From IMG/VR virus record IMGVR_UViG_3300025617_000007, positions 62,001 through 126,000 of that record: a stretch of 64,000 nt of DNA. One strand, given 5' to 3'. The stretch is from a virus. Position 1 is the first letter of the stretch, and every line of letters starts with the position of its first letter. The position numbers and the translations under genes are program-made. Under the pieces are notes generated by a model. That model made no database searches. It was not told the origin of the DNA and saw only the letters and a list, made by a program, of their open reading frames with translations. This document shows, in pieces, positions 1 through 64,000 of the stretch.

Positions 1-1693
1 TATTATTACCCATAACATTAGAATTTACAACACTATCAGGTATTTCTCTTTGTGCCGGTTGTAATGGATTAGGAGTAATTACTTCTCTTTGTGCCGGTGA
101 CTCGACTGTTACGGAACCACTACCCATCGGTATTTCTCTTTGTGGAGTTTTAGGATTTAATATATTAATTATACCATCAGTATTAATCTCTATCTCACCT
201 AAAGTACTAAGCGCGTCTTCCATTAATCCATTAAAATCAAAATTTTTGAGTTCGTCTTCAACACGTGTAAGGACTTTATTAAATCCGTTACCCATATTTA
301 TAAAAAACTTATCAATCTGTTCGTCACTTAGTGGTGGTATTTCTATTTTTGAAACGGCATCAAAACCTCTAGTGGGGTCAATATCTTCCCTTAAGAATTC
401 TTGAGCTCGTTCATTAATTTTACTAAAATTAGTGACCATATTATTAACCGCATCGACAAATTTACCACTTTCTAATGCCTCCGCAGTCGTAATACTTTTA
501 GTTGAATTTTGAGCGTTAGCTATTTGTTGTAGATATCCATTCGCTTCAATAGCTAATGTTTTATCAGATTTTTGGTTTTCTTTTTGAAACTTTTCAAGTT
601 CAGAAATTTGTTTGTTGGTTAGGTCTTGAACTCTAACCATATCATCCTGACCTGGAAGTTTAACTTTTAATTCACCTCCATCAAACTGAGATAAATTGGC
701 CAATAACTCTTTATTTTCTTCGGGTATTTCATTCATACCACTTAACATGTCAAGTTTTTGTGTCTTTTTTGCCGAATTTAAAGCCAATTCAGAAAACTCT
801 TGGTATGAATAACCCGCAAGTTTAGCCGCTTCTCTAAGACGATACATTTGTGTGACAGGAATATCAAACTCACCAGTTTCTTCATTAAACGACACCGCAC
901 CTGACGCCATATCAACAAGACTGTCTTGTAATCCTGCCATGTCGGTTTGAGCCATATGTAATAATTTAAACGGGTCACCTAAATCACCTACGGCACCACC
1001 CAACATTTGGAACCCCGCAGCAGTTTCAATTGCCTTTTCAGGTGACATTAGTTCCTCCGCGAAACTAACAGTTTTACTCATATCGATTCTTAAAGACTGT
1101 GCCTGAGCAACCATTTTAGATAATCCATCAACACCACCTTTAAAGTTATATGACGCTAAAAGTTTAATGTTATCACCAACAGACCTCATAAATTGACCGA
1201 CATTTAATCCATAACTTCTAGCATCTTTTTGTAATTCACTTACTTTATTGATAGTATCTTGAATACCAAAACCTATAGTATCAAAACCAACAACAAATTT
1301 ACCCATTTCTTCAGAAGTTAAACCAGCAATATGTTTTAATCTCTGCATTGAGGTTACTTGGTCTTCAGTTAAAAATTTTGAATTTTGAAGTTGAATGTTA
1401 ATCGAAGAGAATAACTCAAGGTTGTCTTGAGCAGTTGCACCAAATTTAAGGGTTTCTACCTGAGCATTAGCAACTGTGGTTTGTATTTGATTAGTAATTT
1501 CACGACCCTGACCTAAAACATCACGAGTCATCTTAGCGGTCGCTTCATTAATCGCAGACGCATTATTCATAATAACTCTAGGGTCAATAGCTGACAAAAG
1601 GTCTTTACTAAATTGTTTGAGACCAACCTGCGCAAGCGTAATATTCTCTTTAATATTTTTGGTTGTCTCCTCTAAGTTACTATTAAAAAACAT
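1..1693 (-). CDS. Tape measure-like protein, partial (C-terminus beyond the window)
   Basis: The reading frame opens at an ATG at 1693 (leader MFFNSNLEETTKNIKENI) and stays open to the window edge, giving about 564 residues without a stop. The protein is long, helical and rich in Gln, Asn, Lys and Ser. It has a collagen-free Ala/Gly patch typical of tape measures (FQMLGGAVGDLGDP) and a Pro-rich tail with repeated PAQREIP segments. Tape measure proteins set tail length inside the tube and pass into the host at infection. The placement fits: it lies directly downstream of a gp26-like gene and a short chaperone-like ORF, in the tail module. A TATTTATT late-promoter-like box lies 13 bases upstream. 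The assignment rests on composition, size and position, not on a diagnostic motif; a baseplate-associated helical protein is the alternative. Confidence 0.65.
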   Translation of the reverse strand, partial: MFFNSNLEETTKNIKENITLAQVGLKQFSKDLLSAIDPRVIMNNASAINEATAKMTRDVLGQGREITNQIQTTVANAQVETLKFGATAQDNLELFSSINIQLQNSKFLTEDQVTSMQRLKHIAGLTSEEMGKFVVGFDTIGFGIQDTINKVSELQKDARSYGLNVGQFMRSVGDNIKLLASYNFKGGVDGLSKMVAQAQSLRIDMSKTVSFAEELMSPEKAIETAAGFQMLGGAVGDLGDPFKLLHMAQTDMAGLQDSLVDMASGAVSFNEETGEFDIPVTQMYRLREAAKLAGYSYQEFSELALNSAKKTQKLDMLSGMNEIPEENKELLANLSQFDGGELKVKLPGQDDMVRVQDLTNKQISELEKFQKENQKSDKTLAIEANGYLQQIANAQNSTKSITTAEALESGKFVDAVNNMVTNFSKINERAQEFLREDIDPTRGFDAVSKIEIPPLSDEQIDKFFINMGNGFNKVLTRVEDELKNFDFNGLMEDALSTLGEIEINTDGIINILNPKTPQREIPMGSGSVTVESPAQREVITPNPLQPAQREIPDSVVNSNVMGNN

Positions 1694-1706
1694 GTATTAC
1701 TTTATC

Positions 1707-1714
1707 AATAAATA
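1707..1714 (-). promoter_or_regulatory. Late-promoter-like box TATTTATT
   Basis: TATTTATT on the coding strand, 13 bases before the tape measure ATG. It is one of about 17 similar boxes in the window and lies inside the end of no other gene. Confidence 0.5.
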
Positions 1715-1719
1715 TTTAA

Positions 1720-1881
1720 CTATCTACTTTTATTACGAGACTTCTCAATTTCCTCTTCCCTTTTAATAAATTCTTCAGATAGTTTATTGATAAAATATTT
1801 TCGTTCGAAGGTAGGCATACCAATCAAGTCGGAATACGACATATTAACATGTTTACTCAGATAATAGAACTCATCGAGCAT
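1720..1881 (-). CDS. Small tail-assembly (gp51/chaperone-like) protein
   Basis: 53 residues from the ATG at 1881. The same frame is open upstream to a TTG at 1926 (68 residues), which overlaps the gp26-like gene by 32 bases. I prefer the ATG because it follows the upstream stop by 13 bases. The core (LDEFYYLSKHVNMSYSDL, then a charged helix) looks like the small alpha-helical proteins lying between the baseplate-hub gene and the tape measure in T4-like marine phages (gp51-type). The position immediately before a tape measure is also where tail-assembly chaperone C-terminal frames lie. A slippery T-run in the overlap could create a fusion with the gp26-like protein (see findings). Function is inferred from context. 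Confidence 0.55.
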   Translation of the reverse strand: MLDEFYYLSKHVNMSYSDLIGMPTFERKYFINKLSEEFIKREEEIEKSRNKSR

Positions 1882-1894
1882 AATTTGCTTGTAG

Positions 1895-2644
1895 TTAGAA
1901 GAAAGGACGAAAAAACTCAGCCCCAAAAGTGATATTCACGTTCACTTTTTCTCCTGACGGGGCTATAACAACTCTACCTAAATCGAGTCTTGGTTCACAA
2001 TCTAACATTGTGCTTCTTATGAACTTAGAGTCAGCAATTGGTAAACTATTTACGAATTGTGAAATCTGTTCTCTATCTTCATTTCCGTCAATCGAGACTA
2101 TATGTTTCTCTAATCTTTTAGTGATTAAAGGTACTGTAACATTTGCGGGATATTGGTCCCTTAAATTAGATAAATCGTTAGTATCTCTCATGGTTAACAA
2201 CCTACAAACAACGTTTACCCCTGACTTAGGAAGATTCATTTCAAAAAATCCTTTATCATTTGGTTTTATTTTTGGTTGTTTAATATCTAACTCATCTAAA
2301 AGAATTGTTTTCTCAAAAGATTTTTTTGTTTTTGGGTCAACTAAATTAAAAATATATTCAGGTCCAAATGCTGTGTTTCTAAGAAAAATTAGAATAGCTT
2401 CAACATCACCTTCTAACAAGTCCTCAGAATTTGTATCAGGTTCATAAATTTTATTTTTAAGTAGTGTTTGAACTAAATTGGTATCATTAACGTTAGATAA
2501 CAAGATATTTTCATCTTGAGCCGTTAGATATCCCACCTTAATTGACTTCTTTTTGTTAGTGTAAAAAAGTCCTTGAGAAGGTAATGGTACCACATCGTGT
2601 GGTAAGTTCATATTCATTTGTCCGTATTGTTGTGCTTGGTCCAT
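1895..2644 (-). CDS. Baseplate hub / tail assembly protein, gp26-like
   Basis: 249 residues. The N-terminal block (VPLPSQGLFYTNKKKSIKV followed by GYLTAQDENIL) is the signature of the T4 gp26 family (T4_baseplate-type domain): a short 'LPS.G..Y' turn and a 'LTA.dE..L' strand, then an acidic helix-rich body. In T4, gp26 assists baseplate hub assembly. In marine relatives these proteins lie beside gp51 and the tape measure, as here. The gene follows a terminator hairpin downstream of the tail tube and ends 13 bases before the ATG of the small chaperone-like ORF. Its last codons contain TTTTTT five codons before the stop. It is longer than T4 gp26 (208 residues). Confidence 0.65.
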   Translation of the reverse strand: MDQAQQYGQMNMNLPHDVVPLPSQGLFYTNKKKSIKVGYLTAQDENILLSNVNDTNLVQTLLKNKIYEPDTNSEDLLEGDVEAILIFLRNTAFGPEYIFNLVDPKTKKSFEKTILLDELDIKQPKIKPNDKGFFEMNLPKSGVNVVCRLLTMRDTNDLSNLRDQYPANVTVPLITKRLEKHIVSIDGNEDREQISQFVNSLPIADSKFIRSTMLDCEPRLDLGRVVIAPSGEKVNVNITFGAEFFRPFF

Positions 2645-2662
2645 AATCTTTAAAATAAAAAA

Positions 2663-2690
2663 ACCATAGAAGTTTATATACCTCTATGGT
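2663..2690 (-). terminator. Rho-independent terminator after the tail tube gene
   Basis: Stem ACCATAGA / TCTATGGT with a 12-base loop. On the minus strand it is followed by a T-rich run (complement of 2653-2662). It separates the tail tube gene from the gp26-like gene. Confidence 0.7.
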
Positions 2691-2735
2691 TTTAAATATA
2701 TAGGTGATTGATTTTTAATCAATACTTTTTTTATA

Positions 2736-3224
2736 TTAGTAAACCAAAATACATCTATCAGGACGTAAAGTTGCCGAAATTGTAGCTAACGCATCGTCAC
2801 TATAACCTAAACTATCAAAGTTAACATCTGTTAAGAATGTCCCTTGAAGAATCCATTTTTCCACTGCAACACCTGTTGGGTCTAACATTTCTAAATCGAT
2901 ATCTTTTTTATATCCCGCAGCATAACCCATACGACCCGTTACGGACTCTGAGTGTAATCTAACCCATTCCATCAGTGCTTGAGCAGCTGAAGGACCTATT
3001 GGGTCACGGAAAGTTACGTTTATGGTATTCCAAGTGAATCTACCAGCCACATACGTAGATGTGTTTAGAAAAGGAATTTCAGTTGCCCCTATTTGGATGT
3101 TAGGTCTTGAAGTTGACTCTACATACCAAGAGTTAATCCCCAATGAAGTAGGAAATGATAGGATAAACCTATTTTTTCTTTTAGGTTCATAAGGAACGGG
3201 CATTTTCATTAATAAATCAGCCAT
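2736..3224 (-). CDS. Tail tube protein, gp19-like
   Basis: 162 residues, the size of T4 gp19 (163). The N-terminus (MPVPYEPKRKNRFILSFP) followed by WNTINVTFRDPIGPSAAQAL, the VRLHSESVTGRMGYAAGYK stretch and a terminal LTDVNFDSLGYSDDALATI segment are the conserved blocks of the gp19 tail tube family. The protein polymerises as hexamer rings around the tape measure inside the sheath. It has its own TATTTATA box 37 bases upstream and a terminator immediately downstream, consistent with independent, strong late expression. Confidence 0.93.
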   Translation of the reverse strand: MADLLMKMPVPYEPKRKNRFILSFPTSLGINSWYVESTSRPNIQIGATEIPFLNTSTYVAGRFTWNTINVTFRDPIGPSAAQALMEWVRLHSESVTGRMGYAAGYKKDIDLEMLDPTGVAVEKWILQGTFLTDVNFDSLGYSDDALATISATLRPDRCILVY

Positions 3225-3261
3225 AATATTTTGGTTTTTTTAGTTCTTGTGTTTATTTTAT

Positions 3262-3269
3262 TATAAATA
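3262..3269 (-). promoter_or_regulatory. Late-promoter-like box TATTTATA (tail tube)
   Basis: Exact TATTTATA on the coding strand, in the gap between the HAD phosphatase gene and the tail tube start, 37 bases before the ATG. Confidence 0.5.
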
Positions 3270-3351
3270 TCAACAACAAAAGTTTTTCTATTTACTTTTA
3301 TTTTTTTTTCAGTAAGTTCCACTAGAAGATAATATAAAACTAGAAAAATAA

Positions 3352-4203
3352 TTAAATTTCTTTTTTATCTCCTCCTTTAGTTAAATAAGTTCTTACTGGT
3401 TTATCTTCATACTCATTATCTAGAAATGCTTTAATTTTTTCTACATTTCCTGGGTCATCGTCAGAAAACCCTATCATTGGTATAAAATTATTTTTAACAT
3501 CATTTTTAAGGAAAGCTCTTTTTCCTAATCTCTCACTCATACTTTTAACGTAAGTGATAAATTCTCTTAAAGCCTTTATTTTACCTTCCTCAGGATTTGA
3601 CGCTGAACCCTCCCCATAAGTTACAGGATAATATTTACAAAGGTCCAAATATTCATTAATCATTGTTTGACCATCTTTGGACACATCCCCTGTCATATTT
3701 CTGTATTTTTTTAAATTCTCAATAAGGGTATCTTTACTAATACCATTATGTTCGGTAACTATAAAATTATAAATGGACTCTCTAAGAACTGAAGGTGTAT
3801 GACCTCTAGCAGTGATAATTGCAAAGATTGAACCTCCATTTATACATTCTACAAAATCATCCCAAGACGGTCCGATAGTTGCCATCATTGAGTCAATAAT
3901 AAAAGCATTGTCTCCTTTTACTCCGAAATTTCTATATGGGTCACTAGCATAACCAACAATCATAGTGTTTTTATACTCAAAAGGTTCTTTACCTATCATT
4001 GCACGGTAATCTGCAAAGTCTTCCGTAGACATTCCGATTTCTTCATCGTTTTCACTTAAAAGAATAATTTGAGTCGGCATCGTTACGATATTATCGTCCC
4101 AATCAAAGGCATAATATTTTAAATCTGGATTACCCTCAGTGTCGAAACCTTCTTTTAATTGTTTTTCTTCGATGAATTCTCTTATGATTCTTTTAATCGA
4201 CAT
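3352..4203 (-). CDS. HAD-superfamily phosphatase with possible capsid-targeting leader
   Basis: 283 residues. HAD motifs are visible in order: motif I FDWDDN (nucleophile Asp34, general acid Asp36), motif II ITARG near residue 130, a Lys-containing region (LGKRAFLKNDVKNN), and motif IV GFSDDDPGN near 245. The substrate cannot be told from the sequence. The first 19 residues (MSIKRIIREFIEEKQLKEG) form a basic amphipathic helix containing IEE and LKE, the (I/L)xE pattern cut by T4-type prohead protease, so the enzyme may be packed in the head (inference). It lies between sheath and tail tube genes and shares a TAATG overlap with the small gene upstream. HAD proteins with unknown substrates are common in T4-like marine phages. 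Confidence 0.8.
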   Translation of the reverse strand: MSIKRIIREFIEEKQLKEGFDTEGNPDLKYYAFDWDDNIVTMPTQIILLSENDEEIGMSTEDFADYRAMIGKEPFEYKNTMIVGYASDPYRNFGVKGDNAFIIDSMMATIGPSWDDFVECINGGSIFAIITARGHTPSVLRESIYNFIVTEHNGISKDTLIENLKKYRNMTGDVSKDGQTMINEYLDLCKYYPVTYGEGSASNPEEGKIKALREFITYVKSMSERLGKRAFLKNDVKNNFIPMIGFSDDDPGNVEKIKAFLDNEYEDKPVRTYLTKGGDKKEI

Positions 4204-4346
4204 TACTTATTGGTTTTTATTTTTTCAATTAATCTTTCCAATTGAGACTCAGAAATCACAATATTTTGTGGTTTTTCTGAAAACGATTTTTTGTTGTTAG
4301 TATTAATATCTAACGCTTCGTTAAGTGTTTTCTTTTTAAATTCCAT
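4203..4346 (-). CDS. Small protein with C-terminal 'ESxLxxLI' helix
   Basis: 47 residues, too short for most gene callers. It begins MEFKKKTLNEALDIN and ends ISESQLERLIEKIKTNK. Its stop overlaps the HAD phosphatase ATG (TAATG), so the two are probably translationally coupled. The closing helix has the same pattern as the N-termini of other proteins here (for example LTESDLENIVRRI at 50512 and ITEQELMEIITRV at 45764). No function is known. It could be a separate copy of the targeting or docking helix found on those proteins. Confidence 0.6.
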   Translation of the reverse strand: MEFKKKTLNEALDINTNNKKSFSEKPQNIVISESQLERLIEKIKTNK

Positions 4347-4378
4347 TTTTTTTTAGTTTAAAAGTTTAATAAAGGCTA

Positions 4379-4401
4379 ATGGGGACCATAGTGGTCCCCA
4401 T
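4379..4401 (-). terminator. Terminator hairpin after the tail sheath gene
   Basis: Perfect 10-bp stem ATGGGGACCA / TGGTCCCCAT with a 3-base loop, 21 bases after the sheath stop codon. The U-tract is poor. The stem core GGGGACCA recurs in the terminator after the major capsid gene. Confidence 0.7.
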
Positions 4402-4403
4402 AT

Positions 4404-4411
4404 TATAAATA
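4404..4411 (-). promoter_or_regulatory. Late-promoter-like box TATTTATA, just before a terminator hairpin
   Basis: Exact TATTTATA on the coding strand, between the sheath stop and the terminator hairpin. If used, transcription would start near the hairpin, which would become the 5' end of the message for the small gene and the HAD gene. Confidence 0.4.
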
Positions 4412-4421
4412 TATCAAGTGA

Positions 4422-7400
4422 TTAAATATCCTCAAATGATGCACCTGTTGGTGTAATTAAGAATTCAATATCTATGAATTCAAGTGCTCTTGTTGGTTTC
4501 AAGTAAATTTTACCTGTTAACGTATTAGAGTCTAAATCCTCAGGTGTGTTAGAAACGGTAACTCTAAAGTCAATTAAACCACGGTCTCTTCTGATACCAT
4601 CTAAGATTGGGTTTACCGAATCTAAGAACTCTTGTCTTACTTGTTCGTCATTTTGTTCAAACAATAACCTAACTGCTACTGCCGAAATCAATTTACGTGC
4701 TTGTAATAACAATCTTCTCACATTTATTCTATCTAGTGCACTTTCTCTAACTTGAGTAGTTTTATTACCCCATATTACCGTACCAACATCTGAGAAGGTT
4801 GCGATTGGGTTTAATCTACCTTTATAAAGAATGTCTCTATCTTCTTGAGTTAACTTCTTACGTGCCTTAACCGCATTTACTAAACCACGTGTGTATCCCG
4901 CTGATGCGAACCATGGGAACGCAATATTATCAGTTAATGCTAAGTTTCTAACAACCTCTGCAGTAGGTGGGATATAGATTTGTGTATTGTTAACAGTATC
5001 TCTTGTCAACACCCACGGATAGTAAGTTGCAGTATAGTTAGAATCGATTCCCGTTTCAGTTAAATTATCTACCGATTCTTCAGGATATATGAAATTAGTG
5101 TCAAAATCACCTAAAGTTGGTGTAAACATTTTATAATCAGGTGTAGTACAAATATAGATAGAATCTGCTCTGTCTGTTTCGACCATATCAATTGCCTCCT
5201 CAACTAAGTTAGAGTTGTTTACATAATCAATACCTGGTGTTGTAAATATATTAATATTAACCGCTTCAGGATTATGGAAAGTATGTTGACCCCATAAGTA
5301 AGCGTAATAATCAGTATTAGCCCAAGTTAATTGGTCAGGTCCTGTGATTTGTTTGAAAGCACCCCATCCACTAGCGTTTGGATAGTTAATTGATGGTGCA
5401 GCACCTGCTCTATAACCTGCGGAACCTAATTGGAATCTATCACCATTAGTTCTATACTGTCTATAGATGTCCCATCCATCAAAACCACCTGAAGGTGATA
5501 ATGTAAATTTACGAGAATTTAATCTGTAATATGGGTTATTCTCATCTTGTGGTTCACTTCTAAATTCAGCATCTCCCACTTCAAAAGCGGTTTCACCTGA
5601 AGTTGTATATGATGAAGGTATATTAACTATGGTAGCTCCCGAATCCATGTGGAATCCTTTTGTTAAGTATGCCCATGGTTGAGAATCTGTTGCAGTTGAT
5701 ATCTTAGTCGGATTTTGTTTTCCCTTATATTGGAAGAAGTCAGAATCTATACCTACAGTGTTAGAAACACCTAAGTAAACTTTTCTTACTTTATCTCCCG
5801 CAGCCCTAGTTTGATTATCACTTCCTGATGAGTTACCAAATGGTGGATTATAAATTACCTCACCCGGTGTATAATATTTTGTTTTATATTCTAAAAATGG
5901 TGATTTAGAACCTGAATATTGTCTTGTAAGATACCCACGGAAACCACAAGGTAATGAATCTACAGGAGCGTCTTCATTCATCTCTAACATAATGTATTTA
6001 GATTTCAATTCGAAGTCACCATTAGCCGTACCTATTTTTTTAGCGACAAAACTATTTTGATTTGGGTCCATAGAACAATTAGTGAATTTCTCAAGTACTA
6101 CAGGATTTGCGTCAGTATCAAAGAAGTCACGAATAATAACATCAAATGTTCCGTTGTTAAATGAAATATTAATAATAGAAATCTTAATTTCTCTGTTTGC
6201 ACTATTACCGTCAGATATAGTTACAAACTTAAACATATCATAAACTTGAGTACCTCTCAATTCTGAAACAACATATGGAGTTTCAGGGGTTTGATATCTG
6301 TCTAAGTACCAACCAATACCTGTATTGTCGTTATCGGTTCTAGCGCCTTTTAATGGAAGTAATTCACAATCCAAACCTCTAATCATACCTTTTCGGTATC
6401 CGATGTTTAACATTGAATAATATTCTTCTTCTAAAAATAAAGGGACTTCACTCTTTGGTTTAGCAAAATTAGACTTACCAAACACTTTAGAAATGTAATT
6501 AGAGTTTGATATGTCAAACGATGTTTTAAATGTGAATGTGTCACCATCAAACGTAACACCTGATATCGCAAATGTTGAGAATGGGTCTTTGGTCACTGCA
6601 GAATATGAACCTGAACAATCCATTATCACATCAGTTAATCCCGATACTTCATAAACTGGTCCATCATCTGTTGAATATGTTGCGATACCTCTTGAACGTA
6701 AAGTTGCAACAACTAAATCATTATATTGTGTCATCGGTGTGCCTGTGTAGTTAGTAACATAAACTACTGCGGTACCCGAATAGTTAGAGCCTACAGTGTT
6801 AACCATACTATCTACTCCTAAACCAAAACCTGTACCGTTATAAACACCTGCAGTTGCACTGAATAATGAGTAATACCATGGGTCGTTTTCAGATGATGTT
6901 AAATTATTATTTTCAAATAATATATTATCTACACCATAGACATTAGTATTTCCAGTATAATTTGGAGTTGCACCGGTTAAGTTATTAAATGTGGTACTAG
7001 TTACTGAACCCCAAAAGTATGCTGTAGAACCTGATGATGATGGTGATACGATTTCACCGTATAGATATTCTTCCATGTCACCTAAAATAGTTGACTCTCC
7101 ACCTGTATATGTAGTATATGGGTCTGTAATCACATCCTCTATTGATGGGGGTAATGATGAATAGTCAGTAACAGAGAAAGTGGTACTATCACCTGAAGTT
7201 CCTGAAAACTCGATAGTGAATGGGCCACTAACAGAATCAACTGTTGTCCCTGAACTGTCTAAATTACCTACAGTTTTTATAGACCAAGAAGGTCCTGCGT
7301 CATACCCTGATAATCCAAGTACTCTTGTTACGAACAATTGATTTGATTGTTGTAAGTAAGCCTTTGCAATATACGCTGCTTCGTACTTTGGAATCTGAGT

Positions 7401-7607
7401 ATTCACGAATTTTGTTGGATTTGTACCACCGAAGTAGGCTTGATACTCGTCAAAGTTTGAGATGAAAATAGGTTCGAATGCTGGACCCGAAAGAGTTTCA
7501 CCTACAATACCAAGAGTAGTTACACCTACGCTTTGTGCTACAAAACTTAAATCTCTTTCAGATGTATAAACACCTGGAGAAACGAATACTTTGTTTGCTG
7601 TCGCCAT
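4422..7607 (-). CDS. Tail sheath protein, gp18-like
   Basis: 1061 residues, much longer than T4 gp18 (659). The N-terminal block (VFVSPGVYTSERDLSF, then GVTTLGIVGETLSGPAFEP and an AYFGG motif) is the classical sheath start. The C-terminus (NVRRLLLQARKLISAVAVR, then FRVTVSNTPEDLDSNTLTG and an LEFIDIEFLITPTG ending) is the conserved polymerising domain. The extra length is a large Ser/Thr/Gly/Tyr-rich middle insertion, roughly residues 110-500, probably surface-exposed domains on the sheath. The contractile sheath drives the tube into the host. A TATTTATC box lies 31 bases upstream and a strong hairpin lies downstream. Confidence 0.93.
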   Translation of the reverse strand: MATANKVFVSPGVYTSERDLSFVAQSVGVTTLGIVGETLSGPAFEPIFISNFDEYQAYFGGTNPTKFVNTQIPKYEAAYIAKAYLQQSNQLFVTRVLGLSGYDAGPSWSIKTVGNLDSSGTTVDSVSGPFTIEFSGTSGDSTTFSVTDYSSLPPSIEDVITDPYTTYTGGESTILGDMEEYLYGEIVSPSSSGSTAYFWGSVTSTTFNNLTGATPNYTGNTNVYGVDNILFENNNLTSSENDPWYYSLFSATAGVYNGTGFGLGVDSMVNTVGSNYSGTAVVYVTNYTGTPMTQYNDLVVATLRSRGIATYSTDDGPVYEVSGLTDVIMDCSGSYSAVTKDPFSTFAISGVTFDGDTFTFKTSFDISNSNYISKVFGKSNFAKPKSEVPLFLEEEYYSMLNIGYRKGMIRGLDCELLPLKGARTDNDNTGIGWYLDRYQTPETPYVVSELRGTQVYDMFKFVTISDGNSANREIKISIINISFNNGTFDVIIRDFFDTDANPVVLEKFTNCSMDPNQNSFVAKKIGTANGDFELKSKYIMLEMNEDAPVDSLPCGFRGYLTRQYSGSKSPFLEYKTKYYTPGEVIYNPPFGNSSGSDNQTRAAGDKVRKVYLGVSNTVGIDSDFFQYKGKQNPTKISTATDSQPWAYLTKGFHMDSGATIVNIPSSYTTSGETAFEVGDAEFRSEPQDENNPYYRLNSRKFTLSPSGGFDGWDIYRQYRTNGDRFQLGSAGYRAGAAPSINYPNASGWGAFKQITGPDQLTWANTDYYAYLWGQHTFHNPEAVNINIFTTPGIDYVNNSNLVEEAIDMVETDRADSIYICTTPDYKMFTPTLGDFDTNFIYPEESVDNLTETGIDSNYTATYYPWVLTRDTVNNTQIYIPPTAEVVRNLALTDNIAFPWFASAGYTRGLVNAVKARKKLTQEDRDILYKGRLNPIATFSDVGTVIWGNKTTQVRESALDRINVRRLLLQARKLISAVAVRLLFEQNDEQVRQEFLDSVNPILDGIRRDRGLIDFRVTVSNTPEDLDSNTLTGKIYLKPTRALEFIDIEFLITPTGASFEDI

Positions 7608-7638
7608 TGTTAAAAAATTTCTTTAGTTTTATTTATTA

Positions 7639-7646
7639 GATAAATA
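7639..7646 (-). promoter_or_regulatory. Late-promoter-like box TATTTATC (tail sheath)
   Basis: TATTTATC on the coding strand, 31 bases before the sheath ATG, in the gap between the sheath gene and the divergent small gene at 7741. Confidence 0.45.
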
Positions 7647-7740
7647 TTAAGTAATTTACCAAAAAACTAATCAGGTGACACCATATTTATAAAGTGTATG
7701 AAAAAAGTATGCCTTTTTTCTACCTTTTAAAAAAATAACT

Positions 7741-7890
7741 ATGGCAAGAATAAAAAACATAAAAATTTCGCCTGAGTCACATCAGATACTTAAAAAGTAT
7801 TGTGAAAAACACGGACTTAAGATGTATAAGTTTTTAGAAAAATTAATCGAAGATAACTGTGAAGAAGTTACTGATATTTACGGAGAATGA
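7741..7890 (+). CDS. Small ribbon-helix-helix-like protein
   Basis: 49 residues (MARIKNIKISPESHQILKKY...), on the opposite strand to its neighbours and ending one base before the stop of the convergent gp15-like gene. The pattern of a short basic beta-strand (IKNIKIS) followed by two helices (PESHQILKKYCEKHGL, then MYKFLEKLIEDNC) is that of Arc/MetJ-type ribbon-helix-helix DNA-binding proteins, and very similar short proteins occur in T4-like phages. It may be a small transcriptional regulator. Assignment by pattern only. Confidence 0.6.
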   Translation: MARIKNIKISPESHQILKKYCEKHGLKMYKFLEKLIEDNCEEVTDIYGE

Positions 7891-8931
7891 TTAAAGGAGT
7901 CTAGCTCTTGTTAGTATGTTAGACTTTTTATTCGTATCAATTTTTTCGACTTCTATCTTAATAGTGTCGTTAGTACTTATCTTAATAGTTTCTATATCGT
8001 CACCAATATAGTCATCGTTAATGTATACAGAATATGAGTCTACGTTATCCGTATCTTCCACAGATAAATCAACTCTATATCTATAAGTTTCAGTAAGTGC
8101 AGAAATTCCATTATTAAAGATAATATCTAAATCAAAATTTTGAGGATTTGATGGGTATTTGTTTGCTCTTCTTTTAGTATTAAATGTGTCCACTTCTAAA
8201 AAAGTTGCAGTTCTAGATATTGCGGGAGATACTTCAAATTCTTCTTCATCTAAAAGAAATCCCATCATAAGAAATTCATAATTTTGTACATAATATTTTC
8301 TTTTTTCAATATCTAAAACAGATTCATCAGAGCTATTATTTAAAATTATCGGAATGTAATGTCCTTTTATTTCTGCATATGACTGACGAGACGAAAACTT
8401 CTGTAAAACTTTTTTATTAAAGTCATTTAGTTCTCTCATTTTATTACAGAATATTTTAACATTAAATGTTATATCTACAGGAACGGGTTGAGGTATTTTA
8501 TATACGTCTATTCCTTTTCTTTGTCCGTCCCATGTTGGAACTTTGGCATAATAAAATTGTTTTCTGTTCGGTATGGTATATTGTAAAGACGGGTTGGTTC
8601 CAAACTTAACATCAGGATTTCTAACTGTTGCAACGAATGGAGGTTTAATATTTTTATCTAAATCTTGAAAATTCCAAGTTTCAGTAAACTGTGCCCAATT
8701 CTGTGTGGTAATAATTAAATCTATTGTTGGTATTTTTTTACCTGAAACAGAAATTTCTAATTCGTCTTTAACAAAATCCAACATTCCACGGTCTAAATCC
8801 GCATGTAAAATCGATTTAGGCAAATAAGTACCATCTTCCTGAATTCTATCTAATAATTCTTCTCTTCTATCTAAAAGAATTTTTTCAGGACTTAGCGGTA
8901 AATGTTTTTTTATTTTTTTAGGTAATGCCAT
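7891..8931 (-). CDS. Tail sheath stabiliser/completion protein, gp15-like
   Basis: 346 residues (T4 gp15 has 272). The central block, IPQPVPVDITFNVKIFCNKM, then ELNDFNKKVLQKF, then GHYIPIIL, a basic ERKYYVQNYEFLMMGFLL strand and 'ISRTATFLEVD', follows the order of conserved segments in T4 gp15: a YELSIFTR-like strand, a helix bringing a half-ring together, and a paired beta-strand. gp15 caps the finished tail and docks it to the neck. Its position beside sheath and neck genes supports this. The C-terminal 80 residues look like an added beta-rich domain. The ATG overlaps the stop of the upstream zinc-ribbon gene by one base. Confidence 0.65.
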   Translation of the reverse strand: MALPKKIKKHLPLSPEKILLDRREELLDRIQEDGTYLPKSILHADLDRGMLDFVKDELEISVSGKKIPTIDLIITTQNWAQFTETWNFQDLDKNIKPPFVATVRNPDVKFGTNPSLQYTIPNRKQFYYAKVPTWDGQRKGIDVYKIPQPVPVDITFNVKIFCNKMRELNDFNKKVLQKFSSRQSYAEIKGHYIPIILNNSSDESVLDIEKRKYYVQNYEFLMMGFLLDEEEFEVSPAISRTATFLEVDTFNTKRRANKYPSNPQNFDLDIIFNNGISALTETYRYRVDLSVEDTDNVDSYSVYINDDYIGDDIETIKISTNDTIKIEVEKIDTNKKSNILTRARLL

Positions 8932-9491
8932 TATCTTTTTATTTCACTAATAAAAAATACTTTATTTTTTGAATTAACCATCTCTACTTCTTTTGCGTTG
9001 TAGATTGGTTCTTTAGTGTCTTTCATAATAAATGAATCATATTTGTATGGGTTATAAGTTACAATATTATTACTTGGCTCATCAGGTATATTTTTACAAG
9101 GATAGTCACAATAATCAAGTAATGTTCCAATAATAAATGCGTGGACATTTTTTCTTTTTTCTTTTCTAACTTTATTCATACCGCCTTCTCTTACTCTAAA
9201 CTCGACATCTTCTAATTTAACAAAATCTGCGTGTTTAATAACTTTACCTTTGTACTGTACTGAAAATGTGTGTTTATGTAAATTATAATAAACCATAACT
9301 TTTTTACCGATATAATTTATTTCTTCATTATCATTCCAACATTTATGACAAATATAAGGGTCATCACCTCCATCGCTTAAATCCCACGACCATCCACAGT
9401 TGTCGCATATAACTTTACCGTCCACAATCTCTTCACATAGATATGACATTCTATTTTTAATAAACTTAATTTCCTTTAATAATTTACTCAT
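8931..9491 (-). CDS. Zinc-ribbon phage protein of unknown function
   Basis: 186 residues. Residues 29-51 form a rubredoxin-like zinc ribbon (CDNC at 29-32, CHKC at 48-51, with GWSWDLSDGGDD between). The second part (MVYYNLHKHTFSVQYKGKV, then a basic EKRKNVHAF segment) is a conserved phage block of unknown function. The gene overlaps the gp14-like gene by 4 bases (ATGA) and the gp15-like gene by 1, so it belongs to the neck/tail completion operon. It may bind metal or nucleic acid; nothing in the sequence tells which. Confidence 0.7.
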   Translation of the reverse strand: MSKLLKEIKFIKNRMSYLCEEIVDGKVICDNCGWSWDLSDGGDDPYICHKCWNDNEEINYIGKKVMVYYNLHKHTFSVQYKGKVIKHADFVKLEDVEFRVREGGMNKVRKEKRKNVHAFIIGTLLDYCDYPCKNIPDEPSNNIVTYNPYKYDSFIMKDTKEPIYNAKEVEMVNSKNKVFFISEIKR

Positions 9492-10003
9492 ATACCTTTA
9501 AATTCTCCATCATTAATTGGTGATGCAACTATACTTCTATAAAATGGTTTATATCCACCATAAGTATGTTTATTATCACTAACAACACGTCCATCATTAA
9601 CTACTGAATAATATCTCACTCTTTTTTCAGTTTCGTAATAACCAATATAATCACCATAAGATATGTCAATATTTAACTCATCAAGTGCGTTTTGATACAC
9701 ACCCACTTTTAAATTACCTGGTTCCATTTGAGACATTCGTGAATTAGCGTAGTCCGTATTATCAGGTTGTTCAATAGTTACATAACCCCTAAATTCTACT
9801 GGTGGTAAAAACTTAATACCATCTTCTTCGGTTTCACCATAGACATCGTCAGTCTTAGTTTTTTGACGGTCGACACGATATAAGACTAAGGTAAAATTCA
9901 TATCACCCTCAAGCCATTCTCGTCCCATATTTTGTTCTAATGCAAAATCTTCGGAACCAAAAAACTTATCTAAACGTGTTATAGGTATCTTTCTTCCACT
10001 CAT
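9488..10003 (-). CDS. Neck protein, gp14-like
   Basis: 171 residues from the ATG at 10003 (MSGRKIPITRLDKFFGSEDF). The frame is open to 10057 but that extension runs across the promoter region. A segment with Tyr-Arg and a 'DDVYGE' motif (TKTDDVYGETEEDGIKFLPP), a 'YVTIEQPDN' strand and an 'ISYGDYIGYYETEKRVRYY' strand match the order of features in T4 gp14: PRE..SPD.IFGED, a mid-protein strand, then GDLIYFP. gp14 with gp13 closes the neck between head and tail. The assignment is moderate because the family is divergent. A TATTTATC box lies 5 bases upstream, shared in a 48-base divergent region with the helicase gene. Confidence 0.55.
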   Translation of the reverse strand: MSGRKIPITRLDKFFGSEDFALEQNMGREWLEGDMNFTLVLYRVDRQKTKTDDVYGETEEDGIKFLPPVEFRGYVTIEQPDNTDYANSRMSQMEPGNLKVGVYQNALDELNIDISYGDYIGYYETEKRVRYYSVVNDGRVVSDNKHTYGGYKPFYRSIVASPINDGEFKGI

Positions 10004-10008
10004 ATATT

Positions 10009-10016
10009 GATAAATA
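10009..10016 (-). promoter_or_regulatory. Late-promoter-like box TATTTATC in a divergent region
   Basis: TATTTATC on the minus strand, 5 bases before the gp14-like ATG, in the 48-base region that also drives the helicase gene in the other direction. Confidence 0.45.
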
Positions 10017-10051
10017 GTTTGTTTATTGTTATATTTAATAAATATTTCACT

Positions 10052-11815
10052 ATGCAAAGTAATAACGATAATTTATCAAAAATACCTGAAGTAAGGGCAC
10101 AACGTATTTTAGAAGAGTACGATGGGTTCAATAACTACATTATGGGTATTAAGAAAAAGAGTGAAATACAAAAACATTTTAAACTTACTCGTGCTCAATC
10201 TGACTACATCAATAGTTACCACGATAAGACACCTAAAATTGCTCGTAAATGGGTTGATTTAGATAGTTACTTTGGGACTAAGATGATGGAAGAAAAACTT
10301 CTAACAAGAATACCTGAAAAAGTTTACGTAGAAAAGATTTTAGTAGAAAAAGATAAATCTTTTCATTTATGGGGTAAAATATTCGAGAGTGAGGATTTAC
10401 ATGATTTTTGGTTACCTAAGGTCGCACTGATTCCGACACAAAAAGTTAAAGATGTCGAAATTAATTATGAAAAATACTCTAATCGACCACCTTTAAAACA
10501 TCAAATCGAAGCCATTGAAAAATTAGCATCTCATGATAAATATATCTTAGCTGATGATATGGGTCTTGGTAAGACCACCGCAACTGTTATTGCTGCGTTA
10601 GAGTCAGGTGCCGAAAGAGTCTTAATAGTTTGTCCCGCATCTTTAAAAATAAATTGGATGAGAGAAATACAAAACTACACCGATAAATCTATATCAATTA
10701 TAGATGGAAAAAGATGGGAATCTGCGGATTTTGTAATCATTAATTACGATATTTTAAAAAACTTTCACGATTTAAAAGATAAAGAAGAATCTATTATATT
10801 ACAAGAAGGTTTTGACTTAGTAGTTGTTGATGAGGCCCATTACATTCAAAATGTACAGGCTAAAAGAACAAAATTAATTAATGATATTATTAATCGAATT
10901 GGAAAAGTTTGGTTATTAACTGGTACTCCTATGACTTCAAGACCAATTAACTATTATAATTTATTAAATTTAGTTGAATCTCCTGTGGCATATAATTGGA
11001 TGGCATACGTTATTAGGTATTGTGAAGGTTATCAGTTCAATGTAGGAAATCGAAAAGTTTGGAATGTAAATGGAGCCTCCAATTTATTGGAGTTAAGAGA
11101 TAGGACTAAAACCCATGTACTTAGAAGGTTAAAACAAGACATATTAGACTTACCAGAGAAGATTATAACACCTGTTTACCTTAATCTAAAATCAAAGGCA
11201 TATGAAGAACTTATGGGTGAGTATTATGATTGGATTGAGGATGAGAGTGAAAAAAAATCATTGACCGTACAATTCTCAAAACTTATGAAAGTTCGTCAGA
11301 TAATTGCGGAAAGTAAAATAAAAGAAACTTGTGAGATTGCTGAGAATATTATAGAACAAGGAAAAAAAGTCATCATATTTACAAACTTTACAGACACACT
11401 TAATAAAATTGCAGAACATTTTGGTAAAAGTGCCGTCACATTAGATGGTAAAATGAGTAAACCTGCTAGACAAAATTCTGTCGACCAATTTCAAGAAAAC
11501 GATAAAATTAAAGTTTTTGTAGGTAACCTTAAAGCTGCTGGTGTTGGTATTACATTGACATCTGCGGAAGCAGTTATAATGAATGATTTATCGTTTGTCC
11601 CTTCCGACCATTCACAGGCGGAAGATAGGGCATATAGATATGGTCAAAAATCTAATGTATCGGTATTTTACCCAATATTTGATAACTCAATTGAAGGTAT
11701 AATTTATGATATTTTGTCACAAAAAAAGAATATATTTGAGACAGTAATGGGTGATAATGAAGGTAAAGGTGACATTATGGAAGAAATAATCAATGAAATT
11801 TCAGTAAGGAGATAA
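10052..11815 (+). CDS. SNF2-family DNA helicase/translocase
   Basis: 587 residues from ATG 10052. An upstream ATG at 10007 adds 15 hydrophobic residues that lie in the divergent promoter, so it is unlikely. Motifs: Q-motif LKHQ 148-151, Walker A DMGLGKT 169-175, motif Ia CPASLKINW about 194-202, DEAH 260-263, motif III LLTGTPM 288-294, and a C-terminal RecA lobe with KVIIFTNFTDTL, VGNLKAAGVGITLTSA and motif VI DRAYRYGQ near 528. This is the SNF2 layout (SMARCAL1/HARP-like), different from T4 UvsW. Phage enzymes of this type are thought to remodel or reverse replication and recombination forks. It is divergent from the neck gene and followed by the SOD fusion. Confidence 0.9.
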   Translation: MQSNNDNLSKIPEVRAQRILEEYDGFNNYIMGIKKKSEIQKHFKLTRAQSDYINSYHDKTPKIARKWVDLDSYFGTKMMEEKLLTRIPEKVYVEKILVEKDKSFHLWGKIFESEDLHDFWLPKVALIPTQKVKDVEINYEKYSNRPPLKHQIEAIEKLASHDKYILADDMGLGKTTATVIAALESGAERVLIVCPASLKINWMREIQNYTDKSISIIDGKRWESADFVIINYDILKNFHDLKDKEESIILQEGFDLVVVDEAHYIQNVQAKRTKLINDIINRIGKVWLLTGTPMTSRPINYYNLLNLVESPVAYNWMAYVIRYCEGYQFNVGNRKVWNVNGASNLLELRDRTKTHVLRRLKQDILDLPEKIITPVYLNLKSKAYEELMGEYYDWIEDESEKKSLTVQFSKLMKVRQIIAESKIKETCEIAENIIEQGKKVIIFTNFTDTLNKIAEHFGKSAVTLDGKMSKPARQNSVDQFQENDKIKVFVGNLKAAGVGITLTSAEAVIMNDLSFVPSDHSQAEDRAYRYGQKSNVSVFYPIFDNSIEGIIYDILSQKKNIFETVMGDNEGKGDIMEEIINEISVRR

Positions 11816-11833
11816 GATTTACAAGTTCTATAT

Positions 11834-11841
11834 TATTTATA
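11834..11841 (+). promoter_or_regulatory. Late-promoter-like box TATTTATA (SOD fusion)
   Basis: Exact TATTTATA, 15 bases before the ATG at 11857, in the 41-base gap after the helicase gene. It suggests late, virion-type timing for the superoxide dismutase fusion. Confidence 0.55.
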
Positions 11842-11856
11842 TAGAAAATAACATTT

Positions 11857-13422
11857 ATGAAGTTCAAAAGATTAAAAGAAAAAATCTCATTAGTTGAACA
11901 TAAAATTAATAAGAGCCAAGATAACAAAACCCTCGTTTCAGAGATATCTGCGCAAACCTCAAAATATATTATTACAGAGATGAAAAAAATTGGTATTGAA
12001 AAACTACCATATTCTTATTCTGCCTTAGAAAGATTCATAGATTCAGACACTATGGATACTCACTATAACAAACACTATAAAGGATATGTAAAAAAATTAA
12101 ACGACGCATTAGAGAAAACTAAAGATGGTGATTTAGAATTAGAACAAATTATTAAAGGTATTTCACGATATAACACCACTATTAGAAATAATGCTGGAGG
12201 TGCATTTAACCATGCACTTTTTTGGAAAATGTTATCTCCAAAAAAACAAAGAGCTCAAGGAGAGGTGTATGAAAAAATAGTAAAAGATTTTGGAAATTTT
12301 TCTAAATTTAAAAACATCTTTACTGTTGAAGCTAAGAAACGTTTTGGTTCAGGATGGGTTTGGTTAGTATTAACTAAATCAGGAAAATTAAAAGTTATGT
12401 CCACTCCAAATCAAGATAACCCTTTAATGAATATTGTTAAAAATGGAGGTTTCCCTATATTAGGTTTAGATGTTTGGGAACACGCGTATTACTTAAAATA
12501 TAAAAATAAAAGGGATGAATATATTAAAAACTTTTGGTCTGTAGTAAATTGGGATTTTATAAATGACTTATACAATCTAAGAACTGATAAAAAAATCGAT
12601 GAGGTTAAAAAAGTTAAAACAATTATTACCGAAGGAGCGAGTGCGGGTTGTAATAGAAGTCAGGTTCAGAACTATAGAAGATTATTTAATACTAACCCTC
12701 AAATTAAAAAGAAATTTATGTTCACCATTATGGACATACTTAAAGAGGTTTTTTCAGAGTACTGGTACGAAAAAAATCAATACGATAAAGGTCAAATGTC
12801 AGGGATTTATGATTACGAACAAAAAGGTCGTTCAGTAATTAATAAACTTAACACAAATTACACCGCATTTTGTACTTTAGTAAACGATGTAAATCAATTT
12901 TTAAGAAAATACGGTATAGATGCAATCAATTTTAATAACAAAAATAATCAACAACAAATAAAAGAAGTTGAAAAATTAAATAAATATTTAATTGAGTTAC
13001 GGTACAGAATATTCGACTCAGAGTCACCCACCTTTAAAACGTTAATGGCAGGTTTAGATAAGACAAATAAATTTGGAGACAAAAGAGAAGTTGATGCGGT
13101 TGTAGGGTTAAAAGATATTTTTAAAACTGATAAGGTAACTAAAGTCGGTGAATTAGGTGGTGTTGATGATATGATAGGTGGAGTTGATGCCATTGTAGAA
13201 TTACCTGAAGGGACGAAAACAATGCAAATAAAACCATTTAACAATACCAAAAATACTAATGGGAAGATAACTGTTTTTGGGACTGGTAATGTTAAACCCT
13301 ACAAAACTGACTATTTAGTTTTTCACAATAACAAATTAGGTACGTTAGTGTTTGAAAACTCTAATACGAAAATTATTGACGGGAGATATGTTTTTGATGA
13401 GACATCCCAATACGTAAAGTAA
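11857..13422 (+). CDS. Mn-type superoxide dismutase fused to a C-terminal nuclease-like domain
   Basis: 521 residues. Residues 45-242 are a full Fe/Mn superoxide dismutase: metal ligands His69 (in THYNKHY), His119 (in NHALFW), Asp205 and His209 (DVWEHAYY). NNAGG (111-115) and Gln187 (STPNQDNPL) favour the Mn type. The enzyme converts superoxide to oxygen and hydrogen peroxide. Residues 250-521 are not SOD. After a helical linker, GGVDAIV (Asp444) and MQIKP (Gln457-Ile-Lys459), with Glu432 upstream, resemble a PD-(D/E)xK nuclease core, but this is only a pattern. The first 20 residues (MKFKRLKEKISLVEHK) form a basic helix with LKE and LVE, matching the possible capsid-targeting leaders elsewhere. 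Normal SODs are about 200 residues. A late-type box lies upstream. Confidence 0.88.
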   Translation: MKFKRLKEKISLVEHKINKSQDNKTLVSEISAQTSKYIITEMKKIGIEKLPYSYSALERFIDSDTMDTHYNKHYKGYVKKLNDALEKTKDGDLELEQIIKGISRYNTTIRNNAGGAFNHALFWKMLSPKKQRAQGEVYEKIVKDFGNFSKFKNIFTVEAKKRFGSGWVWLVLTKSGKLKVMSTPNQDNPLMNIVKNGGFPILGLDVWEHAYYLKYKNKRDEYIKNFWSVVNWDFINDLYNLRTDKKIDEVKKVKTIITEGASAGCNRSQVQNYRRLFNTNPQIKKKFMFTIMDILKEVFSEYWYEKNQYDKGQMSGIYDYEQKGRSVINKLNTNYTAFCTLVNDVNQFLRKYGIDAINFNNKNNQQQIKEVEKLNKYLIELRYRIFDSESPTFKTLMAGLDKTNKFGDKREVDAVVGLKDIFKTDKVTKVGELGGVDDMIGGVDAIVELPEGTKTMQIKPFNNTKNTNGKITVFGTGNVKPYKTDYLVFHNNKLGTLVFENSNTKIIDGRYVFDETSQYVK

Positions 13423-13441
13423 AGAAATGTTGTTTTCTTAA

Positions 13442-13449
13442 TATTTATA
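13442..13449 (+). promoter_or_regulatory. Late-promoter-like box TATTTATA (gp13)
   Basis: Exact TATTTATA, 13 bases before the gp13-like ATG, in the short gap after the SOD fusion. Confidence 0.55.
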
Positions 13450-13462
13450 TAGAAAACAAAGT

Positions 13463-14575
13463 ATGTCAGTAATTAACGAACCTCAAAGAACAAAACTTTA
13501 CACAAGAGTAAAACACCTTTTAGGTGCACCCATTCGTAGTATAGAAATAGAAGATGAAATGATGGATTCCTTATTGGAATTATCGATTCAAGATTATGCA
13601 CAATACGTAAATGATTGGTTAATTGAATCTCAGTGGACTTCACTCTATGGGATGAACTTAGATGAACAATCTGTAACTCGAGCATTTACTACGCGTTCTT
13701 TAGATTGGGAAACACAATATACTTATGCCTATTCTAAAATTGTCGGATTACAAGCTGGTGGTGACTATGTACTTAAGAAAGACTACATTACTTTAGTACC
13801 TGGACAACAGATATATGAAATACCTAAAGGTCGTGAATTAAATGAACTTTTATGGTTTACACGTGCAGAATTAGATGCGGCTTTCTTTGACCCATTTATG
13901 GGTGGTTTTGGAGGTATGGGTGGTGTTGGATTAGGTGGAGGTGCTGGATTCTCACAAATGGGTACTACAGGTAATTACTTTGTAACTCCGGCATTCGACA
14001 TTCTACTTAGAATGCAAGACATTAATGTTAAAAGAAGAATCATTTCAGGAGAGTTAACTTATCGTGTTACTGCACTTCCAGACGGTAAAAAGGCTGTACA
14101 CTTAATGAATGTTCCCGGTGGAAAATTTGATTTTGGTAATATACAACATAACGAATATAAAGTATGGTATTGGTACTACGAAACTGATGACCGTGAAGAT
14201 TGTTTAGCTAAAAATCCTGATATTGTTCGTTTACCTTCAGATATTCCTATTGATGAAATGAAATGGGATGAACTTAATAGTCCCGCACAGACATGGGTTA
14301 GAAAATGGTTCGTTTCATATGTTAAAGAAACTTTAGGTAGAGTAAGAGGTAAATTTAGTGGTAATTTAAAAACACCTGACTCGGAATTACAACTAGAATA
14401 TGATTCTTTATTAACTGAAGCTAAAGATGAAAAATCTAAGTTATCTGAAGAGTTAACACAAAAACTTGAAAGGTTAAGACCTGAAAAAATGATGGAAAGA
14501 GAAGCGAATGTTGCTGAAAATCTAAATAAATCATTACAATTCCGTGCTATGCCACGACAGATATATGTAATATAA
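13463..14575 (+). CDS. Neck protein, gp13-like
   Basis: 370 residues (T4 gp13 has 309). The N-terminal helix pattern (KHLLGAPIRSIEIEDEMMDS, then LELSIQDYAQYVNDWL) is the conserved 'LG.p...iEl.de.l...l..al..Y' start of the gp13 neck family. The C-terminal WVRKWFVSYVKETLGRVRGK segment is also conserved. A Gly-rich loop near residues 145-170 (GGFGGMGGVGLGGGAG) is an unusual flexible insertion. With gp14 it seals the filled head and provides the tail-docking surface. The partner gp14-like gene is 3.5 kb away on the other strand. Confidence 0.8.
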   Translation: MSVINEPQRTKLYTRVKHLLGAPIRSIEIEDEMMDSLLELSIQDYAQYVNDWLIESQWTSLYGMNLDEQSVTRAFTTRSLDWETQYTYAYSKIVGLQAGGDYVLKKDYITLVPGQQIYEIPKGRELNELLWFTRAELDAAFFDPFMGGFGGMGGVGLGGGAGFSQMGTTGNYFVTPAFDILLRMQDINVKRRIISGELTYRVTALPDGKKAVHLMNVPGGKFDFGNIQHNEYKVWYWYYETDDREDCLAKNPDIVRLPSDIPIDEMKWDELNSPAQTWVRKWFVSYVKETLGRVRGKFSGNLKTPDSELQLEYDSLLTEAKDEKSKLSEELTQKLERLRPEKMMEREANVAENLNKSLQFRAMPRQIYVI

Positions 14576-14577
14576 TT

Positions 14578-14910
14578 ATGGGTATAATTAAATCATACCC
14601 TGTTACTAAAATAGTTGCAGGTAAAGAAATTAAAACATCTGATAGTATCTTATGTACTAGTAAGTCATATACCACTAATGGTGAAAGTGCAATTGTAATT
14701 AAATCTAAAGAAGAGTGTGTGTTAACTTTAGATGAAACTACTACTGACCACGTAACTATTAAAGCAATGTCTGATGTTAAAATCGTTTCTGAAAAACTCA
14801 TAGATGATGAGTTTGAAGAAATATTACTTGAAAAATACGCGTCAGTAGAATTACGTTACATTGTAAATAGTTGGTATGTTATGTCGTCTGATGGTCTAAA
14901 GAACTCATAA
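14578..14910 (+). CDS. Small beta-rich hypothetical protein
   Basis: 110 residues, starting 2 bases after gp13. It has alternating Thr/Val/Ile strands (SAIVIKSKEECVLTLDETTT, HVTIKAMSDVKIVSE) and an acidic helix. It ends inside the 3' end of the convergent DNA polymerase gene, a 32-base tail-to-tail overlap. No family recognised. Co-transcription with gp13 suggests a virion role, for example a decoration or neck accessory protein, but this is a guess from context. Confidence 0.6.
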   Translation: MGIIKSYPVTKIVAGKEIKTSDSILCTSKSYTTNGESAIVIKSKEECVLTLDETTTDHVTIKAMSDVKIVSEKLIDDEFEEILLEKYASVELRYIVNSWYVMSSDGLKNS

Positions 14911-17710
14911 TCTTAAGATTCTTTTCTACATACTCAGTATCTACTAAATCCATAGTGTCTTCTAGATACATATAGTATGGATTAATTCCGACTTTATTCC
15001 AAAAAGTTACCTCAGTGTCAGAAAGAGTTAATACCTCATCCAAATTATCTTGGTCACCATCTCTACGTGGATATCCTCTAACTAATTCCGTTTGTGTTTT
15101 AGTGAAGAAAGGACGGTCCTTAGGGTCTTCAATTAAAATCTCAGGTCTAATCTCAGGGTCGAAAACTACCAATAGTGGTTCAATACGTTTGTTAAATGAT
15201 GCTAAGTAACGAGGAACGTTGTATTCACCTAACATATCAGGTGTCTCAGTAATCATCTTCTCATCCACGTGGTAACAGTTAAGTACAATCTCCACACTAT
15301 CAGGTGGCATCGGTTTACCGTTGTCTACTGCGTATTGTCTCTTCTCAGCTGCAGTTGCATTCCATTTATTTTTCTTTTGTACATCACCGTGTGACTTTCT
15401 CTCACCATTATTAACATAGTAGATGGTATCACCTAAACCAACAGGTAAGTTGTGTTTAATAGCTAATTCCATATGTGCCTGACGAGACATAAGTGAACCC
15501 GATTTGGTTTTTTTAGTTATATGTTTTTTATACTCCACAATACTTTGTTTTACCCTCGATTTGTTGGCAATCTTAGAGATTGGAATCTGCCTATCATAAA
15601 TCTGTTGAACATAGTCATAGTAGTGTTCTAAGAACTCGTGACCTTTACCATCCAATAACATTCTTAGACCTTTATCCAAAAACTCCGCAACATATGTAGG
15701 TAACTTCTTAGACTTAATAGTGTTACCTGTTAGTTTTACTTTTCCTGTGTCGGTAAGAAGAGCATAGTTTTTACGGGCCACGTTAATCGTTGACGGCCAA
15801 ACACCATCAGTATCGAGACCCATCTCACCCCTCATAAAGATATCATTATACTCAGCAACATCAGCTTCAGTACCATAATAGGTTTTACCTTCTTCAACCA
15901 AACCATTAAGTCCCTTACCCACGTAAGTATGTTCTTCACGACCAGGAGGGGATGAGAAGTTCACACCATCCGTATCCATTACTAATGCTTTGTAACCACG
16001 GTCCATAAACCACATAATCATCTGACGTAAGTATTGACGACCTGTACAAGTAATCTGTTCACCCATATCCATATCACCCCATGGAAATACGTGAGGTGCT
16101 GACAATGAACCGAAGAATGCGTTAATAAAAATCTTAATCGGTAACTGTTTACGGTTATATTTCTTAGACTCTTTTGGGTCTGAAGTATAAAGGTCGGCAG
16201 CCAACTTCTTATATTTAATACGTGTGTCACGAAAATGTTTCAACATACTCTTCATTGCACCTGTGACATCACATTTAGGGAATACATCATGAACCAACTG
16301 AATAGACGGGTATAGTGATGAGTAATCGAGTTTTAGTACATTTGTTGAATAACCTACCGCTAAAAGACGTGATAAACCACCTGTGAATGGTCGTTTTTCA
16401 CCTTTCTTAGGGATTGCTAAGTTATGTTTGTAAGACCAAGCAGCCATAATCATTTTCCATAATGTGGCAGTACCCATTGTTGATAGTCTCTCATATGTTG
16501 TCGGAACTAACTTTGCAAGTAAGAAGTTTGCCTGATTAAACTCCTCATCAACAACCATGGTTTCCCAAATATCATCATATAGGTATCTTTCAATAATATA
16601 ATTACCATTAACTTTTTCATAGTGTCCCGGGTATTTCTCCATAAGACCTTCAGTTCCTGGTGACCCAATTTCTTTATATTTACCCGATTTAGGGTTGAAG
16701 TAATAGTCTTTATTATCAAAATAAATTTTACCAATTTTATCTCCCTCAACATACACACGGTTTTCTTTCTCCGCACCAATAAATTGTGTAATATATTTAA
16801 GACCCCAACTCTTAATATCTGAGTTGATTGCTTGTGCTCTACGAACTGCATGTGCAATATCAACAATGTTATATCCCCACATCATCGTCTGAGTATATGG
16901 TTCCATTTCATTTGCTAATTTAAGCATACCTTCCTTTTGTCTTAGAGGTCTTTGAGGGTTAAGAGTTTTTGAAATCTTTTTTGGGTCAAGTCCCAAGATT
17001 TCAGCTCGTCTTAATATAAATGGAAAATCAAAGAATGCTGAGTTATAACCACCAATTAGTGTAGGTTTTAAATACGCTATCGTATCAAAGAAATCGATTA
17101 TAATTTTTCTCTCCTCTTCTTCATTTTCGGCAGCAATAACTTTTTCAAAACCTTTATTATCTTTCATTCCGATAAGGAATATTTGACTTTCTTCAGGTGA
17201 AAGACCTGTGGTTTCAATATCGAATACAAAACGGTGAACCTCATCGTATTCATCAAATCCTTTAAATAGTCTTTTATTTTTTTGAACTAAGTATTGTTCA
17301 GTTGGAGGTAGAATCATTATGTGTTCTGAATTACCCATACCCCATGGGTCTAACCCTCCTGATTTAAAAAAGTTAACTAAGTTGTTGTATGACTTAGTTG
17401 TTTTAACCATATACTTAAGTCCGTTTTCCATTCTCTCATCACCATGAGTATCTAACTTATCGATAATTATTCCATTTTCGGACATTGCTTGTTTTTGAGC
17501 GGCTTTAGAACCTCTATAGAAGTTAAGACCTCTTAGGTCACCTACCCACGCAAATGGAATGAATGTGTCTGATTTAATTACTTTACCCTGTTCAGGATGT
17601 TGAATTACTTTAAAAATTTTCCCTGATGGATAGTCATATTCTAATGCTACTATGTACTTTTCAGGGTCCTCTCCAGTGAGGAATTCTTCGATTTCTTTTT
17701 GTGATACCAT
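14879..17710 (-). CDS. DNA polymerase, family B (gp43-like)
   Basis: 943 residues. The 3'-5' exonuclease has ExoI FDIETTG (163-169) and ExoII GYNSAFFDFP (221-230). The polymerase domain has motif A LDYSSLYPS (461-469), motif B KIFINAFFGS (526-535) and motif C MDTDG (578-582). It replicates the phage genome; proofreading appears intact. T4 gp43 has 898 residues. The gene is the only clear replisome component in this window and is read toward the gp13 gene. Its 140-base leader contains two inverted repeats, of interest because T4 and RB69 polymerases repress their own translation by binding a leader hairpin. The last 32 bases overlap the convergent small gene. Confidence 0.96.
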   Translation of the reverse strand: MVSQKEIEEFLTGEDPEKYIVALEYDYPSGKIFKVIQHPEQGKVIKSDTFIPFAWVGDLRGLNFYRGSKAAQKQAMSENGIIIDKLDTHGDERMENGLKYMVKTTKSYNNLVNFFKSGGLDPWGMGNSEHIMILPPTEQYLVQKNKRLFKGFDEYDEVHRFVFDIETTGLSPEESQIFLIGMKDNKGFEKVIAAENEEEERKIIIDFFDTIAYLKPTLIGGYNSAFFDFPFILRRAEILGLDPKKISKTLNPQRPLRQKEGMLKLANEMEPYTQTMMWGYNIVDIAHAVRRAQAINSDIKSWGLKYITQFIGAEKENRVYVEGDKIGKIYFDNKDYYFNPKSGKYKEIGSPGTEGLMEKYPGHYEKVNGNYIIERYLYDDIWETMVVDEEFNQANFLLAKLVPTTYERLSTMGTATLWKMIMAAWSYKHNLAIPKKGEKRPFTGGLSRLLAVGYSTNVLKLDYSSLYPSIQLVHDVFPKCDVTGAMKSMLKHFRDTRIKYKKLAADLYTSDPKESKKYNRKQLPIKIFINAFFGSLSAPHVFPWGDMDMGEQITCTGRQYLRQMIMWFMDRGYKALVMDTDGVNFSSPPGREEHTYVGKGLNGLVEEGKTYYGTEADVAEYNDIFMRGEMGLDTDGVWPSTINVARKNYALLTDTGKVKLTGNTIKSKKLPTYVAEFLDKGLRMLLDGKGHEFLEHYYDYVQQIYDRQIPISKIANKSRVKQSIVEYKKHITKKTKSGSLMSRQAHMELAIKHNLPVGLGDTIYYVNNGERKSHGDVQKKNKWNATAAEKRQYAVDNGKPMPPDSVEIVLNCYHVDEKMITETPDMLGEYNVPRYLASFNKRIEPLLVVFDPEIRPEILIEDPKDRPFFTKTQTELVRGYPRRDGDQDNLDEVLTLSDTEVTFWNKVGINPYYMYLEDTMDLVDTEYVEKNLKIMSSLDHQTT

Positions 17711-17741
17711 AATATTTGTTTTTTCATCTGAGATATTATAC

Positions 17742-17758
17742 TCACATATAGTATGTGA
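17742..17758 (-). promoter_or_regulatory. Hairpin in the DNA polymerase leader
   Basis: Inverted repeat TCACATA-TAG-TATGTGA, 31-48 bases before the polymerase ATG. Its location is similar to the translational operator bound by T4/RB69 gp43, but the sequence is different. Autoregulation is speculation. Confidence 0.35.
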
Positions 17759-17794
17759 TTACTCTTGACATTCAAACAAATAATAATGGATAAT

Positions 17795-17813
17795 ATAGTT
17801 TAAGTCAAACTAT
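17795..17813 (-). terminator. Inverted repeat after the short attachment-protein gene
   Basis: ATAGTTT / AAACTAT with a 5-base loop, 39 bases past the stop of the 117-residue gene. There is no clear T-run, so it is either a weak terminator or a second element of the polymerase leader. Confidence 0.35.
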
Positions 17814-17851
17814 TGGTTTTGATTTTTTCTACTTATATCTACACCCATAAG

Positions 17852-18205
17852 TTAAATTATGTTTATGTATAAATTATCTTTAATCGGCGCAATTAACTCT
17901 CCCATTGAGTTCACTATATGAAACTCCCCGATAAACCGACCCTTTTTCTTGGTATCCCTCTTAGACCACTTATAAAAAATGTAATATTCTTTCGGCGCAT
18001 CAGGATTTTGTTGTATCTTTTCTGTGATATATGCGTTGTTCATTAATATTTTAGGTATCCCATTACTTTCATCCTTCATAGTAAAACGAATGGTTGCAGT
18101 ATCTAAGTCGGCATCAAAAATTTTATTAGAGTTTGTTCTTCCGTCTTTTACTACCTGCATCTTTAAGATGGGTAACTCACTATTTTGTTTAATAAAAAAT
18201 TCCAT
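17852..18205 (-). CDS. Short paralogue of the adhesin N-terminal domain
   Basis: 117 residues, homologous along its length to the first ~117 residues of the 1515-residue adhesin just upstream: MEFFI at both starts, then LPI.K.Q..KDGR, ..TI.F.M.DE, a YYI/V.Y strand, and G.IGEF.I.N..GE...P. The two genes form a tandem duplication. This domain probably binds the tail or head as an attachment domain, and the short copy may be a cap or an alternative to the stalked protein. It has a TATTTATA box 4 bases upstream. Confidence 0.7.
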   Translation of the reverse strand: MEFFIKQNSELPILKMQVVKDGRTNSNKIFDADLDTATIRFTMKDESNGIPKILMNNAYITEKIQQNPDAPKEYYIFYKWSKRDTKKKGRFIGEFHIVNSMGELIAPIKDNLYINII

Positions 18206-18209
18206 ATTC

Positions 18210-18217
18210 TATAAATA
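18210..18217 (-). promoter_or_regulatory. Late-promoter-like box TATTTATA (short paralogue)
   Basis: Exact TATTTATA on the minus strand, in the 14-base gap between the adhesin stop and the ATG at 18205. At this spacing a message would be almost leaderless. Confidence 0.4.
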
Positions 18218-18219
18218 CA

Positions 18220-21200
18220 TTATATTAAAGTAACAGTAACATATCCATTACCTGTGTTATAAGTTCCTAAATTGGTGATTGAATTACCACCAAAAGTTGA
18301 ACTGTTATTATATTGCCCATCCGTTGTTGATACATTAGTAAGTCCTGATATTAAATAAGAACCAGCACCTCCACCACCGTCAGAACGAGGATTACCGTTT
18401 CTATATGAACCTCCACCACCGGAGTATCCACCACCACCTCCACCACAGATAGGAGCACCTCCACCAGCACCACCAAATCCACCATCGGAGCCTTGTGTAT
18501 GAGTGGAAGAACGTGCCCCTCCACTTAAACCTGCAGAATATGTTCTACCAGCCCCTCCGTCTTGAGAAGTTGCAGCGCCACCTGAAGTACCATCACCATT
18601 TTCACCGTCAGTTAAGAAACCTGCACCTGAGCCACTATCATATGTGTTTGTAGATACAATTGTACCGTTTGTGTGTGATTCTCCACCATTACCGTTAGTA
18701 CCACCAGGGGCACCAAATACTGATGTAGTACCGCTAATATTAGTAACAGCATCATTACCATTATAAAGTGTTCCTGACTCGGAACCATTGTATGCTCCAT
18801 CACCACCACCTCCACCAGCTACGATTAATGGTGTACCACTTAACACAACAAATGAACCACCACCCCCACCAGCTCCGTTATATTGTGTAGCATTAACCAC
18901 TGCAGCCCCTTGTTGTCCGACAATAATCTCAACAACATCACCTCTATTGAAAGAATATCTACCTTTCATTATTACACCTCTACCACCTGTGGATGAAGAA
19001 GGGTATGTGACTGAGGAGGCTTGTGCACCTGCCACTTCAAACTCGTAAGTTCCTGTTTGTGGAACCGTCCATTCTTGGTAACCATTTGTTGTTACATCAA
19101 GGTAACTAGTGTTTTGTGTCCACGATTCACCACTATAAGCACTTTGTACTTGGGCTAACGTTGGACCTGTTCTACCTACTAAACTTGCGGACGTAAATGT
19201 AAACGAACTAAATGAATATAGGTTAGTTGGTGTAGTCGATGGTGTTGGTGTTATTGATGGAGTAACGCTATTTGACGGAGTAATACTTGGAGTTATTGTT
19301 GCTGTAGGTGTAATTGACGGTGTTACTGATGGAGTAGCGCTACTTGTAGGTGTTGGGGTTATAGGTGATGATGACGATGAAGGTGTAACGGTAGTTGTTA
19401 CCGATGGAGTTGGTGTTGGTGTTATACTTGGACATGTTATAGTTTCAACACTAATATAAACAATGTCACCAATCACCCATTGTGTTGATGCCGATTGAAC
19501 TAACTGTATTTGATTATTACCATCACCTCTAAAGTAATATCCCGTTCCTTCAGTACCTCCTGTCCATCCTCCGTATGGTAAACCTGCGCCTCCGACATCC
19601 TCTAACGTTCCGTCATATATCGCGGTACTACCATTTTGAGAAATCGTCAAACGAACACAATTACCCACAAAAGACGAATAGTAAGAATCTCTATCTACAC
19701 CATTTTCATCGATTGCATTCCAATATATTCCATCCATCTGAGGACCATCATTGAATGAGTTTGGATTAGTAGAGCCACTAGATACGCCACCGTTACCATT
19801 ACTAATAATTGTATTACCTGAAGTTGGAACCTGATATGGTGTTGATACTAAATTATAACCATAACCTGTTGTCGGTACTGGCGATGGTGTAACTGATGGT
19901 GTAATTGTTGGAGTAACACTACTTGTTGGAGTGATAGTAGGAGTTACTGATGGTGTAATCGTTGGTGTTGGTGTGATTGAACTTGTCGGTGTTAATGAAG
20001 ATGTCGGAGTAATAGATGGGGTAACGGTAACTGATGGTGTTACACTTACAGATGATGTAGGTGTTACAGTATTTGTTGGTGTAACTGAAACGGTAGGAGT
20101 TACTGATGGAGTTACACTTACTGAACCACTTGGAGTAATTGATGGTGTAGGTGTTTCTGTAGACCTCGGAGTTGCAGACGGTGTTGACGTTGGTAAAGGA
20201 GATATTCCCGGTTGTGCACTCGTATCAAAACAGAACAAGTTTTGTTGGTGACAATTTACTGGTGAGACACTAACAGTTCCCGAAACGTAACTTACCCCCA
20301 CAATCCAATAATCTCCAGGAGAGGCGTTGGTAAAACTGTTTACAGTATACGTGGCAATTTGATTACCTAATTTCACATCTAGTGAGTTACCTGTTGTTAA
20401 TGGGAATAAATTATTAATGTCATATCCACTACATAATATATCTGACAAATACCACTCAGTAATCGATGACGGAGTTGCACTATTTGCGTATGCAACACCT
20501 GTTGCTGACGAACTAGGAACTGCTCCCGTTCCGTACCAGTTATAAGGAATACAAATCTCAGAGGACTGAGGTTCCGTTGGTGACGGACTTACCGTTAACG
20601 TAGGTGTTGGAGTTGGTGTTTGTGTTTGTGTTGGAGTTGGTGTTTGTGTTTGAGTTTGTGTTGGTGTTGGACTAACCTCAGGACATGGATAATCATTAAT
20701 ACAAGTTGCACAATCACTGTAAGTTTCTTTTACTGCAAGTGGACCACCAGCAGGTGGATTGATTAAAGTTACCTGGTGACACTGATTATTATGAATCAAG
20801 AAATCTCCGACAATGATACTGTCATAAGTTGTTAAAACTACATCTGCACCGTCACAACATCTTGTTGTTGCCGCTCTTGTTAAAACTGATGGTGTTGATG
20901 TTGGTGTAGGTGTTGGTGTTTCTGTCTGTGTTTGTGTCATCGTTGGAGTTGGTGTTTGTGTGTTGGTTTGAGTCACCGTAGCGGTAGGAGTTGGAGTAGG
21001 ACAATTACATGTTCCTGATGGTGTTGCAGAGGCGTTACATATAGGTGCATTATTATCTTCAACATATATAGCACATATGACAACAGTATCAAGTTGATTG
21101 ACAACTACTGTGGATATGTTATCATCACAATCGGTAACAATAAATTCGGCAGGTGAACCACACGTACCATCACCACCATATAGAGTCCATGTATCACAAC

Positions 21201-22767
21201 ATGGCGTAGTTGATGTTGGGGTAACTGACAAAGTTGGTGTAACTGATGGAGTTAATGTTACCGATGAGGTAGGAGTTATACTATTAGTTGGTGTTATTGA
21301 CGGAGTAGGTGTGACAGATGCAGTAGGAGTAATTGAAGGTGTAGATGTAGCACTACTAGTTGGTGTGATAGATGTTGTAGGAGTAATTGAAGGTGTAGGT
21401 GTAATGGTCGGTGTTGGAGTAATACTTGAAGTCGTTGTTATACTCGGAGTACTAGTTACTGTCGGAGTAATAGATACACTTGGAGTAATAGTAGGTGTAG
21501 GAGTAACCGACAAAGCAGGACTAACACTTACTGTTGGTGTTATTGACGATGTAGGAGTAACACTTGAAGTTGGCGTAATAGATGGAGTAACACTTATCGA
21601 TGGTGTTACGGTTTGTGTTGGAGTTACCGATGGTGTTGGTGTTACAGGTAATGATGAAGGAGTAACGGTAGTTGTTACCGATGGTGTTGGTGTCGGTGTC
21701 TGAGTTTGTGTTAATGTTGGAGTATTACTTATACCCGCAGTTGGGCTCTGAGTTATCGTTTGAGTCGGTGTCATTGTCACAGTTGCCGTTTGTGTCAATG
21801 TCGGAGTGTGAGTTGGTGTAATAGATGAAGTTGGTGTGTTAGTCGGTGTTAACGATATTGTTGGAGTGTTAGATGTTGTTACGCTTGGTGTTGGCGTATA
21901 TGTAGGTGTTACACTCGGAGTTGGCGTGTTAGTTGGTGTAACTGATGGTGTTGGTGTAGTTGACGGTGTTGTACTTACACCTGCGGTTACTGACGGAGTA
22001 GGTGTTACCGTAACACTTGGTGTGACAGACGGTGTTGAAGTAATTGTTATACTTGGAGTCGGCGTAATAGTTACTGAAGGTGTAATTGAAGAACTAGGCG
22101 TTATACTTGGTGATGGAGTAATTGAAACACTTGGAGTAACTGAAGAAGTAGGTGTAATAGTTACTGAAGGTGTAACTGAAGATGTGGGTGTGATAGACAC
22201 AATAGGAGTTACTGAAATGGTTGGGGTAATCGAACTGGTCGGAGTGATAGATGGTGTAGGGGTAGTAGAAGTGGTTGGTGTTATCGTAACTGAAGGAGTA
22301 ATAGAAATAGTTGGTGTTATCGTTACTGAAGGGGTAGGTCTAGGCGTTTCAGATGGTAATACAATAGCGTCTTGACCCCTATTTGGTTTACAACATAAGT
22401 CAGGAATACTTATTGAGTCCCTAACATTTATCACTAACTTTTCTCTTAAAGGTAATGTTATCTCACCCTGATTATTTGTGATTTTAAATTCGCCAATATA
22501 ACCGCCAGGTTTTCTTGTTTCGTGTGATGATAGTTGATAATAAACATAATAGTCAATATCAGGACTATCTCCGTTAGATTCCTTTACCATTATTTGTGCG
22601 GCTTTGTTCATAACATAATATCGATTAGTTTCCTCATCTCTCATTGAAAAAGTAATGGTTGAGTTATTTGTTAATTCATCGAATTCGCGAAAATCGACTC
22701 TGCCGTCCTTTATAATTTGGACCTTAATTATTGGTAATGTGCTATTTTTTCTAATAAAAAATTCCAT
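18220..22767 (-). CDS. Giant Ser/Thr/Pro-stalk adhesin with Gly-rich tip (putative receptor-binding protein)
   Basis: 1515 residues. Residues 1-120 are an attachment domain shared with the next gene. From about 141 to 1188, five low-complexity stalks of TPSVTPT/TPTSSIT units (about 141-520, 573-629, 696-728, 858-965 and 1110-1186) alternate with Cys-containing or beta-rich inserts (522-572, 630-695, 729-857, 966-1109). The C-terminus, about 1190-1515, is a Gly-rich domain (GAGGGGGSFVV, AGGGGGDGAY, CGGGGGGYSGGGGSY), as in ALK-type Gly-rich modules and T-even tip adhesins with polyglycine sandwiches. The architecture is anchor, rigid mucin-like rod, binding tip, which fits a receptor-binding fibre. 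The stalk offers hundreds of Ser/Thr sites for O-glycosylation. Confidence 0.8.
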   Translation of the reverse strand: MEFFIRKNSTLPIIKVQIIKDGRVDFREFDELTNNSTITFSMRDEETNRYYVMNKAAQIMVKESNGDSPDIDYYVYYQLSSHETRKPGGYIGEFKITNNQGEITLPLREKLVINVRDSISIPDLCCKPNRGQDAIVLPSETPRPTPSVTITPTISITPSVTITPTTSTTPTPSITPTSSITPTISVTPIVSITPTSSVTPSVTITPTSSVTPSVSITPSPSITPSSSITPSVTITPTPSITITSTPSVTPSVTVTPTPSVTAGVSTTPSTTPTPSVTPTNTPTPSVTPTYTPTPSVTTSNTPTISLTPTNTPTSSITPTHTPTLTQTATVTMTPTQTITQSPTAGISNTPTLTQTQTPTPTPSVTTTVTPSSLPVTPTPSVTPTQTVTPSISVTPSITPTSSVTPTSSITPTVSVSPALSVTPTPTITPSVSITPTVTSTPSITTTSSITPTPTITPTPSITPTTSITPTSSATSTPSITPTASVTPTPSITPTNSITPTSSVTLTPSVTPTLSVTPTSTTPCCDTWTLYGGDGTCGSPAEFIVTDCDDNISTVVVNQLDTVVICAIYVEDNNAPICNASATPSGTCNCPTPTPTATVTQTNTQTPTPTMTQTQTETPTPTPTSTPSVLTRAATTRCCDGADVVLTTYDSIIVGDFLIHNNQCHQVTLINPPAGGPLAVKETYSDCATCINDYPCPEVSPTPTQTQTQTPTPTQTQTPTPTPTLTVSPSPTEPQSSEICIPYNWYGTGAVPSSSATGVAYANSATPSSITEWYLSDILCSGYDINNLFPLTTGNSLDVKLGNQIATYTVNSFTNASPGDYWIVGVSYVSGTVSVSPVNCHQQNLFCFDTSAQPGISPLPTSTPSATPRSTETPTPSITPSGSVSVTPSVTPTVSVTPTNTVTPTSSVSVTPSVTVTPSITPTSSLTPTSSITPTPTITPSVTPTITPTSSVTPTITPSVTPSPVPTTGYGYNLVSTPYQVPTSGNTIISNGNGGVSSGSTNPNSFNDGPQMDGIYWNAIDENGVDRDSYYSSFVGNCVRLTISQNGSTAIYDGTLEDVGGAGLPYGGWTGGTEGTGYYFRGDGNNQIQLVQSASTQWVIGDIVYISVETITCPSITPTPTPSVTTTVTPSSSSSPITPTPTSSATPSVTPSITPTATITPSITPSNSVTPSITPTPSTTPTNLYSFSSFTFTSASLVGRTGPTLAQVQSAYSGESWTQNTSYLDVTTNGYQEWTVPQTGTYEFEVAGAQASSVTYPSSSTGGRGVIMKGRYSFNRGDVVEIIVGQQGAAVVNATQYNGAGGGGGSFVVLSGTPLIVAGGGGGDGAYNGSESGTLYNGNDAVTNISGTTSVFGAPGGTNGNGGESHTNGTIVSTNTYDSGSGAGFLTDGENGDGTSGGAATSQDGGAGRTYSAGLSGGARSSTHTQGSDGGFGGAGGGAPICGGGGGGYSGGGGSYRNGNPRSDGGGGAGSYLISGLTNVSTTDGQYNNSSTFGGNSITNLGTYNTGNGYVTVTLI
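19200..22345 (-). repeat. Degenerate Thr/Pro/Ser-coding repeat array
   Basis: About 3.1 kb dominated by 12-24-base units coding (T-P-S/T-x-[ST/VT/IT]), interrupted by four unique inserts. Codon choice varies between units, so the array is degenerate at DNA level but still rich in near repeats. It also creates long open frames on the opposite strand. Confidence 0.85.
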
Positions 22768-22769
22768 AG

Positions 22770-24851
22770 TTAATTTGATTCATTAATTATATTAAAGTTA
22801 GGGTCGCAATCAGATTCAGTAATGTTAAATCCAAAATCACAAGTGATTTCATTAGTTACAAAATCAAAATCACATGCAGGTTTTGCCACTTCAAAATTAA
22901 AGAAACATCCTAACAAACAAGGGTAACAATTTGAACACCAAAAATCGTATAGGTCAAACTTATCTTTTAATTGTCTAAAATTATGTTGTAATTGAGGAGT
23001 ACCTAATGGTTCGGTATACATTCTAAATTGTGATATACCACCCATAAATGTTCCTCCAAAATTAGGTTCTAATAATATGTCCGTAGTTAACCCAGAAAGT
23101 GAAGTCCCTGATAATGTTTCATTTGACATAGATTCCGGGTCCTGAATGTATAATCCGTCAGTTGATGTACATCCACTAAACATTAAACTTTCTCTAAGAC
23201 CTTGTGTACCTCCACCCCAACTAATGTTAAATGGTACACCTAATTGTTTTTCTTTTTGAGTATTTAATTCACGAGGTATAATCTCTTCAAAATCTTCAAT
23301 TACCATAAAAAGATATCCGTTAACATATAACTTCAATAGTCCCTTTCGTTTATCTTTTTCTCTTAACCATTTTCTATTAAGTTCGGTTATGTTTGTTAAT
23401 TTTTCTTTAGTCGAACCGGGATGTGTTTGTGGAGGTACAATAAGATTTGGTGATGCACCGTTAATTGATGATGGGTATAGTAACTCTCGTATATCTCCTA
23501 AACCTCCCCAATTAATTAAATCACAATCCTCTAAACTTTCATATCTCTCAAATACTGTGGATATCATAACCCATCTTTCTTCAGTATTTGCGGTGTAACA
23601 AATTAAACTTTCATAGTCACAACTATCATATATCCCTTTAACGGAACATATTTCGTTAACACAATATCCTGATGAATATGTTGTACCTGTAACGTCACAA
23701 TTTACTTCAGTGACACAGTCACCAGTTAATTTTATATATTTAACACATAGTTTAGGATTCTTAGGGTCACCATCTAACCTAATTGACATCGCATTAGAAA
23801 ATACATCTTTACCTGGGTCGACAGGTGGATTTACAACCTCAGAATCATACCCACAATTAATTCCTATATTATGCTGAACAGTTGTTGCTGTTGTGGGGAA
23901 AACATTAAAACAATCTGAATTGGTTACTCCTGTATTGGAACATGCACAAGTTTTAATACAAGTTGTTAAACCTGACGTTACCCTTTTATAATTCCACTCA
24001 CTAACACTACCAACAATATCAACATCAAAATTACATTTAAACGTCTCTATTGATTGGACATCTCCTGATGCTGGATGGTAATATTTATTTTCTGCCCTTG
24101 TACCGAAGAAAAAGAATGTACCGGAGTTTTCAGGATAAACATCATTTAAGTAAACTTCAGAAGGTTGTATTTCAAACTCTTCTCTTTGTCTAGGTTTTAT
24201 TAATGTTTCCATTGTCCAACCCTTATTTACTCTTTCAGGAAATACTTCGTAATCGTACCCATATAACTTATAAAACCCTTGATAAAATCCACCATATAAT
24301 TCATTATAATAACCTTTATATTGGTCATCTTTAGAAACTATATTATACACCGTTTTAGTGTTTCCTGAAAATCTATGATTTGGCCAATTTGCATATGAGG
24401 TGACAGGATGTAATTTTAACCTTCTATCGTAATAATAGGGATTAAACTTTTCAAAATCATTTATACCCATAGTAAAAGTTAATGATTGTCCCGACATTTT
24501 ATCATATAATCCATTATCTGTACCTGTTAACCCTATATCACATAAAGTAGTTGCGGTTTCACAATTTAAATCTTCATTGTTCGGATTATAGTAATTTTTT
24601 GATATTAGAGTGTTACCTGAATAATTTACGTTCCATAATAATCTTAGTTTTTGATTAGATAATGATGAATTTAAATCGATACTAACAGGTAATCGATTAC
24701 CGTCATTTTCGGCAATAATATTATTTGAGAAAACGACTTCTTCATCGTAATCTTTTTCATCAGACGCTAATGTAAGGTCAAAATTACTACTATAATCTAA
24801 CCTAATGTCGTACCTATTGAAATAATAATTATTGATATTCTGACTTGGCAT
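22770..24851 (-). CDS. Tail fibre / virion protein with LamG-like domain
   Basis: 693 residues. The central and C-terminal half has features of a concanavalin-A-like (LamG) jelly roll: GTFFFFGTRAENKYY, a WVMISTVFERY strand, LLKLYVNGYLFMVIEDFEE, and a closing GGISQFRMYTEPLGTPQLQH. Such domains bind glycans. Two Cys-rich stretches are present (around TCIKTCACSNTG, and a C-terminal WCSNCYPCLLGC). The stop is 2 bases upstream of the adhesin ATG, so both belong to one receptor-recognition operon. It may be the fibre shaft or baseplate adaptor for the adhesin. Exact T4 equivalent not recognised. Confidence 0.65.
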   Translation of the reverse strand: MPSQNINNYYFNRYDIRLDYSSNFDLTLASDEKDYDEEVVFSNNIIAENDGNRLPVSIDLNSSLSNQKLRLLWNVNYSGNTLISKNYYNPNNEDLNCETATTLCDIGLTGTDNGLYDKMSGQSLTFTMGINDFEKFNPYYYDRRLKLHPVTSYANWPNHRFSGNTKTVYNIVSKDDQYKGYYNELYGGFYQGFYKLYGYDYEVFPERVNKGWTMETLIKPRQREEFEIQPSEVYLNDVYPENSGTFFFFGTRAENKYYHPASGDVQSIETFKCNFDVDIVGSVSEWNYKRVTSGLTTCIKTCACSNTGVTNSDCFNVFPTTATTVQHNIGINCGYDSEVVNPPVDPGKDVFSNAMSIRLDGDPKNPKLCVKYIKLTGDCVTEVNCDVTGTTYSSGYCVNEICSVKGIYDSCDYESLICYTANTEERWVMISTVFERYESLEDCDLINWGGLGDIRELLYPSSINGASPNLIVPPQTHPGSTKEKLTNITELNRKWLREKDKRKGLLKLYVNGYLFMVIEDFEEIIPRELNTQKEKQLGVPFNISWGGGTQGLRESLMFSGCTSTDGLYIQDPESMSNETLSGTSLSGLTTDILLEPNFGGTFMGGISQFRMYTEPLGTPQLQHNFRQLKDKFDLYDFWCSNCYPCLLGCFFNFEVAKPACDFDFVTNEITCDFGFNITESDCDPNFNIINESN

Positions 24852-24864
24852 ATTGGTTTTTATA

Positions 24865-24872
24865 GATAAATA
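24865..24872 (-). promoter_or_regulatory. Late-promoter-like box TATTTATC (fibre operon)
   Basis: TATTTATC on the minus strand, 13 bases before the LamG-protein ATG. With the plus-strand box at 24885 it forms a compact divergent late promoter pair. Confidence 0.5.
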
Positions 24873-24884
24873 CTTTGTTTGTAG

Positions 24885-24892
24885 TATTTATA
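24885..24892 (+). promoter_or_regulatory. Late-promoter-like box TATTTATA (24907 operon)
   Basis: Exact TATTTATA, 14 bases before the ATG at 24907, opposite the minus-strand box at 24865-24872. Confidence 0.5.
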
Positions 24893-24906
24893 GTAAAAAA
24901 CAAACT

Positions 24907-25647
24907 ATGAAGTCATATCTTTATAAAACAGAAGAAGGTGCGAAGAATGCCTCCAAAGAGTTAGGATGTAAAGGTTTTCACAAACACAAAAGAAAAACTT
25001 TTATGCCTTGCTCAACACATAAGGAGTTTTTAGATAAAAGTAAATCTCAAAAACCCGAAGGTGAAATAGATGAATTAATTGATTATGATGGTACAATGTT
25101 AAATTCAAAAGTACCTATTCTCGACCCTCACGTAACTGCTAAAGGTGATGATACTATGGATAAAACGGTTGCAATGGCTCGTATCACCCAAGACCCACTA
25201 ACTAGAGGTTATAGAGTGTACTATGGAGAATCAGTAGTAAGAGAAGAAGATATGGAAGACGCTTTTGGTTTTGAGGAAACTAAGTTTATGGATGCCGAAG
25301 AAACTGTAGATTACTTCATGAGTGAATTAGGTTTTGACGAAATTGATGCTGAAGGTAGGGCAGAGGAAATGGGAAAAGACCCTAAATTAGATGATAGCTC
25401 TCAATATAAAAGTAAGAAAAACTTTGTAATGAAAGGTCGTTTAACGGAAAAAGGTAAAGTATTAAGTAAAGAAGAAATATTAAAAATGGGTGAAGACTCT
25501 TTAGTTGGTAAAACAGATAGTAGAGATATTAAAATGACAAAAGAAATTTCACCAATACTTAAAAGAAATATTAAAGCACTTAAGAAATTGGCAGTTATGG
25601 ACGGAGTATCTACCAACGAATTAATTAAGATGTTAAAAAATGAATAA
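24907..25647 (+). CDS. Conserved phage protein with 'MPCxTH' motif
   Basis: 246 residues from ATG 24907; a longer frame from 24853 crosses the divergent promoters and is rejected. The N-terminus has a His/Cys block (GCKGFHKHKRKTFMPCSTH) of a type seen in large-phage and giant-virus virion proteins, perhaps a metal-binding module. The middle is acidic (residues ~105-165). The C-terminal helix (ILKRNIKALKKLAVMDGVST) is basic. First gene of an operon of five small genes with 1-8 base overlaps. Function unknown. Confidence 0.65.
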   Translation: MKSYLYKTEEGAKNASKELGCKGFHKHKRKTFMPCSTHKEFLDKSKSQKPEGEIDELIDYDGTMLNSKVPILDPHVTAKGDDTMDKTVAMARITQDPLTRGYRVYYGESVVREEDMEDAFGFEETKFMDAEETVDYFMSELGFDEIDAEGRAEEMGKDPKLDDSSQYKSKKNFVMKGRLTEKGKVLSKEEILKMGEDSLVGKTDSRDIKMTKEISPILKRNIKALKKLAVMDGVSTNELIKMLKNE

Positions 25648-26104
25648 AGATTTATACGATAAAAAAGTTAAGTTACCTGACTCATTAAAAAGTCATCTTT
25701 CAAAAAGTTTTGAAATGGTTGAGGCTGATAGTAACACTGAAGGGTTCAATAGAAATAAAGAACTTAGAGATAGTGGTATTATGACTTACCAACAACTTAA
25801 AAGAGTAAAAAACTGGTTTGATGGTTATGATGGGGATAAAAAAGACGCCCCTTTTATATTAAATGGTGGCGAAAGAATGCAAAAATGGTGTAGTCACGTA
25901 TTGGACCATTGGAGGAATACCATTGAGAGTGGTAAAAAAGCCAAATCTGAAACGGGTATGGAAAATGAATATATTCAAAATCATACTAAAGATGGAATAG
26001 TTGTTAACCCTAATGATAAACACGAAAAAGGTATTAACAAATACGACACTGCAGTGACGGAACAAATTAAACAAATAAACTCAATAATGAAAACATTATT
26101 ATAA
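25640..26104 (+). CDS. Conserved hypothetical phage protein
   Basis: 154 residues, overlapping the upstream gene by 8 bases. A central block (GIMTYQQLKRVKNWFDGYDG, then APFILNGGERMQKWCSHVL) is well structured and resembles conserved proteins of unknown function in large T4-like phages. Helical and soluble. No catalytic motif seen. Confidence 0.6.
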   Translation: MNKDLYDKKVKLPDSLKSHLSKSFEMVEADSNTEGFNRNKELRDSGIMTYQQLKRVKNWFDGYDGDKKDAPFILNGGERMQKWCSHVLDHWRNTIESGKKAKSETGMENEYIQNHTKDGIVVNPNDKHEKGINKYDTAVTEQIKQINSIMKTLL

Positions 26105-26397
26105 TGGCAAAACAAAACGATAAAATACAATTTGACCAGCCAGACAATAGTTTGTCTGCAATTGCTGAAGCGGAAAGAAGTAAACTATTTCCGAAAAATG
26201 ATTTTTCACCTAAAAGTGATGCGTACTCACCACAACACCCTGATGCTATGGCTGATGGAGATGGGATAGGTAGAGGTACTGCTAAGTTCTTAGATGTGTA
26301 CAACGAAAACGCTGGTACATCGACAGATATTCAAGAAAGAATAGGTGATATTAAGATTAATAAATTTAATTCAAGTAAGACATACCCTAACTTTTAA
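26104..26397 (+). CDS. Small hypothetical protein
   Basis: 97 residues, coupled to its neighbours by TAATG overlaps at both ends. Polar and low in hydrophobic residues, with DGDGIGRGTAKFLDVYN as its most ordered stretch. Probably unstructured or an assembly partner. Not recognised. Confidence 0.5.
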   Translation: MAKQNDKIQFDQPDNSLSAIAEAERSKLFPKNDFSPKSDAYSPQHPDAMADGDGIGRGTAKFLDVYNENAGTSTDIQERIGDIKINKFNSSKTYPNF

Positions 26398-26783
26398 TGA
26401 AACTTTTAGAAACATTTCGAGGACTTATTAATGAGGTTGCGTCCCTTAACGATATACAAAAATCGATTAAGGACAGAAATGTTACGACTATATATTACGA
26501 TGGTGACAATCCTGGAGGTACAGGTATTAGAGAAATTGAACCTGTTTGTGTTGGTTACAGTAAAGCAGGTAATTTAGTATTAAGAGCGTGGGACCTCGAA
26601 GGTGCGTCCCACACTGCCACAATCGGAGAAAAACCCTTACCGGGTTGGAGACTTTTCCGTGTAGACAAAATCTTTACTTATAAACCAACTATGGATACAT
26701 TTAATGAACCTAGACCTGGTTATAACCCTAATGGTGATAAAAGTATGTCTAGCGTAATTTTAAACGCAAAATTTAACACATAA
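26397..26783 (+). CDS. WYL-like domain protein with capsid-targeting-like leader
   Basis: 128 residues. Residues ~28-95 have the strand order of an SH3-like WYL domain: TTIYYDGDNPGG, IREIEPVCVGYSKAGNLVLR, and GWRLFRVDKI at the end. WYL domains usually bind ligands or nucleic acid in regulators. The leader MKLLETFRGLINEVAS closely follows the T4 internal-protein leader pattern (MK..E.F...I.E) and has the site LINE|V, the same LINE that precedes the predicted cut in the major capsid protein. It is the clearest candidate here for an internal head protein. TAATG-coupled to the upstream gene. Confidence 0.65.
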   Translation: MKLLETFRGLINEVASLNDIQKSIKDRNVTTIYYDGDNPGGTGIREIEPVCVGYSKAGNLVLRAWDLEGASHTATIGEKPLPGWRLFRVDKIFTYKPTMDTFNEPRPGYNPNGDKSMSSVILNAKFNT

Positions 26784-26787
26784 GATA

Positions 26788-27381
26788 ATGAGTAATTTAA
26801 TGGAAAAATTAGCCATATCTAAAAAGATAATGGACAAACATAACGAAGTTCCAAGAAGTGGGATGTCAGGTGATTTACCTATGAATGATAACGTAAATGC
26901 AACATATAATATCCCTGATAGTGTTATGGAGCAGACTCAACAACCTATTAAACAACCTATTAATAATACAGTCCAAATGAATCAACCGGTAAGTGAAGAT
27001 GCAATTAAAAATTCTAAACTACCTGATGAGATTAAAAAATTAATGATGGAAAATCCTATCTCCCAACCACAAATGGGTGGACCTGTATTATCTGATGAAC
27101 TTATAGAGGGAGCAACTAGATTAATGGGAACATCTAAAAATCCTATTAATGAAACACAAAGACCTAATCATACTACTCAAACTAATACGAGCAATTCTGA
27201 TTTAAAACAAATGATTAGGGATGTTGTGAGAGACACGGTAAGAGATGTGATTAAAGAAGAATTACAAAGTGCAGGTTTAATATCTGAATCATCACAAAAA
27301 ACAAACGAAACATTATCACTTAGAGTAGGTAAACACGTATTTGAAGGAAAAGTTTTAAAGATTAAAAAAGTAAAACAGTAA
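26788..27381 (+). CDS. Hypothetical protein with C-terminal coiled coil
   Basis: 197 residues. The first 130 are Pro/Asn/Gln/Met-rich and probably disordered (QPIKQPINNTVQMNQPV). A helix of heptads follows (LKQMIRDVVRDTVRDVIKEE), then a basic beta-ending LRVGKHVFEGKVLKIKKVKQ. The coiled coil suggests an oligomer. It is the last gene before the glycan island. Function unknown. Confidence 0.55.
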   Translation: MSNLMEKLAISKKIMDKHNEVPRSGMSGDLPMNDNVNATYNIPDSVMEQTQQPIKQPINNTVQMNQPVSEDAIKNSKLPDEIKKLMMENPISQPQMGGPVLSDELIEGATRLMGTSKNPINETQRPNHTTQTNTSNSDLKQMIRDVVRDTVRDVIKEELQSAGLISESSQKTNETLSLRVGKHVFEGKVLKIKKVKQ

Positions 27382-27438
27382 TAGACCTTTTCTTATCCTA
27401 TTTTTTTACTTATACTTTGTCTAAAACTTATTAAGTAT

Positions 27439-28644
27439 ATGGCAAAGATTAAAATATTAGTATTACCCTCAGACAGGACTGGGGTTGGTAAGTTTCGTTC
27501 CGTTGAACCACATATCTTCTTACAAAACAAATATCCTGAAGACTTTCATGTAGATATAGACTACGAACCAAAAATTGATGACGATAATTATTGGAAGAAT
27601 TACGACATCGTTCATTTCCACAGAACAATAACAAAAGATTATGATAGTACTCCCGCACTTTTAGAGAAACTAAATAAATGGGGAATTACTACTATTGGTG
27701 ATATTGATGATTATTGGTTACCTTCTCGTGAACATCCTGCACATGCAATGATAATGAATAGTAAACTTCATTTAAAGATTGTTAAAAATTTAAAATCCGC
27801 ACAATACGTTACTACCACAACCCCATTGTTTGCTCAGGAAATCAAAAAAATTAATAAAAATGTAATTGTATTACCAAATGCGATTAACCCTAATGAACCT
27901 CAATTTCAAGAAAAAACAAAACCTTCAGATAAGTTACGATTCGGATGGTTAGGTGGTTCATCACACTTACATGATTTAAAATTATTGGGTGGTACTTTTG
28001 GACTTCTTTCATCATTAAAAGACCAATACGACTTATATCTATGTGGGTTTGACACTAGAGGTACTGTTACCGAAATAGATAATAGAACAGGTCAACAAAG
28101 ACAAAGACCTATTAAACCTGAGGAAACTGTATGGGCACAATACGAACAAATATTTACAAGTAATTATAAGTTAATTGATGAAGACTACAAAAAGTTTCTT
28201 TTAAATTATACACAGGGACAATACCCTAATGAGAAATTTTATCATAGAGTTTGGACCGCACCTGTAACTTCATATGCTAAGAATTATTCTAAGTTTGATG
28301 TATCGTTAGCACCAATCAAGAACCACTTATTCAATAGAATGAAATCACAACTTAAAGTGATTGAGGCAGGTTTTTATAAAAAAGCAATTATAGCTTCAAA
28401 TGTCGGACCTTACACGATAGATTTGACACATTCATTGAAAAATGGTAACTTTGTTGATGGAAATGCTTTATTGGTAAACGAAACAAGAAATCACGGAGAT
28501 TGGTCTAAGTTTATGAAAAAACTCATAAACAACCCTTCATGGGCTGAAGATTTGGGTGAAAGATTATATGAGACCGTTAAAGATACTTATGACTTAAATA
28601 ACGTAACCGATACAAGAGCACAATTTTATAAATCCTTAATATAA
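27439..28644 (+). CDS. Glycosyltransferase, GT4-like (GT-B fold)
   Basis: 401 residues. The N-terminal Rossmann half has IVHFHRT and DIDDYW. The C-terminal half has RFGWLGGSSHLHDLK, DLYLCGFDT and VSLAPIKNHLFNRMKSQLK, then KVIEAGFYKKAIIASNVGPY, the nucleotide-sugar binding E-x7-type region of GT4-like enzymes. It transfers a sugar from an activated donor; donor and acceptor are unknown. First gene of the glycan island. The 57-base leader has no TATTTATA box, which suggests different (early or middle) timing from the structural genes. Confidence 0.85.
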   Translation: MAKIKILVLPSDRTGVGKFRSVEPHIFLQNKYPEDFHVDIDYEPKIDDDNYWKNYDIVHFHRTITKDYDSTPALLEKLNKWGITTIGDIDDYWLPSREHPAHAMIMNSKLHLKIVKNLKSAQYVTTTTPLFAQEIKKINKNVIVLPNAINPNEPQFQEKTKPSDKLRFGWLGGSSHLHDLKLLGGTFGLLSSLKDQYDLYLCGFDTRGTVTEIDNRTGQQRQRPIKPEETVWAQYEQIFTSNYKLIDEDYKKFLLNYTQGQYPNEKFYHRVWTAPVTSYAKNYSKFDVSLAPIKNHLFNRMKSQLKVIEAGFYKKAIIASNVGPYTIDLTHSLKNGNFVDGNALLVNETRNHGDWSKFMKKLINNPSWAEDLGERLYETVKDTYDLNNVTDTRAQFYKSLI

Positions 28645-28649
28645 TATAT

Positions 28650-29351
28650 ATGATTAATTTACCTTTAAATAAACTTTTATTTTTCGATTTAGAAACTGTT
28701 GGTATTGAGAAAGATTTACCAACATTAAAAAAGAATAGACCAGAATTAGCAAGACTTTTTGATAGTTATGTGGATTGGTTTAAGAAAAAATACCCTGACC
28801 AAATTGATAATACACCTGAGGAAATTTTTATTAATAAAGCGGCTTTAGTTGCTGAGTTCTCTAAAATTATTGTCGCTTCATTCTCATTTATAACCCCAAA
28901 GAACGAGATTCATACTCAAACAATTGCTGAGGATGATGAAAAAGAGCTATTGATACAGGTTAGAGAATTATTAGATAAGGTAGATAAGTTCGATTTTTAC
29001 CTATGTGGTCACAATATCAAATTTTTTGATATACCCACATTAGGTAAGAGATTTTTAACTAATAATATTTTACCTCCAAAAATATTACCAAATTACGATA
29101 CTAAACCATGGGAAATCAAAGCGGTAGATACCAAAGAAGTGTGGCAATTTGGTAATAACTTTGGTATATCATCATTAGATTTAATGTGTGTATCAATGGG
29201 TGTTGATAGTCCTAAAACAGGTGAAGTGTCGGGTAACTTAGTTCATGATACGTATTGGAACGCAAACGGGTTATCACCAATTGCAGATTACTGTGAGAAA
29301 GACGTTACAGTTTTAATTGAATTAATGAGAAAAATTTATAATTTAAAATAG
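28650..29351 (+). CDS. 3'-5' exonuclease, DnaQ-like (DEDDy)
   Basis: 233 residues. Motifs: Exo I LFFDLET (Asp13, Glu15), Exo II CGHNIKFFDIP, and Exo III YCEKDV, the Y-x3-D arrangement of DEDDy nucleases. It resembles the exonuclease part of family B polymerases and related free-standing phage nucleases. It may process nucleic acid ends or degrade host DNA, somewhat as T4 DexA does. It starts 6 bases after the glycosyltransferase and lies 4 bases before the dUTPase. Confidence 0.85.
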   Translation: MINLPLNKLLFFDLETVGIEKDLPTLKKNRPELARLFDSYVDWFKKKYPDQIDNTPEEIFINKAALVAEFSKIIVASFSFITPKNEIHTQTIAEDDEKELLIQVRELLDKVDKFDFYLCGHNIKFFDIPTLGKRFLTNNILPPKILPNYDTKPWEIKAVDTKEVWQFGNNFGISSLDLMCVSMGVDSPKTGEVSGNLVHDTYWNANGLSPIADYCEKDVTVLIELMRKIYNLK

Positions 29352-29354
29352 AAT

Positions 29355-29954
29355 ATGTTTAATAAGATAAAAGATTTTAAGGATAGCATGTCCAAATTAG
29401 GTGAATTAAAAGAAAAATTAGGTTCAGTTGACATGACGGACCCTAAAACAATGATGGATTCTTTCGGTATTGATTATGAAGAGTTAGAAAAAAACTTTGA
29501 AGAACAGTATTATAAGACTCCTGAGATTGAATATGTTTATAAATCGGTAAATCCTGAACCTAAGTACCACTACGGTAGTGATTCAGGATTTGACTTAAGA
29601 GCTAACGAAAAAGTAACACTAAAACCATTAGAAAGGGCTTTAGTGTCAACAGGTTTACATATAAACGTACCTGCTAGACATGAAGTACAGGTAAGACCTA
29701 AGAGCGGATTGGCAATTAAGAAAGGTTTAACTGTCCTTAACACACCAGGTACTGTTGATGAAGGGTATACAGGTGAAATAAAAGTTATACTGATTAATCT
29801 AAGTCAAGAAACTCAAGTAATTGAATTGGGTGACAAAATTGCACAAGCGGTTATCTGTCCTGTAGTTCAAGGAAGAGATGTTATCTTGAAAAGAGTATTA
29901 GAAATAAAAGAAAAAGATAGAAACGAAAATGGATTTGGTTCAACTGGAAACTAA
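29355..29954 (+). CDS. dUTPase with N-terminal extension
   Basis: 199 residues. The five trimeric dUTPase motifs are complete: I SDSGFDLRA (75-83), II RPKSGLA (114-120), III NTPGTVDEGYTGE (129-141), IV ELGDKIAQA (157-165) and V RNENGFGSTG (189-198). It cleaves dUTP to dUMP and pyrophosphate, keeping uracil out of phage DNA and feeding dTMP synthesis. The first ~60 residues are an added acidic/helical region not found in standard dUTPases (about 140-150 residues). The next gene starts inside motif V, a 26-base overlap. Confidence 0.95.
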   Translation: MFNKIKDFKDSMSKLGELKEKLGSVDMTDPKTMMDSFGIDYEELEKNFEEQYYKTPEIEYVYKSVNPEPKYHYGSDSGFDLRANEKVTLKPLERALVSTGLHINVPARHEVQVRPKSGLAIKKGLTVLNTPGTVDEGYTGEIKVILINLSQETQVIELGDKIAQAVICPVVQGRDVILKRVLEIKEKDRNENGFGSTGN

Positions 29955-30333
29955 TACAAGTCCTGTATTAACAGACGAAAGAAAGAATTATTTGATTGAC
30001 ATTGATGGGACCATCACCGATGATGTACCCAACGAAGAACCTGAAAGAATGGTAACCTGTTTACCTTATAAAGGGTCCGTTGAGTTGATTAATGATTGGT
30101 ATAGTGAGGGTCACGTTATAACTTTTTTTACTTCAAGAACTGAAGAACATAGAAGAGTTACCGAAGAGTGGTTACAGAAACATGGATTCTTTTACCATAA
30201 TTTGTTAATGAACAAACCGAGAGGTGGAAATTATCATTGGATTGATAATCATATCGTAAGAGCAACACGATATAATGGTAAATGGACACCACTTACCGAA
30301 AAAGAAACTAAAATACAAGTATTTGACGATTAA
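29929..30333 (+). CDS. HAD-superfamily phosphatase (capsule/polynucleotide phosphatase-like)
   Basis: 134 residues. HAD motif I is LIDIDGTI (Asp24, Asp26), motif II FFTSRTEEHR, and the end has KPRGGNYHWIDNHIV with a Lys and an acidic pair. There is no cap domain. Similar small HADs are annotated as capsular-biosynthesis or LNS2-type phosphatases; a sugar phosphate is plausible next to the glycosyltransferases, but a nucleotide 3' phosphate is also possible. It overlaps the dUTPase by 26 bases and the next gene by 1. Confidence 0.8.
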   Translation: MDLVQLETNTSPVLTDERKNYLIDIDGTITDDVPNEEPERMVTCLPYKGSVELINDWYSEGHVITFFTSRTEEHRRVTEEWLQKHGFFYHNLLMNKPRGGNYHWIDNHIVRATRYNGKWTPLTEKETKIQVFDD

Positions 30334-32516
30334 TGATAACAATAGGATATAGCACAAAGAAAATAGACTCTGAATTTAGAGAGTATATCGAGAAATCATG
30401 TGGATTAAAAAACGTTGAGGTAATCCCATTTGAAAACCCTGGCACTCATTCATTGACCGAAGCATATAATATCATTCTTGAGAAATCGAGCAATGATATT
30501 GTTGTTTTATGTCATGATGACATCTACTTCGAGAAAAATAATTGGGGTAACAAAATATTAAAACATTTTAAAAGAAATCCTGAATACGGTATTATTGGTG
30601 CTGCTGGTTCCAAATATATGCCGAGAACGGGGATGTGGTGGGAAGTTCAATCCGAAATGATTGGTATTGTTAATCACGAACACGAAGGTAAAAAATGGAC
30701 ATCAAAATATAGTGAATCCAAAGGAAATAAATTAGACGATACTGTAATTGTTGACGGTCTTTTTATGGTGGTTAATAAACCAAATCTAAAGGTAAATTTT
30801 AATGAAGATGTTAAAGGGTTTCACTTTTACGAAGTAGATTTTTGTTTTAGGAACTTTTTAGAAGGTGTTAGAGTAGGTGTTTTTTATGACGTTAGGATTA
30901 CTCATAAATCTATCGGTATGACTAATGAACAGTGGGAGAAAAACCGGCAACAATTTGCTAAAACTTATAAAGATAATCTTCCTGTTTTATTACCCACATC
31001 ATTTACAAAAAAAGATGTTAAAAAGAATGAGCCATTAGTAACATTAGCAATGCCAATTTACAATTACGCAAAAAGATTAAACCCAACCCTACATTCTGTT
31101 TTTAATCAAGATTACACCAATTTTGAAATTACATTGGTGAATGATGGTTCTGATGATGAATATTGCTTAATGAAGTTGGATTCTTTAAAAGACCATGACT
31201 CAATTCGAGTTATACATAAAGAAAATACAGGAGTGTCTGATACTCGTAACCGAGCGGTTAAAGAGGGTAAAGGGGAATATATTTTACCTCTTGATGCTGA
31301 TGATATGATATTGCCAGGTTATCTTAAAACCGCAGTAAACATTATTAAGAACAATCCAAAGATTAGTCCCGTATATTGTGATACAATACACATTGGTGAG
31401 ATGCAAGGATTGGAAAAAAGACCTGAGTGGAGTAAAGACCAGCTTATGAGAGGTCCTTTCATCGTCAATAGTTCAATGTACTCTCGTGAATCATATGAGT
31501 ATGTGGGTGGGTACGATACCACACTTCAAGGTTGGGAGGACTATGATTTTTGGATTAGAATGTCAAAAGAAGGATATGAAGGTAAACATATACCAAAAGG
31601 GTTATTTGTTTATTTCCATCATGAAAAAGATGGTTCAGTATCGACTAAAGCAAATGAAAATCAACAAAAACTATACTCTGCAATTATGAATAAAAACTTT
31701 AACACCAAAAATACTTATACTTTTAATAATAGAGTAATAACACCTGATAATACAATGAATTGGGGTGATTTAGTACCATTTAATATAATTGATAATATAT
31801 TTGAACATAATATTAAAAAAGAAGATGTTTTTAATGTTAAACAACCTAACGGTAACTATAACATATATTCAACTGGTAGTGTTATGTTATTCACAAAACC
31901 AAACAGTATTGTTTGGGGGACAGGATGTATCGATAAGGGGATGATAGGTCAAAAACCGTCCAAAGTTTACGCAGTTAGAGGACCTTTAACTCGTGAAGAA
32001 CTTATTAAAAAAGGTATTGAATGTCCTGAAGTATATGGTGACCCGGCATTATTATATCCTCGTTTCTATAATCCTAAAGTTGAGAAGAAATATAAGTGGG
32101 GAATCATACCACACTATATAGAGTTTGAATCGTCAAGAGATAGGGAAGTCCTTAAAAACTTAGAAGAACAAGGAGTTAGAATCATTGATATCTGTTCAGG
32201 AGAAAAAGAGTTTATTAATGAGTTATTAGAAGTTGAAAATGTTCTATCATCTAGTCTACATGGATTAATAATGGCCGACGCGTACGGGATACCGAATGCG
32301 AGAGTTAACATATCAAATAAACTAATTGGTGGACATTTTAAATTTAAAGATTACTATTTATCTATTAATAGAAAAATAGATTTAGGTCTACAATTAAGTA
32401 AACACACTAAAATTAAAGATATTGAAAAACTATATTTTAATACCTCAATTGACTTTGATGGTGATAAATTAATTAACTCGTCCCCTTGGACTCAAAAAAA
32501 AATAACTTATGTATAA
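30333..32516 (+). CDS. Three-domain glycan enzyme: GT-A + GT2 + polysaccharide pyruvyl transferase
   Basis: 727 residues. Domain 1 (about 1-215) is a GT-A fold glycosyltransferase: VVLCHDDIYF (DD at 62-63), IVDGLFMVV and FHFYEVDFCFR. Domain 2 (about 234-450) is a GT2 enzyme: TLAMPIYNYAKRLNPTL, LVNDGSDDE, PLDADDMI (DAD 321-323) and WEDYDFWIRM. Domain 3 (about 465-727) is polysaccharide pyruvyl transferase-like: WGTGCIDKGMIG, VRGPLTREEL, YGDPALLYP and SSSLHGLIMADAYGIP. One chain could add two sugars and a ketal pyruvate. Such a fusion is unusual; these activities are normally separate genes in capsule clusters. Overlaps its neighbours by 1 and 8 bases. Confidence 0.87.
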   Translation: MITIGYSTKKIDSEFREYIEKSCGLKNVEVIPFENPGTHSLTEAYNIILEKSSNDIVVLCHDDIYFEKNNWGNKILKHFKRNPEYGIIGAAGSKYMPRTGMWWEVQSEMIGIVNHEHEGKKWTSKYSESKGNKLDDTVIVDGLFMVVNKPNLKVNFNEDVKGFHFYEVDFCFRNFLEGVRVGVFYDVRITHKSIGMTNEQWEKNRQQFAKTYKDNLPVLLPTSFTKKDVKKNEPLVTLAMPIYNYAKRLNPTLHSVFNQDYTNFEITLVNDGSDDEYCLMKLDSLKDHDSIRVIHKENTGVSDTRNRAVKEGKGEYILPLDADDMILPGYLKTAVNIIKNNPKISPVYCDTIHIGEMQGLEKRPEWSKDQLMRGPFIVNSSMYSRESYEYVGGYDTTLQGWEDYDFWIRMSKEGYEGKHIPKGLFVYFHHEKDGSVSTKANENQQKLYSAIMNKNFNTKNTYTFNNRVITPDNTMNWGDLVPFNIIDNIFEHNIKKEDVFNVKQPNGNYNIYSTGSVMLFTKPNSIVWGTGCIDKGMIGQKPSKVYAVRGPLTREELIKKGIECPEVYGDPALLYPRFYNPKVEKKYKWGIIPHYIEFESSRDREVLKNLEEQGVRIIDICSGEKEFINELLEVENVLSSSLHGLIMADAYGIPNARVNISNKLIGGHFKFKDYYLSINRKIDLGLQLSKHTKIKDIEKLYFNTSIDFDGDKLINSSPWTQKKITYV

Positions 32517-33366
32517 TTTTAATTACCTCTTAAACAAGATAAAAAACTCTGAGTTCATTAAAGAACCTTTTGAACATTTGGATATTCGAAACTTTTTAAG
32601 TGACGAACACTTATCCATTTTAAAAAATAATAAACAAATACATTTTGAAGAGTGCTCTACTCAAGAGCAATTAAGGTCTAACCTAAACAGTAATGGGTTT
32701 ACTCCGACACCATTTCCTGGATGTACAACAAATGAAAACTTATATTTTTCACTACTTAAAGAAAATAAATTAAATCAAATACAAACTGAAGGGGATTCAG
32801 AAGGTGTCGGTATAGCATATGTTTTGAATAAGGTCAATGATGAATTTGTAAAATCTCTATTGAGATTTTTAAATGGTGAAGAGTTTCACAATACACTTAA
32901 AGAAAAGTTTAATATCACCGAACAGACTAGGGTAACCACGAAAATTCAAAAATATTTAACAGGTTATGAAATATCTCCACATCCTGATATTCGACAAAAA
33001 TCTTTAACATATCTATTAAATATCAATAAAGACAATCATAGTGAAAATGACCAAATACATACCGATTTATTATCATTAAAAGAAGATTATAAATTTATTT
33101 ATGATTATTGGGAGAAAAACCCAAGAGAAAATCGTGCATGGGTATCATGGAAATGGTGTGATATAAAAAAGACTATGAGGGAAAATAATAGTATTGTAAT
33201 TTTCAAACCTTCTAACTATTCGTTACACGCTATCAAGTTAAACTATGACCATAAGAAATATCAGAGAACACAAATATATGGTAACCTTATGTTTACTAAA
33301 CCAAAACAATATACACCACAAAAGATTGATAAATTTATTAAGATGATTAATGAAAGTAAAAAATAA
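32509..33366 (+). CDS. 2-oxoglutarate/Fe(II)-dependent oxygenase-like protein
   Basis: 285 residues. The jelly-roll signature is visible: GYEISPHPDIRQKSLTYLLN (iron ligands His158 and Asp160), then FKPSNYSLHAIKL (third ligand His240), with Arg253 in a position to bind 2-oxoglutarate. These enzymes hydroxylate or demethylate small molecules, sugars, proteins or nucleic acids. Lying between a pyruvyltransferase fusion and a sulfotransferase, it may modify a sugar or its carrier, or a side chain of a glycosylated virion protein. The substrate is not deducible. It overlaps the sulfotransferase by 17 bases. Confidence 0.75.
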   Translation: MYNFNYLLNKIKNSEFIKEPFEHLDIRNFLSDEHLSILKNNKQIHFEECSTQEQLRSNLNSNGFTPTPFPGCTTNENLYFSLLKENKLNQIQTEGDSEGVGIAYVLNKVNDEFVKSLLRFLNGEEFHNTLKEKFNITEQTRVTTKIQKYLTGYEISPHPDIRQKSLTYLLNINKDNHSENDQIHTDLLSLKEDYKFIYDYWEKNPRENRAWVSWKWCDIKKTMRENNSIVIFKPSNYSLHAIKLNYDHKKYQRTQIYGNLMFTKPKQYTPQKIDKFIKMINESKK

Positions 33367-33943
33367 ACACATATATTTAATACACATAAATAAATGTGGA
33401 GGTACGTCAATGAAAGGTATTATGTCCAATAAAGACAATGTTACAATACCTAAAAATGATGATATTATTGAACTTAAGAAAAAAGATAAGTGGAAAAACT
33501 CAATTAAAGTTACAATAACACGTAATCCTTATCATCGGATACTTTCATTACATTCAATGTTAATAAGAGATGGAGTTGGAATCACTTTACAGGAGGTTAT
33601 TGATATAATTACTGATGATAGTATTAAATATAAAGTTAAAAATGGTGGACTAAATAAAGGAACTAAACAACATGTCAAAAGACACGGTTTACCAATGACT
33701 CACAAGCATTATGGTGTGGTTAATGAAGACTTGTCCTTGGATGTTGATTATGTATTTAAACTTGAGGAATTACATGACAAGTGGGATGAGTTTAAGGAAT
33801 TAACTGATATTCATTCAGAAATAGTGATACGTAATAAGTCAAATAACAAAAACGATATTACTATATTCAGTGGAGAACAAATTAAAAAAATTAACGAACA
33901 CTATTATAATGATTTTATTTGTTTTAAATATGAAATGATATGA
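33350..33943 (+). CDS. Sulfotransferase (PAPS-dependent, carbohydrate type)
   Basis: 197 residues. The 5'-phosphosulfate loop is HINKCGGTS (12-20), the 3'-phosphate site TITRNPYHRILS has RNPxxR at 58-63, and a terminal 'YYNDFICFKYEM' matches the end of the Sulfotransfer_2 family. It moves sulfate from PAPS to an acceptor, usually a sugar hydroxyl. It is followed directly by GDP-fucose genes, so a sulfated fucose-type sugar is a reasonable guess (inference). Sulfated glycans are common in marine Bacteroidota habitats. It overlaps fcl by 4 bases. Confidence 0.85.
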   Translation: MKVKNKHIYLIHINKCGGTSMKGIMSNKDNVTIPKNDDIIELKKKDKWKNSIKVTITRNPYHRILSLHSMLIRDGVGITLQEVIDIITDDSIKYKVKNGGLNKGTKQHVKRHGLPMTHKHYGVVNEDLSLDVDYVFKLEELHDKWDEFKELTDIHSEIVIRNKSNNKNDITIFSGEQIKKINEHYYNDFICFKYEMI

Positions 33944-34836
33944 GATTAATAACAGGGAACGGATTAGTTGGGTCAGCATTAGATGGTGACGTTAAAATAT
34001 CGTCAGGGCATTTTGATTTAAGAAATACGGAGAGCGTTAAGTCAATGTTTAAATTTTATCAACCAACAGAGGTAATCCACACAGCAGCAAAAGTAGGTGG
34101 ATTGGGTTCAAACATGAAATATAAAGGAGAATACTTTTATGATAACATAATGATGAATACAAATGTCATCGAACAATCAAGACAATCGGGTGTTAAAAAA
34201 TTGGTGTCATTTTTATCCACATGTGTATTTCCTGATGATGTTGAATATCCCTTAACTGAAAAGAAAATACATTTAGGTGAACCTCACTTTTCAAACAACG
34301 CATATGCATATGCGAAAAGAATGGTAGATGTCCAAATCAGGGCATATCGAGAACAATATGGTTTAGAATATAAATCAGTTATACCAACAAACATATATGG
34401 ACCAAACGATAACTTTTCACTAACTCACGGACATGTCATGCCAATGTTAATACATAAAATGTATTTAGCTCAAAAAAACAACACCCCTTTTGAAGTTTGG
34501 GGTTCAGGTAAACCACTTAGAGAGTTTATTTATTCTAAAGATGTTGCAAAACTTACCGAATGGGTTATGAATAATTACGATGAAGATGAACCAATCATAC
34601 TATCCACTTCTCAAGAAATATCAATACGAGATTTAGTTGATTTATTAGTTCAAGAGTTTAACTTTAAAGGCGAAGTAATTTTTGATGGGTCAAAGCCTGA
34701 TGGTCAATTTAGAAAACCATCAGATAACTCAAAAATCAAAAACTACTTACCTGACTTTAAATTCACACCAATAGAGGAAGGTATAAAGGAAACGGTAAAT
34801 TGGTTTATTGAAAATTATGAAACAACAAGAAAATAA
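33940..34836 (+). CDS. fcl: GDP-L-fucose synthase
   Basis: 298 residues. NADP-binding loop TGNGLVGSAL (5-14), HTAAKVGGLGSN (47-58), and catalytic Ser93 and Cys95 (FLSTCVFP) with Tyr122-x3-Lys126 (AYAYAK) match Ser107, Cys109, Tyr136 and Lys140 of the E. coli enzyme in spacing and order. PTNIYGPNDNF is the family's substrate loop. It epimerises and reduces GDP-4-keto-6-deoxymannose to GDP-L-fucose. The gene for the preceding step, gmd, overlaps it by 29 bases downstream. The N-terminal Rossmann strand is a little short (starts MRLITGNG). Confidence 0.92.
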   Translation: MRLITGNGLVGSALDGDVKISSGHFDLRNTESVKSMFKFYQPTEVIHTAAKVGGLGSNMKYKGEYFYDNIMMNTNVIEQSRQSGVKKLVSFLSTCVFPDDVEYPLTEKKIHLGEPHFSNNAYAYAKRMVDVQIRAYREQYGLEYKSVIPTNIYGPNDNFSLTHGHVMPMLIHKMYLAQKNNTPFEVWGSGKPLREFIYSKDVAKLTEWVMNNYDEDEPIILSTSQEISIRDLVDLLVQEFNFKGEVIFDGSKPDGQFRKPSDNSKIKNYLPDFKFTPIEEGIKETVNWFIENYETTRK

Positions 34837-35815
34837 AGTTGCACTAATTACAGGTATTAACGGACAGGACGGTTCATATTTAACAGAATTTTTATTAGAA
34901 AAAGGATATGAAGTTTGGGGGACGATAAAAAGAAATTCTGTTTCTGAGAACCAAACAAATCGATTAGGTGAGACCTACTATAAAATTAAAGATAATTTGG
35001 AGTATGTGGATATGACCGACTTATCTTCACTTCTCAGGATTATTCAAAAATGTAAACCTAATGAGATATACAATCTAGCTGCACAATCACACGTAAGAAT
35101 ATCTTTTGACCAACCAATATATACCGCAAACGTCACAGGTATGGGTTCGTTGAATCTATTGGAGGCAGTTAAATTAATCGACCCAACCATTAAAATATAT
35201 CAAGCATCATCTTCTGAAATGTTTGGTAATAATATAGATGAGGACGGATATCAGCGAGAGACGACACCGATGGACCCAGTATCCCCATATGGATGTTCTA
35301 AGGTGTTTGCATATAACATTAGTAGAAATTATCGTAATTCATACGGTATGTTTATTTCAAACGGAATATTATTTAATCACGAATCCCCAAGACGAGGTAG
35401 TAACTTTGTAACTAATAAAGTTGTTAAAACTGCTGTGGAGATTAAGAAGGGTTTAAGGGACGATTTAGTATTAGGTAATATGGAAGCAACTAGAGACTGG
35501 GGACATGCTAAAGACTATGTTGAGGCTATGTGGTTAATTCTACAACAAGATGAACCTGACGATTACGTATGTTCTACAGGAATCTCACATTCAGTAAAAG
35601 ATTTAGTTACTTATGTTTTTAATAAGTTACATTTAGATATAGATAAACATGTTAAAACAAATAACAAATACTTTAGACCTGAAGAGTTAAAAGACTTAAA
35701 AGGTGATAGTAGTAAATTAAGGAGTAAAACAGGATGGGTACCTAACTATACTTTTGAGAGTATGTTAGATGAAATGATAGATTATTGGATGAAAAAATTG
35801 CCAAGCTTAATTTAA
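34808..35815 (+). CDS. gmd: GDP-mannose 4,6-dehydratase
   Basis: 335 residues. Cofactor loop TGINGQDGSYL (15-25), EIYNLAAQSHV (86-96), catalytic SSSEMFG (134-140), Tyr161-x3-Lys165 (SPYGCSK) and LFNHESPRRG are all present. It converts GDP-mannose to GDP-4-keto-6-deoxymannose, the substrate of the fucose synthase just upstream. Host GDP-mannose would supply the pathway. The start at 34808 lies inside fcl; the ATG at 34817 is an equally good start. One of two adjacent genes that complete GDP-L-fucose synthesis. Confidence 0.93.
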   Translation: MKIMKQQENKVALITGINGQDGSYLTEFLLEKGYEVWGTIKRNSVSENQTNRLGETYYKIKDNLEYVDMTDLSSLLRIIQKCKPNEIYNLAAQSHVRISFDQPIYTANVTGMGSLNLLEAVKLIDPTIKIYQASSSEMFGNNIDEDGYQRETTPMDPVSPYGCSKVFAYNISRNYRNSYGMFISNGILFNHESPRRGSNFVTNKVVKTAVEIKKGLRDDLVLGNMEATRDWGHAKDYVEAMWLILQQDEPDDYVCSTGISHSVKDLVTYVFNKLHLDIDKHVKTNNKYFRPEELKDLKGDSSKLRSKTGWVPNYTFESMLDEMIDYWMKKLPSLI

Positions 35816-35828
35816 ATAAAAAAAATAC

Positions 35829-36545
35829 ATGACAAATAGAACCAAAAAAACAGAAAATAAAGGTAGTAATATGCCTCGTAAAGATTTAATAAACTCAATT
35901 ATTGGTAAAAAACCAAGAAAGAAGTTTTTATCTGAAAGTCAAAAGGAATATTACGATGTCTTAACTAAAAGTGAAATTACGGTATGTACAGGACCTGCAG
36001 GTGTTGGTAAATCGTTTATCGCAATGAAAGCGGCGGTAGAATTACTAATGGACCCTAAGAATTCTTATGAGAAGATTATTATTGTAAGACCAGCGGTAGA
36101 AGCTGAAGAAAAACTTGGTTCACTACCAGGTAACTTGGAGGAAAAATTAGACCCTTATATTTTTCCATCATATTACTTATTAAATAAAATTATAGGTAAA
36201 GAGGCAAGAGAGAAATTAAAAGAAAACGATATTATTGAAGTATTTGCATTGGCATACATGAGAGGTATGAATATCGACAACTCTATATTAATTTTTGAAG
36301 AAGCTCAAAACTCGACACCGTCACAGATGAAACTTCTATTGACAAGAATTGGGTTTAATAGTAAGTTTTTTATATCAGGAGATATTGAACAAACTGATAG
36401 GTACAAAGATAAAACACAATCAGGTCTTTACGATGCGGTTCACAGGTTTCAACAATTAGATGGTGTTGGAACATATTCATTCAATACCGATGACGTAATA
36501 CGAAATCCTTTGATTAGTAAAATATTAAAAAGATACGAAGAATGA
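35829..36545 (+). CDS. phoH: PhoH-like ATPase
   Basis: 238 residues. Walker A GPAGVGKS (55-62), an IIIVRPAVEAEEKLGSLPG block, Walker B-like ILIFEEAQN, and sensor FFISGDIEQTD match the PhoH family, in which QN after the acidic pair and S-G-D are typical. PhoH proteins are common in marine phages; some are ribonuclease/helicase fusions, and the role in phage is unsettled. An in-frame ATG at residue 15 (MPRKDLINS) is a possible alternative start. The gene lies between GDP-fucose and HAD genes and overlaps the latter by 4 bases. Confidence 0.93.
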   Translation: MTNRTKKTENKGSNMPRKDLINSIIGKKPRKKFLSESQKEYYDVLTKSEITVCTGPAGVGKSFIAMKAAVELLMDPKNSYEKIIIVRPAVEAEEKLGSLPGNLEEKLDPYIFPSYYLLNKIIGKEAREKLKENDIIEVFALAYMRGMNIDNSILIFEEAQNSTPSQMKLLLTRIGFNSKFFISGDIEQTDRYKDKTQSGLYDAVHRFQQLDGVGTYSFNTDDVIRNPLISKILKRYEE

Positions 36546-37195
36546 GAATAGCATTTGACATAAATGGAGTTTTAAGAGACACTTTTTTAAAGGCGGAACA
36601 ACTATATCAAAAATTCTATATTGACGAGTTTGAGGAAGAAAAAACCTCATCTTTTAATGAAGATACTGAGGAGTTTACCGAAGAAGTTATGGTGGACGAT
36701 TTTACTTATGAATTAAATCTACCCGTAAAATCTTTAGACAATTTAGAGGATTATTTTAAGTTTAAAACTAAAGACGATTTATTTAACTTTTTTTATGTGG
36801 ATTTCCCTATGCAAATTTTTGGTCATTCCCCATCAATGTCGGTATCAACCTTTAATGTGTTAAATGAAATTTATGAAGAATTAAGGAATGAACACGAAAT
36901 TTTGATTGTTTCGGACGAAATACAAAAATCAAAACCCGCGTCATTATTTTTCCTTTCAAAATACGGATGTTTGGTTGAAAAGATTTTATTTTACTCAAAT
37001 ATAACATTAGATAATATGTGGGATGAAGTAGATGTATTAATTACTGCAAATCCCAACCACATATTAAACAGACCAAAAGATAAAATAACTATAAAATATA
37101 AAACCACATATAATGAAAATATTGAGTCAGAGTATGAAATATCAGATATCTCGGAAATAAGAGAATTATATGAAAAATTAAAGATAGCGAAATGA
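36542..37195 (+). CDS. HAD-like protein with altered motif I (5'-nucleotidase-like)
   Basis: 217 residues. It begins MRIAFDINGVLRDT. Asp6 matches the HAD nucleophile, but the acid two residues later is Asn8 rather than Asp, so phosphatase activity may be reduced or changed. Later segments, EILIVSDEIQKSKPASLFFL and DVLITANPNHI, fit motifs II-IV of 5'-nucleotidase-type HADs. An acidic insertion (residues ~30-55) replaces part of a cap. It overlaps phoH and the next gene by 4 bases each. It could be a nucleotidase or a binding protein. Confidence 0.65.
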   Translation: MRIAFDINGVLRDTFLKAEQLYQKFYIDEFEEEKTSSFNEDTEEFTEEVMVDDFTYELNLPVKSLDNLEDYFKFKTKDDLFNFFYVDFPMQIFGHSPSMSVSTFNVLNEIYEELRNEHEILIVSDEIQKSKPASLFFLSKYGCLVEKILFYSNITLDNMWDEVDVLITANPNHILNRPKDKITIKYKTTYNENIESEYEISDISEIRELYEKLKIAK

Positions 37196-37500
37196 TAGAA
37201 TTATTAGGAGAAAATTATTATGTTGACTTTACTGAGTTGGAAGAGAATATTAATATCCCGAAGACCGAAAAAGAAGTTAATCAAGAAGAAACAGAGGTTG
37301 ATGTGGAACTTCAAGGTGACGACACTCAACATATTAGTATTGTAAAATACGAAACAATAAAAATGATGTTAGAGGTAGTTTTAACAGAAAGAGAAGAATT
37401 AGATGAAAATTTAGGAGTATATAATACTAAAAATTTAAGCCTTCCCTTTAAGATAGCTTTTAATACATTATTAAAACATGGTATAATAAAACACTTATAG
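37192..37500 (+). CDS. Acidic hypothetical protein
   Basis: 102 residues, very rich in Glu (TEKEVNQEETEVDVELQGDD) with a helical C-terminal half (MMLEVVLTEREELDENLGVY). It overlaps the HAD-like gene by 4 bases and precedes a glycosyltransferase by 3. No family recognised. Confidence 0.5.
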   Translation: MIELLGENYYVDFTELEENINIPKTEKEVNQEETEVDVELQGDDTQHISIVKYETIKMMLEVVLTEREELDENLGVYNTKNLSLPFKIAFNTLLKHGIIKHL

Positions 37501-37503
37501 AAT

Positions 37504-38568
37504 ATGGATACACAATTATTACAAAAAGTTGAACAATCAGTTAAGAATTTAGAGGATAAGTCGGTAAGACTTTATTTTTTAGTTCAAGACACTAAGGGTA
37601 ATGCCCGAGCAAGTGTTAGACACACATACGATATGGCTCTAACACTGAAAAATAACGGATTTAATCCGATTATTATTCACGAAAATAAAGAATATACAGG
37701 AGTTTCTGAATGGTTAGGTGAAAAATATATGGAATTACCTCACGAATCGATTGATGGTGAAAACTTAAAAATATCACCTGAAGATTTTATTTTTGTACCT
37801 GAAATTTACGGACATGTATTGGAGCAAGTTTCTAATTTACCTTGTGGTAAAGTAGTTATTTGTCAAGCATATGACCATATGTTGGAAACTTTACAACCTG
37901 GTACTTCATGGTCCCAATATGGATTTTTAAAGGCTATCACGACAAATCAGAATCAAGTAGATTACATTAAAGGAATTATGAAAAATGTAACTATCGATAA
38001 AATCGAACCTTTTATTCCTGAGATTTTTACAGAAAAAGATAAACCATCGAAACCAATTATCTCGATTCATACTCGCGAACAAAGAGATACTATGAAAATT
38101 ATTAAAACTTTCTACTTAAAGTATCCTCAGTTTAGGTGGGTTACTTTCCGTGACATGAGAGGTTTGAACCAAGAAGAATTTTCTAAGTACTTAAAAGATT
38201 CTTTTGTTTCTGTTTGGGTTGACGATACTTCAGGTTTTGGGACATTTCCTATTGAGTCTATGGCTAGTAGAACACCCGTTATCGGTAAAGTCCCGAATAT
38301 GAAACCTGAGTGGATGCAAGACGATAATGGTGTGTGGACATATGAACTAAACCAAATGCCTGATATAATTGCAGAATTTACTCAGAATTGGTTAGAAGAT
38401 AATATCTCTTCAGGTCTTTATCAATCAGGTTTAGAAACATCTTCTAAATATCAAAATAGAGGCGAGTTCGAAAGTAATGTTGTATCGACATTTGAAAATT
38501 ACTTAAACGTTAGAAAACAATCGTTTGAGTCACAATTAGATAAACTTAAAGTAGTAGAAGAAAAATAA
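37504..38568 (+). CDS. Glycosyltransferase, GT-B type
   Basis: 354 residues. The N-terminal half has RLYFLVQDTKGNARASVRHT and PEIYGHVLEQ. The C-terminal half has ISIHTREQRDTMKIIKTF, then VSVWVDDTSGFGTFPIESMA and SRTPVIGKVPNMKPEW, the donor-binding 'G.f.iEaMa....Pvi' pattern of GT4-like enzymes. Sugar specificity is unknown. It starts 3 bases after the acidic gene and is followed 5 bases later by a GT2 gene. Confidence 0.8.
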   Translation: MDTQLLQKVEQSVKNLEDKSVRLYFLVQDTKGNARASVRHTYDMALTLKNNGFNPIIIHENKEYTGVSEWLGEKYMELPHESIDGENLKISPEDFIFVPEIYGHVLEQVSNLPCGKVVICQAYDHMLETLQPGTSWSQYGFLKAITTNQNQVDYIKGIMKNVTIDKIEPFIPEIFTEKDKPSKPIISIHTREQRDTMKIIKTFYLKYPQFRWVTFRDMRGLNQEEFSKYLKDSFVSVWVDDTSGFGTFPIESMASRTPVIGKVPNMKPEWMQDDNGVWTYELNQMPDIIAEFTQNWLEDNISSGLYQSGLETSSKYQNRGEFESNVVSTFENYLNVRKQSFESQLDKLKVVEEK

Positions 38569-38573
38569 GAATT

Positions 38574-39380
38574 ATGGAAGATAAATTAAATGTATCGGTT
38601 ATTTTACCGATTAACTCATCAAAAAACAAAAATTTTGAGACTTTTTTTGAAAGTTGTATCACTTCTATTCAAAACCAATCAACACCAATTAATGAAGTTG
38701 TAATAGTACATAGCGATGAAGAATCTTTAGTATCTATGTTAGATAACTATAATTTTAGTGGTCTAACAGTTAATAGAGTACTAAATAAAGGTGATGTTGA
38801 TTTCGCTACTCAAGTGAATTTGGGAGTTGAGAACGCAAAAAGTGATTGGATTTCAATTATTGAATTTGATGATGAATATGCCACTATATGGTTTAAAAAC
38901 GTTAAACGTTATATGGAGTCGTATCCTGAAATATCAGGTTTTTTACCGTTAGTTATTGATGTGGACGATAAAGGTGTTTTTGCAGGGTTCACCAATGAAG
39001 CAACCTTTGCCGCAAATATGAATACTGAAATTGGTTACTTAACTAATGAGGTGTTATTAAATTATCAAAACTTTCAAACTAGTGGTATTGTAATTAAAAA
39101 AGATACTTTTCAACAGTTTGGAGGTATTAAAAAATCTATGAAGCTAACATTCGTATATGAGTTCCTATTAAGATTAACATATAACTCAGTTGAGTTAATG
39201 ACAATCCCTCGAATAGGTTATAAACACATGAATATGAGAGAAGGTTCTATATTTTGGAACTACAAATTTGGAGAGAATAAGATAACTGAAGATGAGGTAG
39301 CTTTTTGGATTGACTCAGCAAAGAAAGAACACTTTTTTATTGAAAATAGGGACATAAATTATCAACCCGAAAATGTTTAA
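38574..39380 (+). CDS. Glycosyltransferase, GT2-like
   Basis: 268 residues. It starts LNVSVILPINSSKNKN, then FFESCITSIQNQSTPINEVV, and has the metal-binding acidic motif IEFDDEY (the DxD position as D-D-E) near residue 100, with TSGIVIKKDTFQQFGG downstream, all in GT2/GT-A order. It may add a sugar to a lipid- or protein-linked acceptor. Last gene of the glycan island; its stop overlaps the sigma factor start (TAATG). Confidence 0.8.
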   Translation: MEDKLNVSVILPINSSKNKNFETFFESCITSIQNQSTPINEVVIVHSDEESLVSMLDNYNFSGLTVNRVLNKGDVDFATQVNLGVENAKSDWISIIEFDDEYATIWFKNVKRYMESYPEISGFLPLVIDVDDKGVFAGFTNEATFAANMNTEIGYLTNEVLLNYQNFQTSGIVIKKDTFQQFGGIKKSMKLTFVYEFLLRLTYNSVELMTIPRIGYKHMNMREGSIFWNYKFGENKITEDEVAFWIDSAKKEHFFIENRDINYQPENV

Positions 39381-40141
39381 TGTTTTTAGAATCGTTAAGT
39401 GCTACTTCGACAAACTCTGAATCAGTAGAAAAGAAAAAAAGAGGTAGAAAACCGAAGTCAAATAATTATTTTGCAGAAAGAGAAGAAGGTGCGGTTAGAA
39501 TGTTTCTAACTGCATCTACTTTTAATGAAAAAAATCAAATATATAATGAGTATTTGCGTGCTCCGTTAGATAAAATGATAGAATCCATAATACGAAGATA
39601 TAAGTTATATCGTAAGGATATGGATTTTCGTGAGATACATCACGACACACATTCATTTCTTATAACTAAAGTTGAGAAGTTCAAACCTTCCAAAGGTAAA
39701 AAAGCGTACTCTTATTTTGGTACTATTTGTAAAAATTATTTAATGGGTCAAATCATTAAAGACCAAAAAGAACAAAATAGAAAAATATCATATGAAGATA
39801 TCACTACTAAGTTAGAAAGTAGACCTGATATGATTTACTATATTGAAAATGAAAAAATAGAACCTACAGAAATCATTTCACAGTTTATTAAAGAATTAGA
39901 AGATTTTATTGAGAATAGTAATTTAAATAATAATGAGTTAAAGTTAGGATACGCTTTAGCTGAGTTATTTGAAAATTATAATGAGATATTCATAGGTACT
40001 GATAATAATAAATTCAATAAAAATATCATACTTCTATCTTTAAGAGAAATGACAAATATGACTACCAAAGAGATTAGAACGTCTATGAGGAAATTTAAAA
40101 AGTTGTATTACGAACTCACGAACAAATTAAACAATTTATAA
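39380..40141 (+). CDS. Late-transcription sigma factor, gp55-like
   Basis: 253 residues (T4 gp55 has 185). The core, IYNEYLRAPLDKMIESIIRR, then YKLYRKDMDFREIHHDTHSF, LITKVEKFKPSKGKKAYSYF and GTICKNYLMGQIIKDQ, is the sigma region-2-like block conserved in T4-type late sigma factors, which bind the host RNA polymerase core and recognise an 8-base late promoter. The N-terminus has a basic KKKRGRKPK stretch; the C-terminus is a helical extension ending in a KKLYYEL segment. It is the natural candidate to read the TATTTATA boxes in this window. Confidence 0.85.
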   Translation: MFLESLSATSTNSESVEKKKRGRKPKSNNYFAEREEGAVRMFLTASTFNEKNQIYNEYLRAPLDKMIESIIRRYKLYRKDMDFREIHHDTHSFLITKVEKFKPSKGKKAYSYFGTICKNYLMGQIIKDQKEQNRKISYEDITTKLESRPDMIYYIENEKIEPTEIISQFIKELEDFIENSNLNNNELKLGYALAELFENYNEIFIGTDNNKFNKNIILLSLREMTNMTTKEIRTSMRKFKKLYYELTNKLNNL

Positions 40142-40158
40142 AAAAATTAGTCAGTAAA

Positions 40159-40166
40159 TATTTATA
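40159..40166 (+). promoter_or_regulatory. Late-promoter-like box TATTTATA (40172 operon)
   Basis: Exact TATTTATA, 5 bases before the ATG at 40172 and just after the sigma factor gene; it would begin the late virion operon of 40172-46024. Confidence 0.45.
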
Positions 40167-40171
40167 ATATT

Positions 40172-40546
40172 ATGGCAAGACCTAAGAAAAAAGAAATAGT
40201 ATTAAGTAAAGACTCAGTTCTTTCTCTATTACAAGAAATCTACAATGAATTAGTAGAACAAAGAGCGACTGCCGTAAGAATTCAAAACAAAATGTTGGCA
40301 ATGTTAAAGGACCCTGAAGATATGACGGTTATTGGTCCTGTAATTAAAGAACAACAAAAGATTATAAATGACACCATAGAAAAGAAATTAACTTTATCTA
40401 AATTACAGTCAACAATATGGGAGAAGTCGAATAGTAATACTGAAGAAAGTTTTAGTTTATCCGATATGGATGATGATGTATTACAATCACTAATTCAAAA
40501 AGATTTAGATAATGATAATAAAAATGATGGTTATAAATTAGATTAA
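40172..40546 (+). CDS. Helical hypothetical virion-operon protein
   Basis: 124 residues. Starts MARPKKKEIVL, then long amphipathic helices (LLQEIYNELVEQRATAVRIQ, VIKEQQKIINDTIEKKLTLS) and an acidic C-terminus. It probably forms a coiled-coil oligomer. It is first in the operon with the membrane-segment and baseplate-type proteins, which suggests a tail or baseplate role. Not recognised. Confidence 0.55.
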   Translation: MARPKKKEIVLSKDSVLSLLQEIYNELVEQRATAVRIQNKMLAMLKDPEDMTVIGPVIKEQQKIINDTIEKKLTLSKLQSTIWEKSNSNTEESFSLSDMDDDVLQSLIQKDLDNDNKNDGYKLD

Positions 40547-40558
40547 ATATTAACCATT

Positions 40559-42514
40559 ATGTCAGACAAAGATTCTAAATTAAAAAAAATAAAGACTAAA
40601 ACTAAGTCCTTTGTTACTACAAAACAAACTCAAACTGACGAGTTAAAAATCAAAAAACAAAACTTAGCAGACAACTTTGCACAAACCAAAAGTGAGTCGT
40701 TAAAACAACTTAACGCAATGGGTGATATTAAACAAAGAGCCCAACAACAAGTAAAAACCACTTTTGATGAATTAGTTGACATATTCAAAGAAACAGTACC
40801 TAACCCAAAAAATTCAGGTTCTAGTACGATTGATTTCTTAATTAAACAAGTATTAACTGCCAGTGAGAATACCAAAAGTCGAATGAATGAAATAGTTGCG
40901 GACGAGGTATTACACGTTGCAGGTTGTTCTGAAGAACAAACATTCAACTCACAACAAAAATTATACATTAAAGTTTCAGAAATTGATTTAAGAGGTTTAT
41001 TAAAAAACTCTCCTGATTCTGAACCTTGGAGTTTAAAGTACGAATCCTCACCAATAAGTGTGGGTCAGACTCCATTTTCGATGGATAAGGAGCTTTATAA
41101 TAGGTTACAGAACCAAGGGGTTTCATTTAACCAAGAATATGGTAACAAATATATTGGTGCATCAGGGAGTGGAATTTTCGACATTAAATACGTTAATAGT
41201 TATGTTGATGGTGGTACGACATTTTATGGTGATTTTTATGAAGTCGCTTTAGATAATAGAATTAAAGGTAACAATGTTGGTGATTTTTTAAGGGACTATT
41301 ATGGGTCAATCGATATTGTTAATTTTGATATGGTTTCTGTTGAGATTATGAATCTTTTAACAAACTTTATTGACATATCGGGAGGAATATCTCTTGAAAA
41401 GAAAGAGGACCAAAGTAGAATGTCTATAATATTACAAAGAATATTAGGTCTATGTTTTGACAATACAAAAGAGATTGATGTTCAAGGTACCGCGAAGGTC
41501 GGCCAATTAGATAATTTGGACCAATCGTTTTTTGAATTAAGCCCGACAGATTTAAAGAATATAGAAACCGAAATTAATAATGTTGTTGAGGGTATTACAG
41601 AGTTTACCGATTGTGATAATGTTAAATTTCCAGTAAATACCGAATCTATAATATCTTCAATGAAGAAAATTAGGGACGAGGATAAGAACGCCAATAAAAA
41701 AATAGACGAATTAATGAAGGCTGTTAATGACATGTCTAAAGACCAAGATTGGAAATTAAATTTACCTTCAGGTGTTAATTTTAATTTGAATGTTGCAATA
41801 AACAACGATTTTTTAAAGATTATACCTAAAGGTTTAATGTTATCTATTCTATCACCAAAAATGTTATTAGGGTTATTCATCGTGTTAAAGTCAGTAAATC
41901 CTAGTTTTTCATTAAGTTTAAATATAGATGACTTCAAATCATTTTTAGCCAAGTTTGGTAAATTTGTGGTCAATCTAATGAGTAAAATTGCCGCGATTTT
42001 TATTGAAGAATTGTTTGAGTTAATTAAAAAAAATATTAGATTATTAGTCGAAACTCTATTACTGGAAATTGTTAAAGAATCTAAAGATAAAATAGCTGTC
42101 ATTATTAGTTCTGTAATTTTTATCTTAATACAAACAGTTTCAGGTGTAATTGATTATAGAGAATGTAATAGTTTAGTTGATGAAATATTAAAATTATTGA
42201 ATTTGGGTGCTGCAGTTTTAGGGGTTTCAATACCTTCATTTGCATTAGCTGCGAGTTCATTACTTGGTGGTTTTTCACCGACAAGGGCAATGGCAGAAGT
42301 TACAGAAAGGTTACAAGGATTAGGTGTACCAACAGGGGACTTACCAAGTGGAGCACCTAATATTGCATTACCTGCAATCGCTCAACAAATAAAAGGTACT
42401 TATCAAGAACAATTAGCAAATGGTAAAGTTGAGGTATTTGTACCTCCATTAGCGGTTCCACCAGTTGTTGCGGGTTCTACAGTACCTGCAAAGGCATCGG
42501 GTAAATTCTTTTAA
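40559..42514 (+). CDS. Virion protein with hydrophobic membrane-like segments
   Basis: 651 residues. The N-terminus is basic and Gln/Lys-rich (1-60). Residues 130-300 look like a beta/alpha domain (KLYIKVSEIDLRGLL, FYGDFYEVALDNRIKG). The C-terminal third holds four hydrophobic stretches: about 424-444, 468-487, 512-530 (VIISSVIFILIQTVSGV) and 546-571. The end is Pro/Ala-rich (VFVPPLAVPPVVAGSTVP). A structural protein with such segments could insert into the host envelope during DNA entry, or be a baseplate component with buried helices. It lies next to the gp5-like baseplate gene. No family recognised. Confidence 0.6.
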   Translation: MSDKDSKLKKIKTKTKSFVTTKQTQTDELKIKKQNLADNFAQTKSESLKQLNAMGDIKQRAQQQVKTTFDELVDIFKETVPNPKNSGSSTIDFLIKQVLTASENTKSRMNEIVADEVLHVAGCSEEQTFNSQQKLYIKVSEIDLRGLLKNSPDSEPWSLKYESSPISVGQTPFSMDKELYNRLQNQGVSFNQEYGNKYIGASGSGIFDIKYVNSYVDGGTTFYGDFYEVALDNRIKGNNVGDFLRDYYGSIDIVNFDMVSVEIMNLLTNFIDISGGISLEKKEDQSRMSIILQRILGLCFDNTKEIDVQGTAKVGQLDNLDQSFFELSPTDLKNIETEINNVVEGITEFTDCDNVKFPVNTESIISSMKKIRDEDKNANKKIDELMKAVNDMSKDQDWKLNLPSGVNFNLNVAINNDFLKIIPKGLMLSILSPKMLLGLFIVLKSVNPSFSLSLNIDDFKSFLAKFGKFVVNLMSKIAAIFIEELFELIKKNIRLLVETLLLEIVKESKDKIAVIISSVIFILIQTVSGVIDYRECNSLVDEILKLLNLGAAVLGVSIPSFALAASSLLGGFSPTRAMAEVTERLQGLGVPTGDLPSGAPNIALPAIAQQIKGTYQEQLANGKVEVFVPPLAVPPVVAGSTVPAKASGKFF

Positions 42515-42516
42515 TT

Positions 42517-42714
42517 ATGGATATTGAAAAAGTAAAAAAAGTAATAGTAGATTATGAAAGTAGACCTAATAAAGATTTACTTGAAGTGATGGATTTCCTT
42601 CAAAATGATTTTGAAGAAACTAAAAAGACTCTTATTGAGTTAACGAGACATTTAGACGGGACAGAAACTGTCTATAATAAGATTTTGAAAGAATATAAAA
42701 AAAGAACTAAGTAA
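42517..42714 (+). CDS. Small helical hypothetical protein
   Basis: 65 residues, almost entirely helical (VKKVIVDYESRPNKDLLEVM, then a Thr/Glu/Leu helix). The stop overlaps the start of the next baseplate-like gene (TAATG). A small assembly partner is likely; function unknown. Confidence 0.5.
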   Translation: MDIEKVKKVIVDYESRPNKDLLEVMDFLQNDFEETKKTLIELTRHLDGTETVYNKILKEYKKRTK

Positions 42715-44273
42715 TGAATCAAAATAATTTACCATACAATAATAGAGTATTTTATTATGGAGAATGTATAGATAATAAAGACCCTGATGGTTTAGGTCGT
42801 ATTCGTGCAATTTTAAAAAGTGAAAATACTGCAGATAGAGAATTAAGTACAGGTCAGGGTAATGGTTTACAAAAAAAAGATGAGTGGACTAGTAAAGACC
42901 CTTTTGTTATTAGACCTTTATTACCTGTATTTGTAAATACGATTCCTAAAGAAAAAGAATTCGTACACTTAATTTATTCTAATTCTGATGACAAGTCAAA
43001 CAAGGATAAATTTTACATCGGTGGTGTACACTCAAGTTTGACGACATTAAATCAAGAACCTTATGAGTCTGCAGTGAAGAACGCAAACTTAGGTAGTCGT
43101 GATAAAGATAGAAAAAAATATAGAAATAAGTTAACAGGTGAAGAGACTGACCCTAAGACTAAAGGAGTTTATTCAAAACCTAACGATATTTCTATTAATG
43201 GTAGAGGGAGTGCAGATATTATAATTCAAGATGATAGTGTTTTATTAAGAGCCGGTAAATTTAACACCAACCCAACACCTAACGTTTATCCTATTGGTAA
43301 CGACAACAGAGCCTTTTTACAATTAAGTAAATATAATGAAAAGATAGTTTACGGGGAACCTAAAAAATTTAAAAAGTTCAAGTTTGAGGACAAACCAATA
43401 AAATTACTTATTGAGTACAATATTCAAAACCCTGAAAATAACTCAGATAGTTATACAGGTCAACTTTTTATTTACACATTACAACCCACAGAAAAAACAG
43501 GAACTCAAAACTTTACAATATCTTCGGATGTTGAGGCTGAGAAAAGTTTGTTTAAAACTTTTTCATTTAACGCTTTAAGTAAAAGTAAAATAACTGAGTT
43601 GGTAAATGCTGTTTTACAAGGCATTTGTGAAGGTTTAATACCTTATATGAAAGATATTAGTCCATCCATACAACCTGAAGGTCCGTTTGGTATAGATAAA
43701 GGATTAAGTTTTCCTTTTTACTTTAGACCTCAACAATCACTTTATGATAAATTAAAATCCGATACCACTCCCACGTCTGAAAAATTATTCATAACTAACC
43801 TTATGTCAGGGATTAAGATTAACGAATCTGACGCAAATGGGGGTTATGGTTTGGTTTACGATGACACTAAGAGGACTACGGTACCTTACGTTGCCGAAGA
43901 TAATAATGTGATACCAAAAAATGTATTACCTATTAATAATACTGCGGCTCTAATGGGTGGTGATTATCTTTATCTATTATCTCATAAATCAAGTAATTCA
44001 GGTGGACAAATTAATTTAAGTGATACTTTATATGGGGTTGGAAATAGAATTGTTAGTGATGAAATTGAACCAAAAACTTCATCAATGGTAAGAGGTGAGG
44101 AACTTATAGAATTACTTGACTTGATTGTTCAATTTTTAGTGGGACATGTTCACCCTTGGCATGGTATGATACCTGATGGTACTTCAGTTAATGGAGTCAG
44201 TGTTGAAAACATACTTAAGGAATTAAGAAATGCAAATCAAAAGATATTAAACAAGTATATTCGTATAAACTAA
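42714..44273 (+). CDS. Baseplate protein with gp5-type OB-fold N-terminus
   Basis: 519 residues. The N-terminal RVFYYGECIDNKDPDGLGRI is the typical start of gp5/VgrG OB-fold domains (V..N.DP...GRI.). A second marker is the C-terminal LIVQFLVGHVHPWHGMI stretch, common in baseplate spike/hub proteins. The middle contains ADIIIQDDSVLLRAGK, a beta-prism-like stretch. No lysozyme active-site block (as in T4 gp5) is seen, so it would be a hub/spike without peptidoglycan hydrolase activity. It probably lies at the baseplate centre, acting with the tube and sheath. Confidence 0.7.
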   Translation: MNQNNLPYNNRVFYYGECIDNKDPDGLGRIRAILKSENTADRELSTGQGNGLQKKDEWTSKDPFVIRPLLPVFVNTIPKEKEFVHLIYSNSDDKSNKDKFYIGGVHSSLTTLNQEPYESAVKNANLGSRDKDRKKYRNKLTGEETDPKTKGVYSKPNDISINGRGSADIIIQDDSVLLRAGKFNTNPTPNVYPIGNDNRAFLQLSKYNEKIVYGEPKKFKKFKFEDKPIKLLIEYNIQNPENNSDSYTGQLFIYTLQPTEKTGTQNFTISSDVEAEKSLFKTFSFNALSKSKITELVNAVLQGICEGLIPYMKDISPSIQPEGPFGIDKGLSFPFYFRPQQSLYDKLKSDTTPTSEKLFITNLMSGIKINESDANGGYGLVYDDTKRTTVPYVAEDNNVIPKNVLPINNTAALMGGDYLYLLSHKSSNSGGQINLSDTLYGVGNRIVSDEIEPKTSSMVRGEELIELLDLIVQFLVGHVHPWHGMIPDGTSVNGVSVENILKELRNANQKILNKYIRIN

Positions 44274-44274
44274 G

Positions 44275-44282
44275 TATTTATA
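44275..44282 (+). promoter_or_regulatory. Late-promoter-like box TATTTATA (44295 gene)
   Basis: Exact TATTTATA, 12 bases before the ATG at 44295, immediately after the baseplate gene stop. Confidence 0.55.
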
Positions 44283-44294
44283 TTAAAAGAATAT

Positions 44295-45764
44295 ATGTCA
44301 GTTTATAAATCATATTTTAGTAGAAACAATACCTTAGTTTATAATTCTTACGCAAACACGGGTAAAAATCCTATCGTAGAGTTATTTTTCGGTAGAGTAG
44401 ATAACGTATTATTACCTAAAGGTTTTAGTCGTTTTATTTTCGATATAGATTTAGAATCTTTAACAAAAAAAGTTAACGATGGTGAAATATCAATAGAGTC
44501 AGGTTGTACTCGTAATATGACACATAAACTAAAAATGGTTAATTCTTCAGCATTTGATAAAGAATTGTTAAATGATAAGTGGTCAAACGGAAGACGTAGA
44601 GCAACATCATTTGATTTAGTATTATTCAGAATACCTAAATCTTTAGGTAATGAAGGTAATCCACAACCATGGGACGAAGGTGTAGGTTATGACTACTATA
44701 ACTTTAACCAATTGCCTACCGACAAATCTTACTCTGACAGACCATCAAATTGGTTTGAGGCTAAAACTGTGAATAATTGGTCATTACCTGGTTTATACGA
44801 TAATGAAAACAATCAATCGACTTCAGGTCTTAACTTTTCAGGGTTAAATATTATCGATACTCAACACTTTGAATTTGGTAATGAAGATATTGAGTTCGAT
44901 ATGACAGATGAGATTAATAATATCTTAACAGGGTCAACAACAGGTGTTACAGGATGGGGAATAGCATTCTATCCTGAAGTTGAAAATATTACAGGTTTAA
45001 CCGAAAATTATTCTGTAGGTTTTTTCTCTCGACACACACAAACATTCTACGAACCATATTTAGAGACTAATTACGATGACTTAATTCAAGATGACCGTAA
45101 TATATTTTACACTGAAAAATCTAATAAATTATATCTTTATAGTTACAAATTTGGAATACCTCAAGACTTCGATGAAAACCCTACTGTTGACATATTAAAA
45201 TCCGATGGTTCTCCTTTATTAGTTAATTTAGAAACTTGTAAGGTAACTAATGGTGTTTATGAAGTTGAGGTTAGTGGAATTACTTCCACTTCAACCCCTT
45301 GTATGTATTATGACGTATGGAAAGGATTAATTATTGATGGTACGACCATAAACTCAGTTGAAAATGAATTTGTACTTAACGATTTATCTGAACTATATCA
45401 AATAGGTTCAACAACTAATGAACCGTCAATATATGGATTTGATTTCTACGGTATCAAACAAGATGAAAAGATTTTAGGGTCAGATACTCGTAAAGTTAGT
45501 GTAATAATTAAAAAGGCATATACGACTAATGAAGTTTTAAGTAAAGTTAAAGCATATTATAGGATTTATGTTAGAGAAGGAAAAACAGAAGTCCAAGTTC
45601 AAGATTGGACACTACTTAACCGAACACCTGATGGGTATTATTTCATTTTTAATACTGACGATAAGATACCAAATGAATATTTTATTGATTTAAAAGTAGT
45701 TACAGATAGAGAAGTGAATACTTATAAAAGAGAACTTAAGTTCCAAATAGTAAATAGAAAATAA
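44295..45764 (+). CDS. Beta-rich virion protein (DNRLRE-like start)
   Basis: 489 residues. The N-terminus (YKSYFSRNNTLVYNSYANTG, then NPIVELFFGRVDNVLLPKGF and RFIFDID) follows the pattern of DNRLRE-type beta-sandwich domains: an unpaired Ser/Asn-rich strand, 'N......L..G', then '..R....FDI'. The remainder is beta-rich, with Thr/Ser-rich strands and a C-terminal YRIYVREGKTEVQVQDWTL block. Probably a baseplate-wedge, fibre or collar protein; the late box and operon position support a structural role. Not assigned to a T4 gene. Confidence 0.6.
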   Translation: MSVYKSYFSRNNTLVYNSYANTGKNPIVELFFGRVDNVLLPKGFSRFIFDIDLESLTKKVNDGEISIESGCTRNMTHKLKMVNSSAFDKELLNDKWSNGRRRATSFDLVLFRIPKSLGNEGNPQPWDEGVGYDYYNFNQLPTDKSYSDRPSNWFEAKTVNNWSLPGLYDNENNQSTSGLNFSGLNIIDTQHFEFGNEDIEFDMTDEINNILTGSTTGVTGWGIAFYPEVENITGLTENYSVGFFSRHTQTFYEPYLETNYDDLIQDDRNIFYTEKSNKLYLYSYKFGIPQDFDENPTVDILKSDGSPLLVNLETCKVTNGVYEVEVSGITSTSTPCMYYDVWKGLIIDGTTINSVENEFVLNDLSELYQIGSTTNEPSIYGFDFYGIKQDEKILGSDTRKVSVIIKKAYTTNEVLSKVKAYYRIYVREGKTEVQVQDWTLLNRTPDGYYFIFNTDDKIPNEYFIDLKVVTDREVNTYKRELKFQIVNRK

Positions 45765-46024
45765 TGAAAATAAAAATAACTGAACAGGAATTGATGGAGA
45801 TTATAACTCGTGTTATCAACGAGAAGAAAAAATCTAAGAAGAAAAAATCTAAGAAGAAAAAATCTAAAAAAGACACTACTCTTTGTTCGAGAGGTAAAAA
45901 TGCCGCAAAGGCCAAATATGACGTGTATCCGTCCGCATACGCTAATGGATACGCGGTTCAAGTGTGTAAAGGTAAAATGCCGGGACTGGATGGTGAAAAA
46001 AGATGTTCGGGTAAGTATTGTTAG
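45764..46024 (+). CDS. Small basic Cys protein with capsid-targeting-like leader
   Basis: 86 residues. Leader MKIKITEQELMEIITRVINE is followed by a Lys-rich repeat (KKSKKKKSKKKKSKK). The C-terminal 47 residues contain four Cys (LCSRGKNAAKAKYDVYPSAY, then VCKGKMPGL...GKYC), a conserved module found in small basic proteins of large marine phages. The basic tail could bind packaged DNA. ITE, LME and INE in the leader are (I/L)xE sites. TAATG-coupled to the upstream virion gene. Confidence 0.65.
   Translation: MKIKITEQELMEIITRVINEKKKSKKKKSKKKKSKKDTTLCSRGKNAAKAKYDVYPSAYANGYAVQVCKGKMPGLDGEKRCSGKYC
45821..45865 (+). repeat. Three 15-base tandem repeats coding KKKKS
   Basis: Units (g/a)agaagaaaaaatct at 45821-45835, 45836-45850 and 45851-45865, the second and third identical. 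They code the Lys-rich linker of the small Cys protein and could vary in number by slippage. Confidence 0.85.
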
Positions 46025-46067
46025 ATTAAAAAATATTATCTACATTTGTAATATAAAACTAATTAAG

Positions 46068-46253
46068 ATGAACCAAACGATATACCAATTAATTAAAGTT
46101 AAAAAAGACAATACTGAAAAAATTGTTTTAGAAACAGGCGCATCATCAATAGAGAGAGCTATGGATTATTTTTATTTTGAAAAACCAAGGGCTTATTCTA
46201 ATAAGAAATATAGAATATCCATCAAACAAGAGGAACATAAAATAGTTAGTTAG
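46068..46253 (+). CDS. Small hypothetical protein
   Basis: 61 residues starting at ATG 46068 (MNQTIYQLIKVKKDNTEKIV). The same frame is open upstream into the preceding gene but that part is a shadow. It has a beta-hairpin-like start and a helix (IERAMDYFYFEKP). It ends 4 bases into the convergent cupin-like gene. Not recognised. Confidence 0.5.
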   Translation: MNQTIYQLIKVKKDNTEKIVLETGASSIERAMDYFYFEKPRAYSNKKYRISIKQEEHKIVS

Positions 46254-46798
46254 GTTAATTTACTAATCACCCATTTATAACCAACATCACCACCGTGAGA
46301 TAACCAATCAACATACTCGGTATGTTTTTCAGGTCTACCCTTAAATCCCTCGTTAAGTGTTACAGAAGTCTTTTTAGAATCAAAAAAACTTTTTAATCTC
46401 ATCATCTCTTCTTTGGTTATAACTTTCTTATCAATCAATTTAAGAGAAAATTTATTGACATTTTTAGACTTTTTACCGTAAAAAATACCCTTCTTCATCT
46501 CATTTATAACAATTTTAGGTATTAGGTATTTATCATTATTTTCAAATACGACTATTTTAAGGTCGTCAGAACCTTTAATTACTCTATGGTATGTCTCTTT
46601 AGGTATAAAGTATTTTTCACCTTCTCGTAGGACCTGAGGTATCTCCTCGTCCATTTGTAGTCTCCATTCACTTCCTGACTCAACAAAAACTATACGGTCA
46701 AATTTGTCTTTATGCCATTTTAACTCATCGTTATCTACAGATTCAGAAAACACTCTTCTGAATTTATTATGTGATATATTTTCTTGTGTATAAATCAT
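46250..46798 (-). CDS. Cupin-like protein
   Basis: 182 residues from the ATG at 46798, which overlaps the upstream stop (TAATG); an ATG 6 bases earlier is less likely. The first 90 residues have a cupin pattern: LKWHKDKFDRIVFVESGSEW, a QMDEEIPQVLREGEKYFIPK turn, and ETYHRVIKG. The His pair (KWH.., YHR) could bind metal. The C-terminal helix region ends in an aromatic KHTEYVDWLSHGGDVGYKW motif. Small cupins often regulate or bind sugars; no substrate is indicated. Confidence 0.6.
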   Translation of the reverse strand: MIYTQENISHNKFRRVFSESVDNDELKWHKDKFDRIVFVESGSEWRLQMDEEIPQVLREGEKYFIPKETYHRVIKGSDDLKIVVFENNDKYLIPKIVINEMKKGIFYGKKSKNVNKFSLKLIDKKVITKEEMMRLKSFFDSKKTSVTLNEGFKGRPEKHTEYVDWLSHGGDVGYKWVISKLT

Positions 46799-47679
46799 TA
46801 CCAATATCTCCCCGATACATTTTTACCAAAATCTTTATGTGCTCTACACGCCCAATAACCCGCCTTTGTCTTATCCTTTTTCTTAGCACATTGGTGTCTC
46901 GCAGCAAATGATTTACGAGCAGCAGGGTCATTCCATTTGGCGGTCATCACAGGAGAACCATAAGATACCTTCTTAATCTTACCTGTCTTAGGATTACGTA
47001 CATATACATACCATTTCTTTGAACCACCTGATTTAGGTTTGTTCAATTCAACGTCCTTACCCTGATACTCCGCTTCATTAATCATCGGATAATCCAAAGG
47101 TAATCTCTCACCTTCATAGATAAAGAACTTACCCAAATCACTTTCTAAAAGTCTGTTATCTTTTTCTCTATTATAATGTCCTTTCTCCTTGAGTTCTCTC
47201 GCCTCATTAATGACGGAGAAGTATTTATCACTACCTCTACGGAAAATATTTTCAGATAAAGAAATGCCGTTATCAATATGGTACTGCAATTCTTCGGAAA
47301 CTTCATACTTTATTTCGTTATATTCTTTTAATATTTTTTTAATAATATTAGTGTCGACTGATTCTTTTTTGTAATTTTTAACTTTAATTCGTGTAGGCTT
47401 TTGACCTTTACCTGTTTGAGGGTCCTTTTTTTCTTTTTCCCTCTTTCTACGACAAGCAGAATCTTTTTCTTTTTGAGACATTTTACCAGCAACACCTGCA
47501 CCTCGACATACAGGGTAACCTCCTTTATCCGCATCTTTACGACCACAAGGAGGGTGACCTCCACCTTTTTTCTTTTTACAAATGTTTACCCACGGTCCTT
47601 TAGGTTGTGAAGAACCTTTCTTCTTTTTTTTCTTACCAAACCATACTGATAAATCTTCTGATAAAATATATTCACTCAT
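46798..47679 (-). CDS. Basic Cys-rich protein, DUF5872-like, with two conserved modules
   Basis: 293 residues, strongly basic. The N-terminal module (VWFGKKKKKKGSSQ, then GGGHPPCGRKDADKGGYPVC and SQKEKDSACRRKRE) is DUF5872-like. The C-terminal module (KKWYVYVRNPKTGKIKKVSY, then NDPAARKSFAARHQC and KAGYWACRAHK) has His and Cys residues that could form a metal site and is common in large marine phages. LSE in MSEYILSEDLSVW and an LKEYNEI segment inside give (I/L)xE sites. Probably an internal head protein that binds DNA. Sequence-only inference. Confidence 0.6.
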   Translation of the reverse strand: MSEYILSEDLSVWFGKKKKKKGSSQPKGPWVNICKKKKGGGHPPCGRKDADKGGYPVCRGAGVAGKMSQKEKDSACRRKREKEKKDPQTGKGQKPTRIKVKNYKKESVDTNIIKKILKEYNEIKYEVSEELQYHIDNGISLSENIFRRGSDKYFSVINEARELKEKGHYNREKDNRLLESDLGKFFIYEGERLPLDYPMINEAEYQGKDVELNKPKSGGSKKWYVYVRNPKTGKIKKVSYGSPVMTAKWNDPAARKSFAARHQCAKKKDKTKAGYWACRAHKDFGKNVSGRYW

Positions 47680-47712
47680 ACTTGATTATTATAATACTTT
47701 TATTATCTATTA

Positions 47713-47720
47713 GATAAATA
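47713..47720 (-). promoter_or_regulatory. Late-promoter-like box TATTTATC (DUF5872-like gene)
   Basis: TATTTATC on the minus strand, 33 bases before the ATG at 47679, in the 79-base divergent gap that also carries the start of the 47759 gene. Confidence 0.4.
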
Positions 47721-47758
47721 TAACTGAGAATAAACTTTTCACTTAAATAAGAAAGAAA

Positions 47759-48160
47759 ATGGCAAGAGCAAAAAAAACAGAAGAGTCGGAAGAGACAAAA
47801 AAACCGACAACACGTAAGACAAGAACTAAATCAACAGAGAAAAAACCTGTTGAGGAAGTAGTAAATGAAGTATTGGAAGATAAACCTGATGAGAATACAT
47901 CTTCTGAGGACCAACCTCAACCAATTGGGTCTTTATTTAATACAATCAATTACAATAACACTGCGGATTTAGACCGTTTCATTAGTGACCTAACACCTGA
48001 CCAAGCACTATACTGTGTTGTACAGGCCGCAAGAGCTGCTCACCAAAGAAGTGCGTATGGAATTGAAGAATCTGAAGTTATTTCAAAAGCAATCAGAGTG
48101 TTAACAACACCTCAAGAACCTCAACAAGATGTTCCTGAACCTGAAGTTCACAAAGCTTAA
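47759..48160 (+). CDS. Hypothetical protein with basic disordered N-terminus
   Basis: 133 residues. The first 65 are Lys/Glu/Thr-rich (KKPTTRKTRTKSTEKKP) and probably unstructured. The last 65 form a helical domain (LTPDQALYCVVQAARAAHQR, SEVISKAIRVL). A strong terminator follows, suggesting high, separate expression. Histone-like or DNA-associated role possible; not recognised. Confidence 0.55.
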   Translation: MARAKKTEESEETKKPTTRKTRTKSTEKKPVEEVVNEVLEDKPDENTSSEDQPQPIGSLFNTINYNNTADLDRFISDLTPDQALYCVVQAARAAHQRSAYGIEESEVISKAIRVLTTPQEPQQDVPEPEVHKA

Positions 48161-48179
48161 TTAATTAAACTTTATTGAA

Positions 48180-48203
48180 GGGGACTTAATTGTCCCCTTT
48201 TTT
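48180..48203 (+). terminator. Rho-independent terminator after the 47759 gene
   Basis: Stem GGGGAC / GTCCCC with 6-base loop TTAATT, followed by TTTTTT. The stem is a shorter version of the GGGGACCA hairpins after the sheath and capsid genes. Confidence 0.85.
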
Positions 48204-48215
48204 ATGCAAAAAACT

Positions 48216-48407
48216 ATGGATATAAAAGATATAAGTTCAAGAATTTATAAATTATCGTCAGAAATTACAAAGGCAGTCATAAATGGTCATAAAGCACACG
48301 ACCATGATAAATTTAGAGAACATCGTAGAGAGTTGGTTGAATTACGGTGTCAGTATTTTGGTAAGGATTCTAAACTATGTAAAAATGAAAGAAAAAATTT
48401 TAGGTAG
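48216..48407 (+). CDS. Small charged hypothetical protein
   Basis: 63 residues from ATG 48216 (MDIKDISSRIYKLSSEITKA); the ATG at 48204 lies directly on the terminator U-tract and is less likely. His/Asp/Lys-rich centre (HKAHDHDKFREHRREL) and two Cys near the end. One base separates its stop from the convergent secreted-protein gene. Not recognised. Confidence 0.45.
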   Translation: MDIKDISSRIYKLSSEITKAVINGHKAHDHDKFREHRRELVELRCQYFGKDSKLCKNERKNFR

Positions 48408-48956
48408 TTAATTATAAAAGAAATAACCAAAATCAATTATATCAATTGAAACGTAGTAATTGTTTTCGTTCTCAATTACATATGTTCCCATAATCATAGT
48501 ATGTCCTTTAGTGTCTGAATTTGTGTTGAAAAGTATTTCATTATGTTGTTCTGAAGATTTAAAACTATTAATTACCTGATTAACAAACTTATCATAACTC
48601 TCAAAACCCCACACATCTACACACACTTCACCAATACCATATTTTAATCTAGTGGTATCAATATTGTTAATCAATCCATACTCTACTCTAATAGAGTTAA
48701 TAATATCTTTTACGTCACTTTTTGGTATGTTTGGGTGAAACAGACTATCTTCTTCCGAGATAATAGTGGAAACTTTTTTACTATACCCTAAACCGAAGTC
48801 TAATGAGAGGGATAGGGTATCAACACCATTTTGAATACGAATTTGATTAACCTTTTTTACAAGTAATTTAGAAAATACAACATTATCGAACGTATTTTGG
48901 GAGTATACATTTAGACCGAATAATAAAGTTGTTAAGATTAATAGTATTTTTTTCAT
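48408..48956 (-). CDS. Secreted CAP-domain-like protein
   Basis: 182 residues with a clear Sec signal peptide: MKKILLILTTLLFGLNVYSQ, cut predicted after VYS. The mature part fits a CAP (SCP/PR-1) fold: a starting helix VNQIRIQNGVDTLSLSL, an HPNIP segment, GIGEVCVDVWGFE, and SFKSSEQHNEILF with an MIMGTYVIEN strand, in the order of CAP motifs. Phage genes with a host-type signal peptide are uncommon; the protein would be exported by the infected cell into the periplasm or outside. Possible roles are binding a surface molecule or blocking another phage; none is shown. It lies alone between small genes and the OmpA-like gene. Confidence 0.65.
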   Translation of the reverse strand: MKKILLILTTLLFGLNVYSQNTFDNVVFSKLLVKKVNQIRIQNGVDTLSLSLDFGLGYSKKVSTIISEEDSLFHPNIPKSDVKDIINSIRVEYGLINNIDTTRLKYGIGEVCVDVWGFESYDKFVNQVINSFKSSEQHNEILFNTNSDTKGHTMIMGTYVIENENNYYVSIDIIDFGYFFYN

Positions 48957-48994
48957 ATAACAAATATACGAAAAATAATGTAAACCACAAAATA

Positions 48995-50512
48995 TTATGC
49001 GATGTTAAGGTCTTTAATTCTTCCATAAATAGTTCCAGCAGGAACCCCTTTATTTCTGTAATCGTTGTCCTCATTCTTAAAGAATAAGTCAAAAATATCA
49101 AAGAATTTCTTCAAATCAATTCTTACATCACCATACATATCACCATTTCTTATGGTTTTATTACGTATTTTATTTTTTCTAGGACCACCATTTCTCCACA
49201 AATCATATTTTTGTAACATTGGAAATGCTGATGAATATATATCTTCTAAGCTAATACTTTTTATGTAATCAAATTTTTCTCGTCTATTATTAATTGATTT
49301 TACCTTTTTAATTACATCACCTAAGTTACTCGCGATTGGTAATAAATCACCAACATCGTTTAATAACATTTGTTTAGTATCATCTTTACTATCATCAATA
49401 CGCGGTAATTTCCCCTTTTTATACATCTGCAATCTACTACTTACCAACGATTCTCTTTCTTGTTGAACGGTACTAGGTCTAATAACTACTTTATTATCCA
49501 CTACTTTATCACCACAAGCATCTAAAGTTAATAATAACCCATCATTTTTACCTGGTTTATTATCATAAACCACCTCACCATTTTTAACTATTTTAACTCT
49601 TGGTAAATCTTTATGTGCTCGACTAGTGACAGATATAAACCATATGTTAATAAGTCCTTTACCTTGTTTAACAATATTTTTTGATTGTTCATTTGTAACT
49701 GTAAATGTATCAACCCTTGTGCCCTTAATGTCACCATCTTTATTTGACCCATATTTTTTACTTATGTAACCATACGCAGGATTAACTAACTGAGCAGGTA
49801 ATTTAGGTTTACCTGAAATGTTGTGATATGTTATATTAGTGTCCGCGTTATTTAAATTAGCCGTTTTACCACCCTCACCATTTAATAACAATGTATCGTT
49901 GGCAAATAAGAAAAATTCAGCATTATTACACTCGTGAGATGGGACCCAAACCTTTATTTCAAGTCCTGTAACACAATCTAGTGTTATTATAGAGACAGGC
50001 TTTTTTTCACCTATCGCCTTTATTGTAAAATTTGAAAATTGTTCTTCTGTGTAATTATCATCTCTAGGATTGTCTTCACCTTGAGTATATTTAGTTGAAC
50101 CTATAACTGGTTCATTAACTACTATTTTAACATCTTGTAGAATATCAGACGCATTTTTTTCTAAATAGTTTTTTAATGTTTCGGCTCTTTTTTTAGATAA
50201 ATAACCTGGGTCGACTTTTTTCTTTGGAGTTACCTCAGCATCGTAGTTAGTTACCTGTGATTCCCCTGAATTAATTTCAACTTGTATAACACTACCTTTA
50301 TTCTTTTCTTTAAATGTTCTAATTTTTTGAATTGCATCATCAATTTTTTTAACATTCTCAGGTATTTTCCATTTACCCGATTGAAAAGTATCCGCAATGT
50401 CTATTTGTTCAGTGGGTTTATCTTGTTCAGTGGGTTTATCTTGTTCAGTAATAATTCTACGAACAATATTTTCTAAATCTGACTCAGTTAGACGTATTAT
50501 TTTTTTAGACAT
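48995..50512 (-). CDS. Virion-type protein with OmpA-like domain and targeting leader
   Basis: 505 residues. Leader MSKKIIRLTESDLENIVRRI, then ITEQ and a DKPTEQ repeat. Residues ~40-170 fit an OmpA-like fold: DTFQSGKWKIPENVKKIDDA, a VIQVEINSGE strand, GYLSKKRAETLKNYLEKNA, and NFTIKAIG. In bacteria that domain binds peptidoglycan. The middle of the protein is beta-rich (LPRVKIVKNGEVVYDNKPGK) and the C-terminus helical and basic. It lies just downstream of the capsid gene terminator with its own late box. It may be a capsid-associated protein or a phage-coded wall-binding protein; the leader (LTE, ITE) favours packaging. Confidence 0.6.
   Translation of the reverse strand: MSKKIIRLTESDLENIVRRIITEQDKPTEQDKPTEQIDIADTFQSGKWKIPENVKKIDDAIQKIRTFKEKNKGSVIQVEINSGESQVTNYDAEVTPKKKVDPGYLSKKRAETLKNYLEKNASDILQDVKIVVNEPVIGSTKYTQGEDNPRDDNYTEEQFSNFTIKAIGEKKPVSIITLDCVTGLEIKVWVPSHECNNAEFFLFANDTLLLNGEGGKTANLNNADTNITYHNISGKPKLPAQLVNPAYGYISKKYGSNKDGDIKGTRVDTFTVTNEQSKNIVKQGKGLINIWFISVTSRAHKDLPRVKIVKNGEVVYDNKPGKNDGLLLTLDACGDKVVDNKVVIRPSTVQQERESLVSSRLQMYKKGKLPRIDDSKDDTKQMLLNDVGDLLPIASNLGDVIKKVKSINNRREKFDYIKSISLEDIYSSAFPMLQKYDLWRNGGPRKNKIRNKTIRNGDMYGDVRIDLKKFFDIFDLFFKNEDNDYRNKGVPAGTIYGRIKDLNIA
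50406..50448 (-). repeat. 18-base tandem repeat coding DKPTEQ
   Basis: Unit tgttcagtgggtttatct at 50406-50423 and 50424-50441 with a partial third copy (plus-strand reading). It codes the DKPTEQ repeat just after the leader of the OmpA-like protein. Confidence 0.8.
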
Positions 50513-50528
50513 AATATATTTGTTTAAT

Positions 50529-50536
50529 TATAAATA
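50529..50536 (-). promoter_or_regulatory. Late-promoter-like box TATTTATA (OmpA-like gene)
   Basis: Exact TATTTATA on the minus strand, 16 bases before the ATG at 50512, placed right after the capsid terminator. Confidence 0.55.
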
Positions 50537-50550
50537 TCTGTAAATAAAAA

Positions 50551-50573
50551 AAGGGGACCAAATGGTCCCCTTT
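50551..50573 (-). terminator. Strong terminator after the major capsid gene
   Basis: Stem GGGGACCA / TGGTCCCC with flanking A/T pairing, followed on the minus strand by a run of eight T's. It shares its stem with the hairpin after the sheath gene. Confidence 0.85.
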
Positions 50574-50593
50574 AATATTGGAATTAAGATATA

Positions 50594-52336
50594 TTATCTT
50601 AATGAGTTCAAATCAAATGTTCTAACTCCATCAACGATGATTCTTCCGTAGAATCTGTTGTTCACCATCTTCTTAGCGTATCTGGTCATGATACCTTTGA
50701 TTGGTGTAAAGTTGAATGGGTTATACATTGTTGGTGTCAACTGTAATGGTACGTATGGTGCGTAAACGTAACCTGTATCCAATAGAGAAGAACCTTTATG
50801 ACCCATCAATACAGTGTTTGGTGGGAAGTAAGGGTCACGGTAAACTTGATATCTACCTGATAACGTACCTACTCTCTCAATACCCATGTTGTATTGGTCT
50901 TGGTCTGGTGCTGCGTTTGATACGTGGAAGTATTCCAAGTCATCAAAGATTGCTGAAATTTCAGAAGAAACTACAATCCAGTTAGCTCCACCTCTTAATG
51001 TTGATTTGTGAATTTGAGCTGAGATTTGGTTAATCGCAGTAATTAACGTTTGGTTCCAATCTTTTTGGTTGTAATTTACTGACCCGTTAGCCACTCTTTT
51101 CCAACCGTTGTAATCCCAACGTAATGTCCATGCTGCACCTTTTCTCAAGTCTCTTAAGATTTCACGGTCAATTTCTGCCGCAACTTGTTCAGACAATAAA
51201 GCTGTCAATTCAGCTTCAGCGTCGATGTTGTGGAATGCAGAAACGTCTTGTGCTAATTCTGGAGACCATTGTGCTCTTAGTTTTCTTTCTGTTACAGAAA
51301 CTGTTACTGACTCAAGGTCAAATGAAACTTCACCGATTCTATCTTCGAACTCCATATCTTTGTAGATTCTGTAAGTTGCGTTGAATGAAGGTGCTCCACC
51401 TGTGTAAGATACTCCTTCGTAACCATCTAATGATGTTGTTCCAATTGCCACTGGTGAAGATACGTCAACTGATAAATAAATTTTACCATCAGCAGTACAG
51501 ATATCATCATACTTACCACCAGGGAATGCTGTAGGAGCTTCCTGACCGTATTGTACGATACCTTTACCGTATTTCTGAGTAACAACATTAAAGTTATAGA
51601 AAGTAGAACCCGCTTTAACTTGTAATGAAGATAAGAACTCTTCAGTATCCATTTCGTTACCGTTAGGTCCGATTAATTTACCTGCTCCGTCAGATTGGAA
51701 ATTTGATAATTCAACCAATACCGCTCTAACTTCAGTTTGTGCAGTGTAGAATGCATTAGCACCTGTATCAGTTAATGAAGAACCGTCCCAAATCACATTA
51801 GTTAAACCCGTTGTGATTGCAGAATATGCACCTTTAGAGTAGTCGAATAAACCTGCTGGGTCTTCAGCTGGTTCAGCACCTTCGTAGAAACGGTCATACA
51901 AGTTTTTATCACCTGCACTGTAACCTGCCTCAGTACTACCTGTGTTACCAGGTGCACCGTAAGGTTGATAGTGACTGGATAAACCATCGACAGTCGTTCT
52001 GTTTTGAATTTTAGGTACGAAGTAGAACAATTTACCGATTGGTAAGTTCATAGCTTGTACTGATACGATATCATTAGCTAATAATTTAGAGAAAACTCTT
52101 CTAATGATAGGGAAAACAACTGTTTCAAATGAACCTGAGTTATCTGATGCAGATGCTTCGTTGATTAAGTGAGATGCTTGGTTTTCATACAATTGTGCCA
52201 TGTTCTCTTTAGTGTGACCTTTAAGTCCTTCTAGGAATCCTAATTTATCCCATTTGTTGATTGTGTCTTCTTTGATAACTTTCAAGTGCTTAAGACCGAT
52301 GTTACCAACTAGACCTGATTCTAATAATGCTCCCAT
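50594..52336 (-). CDS. Major capsid protein, gp23-like
   Basis: 580 residues (T4 gp23 has 521). The region AQLYENQASHLINEASASDN, FPIIRRVFSKLLANDIVSVQ and AMNLPIGKLFYFVPKIQNR has the layout of the gp23 start, and RKLRAQWSPELAQD plus GANWIVVSSEISAIFDDLEY and KMVNNRFYGRIIVDGVRTF match gp23 family blocks. The (I/L)xE site at Ile58-Asn59-Glu60|Ala61 lies where T4 gp23 is cut by the prohead protease (after Glu65), so the mature protein should begin ASASDN. The shell is built of hexamers of this protein. Terminator and late boxes lie around it, but no TATTTATA box in its own 27-base leader, so it may rely on read-through from the scaffold gene or on a promoter inside it. Confidence 0.92.
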   Translation of the reverse strand: MGALLESGLVGNIGLKHLKVIKEDTINKWDKLGFLEGLKGHTKENMAQLYENQASHLINEASASDNSGSFETVVFPIIRRVFSKLLANDIVSVQAMNLPIGKLFYFVPKIQNRTTVDGLSSHYQPYGAPGNTGSTEAGYSAGDKNLYDRFYEGAEPAEDPAGLFDYSKGAYSAITTGLTNVIWDGSSLTDTGANAFYTAQTEVRAVLVELSNFQSDGAGKLIGPNGNEMDTEEFLSSLQVKAGSTFYNFNVVTQKYGKGIVQYGQEAPTAFPGGKYDDICTADGKIYLSVDVSSPVAIGTTSLDGYEGVSYTGGAPSFNATYRIYKDMEFEDRIGEVSFDLESVTVSVTERKLRAQWSPELAQDVSAFHNIDAEAELTALLSEQVAAEIDREILRDLRKGAAWTLRWDYNGWKRVANGSVNYNQKDWNQTLITAINQISAQIHKSTLRGGANWIVVSSEISAIFDDLEYFHVSNAAPDQDQYNMGIERVGTLSGRYQVYRDPYFPPNTVLMGHKGSSLLDTGYVYAPYVPLQLTPTMYNPFNFTPIKGIMTRYAKKMVNNRFYGRIIVDGVRTFDLNSLR

Positions 52337-52363
52337 TTTAGTATTTTTTAATTAATTTTAATT

Positions 52364-53731
52364 TTATTTTTGAATTTTACCCATCAAATCCTTCATTCTT
52401 AAGAATTGTGGATTCTCATAAGTTTTATTTTCAATAAGGTTAGTCGCGGAACCTTTAGACGGTGATTTCTGAACTTTAGATGTTACCGATTCAGTAACAA
52501 CTGAAGAACCTGATTTCGAATCTAAATCTTCTTTGATTGTTTTGTAAAGACCTTTAGATTCTTTGATTGTTTCTGCAGAATCAAAACGTCTTAAAATGTT
52601 TATTTTTTCTTGTTTTGTTGTCGAATGCTCAGTGAACAGTCGAGTTGCATATGCTAGATTTGAATTGAAAACTGCAACCTCGTTAAGTTTTTCTTTAAAG
52701 ATGTTAAGTGCCTTACGGTACTCTTCATTTTTTTCTCTTAACTGAGAAACTTCTTTTTCTAAAGATTCGTTTCTCTGTGCCGGTCTCTTTAAAGACTTAG
52801 GGAAGTTCTGAGGTTTTTTGTTAGTGATACGACCATTAACATTTGAACGAACAGAGGATTCTTTATATTCACCTTCCATTTCTTCACCTTCTTCCATTTG
52901 GTCCATACTCATATCTCCTGAATATTTTTTCTTACCCATAGACTTTTCCATTCCTTCACTTTCTTTTCTTCTATCAGCGAAAGATTGTTTCATTTTTCTA
53001 CCGCGGTCTTTCATACCTAATGAATCATCAAGGTCATCATCGTAACCTTCACCCATTTCTTCTTCAGATTCGTCTTCATCACCAAGTTCGATTTCATAAA
53101 CAATTTCATCTTCTAATTCCATTCCTTCACCCATTTCATCGTCCATTACATCTTCTTCTTCGTCACCCTCTGTTTGAATTTGATATTCAACGTCAGCTTC
53201 CTCGTCTTTTAAGTGAATCTCATCACCGTCTTGTGTTACCACAATACCGTCTTCTTCACCCATAGCTTTGAAAACCTTAAGGATTTCTTCGTCAGAAGCA
53301 CCTGTAAGGTCAAGAGGTAAAAGAATTTCTTCTTCGTCATCAACTTCTAAATCATCACCTGGTAAATCCATCATAAGCATTTCATCAGAATCCATTTCCA
53401 TATCATCTTCATCTTCCATTTCGTCAGACTCGTCTTCAAATTCCATTTCATCTTCTTCGTCATCCATATCCTCAATTTCCATGTCCAGCTCTTCTTGTTC
53501 TTTCATTTCGGTACCCATATCGTGGTCCCCTTTTTCTTTTTCTTCGCTTTCCATTTCTTCTGATGACATTTCTTCAATCTCTTTATCTGATAGAGATTCT
53601 TTTACTAATTCACTGATTTCTTCCTTCATAGTAGAAGCAAGTATTCCTTTTGCATTCTCCGTTACGGCTTCCTCCAAATTCTTCATTTGTAGTAGTGCCT
53701 CTTCAACTAAATTTTGTTTTTTTTCTGCCAT
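52364..53731 (-). CDS. Prohead core scaffold protein, gp22-like
   Basis: 455 residues. The first two-thirds are extremely acidic (MEIEDMDDEEDEMEFEDESD and similar). The C-terminal block (LNEVAVFNSNLAYATRLFTE, KINILRRFDSAETIKESKGL) is the conserved signature of gp22 scaffold proteins, with helical pairing segments. It fills the prohead during assembly and is degraded by the prohead protease; many (I/L)xE sites are present (LNE|V for example). T4 gp22 has 269 residues, so the acidic part is expanded. Position between protease and capsid genes (21-22-23 order) confirms it. Confidence 0.88.
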   Translation of the reverse strand: MAEKKQNLVEEALLQMKNLEEAVTENAKGILASTMKEEISELVKESLSDKEIEEMSSEEMESEEKEKGDHDMGTEMKEQEELDMEIEDMDDEEDEMEFEDESDEMEDEDDMEMDSDEMLMMDLPGDDLEVDDEEEILLPLDLTGASDEEILKVFKAMGEEDGIVVTQDGDEIHLKDEEADVEYQIQTEGDEEEDVMDDEMGEGMELEDEIVYEIELGDEDESEEEMGEGYDDDLDDSLGMKDRGRKMKQSFADRRKESEGMEKSMGKKKYSGDMSMDQMEEGEEMEGEYKESSVRSNVNGRITNKKPQNFPKSLKRPAQRNESLEKEVSQLREKNEEYRKALNIFKEKLNEVAVFNSNLAYATRLFTEHSTTKQEKINILRRFDSAETIKESKGLYKTIKEDLDSKSGSSVVTESVTSKVQKSPSKGSATNLIENKTYENPQFLRMKDLMGKIQK

Positions 53732-53772
53732 TCTATTTTTTTTTATTGCAAAAGTTTATTTATAGATTTACT

Positions 53773-53780
53773 AATAAATA
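53773..53780 (-). promoter_or_regulatory. Late-promoter-like box TATTTATT (scaffold gene)
   Basis: TATTTATT on the minus strand, 41 bases before the scaffold ATG, in the 161-base gap that also contains two terminator hairpins. Confidence 0.4.
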
Positions 53781-53828
53781 TATCGAAATGAAAAAAAACA
53801 CCTTTTTCTAAGTAATAAGCAAAAAAAA

Positions 53829-53846
53829 ATCGGGTATTAACCCGAT
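53829..53846 (-). terminator. Terminator hairpin downstream of the DUF4494-like gene
   Basis: Stem ATCGGGT / ACCCGAT with 4-base loop, followed on the minus strand by a nine-base T-run. Confidence 0.8.
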
Positions 53847-53856
53847 TTTATAATTT

Positions 53857-53873
53857 ATCAGGTATAACCTGAT
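53857..53873 (-). terminator. Second hairpin between 53893 gene and scaffold gene
   Basis: Stem ATCAGGT / ACCTGAT with a 3-base loop, directly upstream of the T-run terminator. It probably strengthens it; alone it has no T-run. Confidence 0.5.
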
Positions 53874-53892
53874 TTAAGTATTTAGTTAGTTT

Positions 53893-54102
53893 TTATTCAA
53901 AAACTTCATCAATTTTACTTTCAACACATGCGGTTATTCTCCACTCGTGAGGAAATCCTTCAAACGCTTTAGTTACTTTAGCCTCAACATCTGTGACATT
54001 AATACCTTTAACTAATTTTTCTTCTCTGATTTTTTTAATCTTTCCTGAATTTTCATCAGGTAAGTCATAACTGACTTTCGCTACAAAATATTTTTCATCC
54101 AT
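53893..54102 (-). CDS. DUF4494-like small protein
   Basis: 69 residues: MDEKYFVAKVSYDLPDENSG, then KKIREEKLVKGINVTDVEAK. It has the strand-strand-helix-strand pattern of DUF4494, a family mostly from Bacteroidota and their phages. Function unknown. It lies between the protease and scaffold genes and is followed by two hairpins. Confidence 0.55.
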   Translation of the reverse strand: MDEKYFVAKVSYDLPDENSGKIKKIREEKLVKGINVTDVEAKVTKAFEGFPHEWRITACVESKIDEVFE

Positions 54103-54115
54103 AATTTAAGTTTTT

Positions 54116-54838
54116 TTAATTTCCTAAATAATCGGAAAGTTTTCTCATTAAGTCAAGTGATTTGTCCATACCTTTTGAAGATTCTACTGAAGAACCTTTA
54201 TGTTTCGTTTCTTCTTCAATGTTTTCATCGTACTTTGTTCTATCATCTTGATTTAAGAATAAGTAAGCTCCTGGTGTTGATGGGGAAGATACTAAATCAA
54301 AACATATCAATTCAAAATCTTCTTGTACTTCATTCTTTTCACCTTTTTTTACTAATGAACCCACACCACGAGATGAAACTCCCATAGTAACACCCTGTCT
54401 CATAAGATTAGCTGCTTGGTCACCAGGGCAAGATACTACACCTTTTTCGTGGAAACCTGGTGATGTTAGTAATTTTAATTTACCCATAAGTACATTACCT
54501 TCCCACCACATATCAGTAATTAAATGCGATACACGGTCTAAATCGATTAGAGATGACTCAGGATGGTTAAGTTCAGATATTGATAACCCTTTCTTTATTG
54601 CTCCTTGATACTTATCAGCCTCTCTTTTTAAAATCTTTTCAGGGTAGATACGTCCGTTTCTATTCGGCGTATCGTATTTCTGTAATACAGCATAAAACTC
54701 AAAGGGTTTAGAGTGGTCTAATTGACCATAGGATTCTTTAATTACCTCAGCGTTTCTAGTATCGTTGGGATTTATAAATCCAGCATCCCATTCTATTAAT
54801 ATACCTTTACCTGTATCGTTCGGTCCTAATATTTTCAT
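54116..54838 (-). CDS. Prohead protease, gp21-like
   Basis: 240 residues (T4 gp21 has 212). Catalytic His92 lies in ISELNHPES and catalytic Ser155 or Ser156 in GVSSRGVGS, the two marks of the gp21-type serine protease. The block NRNGRIYPEKIL is also conserved. It cuts capsid and scaffold proteins after (I/L)xE in the prohead and then degrades itself. A TATTTATA box lies 11 bases upstream. It is the enzyme that would process the leader-bearing proteins noted elsewhere in this window. Confidence 0.92.
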   Translation of the reverse strand: MKILGPNDTGKGILIEWDAGFINPNDTRNAEVIKESYGQLDHSKPFEFYAVLQKYDTPNRNGRIYPEKILKREADKYQGAIKKGLSISELNHPESSLIDLDRVSHLITDMWWEGNVLMGKLKLLTSPGFHEKGVVSCPGDQAANLMRQGVTMGVSSRGVGSLVKKGEKNEVQEDFELICFDLVSSPSTPGAYLFLNQDDRTKYDENIEEETKHKGSSVESSKGMDKSLDLMRKLSDYLGN

Positions 54839-54849
54839 AATCTTTTATT

Positions 54850-54857
54850 TATAAATA
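54850..54857 (-). promoter_or_regulatory. Late-promoter-like box TATTTATA (prohead protease)
   Basis: Exact TATTTATA on the minus strand, 11 bases before the protease ATG and directly after the stop of the upstream gene. Confidence 0.6.
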
Positions 54858-55241
54858 TTACGGAATGCCAAGTACGACATCCCATTCACTTATTTGGATG
54901 GGGGTTAACCTTAATATTTTGTTTATTTTATCTACAATAAAATCTTTATATTGATAAGCTAATTCACTATCGTTCCCCTCTCCCGACCAAAAAACATAGT
55001 TATTTGCAAAATCAGTAACGTCTTTCCCGTCATACATAACCTCACCAATGGCTACATGAACAGTTATATCCTCATCTTCTATACTACCCTCCATAAAAAC
55101 ACTATCAGGTATAATAACTGAATTTCTATACCCAAATTTATATGAGTAATCTTTAGGTTTTATCATATTGTTAAGGTTATCCAAAACAGTATTTGATTCG
55201 AATAACCTTCTCATTTGATTTTCTTTTATGATAATTTTCAT
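54858..55241 (-). CDS. Hypothetical protein with capsid-targeting-like leader
   Basis: 127 residues. The leader MKIIIKENQMRRLFESNTVL matches the basic-helix pattern of other leaders, with IKE and LFE as possible protease sites. The rest is a mixed alpha/beta domain with acidic strands (SVFMEGSIEDEDITVHVAIG). A TATTTATC box lies 13 bases upstream. Its position beside the prohead protease fits an internal head protein. No family recognised. Confidence 0.5.
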   Translation of the reverse strand: MKIIIKENQMRRLFESNTVLDNLNNMIKPKDYSYKFGYRNSVIIPDSVFMEGSIEDEDITVHVAIGEVMYDGKDVTDFANNYVFWSGEGNDSELAYQYKDFIVDKINKILRLTPIQISEWDVVLGIP

Positions 55242-55254
55242 TTGGTCGTTTTAA

Positions 55255-55262
55255 GATAAATA
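55255..55262 (-). promoter_or_regulatory. Late-promoter-like box TATTTATC (54858 gene)
   Basis: TATTTATC on the minus strand, 13 bases before the ATG at 55241. Confidence 0.5.
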
Positions 55263-55264
55263 TA

Positions 55265-55702
55265 TCAGACCTTCTCTTTTTTTGTTTTGTGTAATGTGAA
55301 ATAATCTGAACCCATTAAAGGAAACCCATAAACCGTTTTAACTATACTTTTTATTTTATCTCTCAAAATGAGGGATTTAAATTCCGTATGTTCTTTTAAA
55401 AAAAGAGTTACTTCTAAATTCATGAAACTTCTTTTACCTATTTGTATTCCACTACTTCTTAAGTCCAAATCAACAATATTGTGTTTTTCAAAAAATAATG
55501 GGTCAACAACATCTAAAAGATGATGTTTAATGTCTCTTTCTAACATACCCGTAACTCTTTTCCAATTATTAACTTCCTTTATGGGTTCTACCCAACTTTG
55601 AATTACGATATATATCGATTTTAATTCTTTCGCATCTACGGTTCCGTAACTACACTTTGCATTCTCAAATCCTTTTAACTGAGACGTTTTTCCTTTTTTC
55701 AT
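55265..55702 (-). CDS. Hypothetical head-module protein
   Basis: 145 residues. It has mixed alpha/beta structure (LKSIYIVIQSWVEPIKEVNN, SFMNLEVTLFLKEHTEFKSL) with an aromatic KTVYGFPLMGSDYF end. It lies between the rpsU-like gene and the prohead protease region. Not assigned; a head completion or nucleic acid-binding role cannot be told. Confidence 0.45.
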   Translation of the reverse strand: MKKGKTSQLKGFENAKCSYGTVDAKELKSIYIVIQSWVEPIKEVNNWKRVTGMLERDIKHHLLDVVDPLFFEKHNIVDLDLRSSGIQIGKRSFMNLEVTLFLKEHTEFKSLILRDKIKSIVKTVYGFPLMGSDYFTLHKTKKEKV

Positions 55703-55790
55703 ATAATTTTTTAATCATACTCGTTTATTTTTACATAAATTATAAACAATAAAAGGGTCTATGTCAAAATATTGATTATTTCGGTATATT

Positions 55791-55798
55791 TATTTATA
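55791..55798 (+). promoter_or_regulatory. Late-promoter-like box TATTTATA (rpsU-like)
   Basis: Exact TATTTATA, 12 bases before the ATG at 55811, pointing away from the head operon. It gives the ribosomal protein gene late timing if it is used. Confidence 0.55.
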
Positions 55799-55810
55799 AT
55801 AAAAGAAGTT

Positions 55811-56002
55811 ATGATAATAATAAAAGTAGGAAAAAACGAAAATATTGAAAAGGCACTTAAGCGTTATAAGTTTAAAGTGTATAAGACAAAACAGATTGAC
55901 GAGATTCGTAATAGGAAAGAATATGTGAAAAAATCTGAAAAAAAAAGAAAGCAAAAACAAAAAGCCAAATATGTTCAAAAAATAAAGGGTTCAGAAATCT
56001 GA
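55811..56002 (+). CDS. rpsU: Ribosomal protein bS21, phage-encoded
   Basis: 63 residues from ATG 55811 (upstream ATG at 55772 rejected as it spans the promoter). IIKVGKNENIEKALKRYKFK, then VYKTKQIDEIRNRKEYVKKS and a basic KKRKQKQKAK helix are the bS21 pattern (ENIE.ALKR.K.K....). bS21 sits at the mRNA exit on the 30S subunit near the anti-Shine-Dalgarno end of 16S rRNA; in Bacteroidota it helps hide that sequence. A phage copy could exchange with the host protein and change start-site choice. Its stop codon lies inside the terminator stem. Single gene with its own late-type box, inserted between head genes on the opposite strand. Confidence 0.85.
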   Translation: MIIIKVGKNENIEKALKRYKFKVYKTKQIDEIRNRKEYVKKSEKKRKQKQKAKYVQKIKGSEI

Positions 56003-56012
56003 ACCCTTTTTT
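55987..56012 (+). terminator. Terminator overlapping the rpsU stop codon
   Basis: Stem GGGTTCAG / CTGAACCC with a 4-base loop and a TTTTTT tail. The gene's TGA (56000-56002) lies within the stem, so a ribosome finishing translation would cover the hairpin. Confidence 0.85.
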
Positions 56013-56036
56013 ATTTAGTAGTTAATTAGTTAAGTG

Positions 56037-56771
56037 TTATAACCCTTGTTCTAATTGTCTTAATTTATATAGGGAAGATAATGTGTTTTCAGAATCGTTG
56101 ATTTTTTGAATGGTCATCTCAACCTTACTTTTTAAATCTTCATCATTTGACTCAGTTAACGTACTTTGTAGTTTATTTAATACTATTAGTTTAGATTTGT
56201 CAATCTCCTCAGACAATTGAGTTTTATTTAATGACAGTAAATCTTTTAATTCTTTTTTCTCTTCTTCAGATATATTACTAAACTCTTTATTAAATGTAAA
56301 TGTTGCAATTTTTAACATTGAACTTAAGGGTATGTTAAGTGACTCTGAAACCACTTTATTTACTACAACTTCAGAGATGTTATTTTTTATTCTGTTCTTA
56401 GATTCTAATATTTTTTCCAAATCTTTAACTGATGAATTATAAACAACGATATCAATGTCAGAGTAATGGTTATCTTTATTTTCTTTTAGGTTTTCAGAAA
56501 CCCACATATCAATCTCTTTAATCTTTTTTGATTCAGAAGTTATAATACTTTTTAATGTTTCAATACTTTCATTAACGTAATCATCCACAATATCCTTAGA
56601 CATTCCTTTTTTATTACTTAATTCATTATATAAGTAATAAGCTTCAGAAATTTTTTTATTGTTTAAAACATTCTTTTTAAAAGACTTCATGTGAGTCTTA
56701 AATGAAGGTTTACCATATGATTTTGTCAATAGAGACTCAATACCGGATTTTATTTGGCCAAATTTATTCAT
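56037..56771 (-). CDS. Scaffold-region head assembly protein
   Basis: 244 residues. Strongly helical and Lys/Glu/Ser-rich (KSFKKNVLNNKKISEAYYLY, SKLIVLNKLQSTLTE). It lies between the portal and prohead protease genes, where T4 has the prohead-core genes 67 and 68 and related phages have core proteins. That position and its composition suggest a core/scaffold protein that is removed by the protease. TATTTATA box 12 bases upstream. Specific orthology not shown. Confidence 0.5.
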   Translation of the reverse strand: MNKFGQIKSGIESLLTKSYGKPSFKTHMKSFKKNVLNNKKISEAYYLYNELSNKKGMSKDIVDDYVNESIETLKSIITSESKKIKEIDMWVSENLKENKDNHYSDIDIVVYNSSVKDLEKILESKNRIKNNISEVVVNKVVSESLNIPLSSMLKIATFTFNKEFSNISEEEKKELKDLLSLNKTQLSEEIDKSKLIVLNKLQSTLTESNDEDLKSKVEMTIQKINDSENTLSSLYKLRQLEQGL

Positions 56772-56783
56772 AATGTTTTTTAT

Positions 56784-56791
56784 TATAAATA
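56784..56791 (-). promoter_or_regulatory. Late-promoter-like box TATTTATA (56037 gene)
   Basis: Exact TATTTATA on the minus strand, 12 bases before the ATG at 56771, immediately after the portal gene stop. Confidence 0.55.
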
Positions 56792-58666
56792 TTAGTCATT
56801 TAGCAATGTGTTGAGTTTTTCTTCAATTTCACTTAAAGATTTACGACCTTTTGATAAGTCTAATTCTGATTTACCTGTAATCATATCATCCTCTAAGATT
56901 AAGTTAAGGTCTTTTTCTTTAGTACTTTCAGGGGTAATATCAGCATCACCACCTTCAGGTGCTCCCCCAACATCTCCACCAGTATCTCCACCGATGTCAC
57001 CTCCAATATCACCACCTAAGTCTACACCTCCGAAGTCTCCACCTCCACCAAAGTCGGAACCTCCTCCAAATCCCGTGTCAGATGGTTCTGTAGTTTCACC
57101 TTCAGGGGTATCACCTTCACCAGGTTTGTTTCCGTATAACTTATCAATATTAGCGAAGATACCTGTTTTAGATATAACTTCAGGTGTTTTTTCAAGCTCA
57201 GCTCCGACAGCTTTCTCAATTCGTTGTTGTTGTAAATCAAGTTTAATTTCCTCGTCAGAAAAACCAAGAATATGTTTCTTAGCCCACGATGTTGATACAG
57301 GTTGTATCCCGTTTCCTGGGTCTGAGACGGCATCTCTATATAGTTGTATTTTACTTTGCCATTGCTCAACTTTAAGTAGGTCAGCCTGTGTTGATGGGTT
57401 AGTCAAACCTAATGTAAAGTTATTTAACTCATCTTCAAAACCTAAGACGTATAAATGTATAATTGCAATTTTATTTAACTCTTGAATCATCGATTTTTGA
57501 ATTCTATTGATAGTACGGGCAAAACGAATATCCTGTAAAGCCAAATTTTTACCGTCACCGACAACTTCCTCAAAACCTAAAAACGCTTTAGGTACTCTAA
57601 GGGCAGTTAATAATTTCTTTTGGATATATTCGATATCTGCAATCTCTGATAAGTTCTGAGCACCTGGTAAGGTATCTATTGGGTTTGGTGCGTTAGGGTC
57701 ACGAACAGGAATGAAATAATCTTGGTCAACAGCCATTTGATTATATCTTAAATCCACATTTCCATTTTGTGGGTCCGCAACTTGGTCACGTTTAAACTTA
57801 TTGGCAACACGTTGTACGTACGGTTCAACATCTTTGTCATCCATATTTCCTACAAATACTTTGAATACCCTTCGTTCAGGTGCTCGTGACGTTCTATAAA
57901 TTAACATTGCATCTTCAGAAAGAATAAGTTGTTTCCATATTCTTCTAGCCTTCTCTAACATAGAAGTACCGTAAGGAAGTTTACGGTCATCACCTAATAA
58001 TCTAAAGTGAGCCACCTCCCATGTGTTAAATTCAATATCCTTAGTTTGCCATAAGAATTTTAACGCATCATTTTCAGTATCCGTTGAGTTTCTCTCAGGT
58101 TTAATTTTCATACCTCGTTCTTGACGAGTAATTTCAATATTAGGTAATTGCTGTACCCCCATAACACCCTTTTCAGGGTCTAACTTTAAGTAAACAAAGT
58201 TATCCCCATACTTACAAGTATTTCTTGTCCACATAGGTAAATTAGTACTAATGTCGAGTCTATTGTTAAATAAGTCTCCCAAGACTGATTTAATTCGTTT
58301 ACTCTCAGAAAAAATTTGTAATATAAATCCATCTTCATTTGTTGTTGTTGATTCTTCAGCATATATGTCAAGAGCAGCAGATATTTCAGGAGTATACTCC
58401 ATACTTTCATAATCATAAAAAGACGCTAATCGAGTTGGTTCATAATAAACCGCCTGACTGTAAAGATTATTTTCAATCTTCTGCCATTGTTGACCTAAGT
58501 AAAGTGTTTGTTGTGCCTGTAATTTCTCTCTTTCGTATTCTTGTTTGTTAGGTGTTTTTAATAACTCCTTTTTATCAAACTTAAAGACAGGGGCTTGTTG
58601 GTCCAGTGTAGAATCGGGACCAAAAACTTTTGTAAGTCTTTGCCATATAGTATAATTGTCTTCCAT
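56792..58666 (-). CDS. Portal protein, gp20-like
   Basis: 624 residues (T4 gp20 has 524). Family blocks: YYEPTRLASFYDYESMEYTP, ISAALDIYAEESTT, MWTRNTCKYGDNFVYLKLDP, SRAPERRVFKVFVGNM and LLTALRVPKAFLGFEEV. The dodecamer at one vertex starts prohead assembly and is the channel for DNA and the base of the neck. The C-terminus (from about residue 535) is a Gly/Asp/Pro-rich tail of GGDFGG/GGDIGGD units, disordered and not present in T4. TATTTATG box 11 bases upstream. Confidence 0.93.
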   Translation of the reverse strand: MEDNYTIWQRLTKVFGPDSTLDQQAPVFKFDKKELLKTPNKQEYEREKLQAQQTLYLGQQWQKIENNLYSQAVYYEPTRLASFYDYESMEYTPEISAALDIYAEESTTTNEDGFILQIFSESKRIKSVLGDLFNNRLDISTNLPMWTRNTCKYGDNFVYLKLDPEKGVMGVQQLPNIEITRQERGMKIKPERNSTDTENDALKFLWQTKDIEFNTWEVAHFRLLGDDRKLPYGTSMLEKARRIWKQLILSEDAMLIYRTSRAPERRVFKVFVGNMDDKDVEPYVQRVANKFKRDQVADPQNGNVDLRYNQMAVDQDYFIPVRDPNAPNPIDTLPGAQNLSEIADIEYIQKKLLTALRVPKAFLGFEEVVGDGKNLALQDIRFARTINRIQKSMIQELNKIAIIHLYVLGFEDELNNFTLGLTNPSTQADLLKVEQWQSKIQLYRDAVSDPGNGIQPVSTSWAKKHILGFSDEEIKLDLQQQRIEKAVGAELEKTPEVISKTGIFANIDKLYGNKPGEGDTPEGETTEPSDTGFGGGSDFGGGGDFGGVDLGGDIGGDIGGDTGGDVGGAPEGGDADITPESTKEKDLNLILEDDMITGKSELDLSKGRKSLSEIEEKLNTLLND

Positions 58667-58677
58667 GTTCTTTTTTA

Positions 58678-58685
58678 CATAAATA
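58678..58685 (-). promoter_or_regulatory. Late-promoter-like box TATTTATG (portal)
   Basis: TATTTATG on the minus strand, 11 bases before the portal ATG, in the gap after the terminase stop. Confidence 0.4.
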
Positions 58686-58713
58686 GTAAGTTTATTATAA
58701 TTAAACTAAAGAT

Positions 58714-60486
58714 TTAAAAACTTCCAAATAACCAGGAATTATTCTTATAATCATCACGAGTAGGATTACTACCTGTTCTGTGGTGGTTAATTCCACCTGG
58801 TATTGAAGGCATTCCGGGGTTGAAATCGTTAGAAGTATTTTTAACAGGAGTTTCATTAACCATCCAACTTTCCATCATCGCTTTTGTCTGTTCGGTAACT
58901 TTCTCTAATTGTGTGAATGAGTTTTCACCTACATAGATTGCCATAGCTATTGCCATAATAAGGTCATCATGTTGACCTTTTTGGTGGTCAGGTCTACCGT
59001 TTATATAAACAAAAGTATTTAATTCGTTCAATAATCTAGAAGAACGTATTGCGAAATTATGTCTCAACGACTCTTCAAATGATGCGACAATCTGAACTCG
59101 TTTACTATTAAAGTTCAAACCTGGTATTTTTTCTTGTAAATTAGGATTATACTTCCACTTGTCGGCAGCGTTCGTACCTTCGACATAAAGGTTTTTATAA
59201 CCCATTTCCTGTAGTTTTCTAGATGTTGAAACGCCCATACCTCCAGTTATATCTATAACGATAAACGCACTATACATAGTCGCCCATTTATATGCAATTT
59301 CTGCAACAACATCGGGAGGTACTTTACCTAAATATTCTAATACTTGCTCCCTCTCATCAAAATCAATAATCGTAAATGTGGTAAAATCTTCACTATCTCC
59401 ACGAGATACATCAATACCCATAATATATTTATGTCCCGGTATTGGCTCTTTCCATTGCCATAACGCCCCACCCATAAATTTGTTTTCAGGGTTCCTTATA
59501 AATTTTTCTTTGATGATTTCAATTGTGTCATTTGGGATGACATTATCCCCTGAACCAAGGAAGTTACACTCCAATTCCTGAGCAATTTTTCTTCTGTCGA
59601 ATTTGAGTTTTTTAGCCATTCCTTCAAACCAAGGAGAATATGCTTTGTATCCATCTAATAATTTTTCTTTTATTTCAACATAATCCCTTTTACGAGGGTG
59701 TATATGTGAATAATCTATAATAATTTCGTCATCGTTATAATCTTCACGGTTCAATAAATAATGAACTATATCCTTACACTTAATTAATTTAAAGTCTTTA
59801 GCATATCGAGGGTCACGATACCAAAACATTTCAGTAATTTTAAAATCGTTCATACCTCTTAAGGCTTGGTCATAGATAGTGTAGTAAATTGGGTCAAAAC
59901 CATTAGGGGTTGAGATTACAATCACTTTACCACCCGTAGAAAGTGAAGCCATACATGCAGACCAAAAATCGTCATCTGCATCGATAAATGCAGCTTCATC
60001 AAATATTAATATAGTTGGAGTATAACCACGTAGGGCATCTTTAGATGTTGCAACTGCCTTTACCTCACATCCGTTAGATAATTTAAAATGTCGTTGTGAG
60101 TTTTTTTCAGCTGAAAATGTTATACCAAACCATGCGGGCCATTGGTCAACAAAGGACCTGACTTTATTTGCGAACTCCATTGAAGTGTCCAATTTATTCG
60201 CAATAATAAGTACTTTTTCAGGTTTCTTTTTAGATGCCGTTACAACTTTTTTAGATGCCCAAGCAGCGGTCACTGTAGACACACCAGCTTGTCGATACTT
60301 TAATGCAATATTTTCTTCGTGATTGTCGTAATCGTTAATTAGATTAACTTGGTCGGGAAATAACTCTAAAGGTACATATTGTGATTGGGTATTATCGTAA
60401 GTTTGTAGGTATGTCTTTAATGCGTAAGGAGTATCCTTTACACATTTCGCATACTCCAATAAAACTTGTTCTCTTGATAATCCCAT
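58714..60486 (-). CDS. Terminase large subunit, gp17-like
   Basis: 590 residues (T4 gp17 has 610). ATPase: ALKYRQAGVSTVTAAW (Walker A-like with Arg-Gln-x-Gly), ILIFDEAAFIDADDDFW (Walker B, Asp-Glu) and VIVISTPNGFDPIYY (motif III). Nuclease: YIMGIDVSRGDSEDFTTF (first Asp), FIVIDITGGMG and QHDDLIMAIAMAIYVG (last acidic pair). It cuts concatemeric DNA and drives it into the prohead through the portal. T4-like enzymes package headfuls. Portal is next downstream. There is no separate small terminase gene in this window. Confidence 0.94.
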   Translation of the reverse strand: MGLSREQVLLEYAKCVKDTPYALKTYLQTYDNTQSQYVPLELFPDQVNLINDYDNHEENIALKYRQAGVSTVTAAWASKKVVTASKKKPEKVLIIANKLDTSMEFANKVRSFVDQWPAWFGITFSAEKNSQRHFKLSNGCEVKAVATSKDALRGYTPTILIFDEAAFIDADDDFWSACMASLSTGGKVIVISTPNGFDPIYYTIYDQALRGMNDFKITEMFWYRDPRYAKDFKLIKCKDIVHYLLNREDYNDDEIIIDYSHIHPRKRDYVEIKEKLLDGYKAYSPWFEGMAKKLKFDRRKIAQELECNFLGSGDNVIPNDTIEIIKEKFIRNPENKFMGGALWQWKEPIPGHKYIMGIDVSRGDSEDFTTFTIIDFDEREQVLEYLGKVPPDVVAEIAYKWATMYSAFIVIDITGGMGVSTSRKLQEMGYKNLYVEGTNAADKWKYNPNLQEKIPGLNFNSKRVQIVASFEESLRHNFAIRSSRLLNELNTFVYINGRPDHQKGQHDDLIMAIAMAIYVGENSFTQLEKVTEQTKAMMESWMVNETPVKNTSNDFNPGMPSIPGGINHHRTGSNPTRDDYKNNSWLFGSF

Positions 60487-60506
60487 CTATACACGATAAT
60501 AGTATT

Positions 60507-61781
60507 TTATGTTAAAGAAATACCTAAATCGCCTAAAAGTCCTTCAAGACCTCCATAGTCATCATCATCGTCATCATCACTATACTGAGACATCGCATCA
60601 TCGTATTCTTCTTGACGTAATTCCTCAATGATTTCATCAACCATTTTAGAAACAATTTCTTTACCTTTTTCTGAACCTGAAAGAATCATCTTAGCAACAT
60701 CGAAAAACTCTTCAGTGTTAAGTGCTGAGAAACGTGAGAATAGATAATTTTGAATTTCTCTCATATCGTCCTCATATAATTTTTCAGGATACGATTCCAT
60801 AAATTTTTCCCAAATCACAGGACCTAAACGTAAGTCCCATATTTCATATGGTAAAGTATCTTGTGAAGCCATAACCATTTCTGCGGCTTTAGGGTCGTCA
60901 GGTAGACCTTGTGTACCCATAACTTCATAAACACCTTTCACTAATTCGTGAACTAAAATAGGGAAAAATAATCCTTTAGCTCTAATAGTTGGTGGGTCTG
61001 TGGTCTCGTCTACTTCTTCTTTACCTTCCATACCTTGACCGCTTTGAGCGGCATTCATAACCATTTGGTCAGGTAAAATCCAATATAGTAAGTCGTTTAC
61101 TGACATTAATACACCATAAAGGTTCAATAAACGAGGATTAAGATTGTTTAACTGCTCTTCAACTAAGTGGAACATATAATGACCTTTTTTTGATGCTCCT
61201 TGAATAAGTGAGTTAATAAATCTTCTTTTTGCCTTCTCTAAGTCAAACTTTTCAAAAGCAACCATAAAGTTTTCTAAATCGTCTTCGGCTTCATCTTCAG
61301 ATACTCCAAATTGTTCAATAACATCTTCATCTTCAGGTTCCTCAGAATCACTTTTCATTCCTGACATATCAATCTGTCCCGGCATTGAGGTTATCTCAAC
61401 ATCGTATTGAAAAGCATCGTCAGGAATTGACATTTCTTGTTTTACTAAGTCAACAGCTAATTGTTCGAGGTAACCTTCATTGTTCGATTCAATTTGTTTT
61501 ACTTCTTGGACTGCACTCATCATCATCATTTGTAAGTTCATCAATTGATTTTGACTTACTTCTTGAACTCCTGTATATCTTTTAACCTTTTCAACAACAT
61601 CTTTAAATCTTTTAGATGCGATAAGTTGTTCAAAAGAATTATCAAACTCATCTTCATCCTTACGTGGTAATCCAGGATTATCCGACATAGGTGTCTCACC
61701 TTTTTCTAATTTTGACTGAATTGATGGGTCCATTCTTTCAGGTCCATCATATTCTATTTGTTCTTTTACTTTCTTACTCAT
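60507..61781 (-). CDS. Acidic helical protein of unknown function
   Basis: 424 residues. Acidic and Met-rich; helical blocks KRFKDVVEKVKRYTGVQEVS, LEKAKRRFINSLIQGASKKG and LFFPILVHELVKGVYEVMGT are the most ordered. It ends in an Asp/Gly-rich tail (SQYSDDDDDDDYGGLEGLLG). It lies upstream of the terminase in an operon of similar acidic proteins. No enzyme motif seen. It may be a structural or assembly protein; a terminase small subunit is possible by position but not supported by sequence. Confidence 0.5.
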   Translation of the reverse strand: MSKKVKEQIEYDGPERMDPSIQSKLEKGETPMSDNPGLPRKDEDEFDNSFEQLIASKRFKDVVEKVKRYTGVQEVSQNQLMNLQMMMMSAVQEVKQIESNNEGYLEQLAVDLVKQEMSIPDDAFQYDVEITSMPGQIDMSGMKSDSEEPEDEDVIEQFGVSEDEAEDDLENFMVAFEKFDLEKAKRRFINSLIQGASKKGHYMFHLVEEQLNNLNPRLLNLYGVLMSVNDLLYWILPDQMVMNAAQSGQGMEGKEEVDETTDPPTIRAKGLFFPILVHELVKGVYEVMGTQGLPDDPKAAEMVMASQDTLPYEIWDLRLGPVIWEKFMESYPEKLYEDDMREIQNYLFSRFSALNTEEFFDVAKMILSGSEKGKEIVSKMVDEIIEELRQEEYDDAMSQYSDDDDDDDYGGLEGLLGDLGISLT

Positions 61782-62868
61782 CTCTAAATGTTATGTTTAA
61801 ATTATTGAACTTAAGGAAATCCGGCATTTCAGTACCTGCCTTAGGTGCCGGTTTATGTTTTGGTTTGTAAGGACTTTTTCTGTCAGGTTTAGAAGGTGTT
61901 TTTGTTGGAGTTTTAACAGGGGCTTCTTTGGTTCCTTGTTCCAATAAATCTTTTTTAGTCATTGTCGGTTTCTTATAATTTCTCAACAAAGATACTAAAC
62001 TTTCTTCAATTTTACTAACTTTCCTCTGAAAAGATTCGTTCTGTTTTTTTACATCTCTTACACAACGCTCGAATTTTTCATTTTCTTTCTTAGTGTAATC
62101 ATCTTTTTCTTTACCTTCAAGACCTAATGATGACGTACATACCGCCCATGGGTTATATTTTTCTTTTTTCTTATCCTCAAACATACCTAACGTAGTGATT
62201 GGTGTTTTCATCTTAACACTTTTCTTTTTAGTTTCAGAAATACCCATACCGTCATTGGCTTTCATATTGTCAGAAGGACCGTCTTCATTACCTTCAGGGT
62301 TTGGGTCCTCATTAGGGTCAATACCTGCAATTTTATTCAAATCATTAGTCATTTGATTCTCATCTAATTCGATATCAACATCATATGGGTCAACCTCTTT
62401 AACTGGTTCGAACATCCTAACCATAGCGTAGAATGTTTCGGGAAAATATCGTCTAAGATATCTTCTTTTAGCATCATCAATAAGACCTTCTCTATCTGTT
62501 TCATACTCTTCCCAATCATCCCAATAAAAATCTACGGCGTCTTCAGCTGCGGATTCTAACTCAGAAGAAAATGGACTTGGCATACTTTGAGGTTCACCTA
62601 AATCCCTGTGAATAGAATCATTCATAATACTTTGGTCCGAAGAACCCCATTCATTTAATTCTTCCTCACCTAATTCTTGTGATATTTTTTGAACTAAGTC
62701 ATTTGCCTGATTTAAATCATTTTTAATTTTTTCAGTCTTATCCGTAGTACTTTGTTCATTAACAATTTTTTTATGTAAAACATTGATTTGTTTTTCATTA
62801 AGGTTTTTAAGAGTTTTAATCGTAAAACCTTCTTTCATTAATTCCATTAATTTATTCTTGGTGCTCAT
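61774..62868 (-). CDS. Acidic protein with 'NPWAVC' module and leader helix
   Basis: 364 residues. It starts MSTKNKLMELMKEGFTIKTL, then LNEKQINVLHKKIVNEQ, a leader-like helix pair with the same 'E..i..l..kiv.E' pattern as other virion proteins here. Residues ~80-200 are acidic. A conserved module (KYNPWAVCTSSLGLEGKEKD, then KFERCVRDVKKQ) with two Cys is known from large-phage and giant-virus proteins of unknown function. C-terminus is Lys/Pro-rich (TPTKTPSKPDRKSPYKPKHK). It overlaps both neighbouring genes (8 and 17 bases). Confidence 0.5.
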   Translation of the reverse strand: MSTKNKLMELMKEGFTIKTLKNLNEKQINVLHKKIVNEQSTTDKTEKIKNDLNQANDLVQKISQELGEEELNEWGSSDQSIMNDSIHRDLGEPQSMPSPFSSELESAAEDAVDFYWDDWEEYETDREGLIDDAKRRYLRRYFPETFYAMVRMFEPVKEVDPYDVDIELDENQMTNDLNKIAGIDPNEDPNPEGNEDGPSDNMKANDGMGISETKKKSVKMKTPITTLGMFEDKKKEKYNPWAVCTSSLGLEGKEKDDYTKKENEKFERCVRDVKKQNESFQRKVSKIEESLVSLLRNYKKPTMTKKDLLEQGTKEAPVKTPTKTPSKPDRKSPYKPKHKPAPKAGTEMPDFLKFNNLNITFRDE

Positions 62869-63268
62869 CTTCTATAAAACTTTTTTCGTAATCTAATACA
62901 ATATCTCTTTCGTAAATTTTATCTTCAACAGATTTTACACTGTCTCCGTAATGGAAAACTAATCTAGTGAGCTTTTCATTAACAATCGCTTCACTATCTT
63001 CGTCTTCCCATGCTAAGGCAATAACCCCGTCAATTGAGTCATATACCCCAAAAAAATCAGAATTTTGAATTAAATGTAACTCAATACCTGAATTTCTAAG
63101 GACTCCAACTTTCTTTATAAACTGAATATGGGGTGGTGAAGGGTTCCCATTAGCTGGTTGCGAGTCCCATTCATCACCCCATACATCGTTATCATCTGAA
63201 AAGATGAATTCATATATGTTATCACCCTTAAAATTGGGTCCTAGTTCATTTACATAAACTAATTTCAT
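62852..63268 (-). CDS. Conserved hypothetical phage protein
   Basis: 138 residues. It begins MKLVYVNELGPNFKGDNIYE, then FIFSDDNDVWGDEWDSQPAN and HLIQNSDFFGVYDSIDGVIA. This block is widely conserved in T4-like phages as an uncharacterised protein near terminase genes. It is acidic with a helical C-terminus, overlapping the next acidic gene by 17 bases and the previous one by 4 (ATGA). Function unknown. Confidence 0.6.
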   Translation of the reverse strand: MKLVYVNELGPNFKGDNIYEFIFSDDNDVWGDEWDSQPANGNPSPPHIQFIKKVGVLRNSGIELHLIQNSDFFGVYDSIDGVIALAWEDEDSEAIVNEKLTRLVFHYGDSVKSVEDKIYERDIVLDYEKSFIEDEHQE

Positions 63269-64000
63269 AGTAACTCACCTTTTGGAGATACTTTATATTG
63301 TTTACCGTCAGCTTCAAAAACTAAATTACTCTTATTTGTTTTTCCTAAAAATTTGATATTATCGTTTTCTTTAACTAAAAACTCAGAAGTTAATTCTTGT
63401 TCGATAGTTTCTGACAATCTTTTTATTTCTTTTTTAACTGTAATGTTTTGTACTTTTTCAGTTAAAAATTTTTTAATTTTTTTTCCTTCATTAATTTGTT
63501 TTTCATCTTCAGAAATAACAAAGTATTTTTCCAAAACTTTATCTATTTTAGATTCTTTGAATAACTCATCAACCATATATTTCATAGAATCCCCTTCTGC
63601 CATTTCACCTTCAGGTTCAGCCATTTCTTCATCTTCGAAATCTAAGTCTAAATCTAAGTCTAAATCTTCTTCACCTGCATCTACATCTATATCAACGTCA
63701 CCGTCCATACCGTAATCGATTTCATCTTCCTCAAAATTATCTAAAATATCTTCTTTATCTTCTTCAGATAGTTTTTCTAATTCAACGGCAGAAATTATTG
63801 AATTTAAAACATACTTAATATCTTCAGAAGAAAGTCCTTGATTTTTATCAAACATTCTAAGTTTTTGACCTAACTTACCTGTTAATTTTTGAATAGCCTT
63901 AAACGAGCCTTCTTCTTCGTCTTCTTCACCATCCATAGGTTCTTCATCACCCATACCCATTTCTTCACCATCCATAGGTTCTTCATCACCCATATCTAAA
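63265..64000 (-). CDS. Acidic repeat protein, partial (N-terminus beyond the window)
   Basis: The frame is open to the window edge; the first ATG in the window is at 63993 but codons continue upstream without a stop. The visible 242 residues start with repeats of PMDGEE/MGMGDEE, contain a DLDLDLDLDFEDEE stretch, and end in a more ordered lysine-rich domain (VQNITVKKEIKRLSETIEQE, ADGKQYKVSPKGELL). The composition resembles the gp22 scaffold protein; it could be a second core or assembly protein. Not recognised. Confidence 0.5.
   Translation of the reverse strand, partial: LDMGDEEPMDGEEMGMGDEEPMDGEEDEEEGSFKAIQKLTGKLGQKLRMFDKNQGLSSEDIKYVLNSIISAVELEKLSEEDKEDILDNFEEDEIDYGMDGDVDIDVDAGEEDLDLDLDLDFEDEEMAEPEGEMAEGDSMKYMVDELFKESKIDKVLEKYFVISEDEKQINEGKKIKKFLTEKVQNITVKKEIKRLSETIEQELTSEFLVKENDNIKFLGKTNKSNLVFEADGKQYKVSPKGELL
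63922..63994 (-). repeat. 39-base direct repeat coding DEEPMDGEE units
   Basis: The 34-base segment at 63922-63955 recurs at 63961-63994 (39-base period, 13 codons). It codes the acidic repeat at the start of the partial protein and may continue beyond the window. Confidence 0.75.

Follow-up and report, generated by a model that had tools for sequence, protein, structure and literature searches.

A single gene in a widespread group of uncultured T4-like phages fuses a superoxide dismutase (SOD) to a nuclease-like domain, and the fusion is real and conserved. The best explanation overall, and in our judgement a probable one, is that its product is a cargo polyprotein, made late and targeted to the head of a T4-like phage. 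The SOD is absent from some orthologues, and the nuclease part belongs to a family with paralogs at other loci in large relatives.

Source phage and relatives

The window, i.e. the whole stretch of DNA analyzed, comprises 64,000 nucleotides (positions 62,001 to 126,000 of IMG/VR virus record IMGVR_UViG_3300025617_000007). The source record is 138.6 kb long and has T4-type terminase, portal, sheath, tube and neck genes, as well as genes for a gp21-type protease and a major capsid protein (MCP). By capsid protein, the closest isolates are Flavobacterium phage immuto, Microcystis phage Mel-JY01 and Rhodothermus phage RM378, each below 45% identity, and the host is probably a member of the Bacteroidota. 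The gene starts with ATG and its frame is uninterrupted. The features first considered are:

11857-13422, + strand: complete open reading frame (ORF) of 521 aa, with leader, Mn-type SOD, linker, helical domain and PD-(D/E)XK-like domain
11998-12564, + strand: Fe/Mn superoxide dismutase, residues 48-236 (Pfam PF00081/PF02777; best PDB entry 6gsc)

Relatives were gathered by IMG/VR scans with the C-terminal part, which yielded hundreds of matches, and 156 distinct ORFs were extracted. Aligning the full-length SOD forms gave 136 rows, in which the window is present twice (135 distinct sequences, 63 clusters at 90% identity), and the set reaches down to 46% identity with the window protein. Because the C-terminal part was the query throughout, phages of this lineage that have only the SOD could have been missed; a profile of the nuclease alone was too variable for a genome scan. 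Neither the phage collection nor the isolates nearest by capsid contained a cultured relative with the gene.

The superoxide dismutase domain

The original prediction of a complete Mn-type SOD with four metal ligands holds. Both Pfam domains score well above their curated cut-offs (Sod_Fe_N, residues 48-127, E = 2.9e-23, 82.6 bits against 27; Sod_Fe_C, residues 134-236, E = 1.9e-39, 134.3 bits against 20.9), and the nearest solved SOD by sequence is 6gsc (E = 9e-61). The ligands H69, H119, D205 and H209, together with the Mn-type second-sphere residue Q186, are invariant in 135/135 distinct full-length sequences, as is every second-sphere residue checked across the full-length alignment. G115 and Q186 suggest a preference for Mn, and the SOD is very likely active.

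The domain shares its fold, all ligands and the Mn-type Q186 and G115 with the Fe/Mn SOD family (PF00081/PF02777, 6gsc), but here a phage leader stands in front and a nuclease-like domain behind, and the sequences fall in a separate phage clade. The closest cellular SOD genes are mostly from Bacteroidota, at about 50% identity. All 30 phage SODs sampled form a single clade (support 100/100), apart from 80 mostly Bacteroidota SODs.

A putative PD-(D/E)XK nuclease domain

The chain runs for about 280 residues past the SOD, as originally described, and the nuclease call had been made there from a pattern of an Asp and a Q-x-K motif. We distinguish the following features in this part:

12634-13026, + strand: helical domain, residues 260-390, with invariant C265 and a conserved GRSVINKLNTNY segment
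13027-13401, + strand: PD-(D/E)XK-like domain, residues 391-515 (AlphaFold2 and Foldseek; invariant residues)
13087-13089, + strand: E411, putative catalytic Glu of helix 1 (136/136 rows)
13186-13188, + strand: D444, putative catalytic Asp (136/136 rows)
13225-13233, + strand: Q457-I-K459, putative Q-x-K motif (Q457 and K459 in 136/136 rows)

D444 and Q457-x-K459 have the residues and spacing first reported, to which we add the previously unlisted E411. In the full-length alignment, the conservation check proposed for D444 and K459 found both invariant, and all four residues are unchanged in 135/135 distinct full-length SOD forms. In an AlphaFold2 model of residues 241-521 (39 sequences; pLDDT 86, pTM 0.81), a helical region is followed by a long helix with E411 and then by strands. 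The predicted elements are a helix at 391-422 and strands at 427-429, 445-449, 452-460 and 486-491; the second of these strands starts just past D444, and the third bears Q457 and K459. Foldseek returned I-Ssp6803I (E = 6e-3, probability 1.00) and Hjc resolvases as the best solved matches, at 9-17% identity. The top three PDB entries have probabilities of 0.96-1.00, and no PDB match reached E < 1e-3. Viral models that match the C-terminal domain include several PD(D/E)XK and Holliday-resolvase entries. In the proposed fold check, the best solved matches are thus PD-(D/E)XK nucleases, although AlphaFold2 does not predict the second helix of that fold's canonical core. The C-terminal part very probably adopts a PD-(D/E)XK fold, an assignment that is well supported but not proven.

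The DREN domain of SPARDA is an I-Ssp6803I-like, catalytic PD-(D/E)XK domain with residues D41, Q60 and K62, and it has the combination of an Asp and Q-x-K in common with the C-terminal part (PMC12205087). In I-Ssp6803I, DREN and Hjc, a helix-borne Glu likewise precedes the Asp and Q-x-K on successive elements, whereas the phage protein has an extra N-terminal helical domain, lacks a predicted second core helix and matches with weak E-values.

Searches of Pfam, PHROG and NCBIfam with the C-terminal part gave scattered non-significant hits and no match at a meaningful E-value, nor any family-library match that would place it in the Hjc sequence family. GTDB genomes contained no relative with the patterns used, and INPHARED phages contained none for the C-terminal part or for one paralog. 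A gut-phage match (H30, E = 5) was rejected as chance; its ORF resembles a TonB-dependent receptor. The BFVD model of A0A8D9CCA0, a 1113-aa protein of an uncultured marine phage, matches the fold over 265 columns (rmsd 3.1, 24% identity), and the match sits within this much longer protein. C265 (12649-12651) is invariant in all SOD forms and is also kept in SOD-less forms, and C339 (12871-12873) is invariant in the 39-row C-terminal alignment.

More distant nuclease members occur at other loci in three large relatives (198-322 kb) and in a 272 kb relative, in frames of 336-383 aa. A profile of four of these paralogs aligned with the C-terminal part over 208 columns (probability 98.7, E = 2e-16); the Glu, Asp and Q-x-K are invariant in four aligned paralogs as well, and the four searched gave no significant family-library match. 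TATTTAT lies close upstream in 4/5 displayed paralogs, one of which bears the leader MGFKFLKILKTIITE. The motif SILNxFDTN is common to four of the five distant paralogs L352, L353, L354, L355 and L356. The helical domain is retained distantly in the paralogs and is also present in the SOD-less orthologues described below.

Orthologues without the SOD

The nearest relatives all carry the SOD, and exceptions, which the original prediction did not include, appeared only in deeper scans. The SOD is absent from 14 distinct relatives. In the 13 SOD-less loci examined, the gene occupies the same locus, with the C-terminal part directly behind a leader of 14-30 aa that mostly ends LSE or LNE. A PF02777 search of 12 records from this group, among them contigs of 308 and 272 kb, gave no match in any. 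The nuclease is therefore the constant part of the gene and the SOD an optional cassette.

Several candidates were not counted as SOD-less, either because the two halves lie in different frames (L081, L199) or because the SOD part is broken (L088/L275). Some metagenomic copies (L081, L199, L088/L275, L079) have frame breaks or a stop in or near the gene, which could reflect sequencing error or decay.

In the neck tree, SOD-less forms are nested among SOD forms, with three label changes, one of them forced by well-supported branches; the root of this tree depends on very long outgroups and is uncertain. Loss of the SOD is favoured over gain because all sampled phage SODs form one clade. One acquisition followed by loss would be the simplest history.

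Late-type box and gene neighbourhood

The features that surround the gene are:

11834-11840, + strand: late-type box TATTTAT, 23 bp upstream of the start codon
10052-11815, + strand: helicase-like gene, syntenic upstream neighbour (called from sequence)
13463-14575, + strand: neck / head-tail adaptor gene (phrog_211, Ad2), syntenic downstream neighbour

The late-type box noted at the outset recurs upstream of the gene in 112/121 distinct relatives, against 0 within-gene control stretches. Across the window, TATTTAT occurs within 60 bp upstream of 17/56 genes, compared with 2.5 expected from base-shuffled upstream sequences. The genes with the box are mostly structural, and none is among those starting at 25640-39380, several of which are glycosyltransferase-like. 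TATTTAT is likely a late promoter element of this lineage. A near-identical late box (13442-13448) precedes the neck gene. The gene sits between the helicase-like and neck genes in 33/33 SOD-bearing and 13/13 SOD-less loci examined.

Putative prohead-protease sites in the leader and linker

T4 gp21 cleaves after L/I-x-E, and CTS leaders bring proteins into the head (PMC9026906). We identified the following candidate sites, with the proposed cutter and a control site in the MCP:

11857-11979, + strand: N-terminal leader, residues 1-41, a low-confidence predicted helix that ends I-T-E41, followed by MKK; putative prohead-protease site
12595-12603, + strand: putative prohead-protease site 1 in the linker, I-D-E249 (E249 in 136/136 rows)
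12625-12633, + strand: putative prohead-protease site 2 in the linker, I-T-E259, followed by G (E259 in 136/136 rows)
54116-54838, - strand: T4 gp21-type prohead protease, proposed cutter (phrog_207, E = 4.7e-44)
52157-52165, - strand: I-N-E60 followed by A61 in the MCP (50594-52336), motif control

The suspicion that the leader targets the protein to the capsid is compatible with what we found, as an [I/L/V]-x-E end recurs across relatives. [I/L]xE lies ahead of the SOD in 38/38 diverse rows, mostly 8 residues before a conserved LPY. The motif alone is modest evidence because shuffled leaders often reach it (mean 21/38, maximum 31/38); the leaders are Glu-rich, and so short a motif as L/I-x-E arises often by chance. 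A strict [IL]-x-E ending occurs in 118/136 rows, and the other 18 end V-x-E, a variant that marks one further clade, except for two cut at an internal Met. The residue after the leader site is usually M, not A, G or S, which counts against cleavage. Model confidence in the leader is low (pLDDT < 50 at residues 17-42).

The linker gives a stronger signal of putative cleavage than the leader motif. At the P3 position of site 1 the 136 rows have L (64), I (55) or V (17), and at that of site 2 they have I (74), L (61) or M (1), with mostly G, Q, S, A or T following E259. Most linker columns that flank the two Glu are only 14-75% conserved. Both residues lie in or beside a stretch of reduced model confidence, with pLDDT < 50 at 260-263. 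Two near-invariant Glu elsewhere, E208 in the SOD active site and E370, likewise have I or L at P3, which means that such a pattern also occurs outside the linker. The invariant linker Glu could instead serve structure or the nuclease. The control site is conserved, with INE followed by A in the MCP of 73/73 relatives of the lineage, and the aligned site is also found in isolates (ISE followed by A in Mel-JY01, VSE followed by A in immuto). A polyprotein cut into SOD and nuclease within the prohead is the best fit to these sites and a reasonably probable one. The two invariant linker sites, missing from the original prediction of joint delivery, mean that the enzymes may be delivered apart and not as a fusion.

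Other leaders in the window have similar endings. A 505-aa protein encoded beside the capsid gene (48995-50512, - strand) has a late box and a leader, MSKKIIRLTESDLENIVRRIITE followed by Q, that ends I-T-E as in the SOD-nuclease linker; it is another candidate head cargo. Leaders ending I-N-E, I-E-E or V-N-E (MKLLETFRGLINE, MSIKRIIREFIEE and ...KKIVNE) occur in the products of 26397-26783 (+ strand), 3352-4203 (- strand) and 61774-62868 (- strand), the second of which heads a protein that is HAD-phosphatase-like by eye.

A proposed mechanism and its alternatives

We hypothesize that the gene is expressed late and that its N-terminal leader would place the protein in the prohead core. The gp21-type protease would then take off the leader by a cut after E41 and, by cuts after E249/E259, release a free SOD (about residues 42-249/259) and a free nuclease (residues 260-521). 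Both would be retained in the mature head and pass into the cell together with the DNA. There the SOD would scavenge superoxide, and the targets of the nuclease would most likely be host DNA or that of a competitor. In this view the SOD would be a dispensable addition to a nuclease of the head, which would need to be inactive or selective while enclosed with the genome. Taking these steps separately, packaging in virions is likely from the sequence features described, division of the polyprotein into two is somewhat less so though still probable, and for ejection of the cargo to act in the new host we see the chances as evenly balanced. The complete proposal, a prohead-loaded polyprotein of two enzymes that the head-maturation protease splits and that are both injected, with an SOD-optional cargo slot and an undescribed nuclease family, falls slightly short of an even chance.

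Some of the same observations would suit a nuclease of head assembly that acts near the neck, trimming or resolving DNA as heads are packaged or completed, and that would not be ejected; the SOD would be an accessory. DNA trimming and resolving are jobs of T4 gp4 and endonuclease VII at packaging or head completion, and the fixed place of the gene beside the neck gene, the Hjc-like fold matches and the retention of the nuclease part when the SOD is lost all agree with such a role. T4 gp4 is itself a head-related nuclease of PD-(D/E)XK type; we found no sequence link between it and the C-terminal part. The record has zero matches to PF08722 (Tn7 TnsA-like), as would be expected if the fusion did this work, but this negative says little because the control hits were weak and the record may be incomplete. 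Paralogs elsewhere in some large relatives argue against a head-assembly nuclease, and the nuclease part was not found in immuto, RM378 or Mel-JY01, so it does not perform a general head-completion function. We consider this role unlikely, and equally so its corollary that the SOD protects the particle, or the DNA packaged in it, against superoxide in sunlit water.

An unpackaged enzyme that acts late in the cytoplasm, its SOD guarding the infected cell against superoxide and its nuclease degrading host DNA, would need the box alone for its late expression, and other phages do have SOD genes without the C-terminal nuclease part. The Glu of the leader and linker would then be structural. This leaves unexplained the conserved motif at the leader end, the two [ILV]-x-E that stay invariant while the linker around them varies and the 14-30 aa leaders directly before the SOD-less nuclease, and we regard it as decidedly unlikely. 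A selfish, homing-type or otherwise mobile nuclease fused to an SOD is suggested by the best PDB match, the homing endonuclease I-Ssp6803I, and by the paralogs at other loci. Homing endonucleases are intron-encoded and mobile and decay over time, whereas the orthologues here always lie at one locus within a continuous late gene and keep all catalytic residues invariant over deep divergence; this origin is highly improbable.

Relation to known systems and implications

SODs, PD-(D/E)XK domains, T4 capsid-targeted cargo and virion-packaged giant-virus SODs are each already known. From its sequence, the gene appears to be a variant of capsid-targeted cargo in its working, not a proven member of that class. 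It resembles T4 head cargo (IPI-III, Alt) in a leader that ends I/L/V-x-E, a late-type box, a gp21-type protease and the MCP site, but differs in the longer leader of the SOD forms, the extra sites between domains and the enzymatic nature of the putative cargo. Megavirus encodes a Cu,Zn-SOD, and SOD is among the virion-packaged proteins of giant viruses, a precedent for a packaged viral SOD (PMC9405923); the Megavirus enzyme belongs to an unrelated SOD family, in a eukaryotic giant virus, and has no nuclease. The same architecture as in the window protein is found in UniProt A0A6J5L953 (501 aa; 49% identity over 483 columns), a 'superoxide dismutase' of an uncultured Caudovirales phage that is annotated as SOD only, with the nuclease part unnamed. 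We found no description of the SOD-nuclease architecture in the open-access literature, to which the search extended.

The nuclease part defines a family unmatched in Pfam, PHROGs and NCBIfam, with paralogs in large relatives. If the proposed mechanism is correct, the head-maturation protease of a T4-like phage would also serve to process multi-enzyme cargo. Aquatic Bacteroidota phages would then deliver an antioxidant enzyme at entry, which would suggest that superoxide is a hazard or a defence early in infection.

Follow-up and report, generated by a model that had tools for sequence, protein, structure and literature searches.

Structure and Identity of the bS21 Locus

The window, a stretch of 64,000 nucleotides that forms part of a 138,593-bp virus record, encodes one bS21 ribosomal protein, in the ORF at 55811–56002 on the plus strand, which sits alone among called genes of the minus strand. 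The genes and elements of the locus are as follows.

50594..52336, minus strand: major capsid protein (MCP; PF07068, Gp23)
52364..53731, minus strand: scaffold-like acidic protein, without a family match, conserved in relatives and named by position and composition
54116..54838, minus strand: prohead protease (PF03420; phrog_207)
55265..55702, minus strand: g145, a conserved hypothetical gene, the divergent neighbor of bS21, conserved in relatives (model pLDDT 90.6)
55739..55767, minus strand: TTGACA-17-TATAAT, candidate g145 promoter, the sole 12/12 match in the record
55787..55793, plus strand: TATTTAT, 24 nt ahead of the bS21 ATG, a candidate late promoter element
55811..56002, plus strand: phage bS21 (rpsU-like) CDS, 63 aa, with its TGA at 56000–56002
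55984..56009, both strands: terminator hairpin with an 11-bp stem, whose 3' arm holds the TGA
56037..56771, minus strand: g244, a conserved hypothetical gene, the convergent neighbor of bS21, conserved in relatives
56792..58666, minus strand: portal protein (PF07230)
58714..60486, minus strand: large terminase (TerL; PF03237, phrog_2)

Genes for capsid, scaffold-like protein, protease, g127, and g145 lie to one side of bS21, opposite those for g244, portal, and terminase. The sequence-only reading had described a reversed single-gene unit amid head genes, and the Pfam and PHROGs matches of the neighbors verify that description.

The same reading had called the gene a bS21 homolog, which is upheld by PF01165 (47.8 bits; cut-off 27), by NCBIfam TIGR00030 (38.1 bits; cut-off 28.95), and by the solved structure closest in sequence, the bS21 of Flavobacterium johnsoniae (7jil_z; E 2.9e-11). 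The phage and F. johnsoniae (7JIL) proteins are of the same family and align without gaps over residues 1–61, and the residue for contact with the anti-Shine-Dalgarno (ASD) sequence, proposed earlier as a point of comparison with flavobacterial bS21, is kept in the alignment: Tyr54, at the same position in both, is the ASD-sequestering residue of Bacteroidia-type bS21 and would stack on A1534. Position 54 is Tyr in 48 of 50 phage bS21 proteins and His in the other two, and a start of the M-I/L-I-I type is kept in relatives. Phage and bacterial bS21 differ consistently at residues 21, 23, 24, 27, 28, and 30. Judged by its sequence, ORF 55811–56002 encodes a genuine Bacteroidota-type bS21, and the window phage is most likely a T4-like phage of Bacteroidota.

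Phages of this kind, their layout, and the idea of a late takeover of ribosomes were already published in 2022. In the Bacteroidetes phages of Chen et al. (2022), bS21 runs opposite to the terminase, portal, protease, and capsid genes that surround it, is transcribed late, and has an aromatic residue 54; the authors proposed substitution in the ribosome (PMC9723584). The window phage has the same layout, with bS21 on the opposite strand between two hypothetical genes, of which g145 is probably one of the two flanking bS21 in their phages, and it shares the aromatic residue 54. The likeness to their clades a–e is by published description; their criterion for these clades is a TerL similarity of about 70% or more (PMC9723584), and TerL identity of the window phage to its IMG/VR relatives is 52–91%.

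IMG/VR yielded 199 candidate stretches that code for a relative of the query; 80 of them were kept. In nearly all loci of sufficient length, reversed bS21 stands between g145 and g244, with the protease and capsid genes beyond one of them and those for portal and terminase beyond the other; in two (L054 and L212) none of the neighbor genes was matched. Among cultivated phage records, window bS21 has no match at E 1e-5. A tree built from 104 bS21 proteins, on a short alignment with many forks unresolved and bootstrap not settled, groups phage sequences apart from nearly all sampled host proteins. For pairs of the window gene and a relative with computable dS, dN is 0.11–0.22 and dS 0.85–2.2; dN well below dS indicates that phage bS21 is under purifying selection.

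Two loci at the border between the phage and host sets deserve mention. A bS21 gene in a Croceivirga MAG (L105, 3001–3162), counted among host loci, is placed by the tree next to a phage bS21, with a long branch. It is without a strong Shine-Dalgarno (SD) sequence, its surroundings look chromosome-like by ORF reading, with apparent sigma factor and histidine kinase genes nearby, and it is possibly a second chromosomal copy. The bS21 of a viral contig (L218) was rejected as a phage gene and left out of the phage set, being host-like (77%) and located beside a XerC/D-looking recombinase and other chromosome-like genes; its assignment to the host is by ORF reading alone.

The 145-aa protein of g145 has a confident predicted fold (pLDDT 90.6). 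The window protein has no match in Pfam, PHROGs, or NCBIfam, its profile has none among PDB sequences, and its model has none among PDB folds at E ≤ 1e-3. The model has one viral fold match, to an uncharacterized protein (A0A8S5L9A5), and a few members of the g145 alignment have weak matches to scattered PHROGs. Matches of g244 in the PDB are all insignificant (e.g., ribosome recycling factor, E 0.21).

Candidate Promoter Motifs and Leaders

A simple ORF rule gave 110 called genes for the record. Of these, 34 have TATTTAT no more than 60 nt ahead of the start, compared with none of 294 control stretches of coding sequence; this enrichment figure is generous because the controls are coding and probably less AT-rich than leaders. 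Twenty-two instances are located at −19 to −27, and no accompanying −35 element was found among the called genes of the record. The contrast between genes in leaders of the phage family is better evidence. Among distinct leaders, the window included, the motif is present for protease in 46 of 46, g244 in 46 of 46, g127 in 11 of 11, scaffold in 18 of 19, portal in 26 of 39, and bS21 in 42 of 50, and it is absent or infrequent for MCP (0/32), g69 (0/41), g424 (0/13), TerL (4/35), and g145 (1/51). This distribution fits the RNA mapping of Chen et al., where the region does not form a single operon and where MCP with its upstream gene, and protease with its downstream gene, appear to be cotranscribed (PMC9723584). 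The main text of that paper makes no mention of a promoter or terminator.

We suggest that TATTTAT is a candidate late promoter class of the phage family, present across the record, for example at 54116–58666. Late promoters of T4 are likewise short, AT-rich, −10-like elements without a −35 element that precede head genes, but the T4 element is TATAAATA and that of the window phage TATTTAT. If T4 is a guide, the transcription start would be near 55800 and would give bS21 an 11-nt leader. The proposal that bS21 has a late-type promoter of its own is therefore supported by the position of the motif and by its company of head genes; since the bS21 promoter is of the same TATTTAT type as those of several head genes, the timing of bS21 in the window phage is probably late. 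The divergent gene g145 probably has a promoter of a different class. Best scores to TTGACA-17-TATAAT across 50 distinct g145 upstream regions are 12/12 in five, 11 in 19, 10 in 16, 9 in nine, and 7 in one.

Leaders of phage and host genes were compared by the duplex energy between the last 22 nt of the leader and the 16S tail, the sequence of which we take from general knowledge. The leader of window bS21 lacks GGAGG, as the sequence-only reading had noted of a strong GGAGG, and its predicted pairing is just −2.0 kcal/mol. In F. johnsoniae, McNutt et al. (2023) showed that rpsU is autoregulated via an extended SD read by ribosomes that lack bS21; such ribosomes initiate faster on rpsU mRNA, and Y54A raises output of an rpsU reporter (PMC9976891). 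At −2.0 kcal/mol, the window gene lies outside the range of the extended SD of autoregulated Bacteroidota rpsU (below −13). Across 60 distinct bacterial rpsU leaders the median is −19.6 kcal/mol and 50 are at or below −13, with 10 falling short of it, versus a median of 0.1 and none at or below −13 among 47 phage bS21 leaders. In a second run that required 40-nt leaders, the phage median was −0.35 (n = 46), with a nominal P of 4e-17 against the host that should not be taken at face value because the bacterial set is mostly Flavobacteriaceae, both sets contain related sequences, and the phage set is family-centered. Shuffled phage leaders gave −0.65 kcal/mol; phage bS21 leaders thus pair no better than chance. 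Allowing an alternative ASD left the contrast between phage and host leaders unchanged.

SD absence is not universal among phage bS21 genes, as a same-family phage bS21 with a GGAGG leader (L078, upstream of 4521; −12.2 kcal/mol) demonstrates. Other stronger phage leaders are those of L200 (−9.6 kcal/mol) and L212 (−7.0 kcal/mol).

Called genes of the phage record are SD-poor in general (median −1.45 kcal/mol; GGAGG in 0 of 110). Host messages are reported to be SD-poor as well. Phage bS21 obeys the general SD-less rule of its phage, and host rpsU is reportedly the exception of its host. The lack of an SD may consequently reflect phage leaders in general and not selection to escape autoregulation. 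Because the very strong SD used for autoregulation in most sampled host rpsU genes is missing from the phage copies, the phage gene is probably free of the host circuit. In the portions considered here and supplements aside, neither Chen et al. (PMC9723584) nor McNutt et al. (PMC9976891) compares phage leaders; the SD contrast between phage and host rpsU goes beyond those portions of the published texts, as does the covariation of the terminator stem described below.

A Stop Codon within the Terminator Stem

The hairpin at 55984–56009 has a predicted energy of −16.1 kcal/mol (z −4.6), and 0 of 200 shuffles were as good; Rfam matches over the terminator are all subthreshold. The TGA at 56000–56002 had been placed inside the stem, and it does lie in the 3' arm. 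This placement is kept in 12 distinct sequences of the nearest sub-lineage, the window included. Among 10 distinct sequences, rows chosen from that sub-lineage, three stem pairs are changed on both sides, and such covariation indicates that the stem is selected. In one branch, a stem change alters an encoded residue (KGSE to KDSE), which again suggests that the stem itself is under selection. Elsewhere in the family, the hairpin is just downstream of the stop (four sequences), carries the stop in the 5' arm (one sequence), or was not found; L015 and the L169 group have weakened hairpins that were missed by the script.

The idea that the arrangement couples translation to termination had accompanied the observation of the stop. 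What stands is a stop-in-stem kept in the nearest sub-lineage; general coupling as a conserved feature was rejected, as the position of the hairpin varies across the family and the arrangement is confined to that sub-lineage, which argues against a general translation–termination switch. Outside of the window, at 8415–8588 (plus strand) of the record, a second short reversed ORF (57 aa) also has its stop inside a terminator stem. The layout seems better read as convergent genes packed tightly together than as a means of regulation.

A Probably Late Phage bS21 and the Feedback Circuit of the Host

Ribosomal proteins are common in aquatic phages. The bS21 of pelagiphage HTVC008M, likewise phage-borne, enters E. 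coli ribosomes, and the published view is that bS21 binds loosely and can be exchanged (Mizuno et al. 2019; PMC6375957). That phage differs in having an alphaproteobacterial host. In an E. coli in vitro system, ribosomes containing its bS21 had an activity of about 5% (PMC6375957), so incorporation of a phage bS21 can also inhibit.

The explanation we favor, and hold to be fairly probable as a whole, is that a T4-like phage with its own late-type bS21 supplies a protein that joins the host 30S subunit, sequesters the 16S tail via Tyr54, and escapes autoregulation. The gene would be transcribed from the TATTTAT promoter, probably late, and its product would join host 30S subunits by filling vacant sites or exchanging with host bS21. 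The 16S tail would stay sequestered via Tyr54, leaving ribosomes suited to SD-less messages during capsid production. F. johnsoniae rpsU has the extended SD and is autoregulated in its host, whereas the phage gene lacks an SD and its protein differs at residues 21–30. With an 11-nt SD-less leader, translation of phage bS21 should hold up as bS21 accumulates, unlike that of host rpsU, which the phage protein is expected to repress. The absence of the host feedback signal from the phage gene thus predicts sustained synthesis of phage bS21 together with repression of host rpsU.

Other accounts draw on the same observations. A plain top-up of dosage, in which the phage copy replenishes an easily lost bS21 so that ribosomes stay complete late in infection and SD absence is a default of phage leaders with no regulatory meaning, accommodates the SD-poor state of all phage genes, the retention of Tyr54, and the loose, exchangeable binding published for bS21 (PMC6375957), but by itself leaves the phage-specific residues unexplained; we regard it as somewhat doubtful. 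Those residues are instead central to the proposal by Chen et al. (2022) of phage-specialized ribosomes, in which an altered segment around residues 21–30 favors phage messages (PMC9723584). The suggestion of the sequence-only reading, that a late phage copy could turn start-site selection toward phage messages, comes close to it. Consistent differences between phage and host at residues 21, 23, 24, 27, 28, and 30 speak for this proposal, which is compatible with our main explanation. Against it, phage genes are SD-poor, host genes reportedly are too, and no distinguishing feature was found at the level of the SD, and we consider it unlikely. A preference for phage messages based on SD use is not favored, since messages that are SD-poor in the phage and reportedly also in the host cannot be separated in this way, and a bS21 that retains Tyr54 should keep ribosomes as SD-blind as does the host protein. 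Any selectivity should come from the phage-specific residues 21–30, close to the suggestion of Chen et al.

A switch in which the ribosome ending at the TGA decides whether transcription stops is highly improbable. In its favor are the compensatory changes by which the nearest sub-lineage maintains a stem whose 3' arm contains the stop. Against it, other members of the family have the hairpin downstream, have it overlapping the stop in another way, or lack it; a ribosome at that codon is expected to open the stem, not to help it form; and the layout recurs at another short gene of the record.

Returning to the escape from autoregulation that we favor, we advance, as a possibility and tentatively, an extension to the whole family: phage bS21 would both escape and exploit the host feedback, with SD-less late leaders that are insensitive to it, a Tyr54 protein that shuts off host rpsU, and progressive replacement of host bS21. 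McNutt et al. discussed the host rpsU circuit as a possible counter-defense (PMC9976891). That host rpsU is SD-rich and the phage copies are SD-less makes the general idea of ribosome takeover specific and testable in F. johnsoniae, for which reporters and bS21 mutants exist already (PMC9976891).
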